Part shown: in pieces, positions 1-23,199 of the stretch
How the letters are laid out: each line of letters opens with the position of its first letter
Numbering within the stretch: position 1 is the first letter of the stretch
Origin: a virus
DNA: 23,199 nt
Reading direction: 5' to 3' (one strand)
Virus record (IMG/VR): IMGVR_UViG_3300025168_000707
Location: 1 to 23,199 of that record
Made by a program: the position numbers and the translations under genes
The notes under the pieces: model-generated
Seen by the model: only the letters and a program-made list of their open reading frames with translations
The model's database searches: none
What the model was told of the DNA's origin: nothing

Positions 1-878
1 AAAAGCCCGCCACTATATGGGTGATCGCTAGTAGTACCCTCACCAATTTGAGTGTTGTTAAACAAATTACCAGCATTGGCTGGGTTGGAAAATGAATGAA
101 ACCTACCGCTTTGGGAGTTTGCAATACCAGAATATGGATTTCTGTTTCTTATTCTATTTTCTACAATTGGATGTACACCTGTATCATTACTGTTACTGAT
201 AATTTTATGTGGTCCAAAAGCAAAGAATCTTCTGGTAAGAGTTTCTGTTTCGCTATATCGCTTGGGTGAAGTTGAGTTGGCAGTTATACCATGACTACCA
301 GAATTTCCAAGTGAATCTAGATTATAGTGGAACATAATCTCACCATCACTCCCATATGGAGCAACCATGATATATCTTCCGACTTGACTATTGTCTAATG
401 TCAGTCCAGATCCAGCAGTTTCTCCAGCAGCGGCATACTCATATTTTAATTCCATAGAGAATCGTTCACCCTCGTTAGGACCAGATCCTCCCTCTAAACC
501 ATATAGAAGCTGATTGTAATTTACTGATCCTACTACACCCTGAAGCCCAGTAGTATCAAGATAGTCCCTAGCCCGAGTTGCTTTTGCGTCAATCGGAGTT
601 GCACCCCGCAAAGTAACCTTTGACCCCTGTGGGTGATTCATTTGTATTTCTGAGTTTACTGTATGAACACCTTCAGTTAAGTTAATAATAACCGAACCGG
701 ATTCAACAATAATATAGGAATTCAAAAAGTTAAATGCTTTTTGAATAGTTTTGAAAGGTCTTGCCGGACTGGTTCCCGCATTGTTATCACTACCAGTCTG
801 TGAAACATACAGATTGGTAGTTGTACGAATTACCTTTACGGAATCCTGAAGTCTTTTAAATGTTGCTGCACTTCCCAT
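1..878 (-). CDS. Partial tailspike/fibre protein with beta-helix-like N-terminal region
   Basis: The frame is open from an ATG at 878-876 to the left edge: 292 complete codons with no stop, so the C-terminus lies outside the window. A weak Shine-Dalgarno-like AGGGA sits just upstream. Residues 22-49 contain NLYVSQTGSDNNAGTSPARP followed by FKTIQKAF, the typical opening of right-handed parallel beta-helix proteins of the pectate-lyase/DUF1565 type, which are common in phage tailspikes. Residues 50-90 continue with short beta-strand-like runs (YIIVESGSVIINL, SKVTLRG), as expected for helix coils. It is the last visible gene of a run of fibre genes and starts 43 bases after the 480-residue protein ends. 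Its first residues (MGSAA) resemble the MGSSS start of that protein. It is probably a host-binding or glycan-degrading appendage. No catalytic residues can be assigned from the visible part. Beta-helix fold: moderate confidence. Enzymatic activity: unknown. Confidence 0.75.
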   Translation of the reverse strand, partial: MGSAATFKRLQDSVKVIRTTTNLYVSQTGSDNNAGTSPARPFKTIQKAFNFLNSYIIVESGSVIINLTEGVHTVNSEIQMNHPQGSKVTLRGATPIDAKATRARDYLDTTGLQGVVGSVNYNQLLYGLEGGSGPNEGERFSMELKYEYAAAGETAGSGLTLDNSQVGRYIMVAPYGSDGEIMFHYNLDSLGNSGSHGITANSTSPKRYSETETLTRRFFAFGPHKIISNSNDTGVHPIVENRIRNRNPYSGIANSQSGRFHSFSNPANAGNLFNNTQIGEGTTSDHPYSGGL

Positions 879-900
879 TTAGTTTCCCTATACTGGCTTT

Positions 901-908
901 CTTTTATA
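901..908 (-). promoter_or_regulatory. Possible T4-type late promoter element
   Basis: On the minus strand these bases read TATAAAAG, matching six of eight positions of the T4 late-promoter box TATAAATA. It sits 22 bases upstream of the ATG of the beta-helix gene, in one of the few gaps between genes, which is plausible for a late structural transcript. The match is imperfect and the DNA is AT-rich, so chance is a real alternative. Confidence 0.2.
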
Positions 909-921
909 TATCTAGGTTAAA

Positions 922-2364
922 TCAAGGTCCATGAAGTGGTTCTCCGTCACCACTACTATCGTCATCAATAACAACACCACCACCGGGATTTCCTTCATTA
1001 TTTCGTCCACCTGTGCTATCATCATTTGGTCCACCACCCTGGCCTCCGCCTGGATCATTACCGGCACCACCACCTCCATCACCTCCACCAGATTCGTTGG
1101 ATGAATCACCCAACTGCACTGCGAAAATGTTAAAGGGTCTGTTCTGATCAGGTCCTGCTGTTAGTCCCTCTTGTCCAGAATATGAATTGACTTTCAATAC
1201 TCTATAGTCGTCTGTTACTGTTCCAAACACTCTTACGTCGGTCAAAGCCTTTGCTGTGGTGTCTGCTGTTGCACCCGTGGTTCCTGCATGAGAAGGAGAG
1301 AGCATAAAGATGGGAGCATTGGATGTCTTGAAGAACTGTCCAAACTTCAGAACGTTATTTCCTGTACCCCCGGTTGGAGCAATGTCATTAAGAGCGATGT
1401 ACATATCGCTACCAGCTAATATAGTTCCTGAAGCATTGTGGGTATCTATTTTCTGATATCTTAGCAGAAGAGCGTCTGCTTGAGATGCAGCCACATTGTT
1501 AACTTCACCCGAAGCGATTGCGGTAACTTGTGCGCCGATCATATCAGGCAAAGGAGAATTCTGTTGGATGTTCTCAAACCGAGAAAGATCAATACCTTTC
1601 TCTACTTGCACATTTGCAAGATCAATCATTTCACCACCATATGCAATACTATTCTTTAGGTTTCTATTAGAAGAGTTTGCAGTGGTTGTTCCTGCCTGAA
1701 TGTAAAAGTTAAGTTCAGTATAGTTGTCACCGGATATACCAATTTCTTTACCTTTGATACCTGGCACTTTAAATTTTACACTATGTCTTTTCCAAGATGA
1801 TTCGAGTGTAACTTCCTGTCCCTTTACCTGAACCGGATATGACGCGGTGAATCCATCATCGAATTCTCCTCCACCATTCCATTCACCTAAACTACCACCA
1901 CTCTTTCCAAACACCTGAGTAAGCCCTACACCTAATTTGTGTCCAGCAGAATAACCTTTAGCATAAAATGAAACATTTAAAGTTGAAGCCTGTAGAATTC
2001 TTACGTTTGGAATTCTATGAGATACTGAAATTATTTCGTTTGCATAGGTTCCACCAGTGATTCCACCCTGATGCATTCTCATAAAGTAAAGTGGGTTTCC
2101 TTCTACCTCAACTTGACCAATATCATGAGGACGCTTTTCTACTCTATGAATAGACGCGAGTCCTGAACCTGTTGATCCATCTGTCCCCGGCCAATAACGA
2201 GTGAACCATTCATCAGAGGTAGATGTCAACTTAACAGAACTGTTTATTCCATGAATGTCCGTAGAGATACCTCTACTCCACTTCGCAAAAGAAGCGTTTG
2301 ACACTAGGTTTCGGAGTGCTTCGCTGCCTGCTACTCCTCTTAGATTTATTGATGATGATCCCAT
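922..2364 (-). CDS. Fibre/adhesin protein with carbohydrate-binding-like domain and Gly-rich tail
   Basis: 480 residues from ATG 2364-2362, preceded by an AGGGTAA ribosome-binding-like site. Residues about 15-268 form a jelly-roll-like module: NLVSNASFAKW near the start, LNVSFYAKG in the middle, WKRHSVKFKV, and ending DLANVQVEKG. This is the pattern of carbohydrate-binding-like domains on phage fibres. It matches the domain in the 1391-residue fibre (NLIVNGNFDLW, ATISFWAKG, WRRYTFSIRI, LAQVQVEEG), so the two are paralogous. Residues about 290-420 are predicted beta-rich and are not recognised. Residues about 424-480 are Gly/Asp/Asn-rich low complexity with several GGG runs. It is probably a minor fibre or adhesin subunit contacting surface glycans. 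The Gly-rich end loosely recalls the polyglycine motifs of gp38-type adhesins, but there is only one such block, so that link is weak. Confidence 0.8.
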   Translation of the reverse strand: MGSSSINLRGVAGSEALRNLVSNASFAKWSRGISTDIHGINSSVKLTSTSDEWFTRYWPGTDGSTGSGLASIHRVEKRPHDIGQVEVEGNPLYFMRMHQGGITGGTYANEIISVSHRIPNVRILQASTLNVSFYAKGYSAGHKLGVGLTQVFGKSGGSLGEWNGGGEFDDGFTASYPVQVKGQEVTLESSWKRHSVKFKVPGIKGKEIGISGDNYTELNFYIQAGTTTANSSNRNLKNSIAYGGEMIDLANVQVEKGIDLSRFENIQQNSPLPDMIGAQVTAIASGEVNNVAASQADALLLRYQKIDTHNASGTILAGSDMYIALNDIAPTGGTGNNVLKFGQFFKTSNAPIFMLSPSHAGTTGATADTTAKALTDVRVFGTVTDDYRVLKVNSYSGQEGLTAGPDQNRPFNIFAVQLGDSSNESGGGDGGGGAGNDPGGGQGGGPNDDSTGGRNNEGNPGGGVVIDDDSSGDGEPLHGP

Positions 2365-2404
2365 GTATTACCCTAAAAATTTTATTACTTAGTTACTCTG
2401 TGGT

Positions 2405-4531
2405 TCAAGCTATATATCCGGTTATTTGCCAAGATGAGGATTTGTATTGGTTGTTCTTTGAAAGTGTAAACTTACCATCCGCATCCACTGGTAGAATTTC
2501 AGTTACAGACATGATATCTCTATTGTTAATATTTCCAGTCATGTACAGGACTTTAAATGTAGCATTAGAATTAATACTGGTTCCCGCAGAATAATTTGTA
2601 AAAATGTATGCTTGCAGGCCGCCTGTAGTTTCCCCTGTCCAGTTGATTTGAATATGTGTTGCTCCTGTTGGGACACCATAGTCTCCAGCATCGAATGTTC
2701 CCGTTGCAAAATTCGTATTCGATGACGGCAGACCACCTAGTCTGGTGGCATGTGTTTCAAGATGAACTAGTTTGGGGCTAGAATCTATTGCTGTTCTAAT
2801 TGCTGTCTCAGTAACCAGTGAGGTATTATCTGTACTACCAGATGTTCTAATACCGGTTCTAATCTGAGTTACAACAGGAGAAGAAGCACTAAATTTCAAA
2901 CCTTTAGCGCCTATTTTTAGGTTTGCCGTACTATCCGCGGCAGCCCCCACACCAACATAACCAGTATCATCAGTGCCACTGGGATTCTTAGCTTCTAAAA
3001 TCGTATTGCTGTTATTCTTGACTACAAAGGAGTTCCCTGACGCTGATCCTAAACCAGATAAATTAATTCCAAATGAGGCTGTTTCGGAAGCACTACCAAA
3101 TTTGATTTTTGGTTTTACACTCCCCGTGTCATCCACATCAATTTGGAATGTATTTACATCTGATGTATAACTCGTGAATAAGCGATATGGTCTAAACTTA
3201 TTTCCCAGTGTTCCATTCACATCAAACATGATGAGATCACCATCTTGTGTACCCGAAGGGAATGTAACATCCGTAAGTTCGACTAGAGGAAGTTTAAGAT
3301 CTATATTATCAAGTATGGATGCCTGTGCAAGTGAAGACAACTTAATTATGTAATTAATACCAACATATGGCTGTAGGTTATTGTGTCCTAAAGGTGAGCC
3401 GGCATTAGTGTTTGCTCCTACTGATCCCGTGTTTATTCCAAGTTCTGCTGGAGTTAAAATATGCTCATATTCACCACCAATCTGTCCACGGATAAAGTTC
3501 TGATCCGCAGCTATTGCAGTACCAGTTCTATTACCAGCTCCAGTATCCGAGTCAGCTAATCCAAGAACAACTTTACCTCTAAGGTCTGGTTTTCTTACAT
3601 GAGAAGTTACTGCTGAAAAATCTCCAGCAGTGGCAACGGTTAGTTGCTCACTGATGTTGGTATTAGTTGAGCTTGTATTTCTAAACAAAGAGCCGGTGAA
3701 AGATCCTGTGGGTGTAGCCTTAACTACGATGTCTGTAGCATCCGTCCATTCATAAGAATGCGGAACAAAACCATCACCGCTATCTTGTAGGTAATCGGTA
3801 TCAATTACTACGTAATTTGATCCTTTTTCTACAACAATACCTCTCATTGTATTACTTGAACCACCAGTCTCTACTACATTTCCTACCACCAACTCAGCAG
3901 GAAGAGAGCCAGCACTTAACGTAATTTTTTGATAGTAGCCATAGTTGCTACCAAGTCTAGTGTAAAGATCAGGGTAAGTAGAAACCTCCACCGCTGATCC
4001 ATCGCACAGTCCCCAAGTATCAGGAATGTCATCGACGGCTCCGGCGAAAGGTTCGATTGTTCCTACTGGTTGAATTGAATCTAAACTAACTACAGAAGAA
4101 CCACCAATTACGGTTCCGATGTAGTTGGTGACAACAGCTTTATTTCCTTCTGCTCTAGTTAGAACTGGTTTGATAACCTGTCCAGCAGAAGAAGGTGGAA
4201 TATTGGTTAGTTTACCGGGAGTTGTTGCATCGAGGAAGAAAACTTCATCATCTACTACTGCATATTGTGAATCGAATTGACCTGTATCAATTTCACCACT
4301 GTATACTAAAACAAATTCGTTAGCACCAACAACATTTTCAATAACTCCGATTACTTCTGAATTATCTGCACTGCTGGCATCCGCTGCAAAGTACTGTTCT
4401 CCTGCACCGGTACTTCGGTTGAATCGAATAGCCTGTCCAGCACTAAAGCCGTGACTAGCTTGTGTGATAGTATTTCTAACTGAAGTACCATCACCAATTC
4501 CGCCTGTAAGTTTAATATGACTTTGTGCCAA
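2405..4531 (-). CDS. Tail fibre protein with interrupted tail-collar domain
   Basis: 708 residues starting at TTG (4531-4529). No in-frame ATG lies close upstream and an excellent AAGGAGA site is 6 bases away. Residues about 24-150 are a beta adapter domain (ASHGFSAGQAIRF, EVIGVIENVVGANEFVLVYSG, NKAVVTNYIG) also present in the 1391-residue fibre. A phage tail-collar domain (PF07484 type, as in T4 gp12 short tail fibre) begins at about 155 with PVGTIEPFAGAVDDIPDTWG and LCDGSAVE. It resumes at about 312 with RKPDLRGKVVLG and ends near 397 with INYIIKL. Between LGSNYG and PDLRGK, about 110 extra residues replace the usual short loop. The C-terminal 300 residues are beta-rich, with a repeat-like fibre region and a predicted terminal receptor-binding domain that I do not recognise. 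Likely a short tail fibre or fibre tip. Confidence 0.88.
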   Translation of the reverse strand: MAQSHIKLTGGIGDGTSVRNTITQASHGFSAGQAIRFNRSTGAGEQYFAADASSADNSEVIGVIENVVGANEFVLVYSGEIDTGQFDSQYAVVDDEVFFLDATTPGKLTNIPPSSAGQVIKPVLTRAEGNKAVVTNYIGTVIGGSSVVSLDSIQPVGTIEPFAGAVDDIPDTWGLCDGSAVEVSTYPDLYTRLGSNYGYYQKITLSAGSLPAELVVGNVVETGGSSNTMRGIVVEKGSNYVVIDTDYLQDSGDGFVPHSYEWTDATDIVVKATPTGSFTGSLFRNTSSTNTNISEQLTVATAGDFSAVTSHVRKPDLRGKVVLGLADSDTGAGNRTGTAIAADQNFIRGQIGGEYEHILTPAELGINTGSVGANTNAGSPLGHNNLQPYVGINYIIKLSSLAQASILDNIDLKLPLVELTDVTFPSGTQDGDLIMFDVNGTLGNKFRPYRLFTSYTSDVNTFQIDVDDTGSVKPKIKFGSASETASFGINLSGLGSASGNSFVVKNNSNTILEAKNPSGTDDTGYVGVGAAADSTANLKIGAKGLKFSASSPVVTQIRTGIRTSGSTDNTSLVTETAIRTAIDSSPKLVHLETHATRLGGLPSSNTNFATGTFDAGDYGVPTGATHIQINWTGETTGGLQAYIFTNYSAGTSINSNATFKVLYMTGNINNRDIMSVTEILPVDADGKFTLSKNNQYKSSSWQITGYIA

Positions 4532-4537
4532 GAGTAC

Positions 4538-4544
4538 TCTCCTT
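4538..4544 (-). promoter_or_regulatory. Strong ribosome-binding site selecting a TTG start
   Basis: The minus strand reads AAGGAGA, a near-perfect Shine-Dalgarno sequence, 6 bases before the TTG at 4531-4529. It lies in the 26-base gap after the 1391-residue fibre gene. Its quality and spacing are the reason for accepting TTG as the start of the 708-residue fibre protein. Confidence 0.7.
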
Positions 4545-4557
4545 TAGAGTATGTATG

Positions 4558-7500
4558 TTAGCTATTGTTGTAAAGTTCTGCGTCTGCTTTAAAGTTGTAG
4601 TGGAATTCGCACTGCCAGTACTCATCACCGACGGTTTCATCGATAACAAAAATCTCATTAATGTATTCTTTTGTTCCTCTTGCAAATCCGTTCAGTCCAC
4701 CTACCTGTCTATTTCCACCTATTCTACTAACACCCAGAGTTTTATTTGAATGATCAGGAATTAACATTTCATTCGCTTGTCTTTGAGCATTACTGAACGC
4801 ACGTTTTAGGTGAATTTTTCCAGAGATACCACTAGCTTCTGGACTTCCTATAGTACCAAATCCATCGTTAGATCGGTTAAGTACATCAACGTAAGGTTCA
4901 GTTCTCATTGGTACTGGGAACGTTGTGTGTTGTTGTAATACACTGTTGACTAGATGATTTATTACTGGCACATATCCTCTGGCGTTTACTAGTGATTCAG
5001 CTTCATTTTCCCGAGCATTAAACGATGTTGAGTAATATCTTTGGCAAAGTCTAAGAGTTTCATCTTCTCTCAGAAGTTCAAAATCAGTAGCTTTGGATCC
5101 TTCTTCAACTTGAACTTGTGCAAGACTTAGAGTTCCTGTATAGTTGATATTTGCAGAACCGTTTCCTCTAATTCCTGCTTTCAGACAAGTGTATAAGTTT
5201 ATGTCAAGCGACGAATCAGGCGTATTGCAAGTATCTTTTCCTTCTGTTCCAGAAGTAAGATCGGCAATTCTAATACTGAACGTGTATCTTCTCCAAGTGG
5301 TGTCCACAATGAAAGATCGTACCCCAAAGTTTTCATTCGTAGCAGGAACACCATTTGTTCCGTAATCCCTACTATAACCGAGGAAACACGTTCCTGTTGC
5401 ATCACCCTTTGCCCAGAAAGAAATAGTTGCGTTCTTTCCTGAGAGAGTACGGACATTTTCTATCTTCTGTCCAATATAGTTGTGTCCGTCTGAGTCGAAT
5501 GTTCCAGTCTCATTTCCCTTTACGTTGATGTAGTACTTGGGATAATGCGGAACCTCAGTTTGTGCAAGACCAAATTCTTTTCTCTGAACTGCGAGTGTTG
5601 ATTTTCCACCGGATGATAGCTTTTGAGATCTAAGCCACCTATCAGCAAAATATGCATCATCGTCTTGTTTTGCATCGACAGTTGTTCCGATTGCTCGTCT
5701 TCTTTGCCATAGGTCAAAGTTACCATTGACGATAAGATTCTTACGATCAGTATTGGTTTGCTTAAGACGAGTTAGTGCATTGTCCATGACTTGGTTAACA
5801 CCAAGAAGAGTCATACTAATTTGATCATATTGAAGACCCGGTTCTACATTTGGTGTCTGATTCAACCAGATTCTCATTCTGAATTGTAGTTGACTCTGAT
5901 TAGGAACAACCGGGACTGTAACAGTAGTGGCATAGAATTGTCCTGCCCTATCAGAAAGTCCGCTAGTCAATATAGCAGGGGGTCCCGAACCTTGTCGGTT
6001 GTCGCCCGCGATGGGAATATATTGACCTGTATTTGGATCTAAGTACTCAACATAATGGAAGAAGAAATCATCATCAAATTCAATTGCTAATTTAGCAGAA
6101 CGAACTAGAGCAGCATTAAATCCATTTCCTCTTAAGTCTGCAACATTTAGAGTCCACTCTTTGGTCTGTGCGTTTCCTCTACCCCTCCTGTAATCTGGAA
6201 AACCTGCGCTAGTTTCAAAGTAAGTTATATCTCGCATGAATGTGGTGTGAACGTCGTACACCCAACCACCGGCTGCACCACCACCTTTTGATGATTGTCC
6301 ACCTTCTCCACTATTGCTGCCAGGATTGGTTCCTAAATCAATCCAGCCAAGTGGGTCATACGAAAGATCCGGATGCTGTACAAGAAGTTCACCGCCACCA
6401 ATGTCGTAGTTTGTGATACTAATGAATTCGCTATCACCACCCAAGATTTGTGTACCGTCAAACAGTTCATTTACACCCTCGACGCGAATGATGTAAGCGA
6501 GAGTGAAGAATGGTGGGAGGTTGTCGTGTGCTATACCACTACCAGATCCTATTCCTTCTCCCAAGAAAGAACTGACCAACGATGTCGGTTTAGTAACTTT
6601 AGCCACACCGAATTGAGTTCTACCGGCTGCACCACCTTGGGGATCGCCTTCTTGTTCTTGTTCGGCATTATCGTGACCAGTTCCGGAAATGATATTACCT
6701 GCTGCAATTTCTCCAGCTGTTTGTGAGCTTCGAGGGTGAACTGCACTTTCATAAGCGTGATCGTGATCAGGTAACTCATCGACGGTTAGTGTGTGCTTCT
6801 TAGATCCACCAAAATCACCTATTGTATCAAAGTCAGCATCATCTGGATCTCGTCCTACGATGAACTTACCTTTAAGATTTGGAACAGTGAACGTATTTGC
6901 CGACTCGTCACCACCAAACTTTCTACCAATTTCAGTAAACAATTCTGGATATAAAGTTTCGGCATAAGCAGCACCATCACACAATACAAAGCCTTGTGGG
7001 ATTGCAGCAACACTTCCCGACCAAGCCATCACTGATCCTACTGGAACATCTGTACTAAAGTCATCCTCAGCAATCGGCTCTTCAACCGTACCTCTCAGGA
7101 TTGTTACGATACCACCTGAAACTCCGTCAGCAACATATAGAGGTTTATTGATTTGATCAGCAGCAAAGGCAACCGCAGATCCGGTAACAACATCTATGCC
7201 GTCATCTAATTCTTTACCACTAATTGTGTTGGAACGAACATCAGCAGCAGGAGGGGATGGGTGAATGAAGTATGTTTCACCTACAGTATTTACATTACAA
7301 TCCCGCATGGTGAATGATCCAGACATGACAAGACTGTTCATGTTTTCGATACCACCAACGTCAATGTCATTTACAATACCAACAACATCGGACATATCAG
7401 CATTTGCTTTTGCCCTCTTAAATACCATTCCACCAGATGCATCTTGTTTTACAATTGCTGCATCACCGAAAGTAAATCCTTCAGCTATTGTGTCATTAAA

Positions 7501-8730
7501 CAATATTGTATTTGCTCGTAACCCATTTGCGGCATTTTGAATCAGTTCAACTTCACCACCTAAGTAGTTCTTGACTAATGCTCTATCAGCATCCAGTGCA
7601 ATGAAAACTGTTTTCTGTACTTGACCATTCGATACGGGTTTTTCTTCTGTAATTTGCCCTGCGTTGAGTGGACTTAAGAAGTAAGCATTACCCGGAGTAA
7701 GGTTTGAGGATTCATCGCTAATTCCAGAGAAATTACCTCTCAATTCACCACCAAGAGTCAGTTCAAACTTACTTGAATTATACACTCTAGATACAACACC
7801 GATGACTTCGGCAGTGGCTACTGCATTTGCTTTCGCAGCGGCATATCCGCTAGAGGGAGTCATATAAACTGGCGTACCGAAAGTAAATCCATGAGAGGAT
7901 TGATCTATCGTAATTTTGTTTGCGCCATTAACAATACTAACATATCCGTCATCATCAATGTACATTGCATCTGCTGAATGTCCAGCAACAATGTCGTCAT
8001 TGAATACACGGAAGAGTCTATTTGTTCCGGTAGAACCACCTATGGTTATGCCTGTAAATCCTCCCGAAAGAAGCGGTGACATGGTTGCACCATTTCCGGT
8101 AGTTCCTACTGCAAATCCAAGAATTAATCCTTTGGGTGCATTTCCGCTTCCGCCCGATACACCAGTTCCGAATTTAATTCCACCTGTTCTGTCAAGTCTA
8201 AATGGATCACCCGTAATGCCTGTTGCAGAATCACTCGCACCAAGTAAACTCTTGTTACTTCCAATGCTTATATTTTGGTTTGAATTCCAACCAGCGTTTG
8301 TGTGCTTCCAGAGAAATTCTTTATCTCCACTTACGCCCTTGACAATGATACCACCGCCCGATGCTCCACCCGACTGAAGCATAATATCGTGATCATTTAC
8401 AGATTCGGTTGTGGAACCTAAAACTAGATTGTAGTCATCTACCGTAAATTCAGTAGAATTGATAGTCGTTGTTTTTCCGTTTACTGTAATACTACCATTA
8501 AAGGTAATATCCTTTTCGACAGTATTTCCAATTTCAATATGAAGAACACCTGCGGCGTTAGTAGAAGCCGAAATACCATCACCGGCAGAACCACCGGCTG
8601 ATTGAACAGTATAAACCTCTAAACGGTTTAACTTTTCAATTATAGAATTGTTAGTTACAGTGAACCATTCATGGAACGTGTCACTTAAAACTAGGTCTGG
8701 GATATCGTAAGTTGTATTTTCAACGCCCAT
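4558..8730 (-). CDS. Large multi-domain tail fibre protein with tail-collar and carbohydrate-binding-like domains
   Basis: About 1390 residues. A TTG at 8733 directly precedes ATG 8730-8728; I prefer the ATG, which lies 8 bases after AGAGAG. The N-terminus (to about 190) carries the fibre motif TVNGKTTTINSTEFTVDDYN and then KEFLWKHTNAGW, common in T4-like marine phage fibres. Two beta adapter domains follow at about 283-395 (SHGFTFGTPVYM) and 415-545 (EGFTFGDAAIV). A canonical tail-collar domain spans about 560-750: PVGSVMAWSG, GFVLCDG, FTVPNLKGKFIVGRDP, HDNLPPFFTLAYIIRV. An unassigned beta-rich region (770-1000) includes a short Gly/Ser linker. A carbohydrate-binding-like module lies at about 1000-1215 (NLIVNGNFDLW to VQVEEG). 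The last 170 residues begin LRLCQRYYST, a common fibre C-terminal motif. In T4 order this is the gp12 position. Likely a trimeric receptor-binding fibre. The start overlaps the upstream small gene. Confidence 0.9.
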   Translation of the reverse strand: MGVENTTYDIPDLVLSDTFHEWFTVTNNSIIEKLNRLEVYTVQSAGGSAGDGISASTNAAGVLHIEIGNTVEKDITFNGSITVNGKTTTINSTEFTVDDYNLVLGSTTESVNDHDIMLQSGGASGGGIIVKGVSGDKEFLWKHTNAGWNSNQNISIGSNKSLLGASDSATGITGDPFRLDRTGGIKFGTGVSGGSGNAPKGLILGFAVGTTGNGATMSPLLSGGFTGITIGGSTGTNRLFRVFNDDIVAGHSADAMYIDDDGYVSIVNGANKITIDQSSHGFTFGTPVYMTPSSGYAAAKANAVATAEVIGVVSRVYNSSKFELTLGGELRGNFSGISDESSNLTPGNAYFLSPLNAGQITEEKPVSNGQVQKTVFIALDADRALVKNYLGGEVELIQNAANGLRANTILFNDTIAEGFTFGDAAIVKQDASGGMVFKRAKANADMSDVVGIVNDIDVGGIENMNSLVMSGSFTMRDCNVNTVGETYFIHPSPPAADVRSNTISGKELDDGIDVVTGSAVAFAADQINKPLYVADGVSGGIVTILRGTVEEPIAEDDFSTDVPVGSVMAWSGSVAAIPQGFVLCDGAAYAETLYPELFTEIGRKFGGDESANTFTVPNLKGKFIVGRDPDDADFDTIGDFGGSKKHTLTVDELPDHDHAYESAVHPRSSQTAGEIAAGNIISGTGHDNAEQEQEGDPQGGAAGRTQFGVAKVTKPTSLVSSFLGEGIGSGSGIAHDNLPPFFTLAYIIRVEGVNELFDGTQILGGDSEFISITNYDIGGGELLVQHPDLSYDPLGWIDLGTNPGSNSGEGGQSSKGGGAAGGWVYDVHTTFMRDITYFETSAGFPDYRRGRGNAQTKEWTLNVADLRGNGFNAALVRSAKLAIEFDDDFFFHYVEYLDPNTGQYIPIAGDNRQGSGPPAILTSGLSDRAGQFYATTVTVPVVPNQSQLQFRMRIWLNQTPNVEPGLQYDQISMTLLGVNQVMDNALTRLKQTNTDRKNLIVNGNFDLWQRRRAIGTTVDAKQDDDAYFADRWLRSQKLSSGGKSTLAVQRKEFGLAQTEVPHYPKYYINVKGNETGTFDSDGHNYIGQKIENVRTLSGKNATISFWAKGDATGTCFLGYSRDYGTNGVPATNENFGVRSFIVDTTWRRYTFSIRIADLTSGTEGKDTCNTPDSSLDINLYTCLKAGIRGNGSANINYTGTLSLAQVQVEEGSKATDFELLREDETLRLCQRYYSTSFNARENEAESLVNARGYVPVINHLVNSVLQQHTTFPVPMRTEPYVDVLNRSNDGFGTIGSPEASGISGKIHLKRAFSNAQRQANEMLIPDHSNKTLGVSRIGGNRQVGGLNGFARGTKEYINEIFVIDETVGDEYWQCEFHYNFKADAELYNNS

Positions 8731-8905
8731 CAATTAATCTCTCTAGTAAAGTTTTTATGGTAGATAATTCTTCCTTCATACTATCTATTTCAGTTTCCAT
8801 CTTGCTAATTTTATTTCTTGATTTTACTTCTTTATTGTCAACATATAAAATCGCATTCGTTGTATTATCTCGTAATATGTCAGATCTTCCTTCTATACCT
8901 CTCAT
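8720..8905 (-). CDS. Small coiled-coil protein between baseplate and fibre genes
   Basis: 61 residues from ATG 8905-8903. A TTG at 8911 would add two residues, but GAG spacing favours the ATG. Residues 33-57 form a perfect heptad series: I33, M36, I40, M43, L47, I50, L54, L57, spaced 3-4-3-4, with charged residues between. This predicts a parallel coiled coil of nearly four heptads. The first 30 residues (RSDILRDNTTNAILYVDNKE) are polar and unassigned. It starts 2 bases before the end of the DUF4815 gene at 8908 and its stop overlaps the start of the large fibre gene by 11 bases, so it is probably translationally coupled to both. No family recognised. It could be a small virion linker, a trimerisation factor, or an analogue of the T4 fibre chaperone gp57A, which is also small and helical. 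That last idea rests on position and helix only. Confidence 0.72.
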   Translation of the reverse strand: MRGIEGRSDILRDNTTNAILYVDNKEVKSRNKISKMETEIDSMKEELSTIKTLLERLIDGR

Positions 8906-8907
8906 AA

Positions 8908-11900
8908 TCAATGCTCTAATGCCACGGCTCTTAATGACTTAACTACAGGTATGTCTGATTTGTCTGAAGTGTATAGACAAATCTTAACTGCAAAGGAACT
9001 ATATTTTGAATTTATTGAAATACCATCAAGATGGAATGATTCGGTTATGACCTCTGATACTCCACCAGAATAACGTTCTGCAAATTTTCTAGAGAGTTTA
9101 TGATATGTGAAGTTATCAAAATCATCATTACTACCTCTACTCTGACCCTTTATGTATACTTCGATCTGAGTGTTTTCTGGTTTTATCATATCCACATCAA
9201 CATGGAAATCGTTTGCCGCATTATTGAAAGGTAACTCTATCCTCTTGGTTATGTACCTTACATCAGAACCCACACTTGTTCCAAATGGATTCTTATCGTC
9301 TTGTGTTCCTGTATTATTGTTTATCTCATTCTCTACATGAAGAAGATTAACGGTTGTAGTATCAAAGACCGGAGAAACGTCATCATTTGAATTTGTGAAT
9401 GTTATTGAGAAAGATCCTATACCTGTAGAATCTATCGTTTTCTCTGTAGGCAATGTTATATTAGTATTTTCATCTACTGCTGCGTTACTAAGATGTGAGT
9501 ACGTAATGCTTTTTCCTGTGCCAGATGGAGAAAGCATAAAGGTATTCAGTCTTGCAAGATGTGTCTTGTGTGATGTTCCTGTATTAGTTCCAGAAAGTGT
9601 CAACGATCTGTCAGTTCCAGTAGTGACAAACTTACATCTAGTTAAAGTAAACTTAAGATCTTTAGTGTAGTCCGGTTCTGCTATGTTTGTATTTTGAGGT
9701 CTGAACAAGCTACCACCATAAACTGGTTTTTGTATTCTCTTAGGATTGTCTCCACTAGTTAATTCAGTTTCTCCCACAGTCGCAGTATATAACTGATAGT
9801 CTGAACTGTTAGATGTAAGACATATAGCATACTCTCCTGGCTCTAAGAAAATAGGAGTAGTAAAATCAACTGACGTTTCAGTTTCTGGATATACAGTATT
9901 TACATTTACGTTATCAGGATACAATACTACTTCAGAGAACGGAACAATTGCAGATGGATGCGGATATCCATTCTTAGTTGGGCGAATCTGAACTGTTATT
10001 GGTAGATTATTATCTTTCTTTGCAAACCAAAGACGAATATTCTGCAAGAACACACCTCTAGGATTCTCCGATTCATCCACAAAGAAAGTTTGTGCCAGAG
10101 GATCAGTCCATTGGTACTGTTCGCTTGTTCTTAATGAAGATTTCCTAGTAGAAACATCAGTAGGAATTGCAGAACTATTGACTGTCTGTTTTCTCCTGAT
10201 TATTGGTCTAACAGAAGATACATTCTGATCTCTTGTTTCGTATATACCTTGTGCAAATATCGGAGTCTCTGCAATGGTGGTTGCAGTAGAGATACTATTA
10301 GTAGTGTTGTCTATAAATCGTAGAGTTCTCTTACCAGTCAAGAACTTCTTGGTTGGTATACTTAAAGTTATTCCTGAAAGTTTGCCAGTTGTGTCTGTAG
10401 TCAGGAACGAACCAGTGGTAGATCCTGATATATTAGAACTAACATCTTCGTTGTCTAAGTACGCATATACTAGTGTATCTGGTTTTAGGTTGTGAACATC
10501 TATTCCTATATCCCTAGATCTCATATAAGGAACTACACTGAGATCTATTGTCTTATCTCTAAGTGTCTTTATGATATGTTCTGGGAATTTACTGAGTGAA
10601 GGAATAAGATCTTCTGTTTTCTGTTCGATACTCTTTGTGGTTCTCTGAATAATCAAGTCCTTCTCAAAGTAGGATCTAATCGTATTCAGATTTTCATTTA
10701 CTCTTGGAATTGATAATAGATTTGTATTCTTGGTATCAGATAATTGCCGATCATCATCTTTACCTAACCAAATAGATTCCCAGTCTCGCCACTGTGTACC
10801 AAAACCTACTCGGGTATCATCATATGATGTGGCTAACCAAGCATCATTCTCACCTTCACTATTAGTTCTTACAACAGGTCTTTCTGTTGGATCATACCAA
10901 GTATCAATTGGTCTATCAAGATTAACAGCACCAACCCAGTTCGTAAGTTGATATGGGTTTACTTGTATAGTCTCGGTTGCTTTAGTTTGTTCTGCAAAAG
11001 TCAATCCAGCGGTATCATATTTTATCAATACAATTCCATCAGAGGTACGAGTAAGTCCATTTGATAGCGTAGCGTCTAAGTCATAAATATAAGATTCAAA
11101 CGAAGGTCTTAATTCCTTGTTGTGCAGATCTATTGAACACTTGTAGTCATCATTAGATACATCTCCGATACCGTGTCCGTTAAAGTCATCTACCAGAATT
11201 GCTTTCTTTTCTGCTTCAGTGCTATTTACTGAAAGCCTATTCTCAAATGATATTGAATCTATTTTAGATTCTACAGCGGATAGAGAACTCAGAATTTCTA
11301 CTCTTTCTAGCCTCTTGTCTACTTCTCCAATGTCTCTCATTGTATATCGTTTATGAGGAACAGCTTCAATGTTGATATCGTTGACATTGTGTGTGTATGC
11401 TGGATATAACAACTTATACAATGTTAATGAGTCTTCTTTATCTTCTGGGGCTTCTGGTGTTATGCTAGGAGCGCCACCGAGAATCTGGAATGAACTAGTA
11501 TCATCGTTGAAGTTTCTTTTTAGAATAACTTTGTCTATTCTTGGAACATAGTATTTGTGGGAAACTTGCAATCCATCAGAAGATCTGTCCACGGAACTTG
11601 TACCATCTCCTTCGATTTCAAATACAGGGAAACATCCTGAACTTAATTCTTCTTCTACACCAACAGTTCCTCTTTCATAGTCACGAACAGATCTAAAATC
11701 GATACATGAAGTGAGCGATGTTGTTTTTCCACTAGCTTTACTTGTATATAATGGAATATCTTCATATGCGATTTCACTTGTGTCATCTCCAACTGGATAT
11801 GAATCAACAGTCAGGAATCCAAAGTCACCGACATGCTCAAAGTAATCATAGTTTACTGTTAAACTAAAACTATACTGACCATCTTCATTCTTGTAAGAAT

Positions 11901-14079
11901 CTTCTTTTGACTTGATGAAATATAGTCGAGCAAATTCGTATGAGTAATCTCGTTGACCATCATCAAACATGAAGTCATTGATTACACTCACATTGCTATT
12001 CAATTGATCTTCTATTTTGTTTATTCTGAATACATCAGCATGTCTAAGTTCAATATATCTTCTTCCACTTTCATCTAACACAATATCAGCTTCTGTGAAC
12101 GTTTGGTTTACAGGAAGATTGCTGTCTTCTCTGCCATTTATCCTCTTAGTTTTGATACCCGATAAGTAGGACGAAGTGCCGTCATGCTTGAATGAACATG
12201 TTGTGACTAAAACATGTTCGGCTAACCAACTACCTTCTTCGCCTTCTGGTGGCGAAATTCCAACATCCAGAACTAATGAATCGGATCTTCTTGTTAAGTT
12301 ATATTCACTCGGTGGAACGAGTACGTTAGACGCAAATCCACCTCTAACCTCTTGTCTATACAACTGATAATACGCAGACTTGAAATCATCGGACAAAAGT
12401 CCATCCGATCCAACAAATTCCCAATGACTGGGATCTGGACCAGAAACATCACCCATGTTGATAGTGACGATTCCATTTTGATCTGAATTTAATGCTCCAT
12501 ATGGATTTAATTGTCCATATGTCTGACGGACTTTAACGTCAATATCAGTAATCCCTATTTCACTGGTGTTAATTCCAGTGAATATACCAGTTCCCTTGTC
12601 AACTGGGAATACTAAACTGCTTGACTCTCCATCAACAAAATTTGATCCCTGTTGAATTGTAGTCGTTGCAAAAAATCCAACATTGTTTCTAATATGATAA
12701 TGTGTGGCAGTCACCGGAACATCGGACAAACTAGAAAAGCCTTCTCTAAATTTTAAATCTTTAAAGTAGTAACGGATTTTATCATGAACACCAATATCTC
12801 CGCTATCGCTATTTCCGCTATCTAAACTATAATTGATGAATCCAACAATCTCTGCATCTGCAATCACTATACTGTTAATCCGGTCCGCCGAATTTTCTCC
12901 AGCAGCATGACGGATAGTGACCGGCATAGGTTTGACAGTTCCAAAACCATCAGCTAAATTATTACTCATTCCAGTTTGGAGACCAGTAGCATAACCTTGG
13001 AGATCCCAATAGGAGCCAAGTTCAAATGGTTTTATCTTTGACTTTTCTCTGGTTTCTGTTGTTCTTGCTTTATCTACTTCGATAAATTCTGTGGACTGAT
13101 TATCGAATTCATGTCCAAAGATGTAGGCTTTACCCGAACCAAGTCCAACCGATAGTTTACTAGCATCGGTACTTTTCGATATGGTAATTTCAAATGGATC
13201 TACGACATATGAACCTGACTCATCGTATGTCCTTCGTGCCAATGTTTTTTCTATTTCAGAATATTCACTGGTTGATCTTTGAGTTGTAACTACACCATTT
13301 GTTAATGTAGCCAGGGGAACGAAGTTATCTCGTTCTAATGTTTCGTAAAATTTAAGATCAAGACCTACTTTGTATCTGTCTGCACCCGGAGCATTCGAGT
13401 TATATGATCCCTTTGCCGGATCGGTGAGAGTCGAATCATTATTTGATCCAATATACTCTCTAGAAATATCAAAACCAAAGTGACCTGTTGGATAATCTCC
13501 TGCATCAGTGATAAATACTCTGGAACTTCCCGAGAAGGCAGGGTAATACTGAATACCACTTCTTACAAAATATCCATCAATGTAGAATATACCTTCATTT
13601 ACAGAAAATAGTTTTGATTGTCCTGAAGATGAAGGGGTGACAGTTGCAGTTCCGATTGGATAGGTAGAATCTAAACTAGAAGCAGCGGCAAGATTCGCTA
13701 AAGTTCCTCTGACAACTTGAACAAACAGTACAACAAAATTATCATCAGTCGTGGCAGACTCTGCATGAATAACCTTTGCTCTATTATCACCACTGAATAC
13801 TTCATATCCAATGAAAGATGTGAGGGGATCAGTAGTGGTAACTCGAATGAAGTCTACAGTTTGAATGGCACTTTCTGCACCATAAACCTTTGAGCCATCT
13901 CTGAATATGTGATTTCCCAACCGTTCAACTTGATTCTGTAAAATAGTTTGTAATTGAGTCAGTTCTCTTGCTTGAACTGAAAACCCAGGTCTAAAAAGAA
14001 TTTTGTGAAAATTCTTTGTTTCGTCAAAATCATCATAGTATGGATCTATGTTGAAAAGTTTTGAACTATAAGATGGCAT
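8908..14079 (-). CDS. Giant DUF4815-type baseplate/tail structural protein
   Basis: 1723 residues from ATG 14079-14077 with an AAAGGAG site 10 bases upstream. The N-terminus (residues 1-70) has the DUF4815 signature: FNIDPYYDDFDETKNFHKIL, then FRPGFSVQARELTQLQTILQ and QVERLGNHIF. Residues about 98-127 contain a short beta module (RAKVIHAES, VVLFVQVVRG). Around 910-960 is the conserved helical segment YTMRDIGEVDKRLERVEI, followed by ILVDDF and YKCSIDL. Near 1183 comes PYMRSRDIGIDVHNLKPDT with VYAYLDNEDV. At about 1325-1400 is AQTFFVDESENPRG, VFLQNIRLWFAKKD and ITVQIRPTKNGYPHP. These occur in large virion structural proteins of T4-like marine phages. It sits directly after gp8, where T4 encodes gp9 and gp10, so a role in the wedge periphery or fibre attachment is likely but inferred. 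It is unusually long. No catalytic motif is seen. Confidence 0.88.
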   Translation of the reverse strand: MPSYSSKLFNIDPYYDDFDETKNFHKILFRPGFSVQARELTQLQTILQNQVERLGNHIFRDGSKVYGAESAIQTVDFIRVTTTDPLTSFIGYEVFSGDNRAKVIHAESATTDDNFVVLFVQVVRGTLANLAAASSLDSTYPIGTATVTPSSSGQSKLFSVNEGIFYIDGYFVRSGIQYYPAFSGSSRVFITDAGDYPTGHFGFDISREYIGSNNDSTLTDPAKGSYNSNAPGADRYKVGLDLKFYETLERDNFVPLATLTNGVVTTQRSTSEYSEIEKTLARRTYDESGSYVVDPFEITISKSTDASKLSVGLGSGKAYIFGHEFDNQSTEFIEVDKARTTETREKSKIKPFELGSYWDLQGYATGLQTGMSNNLADGFGTVKPMPVTIRHAAGENSADRINSIVIADAEIVGFINYSLDSGNSDSGDIGVHDKIRYYFKDLKFREGFSSLSDVPVTATHYHIRNNVGFFATTTIQQGSNFVDGESSSLVFPVDKGTGIFTGINTSEIGITDIDVKVRQTYGQLNPYGALNSDQNGIVTINMGDVSGPDPSHWEFVGSDGLLSDDFKSAYYQLYRQEVRGGFASNVLVPPSEYNLTRRSDSLVLDVGISPPEGEEGSWLAEHVLVTTCSFKHDGTSSYLSGIKTKRINGREDSNLPVNQTFTEADIVLDESGRRYIELRHADVFRINKIEDQLNSNVSVINDFMFDDGQRDYSYEFARLYFIKSKEDSYKNEDGQYSFSLTVNYDYFEHVGDFGFLTVDSYPVGDDTSEIAYEDIPLYTSKASGKTTSLTSCIDFRSVRDYERGTVGVEEELSSGCFPVFEIEGDGTSSVDRSSDGLQVSHKYYVPRIDKVILKRNFNDDTSSFQILGGAPSITPEAPEDKEDSLTLYKLLYPAYTHNVNDINIEAVPHKRYTMRDIGEVDKRLERVEILSSLSAVESKIDSISFENRLSVNSTEAEKKAILVDDFNGHGIGDVSNDDYKCSIDLHNKELRPSFESYIYDLDATLSNGLTRTSDGIVLIKYDTAGLTFAEQTKATETIQVNPYQLTNWVGAVNLDRPIDTWYDPTERPVVRTNSEGENDAWLATSYDDTRVGFGTQWRDWESIWLGKDDDRQLSDTKNTNLLSIPRVNENLNTIRSYFEKDLIIQRTTKSIEQKTEDLIPSLSKFPEHIIKTLRDKTIDLSVVPYMRSRDIGIDVHNLKPDTLVYAYLDNEDVSSNISGSTTGSFLTTDTTGKLSGITLSIPTKKFLTGKRTLRFIDNTTNSISTATTIAETPIFAQGIYETRDQNVSSVRPIIRRKQTVNSSAIPTDVSTRKSSLRTSEQYQWTDPLAQTFFVDESENPRGVFLQNIRLWFAKKDNNLPITVQIRPTKNGYPHPSAIVPFSEVVLYPDNVNVNTVYPETETSVDFTTPIFLEPGEYAICLTSNSSDYQLYTATVGETELTSGDNPKRIQKPVYGGSLFRPQNTNIAEPDYTKDLKFTLTRCKFVTTGTDRSLTLSGTNTGTSHKTHLARLNTFMLSPSGTGKSITYSHLSNAAVDENTNITLPTEKTIDSTGIGSFSITFTNSNDDVSPVFDTTTVNLLHVENEINNNTGTQDDKNPFGTSVGSDVRYITKRIELPFNNAANDFHVDVDMIKPENTQIEVYIKGQSRGSNDDFDNFTYHKLSRKFAERYSGGVSEVITESFHLDGISINSKYSSFAVKICLYTSDKSDIPVVKSLRAVALEH

Positions 14080-14089
14080 CTATTGGTTG

Positions 14090-14096
14090 CTCCTTT
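14090..14096 (-). promoter_or_regulatory. Ribosome-binding site overlapping the gp8 stop codon
   Basis: The minus strand reads AAAGGAG, 10 bases before the ATG of the DUF4815-type gene. Its first bases are shared with the TAA stop of gp8 (14097-14095). Ribosomes terminating gp8 would sit on the site, so the two genes are probably translationally coupled. Confidence 0.6.
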
Positions 14097-16473
14097 AGAA
14101 TCCTATACGGACTCTGAATTCTTCTCGCTGTCCTATCTTTCGAGTTACAGGCCTTACGTTCTGTATGTATAATACTTGTCCGGAACCTTTAACCACATCA
14201 GGATCTCGTACGGTATCTACATTAAAATATCCCGTAGGAGATGTTATTCCCGTTCCCGTAGTATAACCACTAGCAGTGATTCCCATTCCTGTAGTAAATC
14301 CACCTATTACATTAGTAAGAAGTAGTGACCCGCTTGCACCGCCTTCTGCGACGTTCCATGATGCAACATCGGCTATGGATCGTTTTCTGTTTACAAATTG
14401 ACTTACTCTGGAATCTAACGAAAAAGTACCAGTATTGAGTGTTCCAGTAACTGGACTGACTATAAGTTCTGTAGTCATTCTGTATATCGGTTTGGGTGAT
14501 GCAGTTAAGCCAGTTAAGAATGTATTTGTCCCCGAAACAATTCTTCCTATTCTGGGATCGTTACTCATTGTAGTAAATGTTCCAGTGGTTAATCCAAAGG
14601 TGCATATCTTTTCTCCACCAGCGTCAACTAGCCCTTCATAGTTTCCACTCAAACCACCGTAAGCTGTTGCATAAGTCAATCCAGTAATGTTCCTAACGGG
14701 ATGAAGAGATCCAGAAGAGAATGGTATCGCACCTGCACCGGAAGTGGCTGCAAGTCTAACTATCAACTCTCTATTTGCACTATCCCATCCTCTAACCGTT
14801 CCCTCTGCTGTTTGACCAATAACGGAATTGTATTGATTTACTCTTTCGTACAGCGTGAAATCTCCGCTGGGACCAGGAAGACCTCCACAAGCTCCTGTCG
14901 CTCCAAACGATATCAAAATGTCTTCGTGTTCTACGCTAGGTAAAACAAATTTCTTTGTTGGGTTTGCCAGTCGAAGTGTGCCTGTAGTTTGCTCGGTATT
15001 TACACGCCAAGATAAAATCTCAGCTACGGATCTAGACTCTTCTCCGAAAACATAATCACCAGCTGGGAAAGTTGGGGGGTCAAGCAAATATTTCGGACCT
15101 GTTAAACCTGCTGGTTTTCTGATCTCTAAGTTAAATGTTTTGTTATATTCAGATCCTGCTATTCTATCTGAATTATCATTTAATATTGGATTCTTAATAA
15201 TACCAAACTGCCTGAAGTCGTTTACGTTTATAATTTGAGGTTGACCTTCAACATTATCATTCAAGATACGTATCATTATATTAGAAGCATCAAGCTCATT
15301 AATGAGATCTGAACCATGACCACCTTTAGGACCAATTTCTATAGAGGCTTCTGGGACGGGTCCGCTGACGCCTGTTCCTGAGTTGGATCCAGTTCCTGTC
15401 GGGAAAGTTGCGTAAGCAAATGTATAATTGCTACCACCTCTGATTATGTCAGCTCCAACCGCTTTTCTACTTGAATCTACATTTAATATTGCTAATGCAT
15501 CAGTACCATCACCATGTATTTCAATTTCCGGTAGAACTTTAAATTTTGTTCTTCTTCCTTCAATGTCATTTAGACCATACAAAGTATTTTCTAATGTAGA
15601 ACCTAGAGTTACTATCTTTTGTTTGGAAGTAGAATCTACTGAATAATCTGTTATCCTCTTTAAAGTCCCTACCTCTGGACCATTTCCGCTAGGAATGTAT
15701 AGCGTGTAACTATTATAGGCATCATTAGTTTCAGAAAAAGTAACATCGTCCGGATCAAACTCAAGAGTATTACCACCAGCAGAAGTTGTCTTTAAAATAT
15801 TAAAAGCCTCTGTAGTCGAAAGAGAATACTGATCAACGCTCGAAGCGGCAGTATTTCCTACAGAAATTTTATACAATTCACCATCAATAGCTTTTCTCTG
15901 TACCGTGTACTGCAATTGCTCTGTGCTATCACCGCCCTTTTGTGCAACACTAATCGGTAAATATTCTTTGGTTAAGAAATCTTTTTGATCTTCAGTCAGC
16001 GTGTACAGATATTTCCACTGATATGCTTCACCCAAAGATCCTACTACAGTGAAGATGGAAGTTCCCGTACCCGTTGGTTTTCCAGTTGATTGTCTTCCGC
16101 CATCATTAGAAATGCACTTATATACATTGCTGCCATCCACTAAAACATAGTAGTTGGCTATATTAGACACATCGTGTAAATCTGCACTATCACTATATTC
16201 AGCGAACAGCGTATCTGATTTCCAATTATGTCTTGGAACAACAAGAGATGCGTTTCTACTGTCTAGACGAATAGCAAAAAGAGAGTTCCGGTGAGCAGAA
16301 AATTGATCCTTAACCGAATCCACTACTAGGGGAGGAGTCACTTCACTTTCCCAAGGGAGACACCTACCGAAAAATACATAATAATTATCGTCCGATTCTA
16401 AATCAAAACTTTCTTTTAGACTGTTTGCAAACACAGTTCTAAACTTATTTTGTAGTGGATCTGTTAATGCCAT
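14095..16473 (-). CDS. 8: Baseplate wedge protein gp8, enlarged
   Basis: 792 residues from ATG 16473-16471, with AAGGTAA upstream. The first 190 residues follow T4 gp8: FRTVFANSLKESF, NYYVFFGRCLPWESE, then LVVPRHNWKSD, ANYYVLVDGSNVYKCISNDG and YQWKYLYTLTEDQ. These correspond to FGRSEPW, PRRDW, VYRCLD and YVWEYLFEI in T4 gp8 as I recall it. In T4, gp8 is a wedge component that contacts gp10, gp7 and gp6. T4 gp8 is 334 residues, so this version carries about 450 extra. The C-terminal half contains three similar beta segments at about 483-509 (AEILSW, GTLRLANPTKKF), 553-585 (AEGTVRGW, ELIVRLA) and 698-731 (ADVASW, GSLLLTNVIGGF). The protein ends RKIGQREEFRVRIGF. Its place between gp7-like and DUF4815 genes matches T4 order. 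The identity of the N-terminal part is secure; the function of the extension is unknown. Confidence 0.88.
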   Translation of the reverse strand: MALTDPLQNKFRTVFANSLKESFDLESDDNYYVFFGRCLPWESEVTPPLVVDSVKDQFSAHRNSLFAIRLDSRNASLVVPRHNWKSDTLFAEYSDSADLHDVSNIANYYVLVDGSNVYKCISNDGGRQSTGKPTGTGTSIFTVVGSLGEAYQWKYLYTLTEDQKDFLTKEYLPISVAQKGGDSTEQLQYTVQRKAIDGELYKISVGNTAASSVDQYSLSTTEAFNILKTTSAGGNTLEFDPDDVTFSETNDAYNSYTLYIPSGNGPEVGTLKRITDYSVDSTSKQKIVTLGSTLENTLYGLNDIEGRRTKFKVLPEIEIHGDGTDALAILNVDSSRKAVGADIIRGGSNYTFAYATFPTGTGSNSGTGVSGPVPEASIEIGPKGGHGSDLINELDASNIMIRILNDNVEGQPQIINVNDFRQFGIIKNPILNDNSDRIAGSEYNKTFNLEIRKPAGLTGPKYLLDPPTFPAGDYVFGEESRSVAEILSWRVNTEQTTGTLRLANPTKKFVLPSVEHEDILISFGATGACGGLPGPSGDFTLYERVNQYNSVIGQTAEGTVRGWDSANRELIVRLAATSGAGAIPFSSGSLHPVRNITGLTYATAYGGLSGNYEGLVDAGGEKICTFGLTTGTFTTMSNDPRIGRIVSGTNTFLTGLTASPKPIYRMTTELIVSPVTGTLNTGTFSLDSRVSQFVNRKRSIADVASWNVAEGGASGSLLLTNVIGGFTTGMGITASGYTTGTGITSPTGYFNVDTVRDPDVVKGSGQVLYIQNVRPVTRKIGQREEFRVRIGF

Positions 16474-16487
16474 CTATTTACCTTAAA

Positions 16488-18281
16488 TTATTCCGGGTTA
16501 GCGGTAAGACCAAACGGGGCGCTATAATATTCATCAGACAAGGTTCCGCCCGTCCCAAGATACGGGAACTTAGGTTTAGACCATGTAGAATATGTAGGGT
16601 TAGAATGAAACTTACTTCCGACAGGAAGATTGAAAAATGTATTATTGACTATTGCTCCAAACGATGTTCCGTATGATATGGTATTATCTCCAGAACTTGC
16701 ACCCTTTGAATTTGGGTGGTGGTGGATAGCAAAGAAATTTAAGCTGAGACCTTGTGCAGCGGTATATCCACCCGCTTCGCTTGTGATACCTAACGCCCCG
16801 GTGGCACCAATACCAACGAAGTGTTGTGTTACACCACCCTCGGGAACCGTGGCAACATCAGAACCATAAACTAAAGTAACACCAGTTTGACCATTTGAAG
16901 TAACTCCAGTAAAGCCGGGTGCGTATCCATCTGGATATAAATCCACACTTGTACCTGCTATGGAATTATTTGATCGTAAGTCTTGTGTGGTTCCGAATGT
17001 ATATGGTGTATAATTACCAATTCTGGTTATTACTGTACTCTGCAATTCACTATGGAAAGGCAGATTAGATTCTATGTTGTCTGTTAAAAGGATATCACCG
17101 AAGAATTTAAATCCTGCTGGGTGCAACAAAGACTTGAGTGCTTTTCCATATTTCTCTATTGATAGTTCTGACTTCAGAACATAAGAGAATCTCTGGTAGT
17201 AATTACTATCATGTAGTTTCTTTCTTGAACTTGGTTTTCCACCATCGTCCAAGTATACACCAGCATATTCTGCGACCGCACCAACAGTAGCAAGTCCGAA
17301 AGCAGTACCATCACCACTAGAAGTTTCAACAGAAAATGTAGAACTCTGTGTGTAGTTTGTTCCGGGGTTTAGAATTATAACTTCCTGAATCTGCCCTGCA
17401 TTATCTACTCTAGAAACTTGTCCAGAGGCACCTACACCACTGTCGGTATTAAGTAAGGTGACTTTATCACCTATCCTATAATTCACACCAAGACTGGTCA
17501 TTTCAAATTTAGTATTTACACCAAAAACAGTTTCATCAACTGAAGAACCTGTGGACAGTACTGCACGAATATCCTGAGAAGCAATAAACGCTCCCTGTAT
17601 ATTGCTCAAAAATAGTTCTGTTACCTTGTATGGACCTTCCTTATATTGAAGAAGATCGTCTACCCTAGCAGATCCAATGTAGGAAGTTCTAGCGATGTTC
17701 ATTTGATTGACGACTTGACCCTTTAGATTAAAAAGATCATTGCCATTATTTGAGGTAATACGTATAGATTTCTTTTCAGACCAGTTACCACCAGAACTCT
17801 CAAACAAATCATTTCTTGGATAATAGACTTCTAAAATACTATTATAGAAAGCATTGAAGAAAAATTCAAAAGACTTCTCTGATCCTTTTATAGCATAGAA
17901 GTCTTTAATTCTTTTAAGAATGTTTTTTCTGTTTATGGTATTTCCAACTTCATCAGTTTCAAAAACAACAGGCAAATCATTCATGAACGTGTTTTCAAAG
18001 GATCCTACAAATTCATCTATAGTCGTTTCTATATCATAGTAATCATTGAGTAGGAGCGTTCTTTCTGTGGCATTTCCAGACTGCTCCATCCATTCGTAAT
18101 ACGCTTCCAGAAAAGCCACAAAGTTGGGGTGATCTGAATTTACAAAATCAGGAACCTGTGATTGGATTAGGGGGGAAATACCTTCCAGCAGACTTTCAAT
18201 TCTGGGTGGGAATTGTACAAGTGTGCCATTATCCCAAATGGTTAAACCGTGAGCTTCACGTAATAGTAATCCTAGAGCCAT
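16488..18281 (-). CDS. 7: Short gp7-like baseplate wedge protein
   Basis: 597 residues from ATG 18281-18279, three bases after the gp6 stop. Recognised by position between gp6 and gp8 and by motifs shared with the C-terminal part of T4 gp7 (1032 residues). HPNFVAFLEAYYEWMEQSG (about 51-69) parallels SNFEAFCEAYIQYLSDG. KRIKDFYAIKGSEKSFEFFF (about 125-144) parallels the DFYSTKGIEASYKFLF segment. LFLSNIQGAFIASQDI parallels HNLLGRLIAGQEV. Near 395, SLLHPAGFKFFGDILLTDNI parallels RFVHPVGFGFIAITLL. In T4 this region of gp7 packs with gp6 in the wedge core. The N-terminal domains of T4 gp7 are missing, and the last 180 residues are Gly/Thr-rich and not recognised. T4 sequences are recalled from memory, so a profile comparison should confirm. 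Likely function: wedge core partner of gp6. Confidence 0.75.
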   Translation of the reverse strand: MALGLLLREAHGLTIWDNGTLVQFPPRIESLLEGISPLIQSQVPDFVNSDHPNFVAFLEAYYEWMEQSGNATERTLLLNDYYDIETTIDEFVGSFENTFMNDLPVVFETDEVGNTINRKNILKRIKDFYAIKGSEKSFEFFFNAFYNSILEVYYPRNDLFESSGGNWSEKKSIRITSNNGNDLFNLKGQVVNQMNIARTSYIGSARVDDLLQYKEGPYKVTELFLSNIQGAFIASQDIRAVLSTGSSVDETVFGVNTKFEMTSLGVNYRIGDKVTLLNTDSGVGASGQVSRVDNAGQIQEVIILNPGTNYTQSSTFSVETSSGDGTAFGLATVGAVAEYAGVYLDDGGKPSSRKKLHDSNYYQRFSYVLKSELSIEKYGKALKSLLHPAGFKFFGDILLTDNIESNLPFHSELQSTVITRIGNYTPYTFGTTQDLRSNNSIAGTSVDLYPDGYAPGFTGVTSNGQTGVTLVYGSDVATVPEGGVTQHFVGIGATGALGITSEAGGYTAAQGLSLNFFAIHHHPNSKGASSGDNTISYGTSFGAIVNNTFFNLPVGSKFHSNPTYSTWSKPKFPYLGTGGTLSDEYYSAPFGLTANPE

Positions 18282-18284
18282 TTA

Positions 18285-20297
18285 TTAATATCCACCGCCG
18301 CCACCACCGCCACCACTACCGCTACCTGAAGATGAAGAAGACGAAGAGGAAGATGAAGATGAAGTGGATGTTGTTGAAGAAGAACTGCTACTAGTGCTGG
18401 TTGAAGAACTACTTACAGTCGCAGATGAACCTATACGCTGCGTACGATCTGTCACATCAAATACCTGAACTGAAGTAGAGTTATCCGAAGAGGAAGCCTC
18501 ATAATTTAAAATATTATTTTCTGGTGTGTAAATAGCATCTTCTTTGGGAGTAACCTCAAACCGAATTGTTCCATTGAAACTCGCACTAAGAGGAGAGAAG
18601 TTTTCGATGTTTATATTACCTCCTGCAAAATCTACATCACCCACATCCTTGAACACCGTTTGTTTAACTCCAAGAACATCTTCATATATTCTAAGTTTTC
18701 CGTTCATGTAGGAATCAATAGCGGCAAGGAATATTGTACCGTCATCTTTCTTATATGCAAAGTTAGAAGATTGGACACTCGCATCTCCTGAAATTCCGTT
18801 TAACGCATTATGATGCGTATTTTCGAGAGTGTTGTTGAATTTTATGGTATAGTTTCTTTGCTTGTTTAGATCAGGAACTAATCTCTTTTCTAATTTCAAA
18901 TCTACGTCAACATACTGCAAAGATGGATCCAAATTCCTGCATAGGTTTTCCAATTGATTTACATACAGTGGCTTACCAAACTTGGAGAGTTCGGTATTTG
19001 CATATAAATTTAAATACACTTCTACGAGTGCGGCCAGTTCATTGGGGGATTTAGCTGTAGATGTTGAGTCATATCCGACCTTAGCATTAAACTTAACATA
19101 AGTGTAGTCGGGGTCAATAAGTTCTGGTATAACACCAACGACGTTCTTAGATTTCAGAACGTCTCTCTTTATTGTTTCTTTTTCTGTGTCAGTTAAAACA
19201 CCCGATGATTTTGGTTTAATTGATATAAAAACTTTTCCGTACTGAGGTGGATCTGCATCCTCTCCTCCATAAATTTTTACGTCTTCTACATTTCCATACT
19301 CATTTAAGATTAAAGACTTGTAATCATTGGAAGTTACTGCTCTGTTTTGAGTTTGATAAAATCTAGGAGCATTTGTTCTTATACTCTCTAGACTTTCTTC
19401 ATTTGATCCTAAATCAGATGAAGATATTACTGACACAACCGAATTTCCGACACTAACGGTAAACGATCTATCAGATGCTGAATCAGATTTACCTAATCCA
19501 TTTGCAACAGCTCCTGAAGTATCCAGATACTCGATTGCTATCACGTTTCCGTCAGCAAGTTTTTTACCAATGATACCATCACCGAAAGTTATTTCATAGA
19601 ATCCATCAGCTCTCAATTCACAAAAATATGCATTTGTTGTAGGGGTTACTTGAGTAATATCAGTAACCTTCGTCCAGACATCACCTCGTCCGCCACTATC
19701 ATTTATCGAAGTTAGAACATTGACCGTCATGTGGTTTGTATCAACATTTGTCGATGGTATGATATATCTGGTTTTTCCTACGAGTGAATGTACATATGAG
19801 ACATTTGCCCAATTGCCCTCATAAATCTCAAAAGTAGGTGATGTATAAGGAGCAGATCCGGTTGTTGAAATTTTAACAGGGGTGCTGTTGTAATATGAAT
19901 ATACGGTGGTGTCCCCGTTTGATGTGATATACTTACCACGAAATCTTGTTTTTGCTGGTATTATTGTGGTGTCTGCCGAAATGTTACTCGACAGGGTAAC
20001 TTGAACTGAGGTTTGAGACGCACGCTTTGAATGTGGAGTGTAGGAAATTTGCTTGGCGTGTGATGCCACCGATGATCTTTTAGCAGCACTATCCAAGAAC
20101 ATTTCATTTGCTACCATGTTTGTATAAAATGATTGGTAGTGAGTATTGTATGCCAATACGTCAAGAAGAACTGAAAGTCCTGATCCCTCAAAGTCATAAT
20201 CCTTGAACTTGTCTTGGTTCTTTAGGTATGACTCGAAGTTCGTCCTAATATCATCAAAATCCAAATCTGTAATATTTTTAGTTGCGTCTATTGCCAT
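18285..20297 (-). CDS. 6: Baseplate wedge protein gp6
   Basis: 670 residues, close to T4 gp6 (660). The ATG at 20297-20295 overlaps the gp25 stop by one base (TAATG), with GAGAGGAC upstream, so it is translationally coupled to gp25. The N-terminal motifs are diagnostic: NQDKFKDYDFEGSGLSVLLD, VLAYNTHYQSFYTNMVANEM, AKRSSVASHA and YTPHSKRASQT parallel the T4 gp6 DYDFEGSRLNVLCDLLAYNT region. Near 325, RAVTSNDYKSLILNEYGNVE begins the baseplate_J-like part conserved in gp6 and P2 gpJ, followed by GKVFISIKPKSSG. In T4, gp6 dimers form the inner wedge ring that triggers sheath contraction. The last 50 residues are odd: a long Ser/Thr run, then GSGSGGGGGGGGY. T4 gp6 has no such tail. Its Gly codons also supply the ribosome-binding site for the gp7-like gene. 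Confidence 0.95.
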   Translation of the reverse strand: MAIDATKNITDLDFDDIRTNFESYLKNQDKFKDYDFEGSGLSVLLDVLAYNTHYQSFYTNMVANEMFLDSAAKRSSVASHAKQISYTPHSKRASQTSVQVTLSSNISADTTIIPAKTRFRGKYITSNGDTTVYSYYNSTPVKISTTGSAPYTSPTFEIYEGNWANVSYVHSLVGKTRYIIPSTNVDTNHMTVNVLTSINDSGGRGDVWTKVTDITQVTPTTNAYFCELRADGFYEITFGDGIIGKKLADGNVIAIEYLDTSGAVANGLGKSDSASDRSFTVSVGNSVVSVISSSDLGSNEESLESIRTNAPRFYQTQNRAVTSNDYKSLILNEYGNVEDVKIYGGEDADPPQYGKVFISIKPKSSGVLTDTEKETIKRDVLKSKNVVGVIPELIDPDYTYVKFNAKVGYDSTSTAKSPNELAALVEVYLNLYANTELSKFGKPLYVNQLENLCRNLDPSLQYVDVDLKLEKRLVPDLNKQRNYTIKFNNTLENTHHNALNGISGDASVQSSNFAYKKDDGTIFLAAIDSYMNGKLRIYEDVLGVKQTVFKDVGDVDFAGGNINIENFSPLSASFNGTIRFEVTPKEDAIYTPENNILNYEASSSDNSTSVQVFDVTDRTQRIGSSATVSSSSTSTSSSSSSTTSTSSSSSSSSSSSSGSGSGGGGGGGGY
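18291..18296 (-). promoter_or_regulatory. Ribosome-binding site embedded in the gp6 poly-Gly codons
   Basis: The minus strand reads GGTGGA, 9 bases before the gp7-like ATG. It is made of the final glycine codons of gp6, immediately before its Tyr codon and TAA stop. It is the only Shine-Dalgarno-like sequence available to the gp7-like gene. Confidence 0.5.
18294..18420 (-). repeat. Low-complexity Ser/Gly-coding tract at the end of gp6
   Basis: About 127 bases of simple sequence encode the Ser/Thr run and the poly-Gly end of gp6. Serine is encoded with mixed TCT, TCA and TCC codons, so the tract is imperfect at DNA level, but on the plus strand it appears as a long purine-rich GAAGATGAA-like stretch. 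Such tracts can change length by replication slippage, so this is a likely site of variation between relatives. Confidence 0.75.
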
Positions 20298-20677
20298 TAT
20301 CGAGTCCTCTCAAGGACAAAAGTTACTTGTGTAGTTTGGTTTATGTTTTTAGGTCTAAAAACAATAGTAACATCATAAGCATTTCTGTCTTCGTTAGTCC
20401 TCACTAGGACATTCAACAGTTCCACTCGGGGTTCAAAATTAGTAATGACCCTTTCGATTGCGTTTTTTATCTTCACTGATATTACAGGAGAAAATGATTC
20501 AAATAAATATTGTCTAACTCCACAATCTATATTAGGTCTAAATGGTCTATCATATTTAGCTGTCTGGACAAGATTCCTAACCGATCTTTTCAGTGCTTCC
20601 ATATCAGTAAGTATAGGAACATCCTTTGTCAGAGGATGTATGTCAAAGTTTAAATCTAAATCTGAGTATCTTGCCAT
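20297..20677 (-). CDS. 25: Baseplate wedge protein gp25
   Basis: 126 residues, normal for the GPW/gp25 family (T4 gp25 is 132). ATG 20677-20675; only a weak ribosome-binding site (TAGGC, rather distant) is visible. Key motifs: MARYSDLDLNFDIHPLTKDV at the start; residues 30-55 with LKRSVRNLV and RPFRPNIDCGVRQYLFES; and NFEPRVELLNVLV around 81-93, containing the conserved EPR triplet. In T4, gp25 binds gp6 and gp53 in the wedge core and helps nucleate sheath assembly; the family is shared with type VI secretion (TssE). It is followed by gp6 with a one-base stop/start overlap, so the two wedge partners are made together. In T4 itself gene 25 lies in a different cluster from 6-7-8; here they are adjacent. 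Confidence 0.95.
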   Translation of the reverse strand: MARYSDLDLNFDIHPLTKDVPILTDMEALKRSVRNLVQTAKYDRPFRPNIDCGVRQYLFESFSPVISVKIKNAIERVITNFEPRVELLNVLVRTNEDRNAYDVTIVFRPKNINQTTQVTFVLERTR

Positions 20678-20704
20678 TGTAGTATATATGCCTAGTTAAG
20701 TACT

Positions 20705-22195
20705 TCAATTGGATTCATTTTGTATTTGTATAGCCTCTGAAATCATAGCTCTAGTTGGACCTAAACGATTGTATGATCTGTCAACCAAGCCTTGATAATC
20801 TGCATAGTCAAACGCTTCTCGTAGTTGATTCAATGTAAAGTTATTCGCTAACCAATTAGCTCTACCTCCAACTATACCCTTTGCAATCTCCTGTCGATAA
20901 AGTAGAACTACAGCGTTTGATTCATACTGAACTTCTTCTTGTCTGTTCTGGGGAGGGGGTGGAAGTGATGGTGTAGAATCCCGTGGTTCCTCTACTACTT
21001 CAACAGTCTCCGTGACTACCACCGATTCGTCACCTTCTTCAATAGTTCCTTGACCTTCTTGGGACTTAGATTCGAGATCCTCGAAGAATTTATCAACGTC
21101 TTTTCCAAACTCTTCTACATTTTCTGCAAGATCTCCCGCAGCTTGTTCTGAAGCTGCTATCAAATTTTCTCCCGCACGAATAAGATCCTCCGCGCCTTTT
21201 TGTATCTGCTCTACTACTTGTTGACCAGCTTCGGCTGCTCCATCAATCAATTCTGCAACCTGCTGTTGAATAGATTCCACTATTCCCTCAACACTTGCTT
21301 TAATTTCTTCTGCGATACTTTCTGGATCTGGTATCAATGAAGTAATCTCTTCCAATGATGGTAGTGACGGTAATTCAAATTTAGGAATCAATGCACTTAA
21401 ATCAGGAGAAGCGAGAATATCCTTAAAAACCTTTCCGATCATACATGGATCTGTCAGAACTCCTGACAAAGCAGTATTAGCCAAACCAAACTTATCAAGA
21501 AAAGCTAATGCTCCAGCGAGAAATGCATTTTCTGCGTTTTTAATATTAGTGATACTTTGTGTTATAGTACTAAGACTTCCTGTCAGTTGACTTATTTGAC
21601 TAACAACAGAAGCCGCTGGAATGTTACCGGGAAATCCAGTTCCTGCTTGTGCTAGTATATTGTTTATCTGCTCCAGAACATTATCTGATTCATTTACAGC
21701 ATCAATACCAAATTCTTTTTTCAAACTATTAAAACCGTGAGAGAAGTTATCTTCTAGTAGTTGTGCTGGATCAGTAGCGAGTGTTGCTAACGCAGAATTA
21801 TAGGCACTTCCAATTCCAAGAATTCTACCAAGATTTGGTTGACCTTGCTGAAATCCAGTGATAACGCCGCTCATTCTGTTTGTATATGACTCAAAATCTA
21901 CCAAATCAGATCGAAACTCGCTAAGTGCATTTGTCCAAGATACTAAAAGAGTTTGGGAATACCCAGTAGGTGGGCCTAATCCTCCCGAACTGTTTATCGG
22001 AAGACTTGCTATACCACCAATAGCATTTCCTATTGCGCCTTTGACACCAGCAGACAATTCTTGAATTGGATTTATCAGTGCATCACCCCGAAGGAAAGTC
22101 TGAATAAAGTCAATTTGATCCGGTTCTAGTAATTGACGAAGGATAGCACAGTTGTTTAGTGGGAAGTCACCGTTTCCTATTTGACTAACTGGCAT
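20705..22195 (-). CDS. Unrecognised helical virion-associated protein between PAAR and gp25
   Basis: 496 residues from ATG 22195-22193, overlapping the PAAR stop by one base (TAATG), with GAGGG upstream. I do not recognise a family. Residues 1-70 include ILRQLLEPDQIDFIQTFL, then Gly/Ala-rich GAIGNAIGGIASLP. Residues about 70-285 are mostly helical, with an NQ-rich, Ser/Thr-rich composition. Residues about 287-375 form a long Ala/Glu/Gln-rich amphipathic helix (IKASVEGIVESIQQQVAELI, LIRAGENLIAASEQAAGDLA) likely to be a rod or coiled coil. Residues 378-420 are an acidic, proline-containing linker (VVVTETVEVVEEPRD, SLPPPP). The final 75 residues form a compact helical domain (REAFDYADYQGLVDRSYNRL). 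No signal peptide or clear transmembrane segment. Coupled translation with PAAR and gp25 suggests a virion or assembly role at the baseplate hub, tape-like rod or spike. This is inference only. Confidence 0.75.
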   Translation of the reverse strand: MPVSQIGNGDFPLNNCAILRQLLEPDQIDFIQTFLRGDALINPIQELSAGVKGAIGNAIGGIASLPINSSGGLGPPTGYSQTLLVSWTNALSEFRSDLVDFESYTNRMSGVITGFQQGQPNLGRILGIGSAYNSALATLATDPAQLLEDNFSHGFNSLKKEFGIDAVNESDNVLEQINNILAQAGTGFPGNIPAASVVSQISQLTGSLSTITQSITNIKNAENAFLAGALAFLDKFGLANTALSGVLTDPCMIGKVFKDILASPDLSALIPKFELPSLPSLEEITSLIPDPESIAEEIKASVEGIVESIQQQVAELIDGAAEAGQQVVEQIQKGAEDLIRAGENLIAASEQAAGDLAENVEEFGKDVDKFFEDLESKSQEGQGTIEEGDESVVVTETVEVVEEPRDSTPSLPPPPQNRQEEVQYESNAVVLLYRQEIAKGIVGGRANWLANNFTLNQLREAFDYADYQGLVDRSYNRLGPTRAMISEAIQIQNESN

Positions 22196-22476
22196 TATGC
22201 AACCCTCACATTGGGAGAACCTGTTATGATCTTATGTCCACATTGAGCCGAATCATTCAATCTAAGAATAGACTTTCCTCCCGCTCTCACCGTGGGAGAT
22301 CCTATGCTGAATGGAGATTGGCATATCTCGGTATCTCCATGATTGTGACAAGCAAGAACAGAGTCCTTAACCGCAACTGGAATTCCATTTATACGAACAC
22401 CTGTTTGAGGTCCACTCTGTATAGGAACACCAGCATTACTATAATCTGTAAAAAGTCTCGCTGCATTTTTTGCCAT
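22195..22476 (-). CDS. 5.4: PAAR-domain spike-tip protein (gp5.4-like)
   Basis: 93 residues, close to T4 gp5.4 (97). ATG 22476-22474 overlaps the upstream stop (TGATG) and has a strong GGAGGAG site 7 bases away. The protein is nearly all PAAR domain: VRINGIPVAVKDSV at 27-40, CHNHG at 43-47, SPFSIGSPTVRAGGKSILRL at 54-73, then CGHKIITGSPNVRVA at 79-93. PAAR proteins fold as a sharp beta cone that caps the central spike trimer (gp5 in T4, VgrG in type VI secretion) and bind a metal at the tip. Cys43, His44, His46, Cys52, Cys79 and His81 are the candidate ligands; the family usually uses His and Cys here. No extra effector domain is attached. Its place just before gp25-gp6 matches T4, where 5.4 precedes 6. 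Confidence 0.92.
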   Translation of the reverse strand: MAKNAARLFTDYSNAGVPIQSGPQTGVRINGIPVAVKDSVLACHNHGDTEICQSPFSIGSPTVRAGGKSILRLNDSAQCGHKIITGSPNVRVA

Positions 22477-23183
22477 CAGAATTCTCCTCCATCGACTATT
22501 CTATCTTTCTTATTTAACATGATAAAGTACACACCATCATCACTAGGATATCTTCCGTAGGTTTCTCTGAGGACTTCATACATTTCTCCTTCGTATAAAA
22601 CTACATCACCTACTTCGTATACTTTAAAATTATTAAGCTCGTCTCTGAAAGTAAATTTCTGAACCCCACTGAAAATAATTTCCTGAACATCCTCAACGAC
22701 TACTTGTTCAGTTTGCTGGTTTGGCAATCCTCCCCTTGGATAGTCTCCGTGAAATTGGGTAACACCCATCTCAAGACCATTAGGCATATAGTATTCTGTA
22801 TCAAAGAATATGTGAATATGATATCCCTCTGTCGTTTCTCCCGACCTAATAGAAGTAGGATCAGGACTCGCAGAAACGGCACCTTCAATCGTATTATATA
22901 AAGGGTAATACCTGTTTATTTCAAAAGGGCCCGTTTCATTGACTGAACTGGGTTGGGATTCCTCTTGGGTGGTGTCTGGTATAGTTGGTGGGGAATACTC
23001 TGTCTGTGACGCAGGAGGAGACGCAGGAGGAGGTGTGGAAGCAGGTGGGGGTGGAGCAGCTGGAGGTGGTGGAGGTGGAGCAGCTGGAGGTGGTGGCGGT
23101 GTAGATGCAGGGGGGGTTGGCGGTGTATAACTAGAACCGCCTCCTCCGACATTACCTGCATTGTTGTATCCGTATCCACTCAT
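22476..23183 (-). CDS. Unrecognised protein with proline-rich N-terminal half
   Basis: 235 residues from ATG 23183-23181, with GAGGAAAG a few bases upstream. After MSGYGYNNAGNVGGGGS, residues about 18-63 are almost all Pro, Ala, Ser and Thr, including runs of five to seven prolines, and must be extended and disordered. Residues 64-100 are polar (SPPTIPDTTQEESQPSS). Residues about 100-235 look like a folded beta-rich domain: INRYYPLYNTIEGAVSASPD, GYHIHIFFDTEYYMPNG, VEDVQEIIFSGVQKFTFRDE, VYEVGDVVLYEGEMYEVLRE and YFIMLNKKDRIVDGGEF. I know no family for it. The stop overlaps the PAAR start, which is coupled to the next gene, so it belongs to the spike/baseplate group. A virion protein carrying a flexible linker near the spike is a reasonable guess only. 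Confidence 0.75.
   Translation of the reverse strand: MSGYGYNNAGNVGGGGSSYTPPTPPASTPPPPPAAPPPPPPAAPPPPASTPPPASPPASQTEYSPPTIPDTTQEESQPSSVNETGPFEINRYYPLYNTIEGAVSASPDPTSIRSGETTEGYHIHIFFDTEYYMPNGLEMGVTQFHGDYPRGGLPNQQTEQVVVEDVQEIIFSGVQKFTFRDELNNFKVYEVGDVVLYEGEMYEVLRETYGRYPSDDGVYFIMLNKKDRIVDGGEF
22484..22490 (-). promoter_or_regulatory. Strong ribosome-binding site for the PAAR gene
   Basis: The minus strand reads GGAGGAG, 7 bases before the PAAR ATG, inside the last codons of the upstream gene. It is one of the best sites in the window and supports the chosen start despite the stop/start overlap. Confidence 0.65.
23050..23096. repeat. Short tandem repeat in the proline-rich coding tract
   Basis: A 23-base sequence beginning ggtggagcagctggaggtgg occurs at 23050-23072 and again identically at 23074-23096, a 24-base period. 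On the minus strand each unit encodes Pro and Ala (PPP-AA-PP), so one repeat adds eight residues without changing frame. It lies in a larger G-rich plus-strand stretch (about 23009-23130) with many GG and GGG runs. Confidence 0.85.
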
Positions 23184-23199
23184 TAATCTTTCCTCAGTT

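Follow-up and report, generated by a model that had tools for sequence, protein, structure and literature searches.

The baseplate module and a 61-residue gene behind VrlC

The window, as we call the whole stretch of DNA that was analysed (a virus record of 23.2 kb), carries, on its minus strand, a baseplate module of the T4-like type with the gene order gp25, gp6, wedge, gp8, VrlC, 61-aa gene and fibres. Profile searches assigned gp25 (20297-20677) and gp6 (18285-20297), followed by a wedge protein of 597 aa (16488-18281) that matches Baseplate_wedge. A gp8-like baseplate wedge protein (14095-16473), which lies upstream of VrlC, the 1723-aa baseplate protein VrlC itself (DUF4815, 8908-14079) and a large fibre with a collar domain (4558-8730) were likewise assigned by profile, and the fibre has the motif DTFxEWxxxTN at its N-terminus. 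The 597-aa wedge protein also matches domain I of the tail-sheath protein Gp18 and parts of giant structural proteins. An ORF of 235 aa (22476-23183, minus strand), which adjoins a PAAR protein (22195-22476), has only a weak match to CBM_5_12 and none to a PHROG.

The gene under study occupies positions 8720-8905 of the minus strand; the ORF listing has its ATG at 8905 and its stop ending at 8720, while the plus strand is full of stops over this range. Its ATG is found 2 nt past the stop of VrlC, and its last 11 nt (8720-8730) also belong to the start of the fibre gene (ATG at 8730). By eye, the sequence AGAGAG is seen inside the gene ahead of the fibre ATG at 8730, but no clear ribosome site could be recognized for the 61-aa gene itself, and translational coupling to VrlC is therefore likely. 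A preliminary description had reported a 61-residue product that is translationally linked to the large fibre gene, and both points are borne out. The upstream link to VrlC, which it did not mention, is the tighter of the two.

That description had also noted a flawless series of a/d heptad positions over residues 33-57, and I33, M36, I40, M43, L47, I50, L54 and L57 do fit when inspected by eye. In the best stretch of 25 residues (30-54), all seven a/d positions are occupied by LIVMF residues, which are almost missing elsewhere in the stretch. The heptad score was matched by 2 of 2000 shuffles of the whole protein and by none of 2000 shuffles of its C-terminal part. Across the window, one of 39 ORF segments beginning with ATG reached the score, the 61-aa gene being included in this set. 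Among the collected family proteins, 58 of 61 show the heptad pattern at a shuffle p < 0.05. AlphaFold2, run with 33 sequences, predicts (pLDDT 90.4) an N-terminal head with strands at residues 2-4, 7-12 and 19-21 (residues 1-24, 8834-8905, minus strand), and a single C-terminal helix which contains the heptads (residues 25-59, 8729-8833, minus strand). Conserved residues are R12, D13, S/T16, A18, I/L19 and L20 in the head and E/D46, I50, K51 and L54 in the coil.

A fold search of this model against the PDB gave no match (19 hits, all with E > 5), and VIA-align reached a Z of 2 or more in none of 22 comparisons. Among viral models, the best hits are uncharacterised small phage proteins, including those from a cyanophage, pf16 and phiM12, with E 0.04 or worse. 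Candidates for a solved relative were rejected: the sequence of the 61-aa protein gives a single hit (E = 0.7), and the hits by family profile are generic coiled coils and GCN4 fusions (E 0.006 or worse), which are attributed to composition.

Family membership and linkage to VrlC

The 61-aa ORF is a genuine gene: it matches PHROG 473 (E = 2.9e-8), has relatives in phages and in IMG/VR, and dN/dS in its family ranges from 0.04 to 0.50 in all 13 pairs computed. With its RDxxSxAIL head and its C-terminal heptads, the protein belongs on sequence grounds to the already known, little noticed PHROG 473 / T4-GC 112 family. A family HMM that was built without the 61-aa protein finds it with E = 3.3e-15, as the best of 666 frames. 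By tblastn, 16 phage records are matched at E up to 1, all from cyanophages or marine viruses and none with an identity above 60%, while relatives at six IMG/VR loci are up to 51% identical. Family members from the cyanophages P-SSM2, P-HM2, S-SM1 and S-PM2 resemble the 61-aa protein in their place behind VrlC, in the head motif and in the coiled coil. However, the cultured members found are just 28-39% identical to it, and a shorter linker joining head and coil distinguishes it from the cultured cyanophage members.

The family may reach well beyond cyanophages. In Kuttervirus, the protein encoded behind VriC (PHROG 4322) also matches PHROG 473 (2.8e-5); there, neck genes as well as a small gene come after the VriC-adjacent one, and the tail spikes are encoded upstream of VriC. 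A511 gp107 and its Staphylococcus and Bacillus relatives (PHROG 1074) are encoded, as is the 61-aa protein, directly behind the DUF4815 protein, and A5W ORF093, SPO1 gp17.1, A511 gp107 and SPG24 gp002 have an RDPxSxA-type head in common. When this type was compared with the 61-aa family by hhalign, a probability of 93.9 was obtained (94.8 for the N-terminal part alone), a result that was matched by none of 200 column shuffles. The HMM of the 61-aa family finds the SPO1 and A5W genes more weakly, with E = 0.006 and 0.06, though as second and third of 666 frames, and the PHROG 473 profile, which picks up A511 gp107, misses its counterparts in SPO1 and ISP. There are also differences: the PHROG 1074 type forms a separate PHROG, its head continues with FIPT instead of AILNT, its hosts are Gram-positive and the coil of A5W is less regular than that of the 61-aa protein. 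Judged by these profile comparisons, the A511 gp107 type of Listeria and Staphylococcus phages and the 61-aa family are distant relatives. In the open-licence literature that was covered, no link between PHROG 473 and gp107 and no VrlC-wide companion were found.

VrlC is matched in 1504 of 50,697 phage records. We fetched 80 VrlC loci from IMG/VR and found the end of VrlC in 49, with at least 300 nt beyond it in 46; thus, 31 loci lacking the VrlC end (L022 and L024 among them) and three with less than 300 nt were left out. Using an HMM made from 17 cultured-phage proteins only, a family gene was found directly behind VrlC in all 46 assessable loci (37 of them distinct), as opposed to none of 428 random stretches. 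In all 39 cases measured, the distance between the two genes lies between -4 and +16 nt, with overlaps of 4 nt in 15. In two loci (L030, L032) VrlC is split over two frames, and the small gene is present in both.

Equivalent results were obtained for cultured phages. The small gene is downstream of VrlC in all 25 that were examined, comprising Kyanoviridae (including a pelagiphage), Ackermannviridae, Pootjesviridae, Stenotrophomonas and Vibrio phages, and Herelleviridae; it is unannotated in S-WAM2, 0507-KN2-1, P10VF, RHph_I46 and IME-SM1. P-SSM2 is the sole case among the phages examined where VrlC and the small gene are separated by two other genes (L007:13238-14004). In at least nine of the 25 (SynMITS9220M01, Sf-CH5, 0507-KN2-1, D510, IME-SM1, SD25, SilasIsHot, Sajous1 and SPG24) the small gene is followed not by a fibre but by small, neck or head genes, and in Ackermannviridae the tail spikes are encoded on the opposite side of VrlC. 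Whole-genome searches gave neither DUF4815 nor PHROG 473 for T4, while DUF4815 is found in all 12 other genomes searched, and in 10 of them the gene behind VrlC is hit by PHROG 473; in the other two, SPO1 and ISP, the sole match is elsewhere in the genome and has E > 0.03. The available text of one report numbers the 63- and 64-aa "chaperone" genes of Deep-Blue and Vp4 next to VrlC and names the place of the receptor-binding protein (RBP) genes as the sole difference in gene order from A511 (PMC11406892). The constant neighbour of the small gene is VrlC and not the fibre. VrlC apparently replaces T4 gp7, which implies a two-layered baseplate (PMC7029224, in its available part), and VriC has been related to baseplate proteins of A511 and phi812 (PMC11721090, likewise).

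Virion proteomes, solved baseplates and the fibre side

Virion proteomes are at hand for relatives of the window phage, each obtained from purified particles, and for these the published parts accessible to us were compared. VrlC is prominent in S-CREM2 virions (450 unique peptides), but the family member gp125 is absent from the 52 virion proteins listed (PMC10665884). The same holds for CKA15, where VrlC is represented by 62 peptides with a coverage of 78.7%, while the small protein CKA15_126 is absent from the 29 virion proteins of a search that covered six-frame polypeptides of more than 30 aa (PMC12282133), and for ISP, where the VrlC homologue ORF36 has 33 peptides and the small protein ORF37 is absent from the 22 proteins (PMC3170307). 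For Sajous1 the situation is ambiguous: VrlC has 311 spectra and gp141, the small protein, is absent from the visible part of Table 6, which does contain "gp142, putative virion structural protein" with two spectra (PMC10892097). As the GenBank product name of gp141 is like that of gp142, gp141 may have been detected. The small protein is thus absent from three of the four lists.

By a simple count, the small proteins of S-CREM2, CKA15, ISP and Sajous1 would yield 6, 5, 2 and 4 usable tryptic peptides. At the coverage of VrlC, the chance to observe none of them is 0.025 for S-CREM2, 0.0004 for CKA15 and 0.35 for ISP, assuming equal copy number and recovery, which may fail for small proteins; those rich in lysine readily disappear from gels and digests. 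Two proteomes were left out, that of JS1 with its unmapped gene numbers and that of SboM-AG3, for which only six bands had been cut. Another protein of CKA15, the A511 gp109 homologue CKA15_128 (L114:9732-10142), is annotated as a suggested assembly chaperone, following Guerrero-Ferreira 2019, and is found in virions with 11 peptides (PMC12282133).

Among solved structures, in 9euf and the neighbouring PDB entries, which we take to be the phage 812 baseplate, the DUF4815 protein is accompanied by a CBM protein and the RBP, with chain names such as ORF65 and ORF68. A counterpart of the 52-aa protein was not found among their chains at E up to 1. Product names were discarded as evidence. The label "virion structural protein" is used in RefSeq NC_ entries of cyanophages and kutterviruses, while the matching GenBank originals read "hypothetical"; the label "hypothetical" for T4-GC 112 in S-SM1 is uninformative, as T4-GC 969, which was reportedly detected in virions, is labelled likewise.

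On the fibre side, the small gene of the window, like that of most IMG/VR loci, has VrlC as one neighbour and a fibre gene as the other. An N-terminal motif of the type xT(F/I)xxWxxxTN, which was chosen once the data were known, is present in 34 of the 38 genes that follow the small gene in the IMG/VR loci; among all 545 ORFs in these loci with a length of at least 150 aa, the followers included, 37 have it. In L022 (7797-13409 of the contig from IMGVR_UViG_3300007960_000635), DUF4815 and a tail collar domain (E 1e-5) share a single frame of at least 1871 aa. No small gene was found on this 13.4-kb contig, which ends within the fibre, and therefore the small gene could lie further on. L024, from another metagenome, is similar in that the VrlC end has no stop, with the contig ending before the collar. 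The fusion and the follower motif together suggest that VrlC, the small protein and the fibre make up a single joint, a view equally compatible with a permanent connector and with a chaperone acting there.

Putative role of the 61-aa protein

Such a connector would be a small trimeric adaptor which remains part of the particle and links VrlC with the fibre N-terminus, a possibility already raised in the preliminary description. Gene position, follower motif and the L022 fusion provide some support, and so does a report of A511 in which gp106 forms trimeric pyramids and gp107 is perhaps part of them (PMC9863714, in its available part); the RefSeq name would also agree, and a low-copy protein or one invisible to mass spectrometry could escape the proteome lists. 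On the other hand, VrlC and the next protein are both contained in three virion proteomes that do not list the small protein, the solved baseplates have no such chain, and in at least nine of the 25 cultured phages the gene has no fibre behind it. We regard a connector as possible though rather unlikely.

T4 gp57A is a helical tail fibre chaperone. The preliminary description had proposed the 61-aa protein as its positional analogue, which would trimerise the large fibre, and the overlap with the fibre start and the helical, heptad-containing protein speak for this. A small helical assembly factor, which was part of the proposal, is compatible with the proteomes, and A511 gp107 has indeed been termed "a putative chaperone" (PMC11406892, in its available part). 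The fibre as the client fares worse: the gene follows VrlC (46 of 46 loci), with the place of the RBP genes differing in Deep-Blue and Vp4 and the tail spikes of Ackermannviridae on the far side of VrlC. While gp57A and the 61-aa protein are both small with a possible chaperone role, homology was rejected (hhalign probabilities of 0.4 and 0.34), and T4 is a phage without DUF4815 and PHROG 473. We consider a dedicated fibre chaperone improbable. Still far less probable is a short frame retained for coupling alone, which hands ribosomes on from VrlC to the fibre start and encodes a functionless product. The tight junctions on both sides and the lack of a clear ribosome site would be expected from it, but head motif and core are conserved across phage families and the dN/dS values argue against a dispensable product.

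We favour an assembly factor for VrlC, which perhaps acts at the joint between VrlC and the fibre, over a permanent connector, because the small protein is absent from the mass spectrometry lists. More precisely, the 61-aa gene is proposed, with a probability of about 0.5, to encode a small oligomeric chaperone whose specific client is the VrlC arm of baseplates with two layers. The helix would make the protein a small oligomer, and the conserved RDxxSxAIL head may bind VrlC as it is being made, or else the part of it that receives the fibre, during formation of the VrlC trimer. Start-stop coupling would supply the protein where and when VrlC is made. It would leave before or at completion of the virion, so that little or none remains in the particle.

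More tentatively, and with odds well short of even, PHROGs 473, 4322 and 1074 might constitute one family of universal, dedicated, non-virion VrlC chaperones that act through a conserved strand-hairpin head carried by a short coiled coil. These would be present in every phage with a VrlC arm, from cyanophages and Salmonella phages to those of Staphylococcus and Listeria, and would represent the counterpart of gp57A for two-layered baseplates. A very large number of myophages rely on arms of the VrlC type for host binding, among them Staphylococcus and Listeria phages used for therapy. If VrlC needs a partner of 50-90 residues to fold, one small gene would be a test point for the building of the arm in many phages. 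The label "virion structural protein", which many RefSeq entries of the 61-aa family carry, is called into question.

Another observation concerns the fibres of the window. Fibre 3 (922-2364, minus strand) and residues 993-1293 of fibre 1, the large fibre encoded at 4558-8730, have PHROGs 4492, 27782 and 25042 in common. Perhaps the C-terminal part of fibre 1 and fibre 3 represent a shared, possibly swapped, receptor-binding module.
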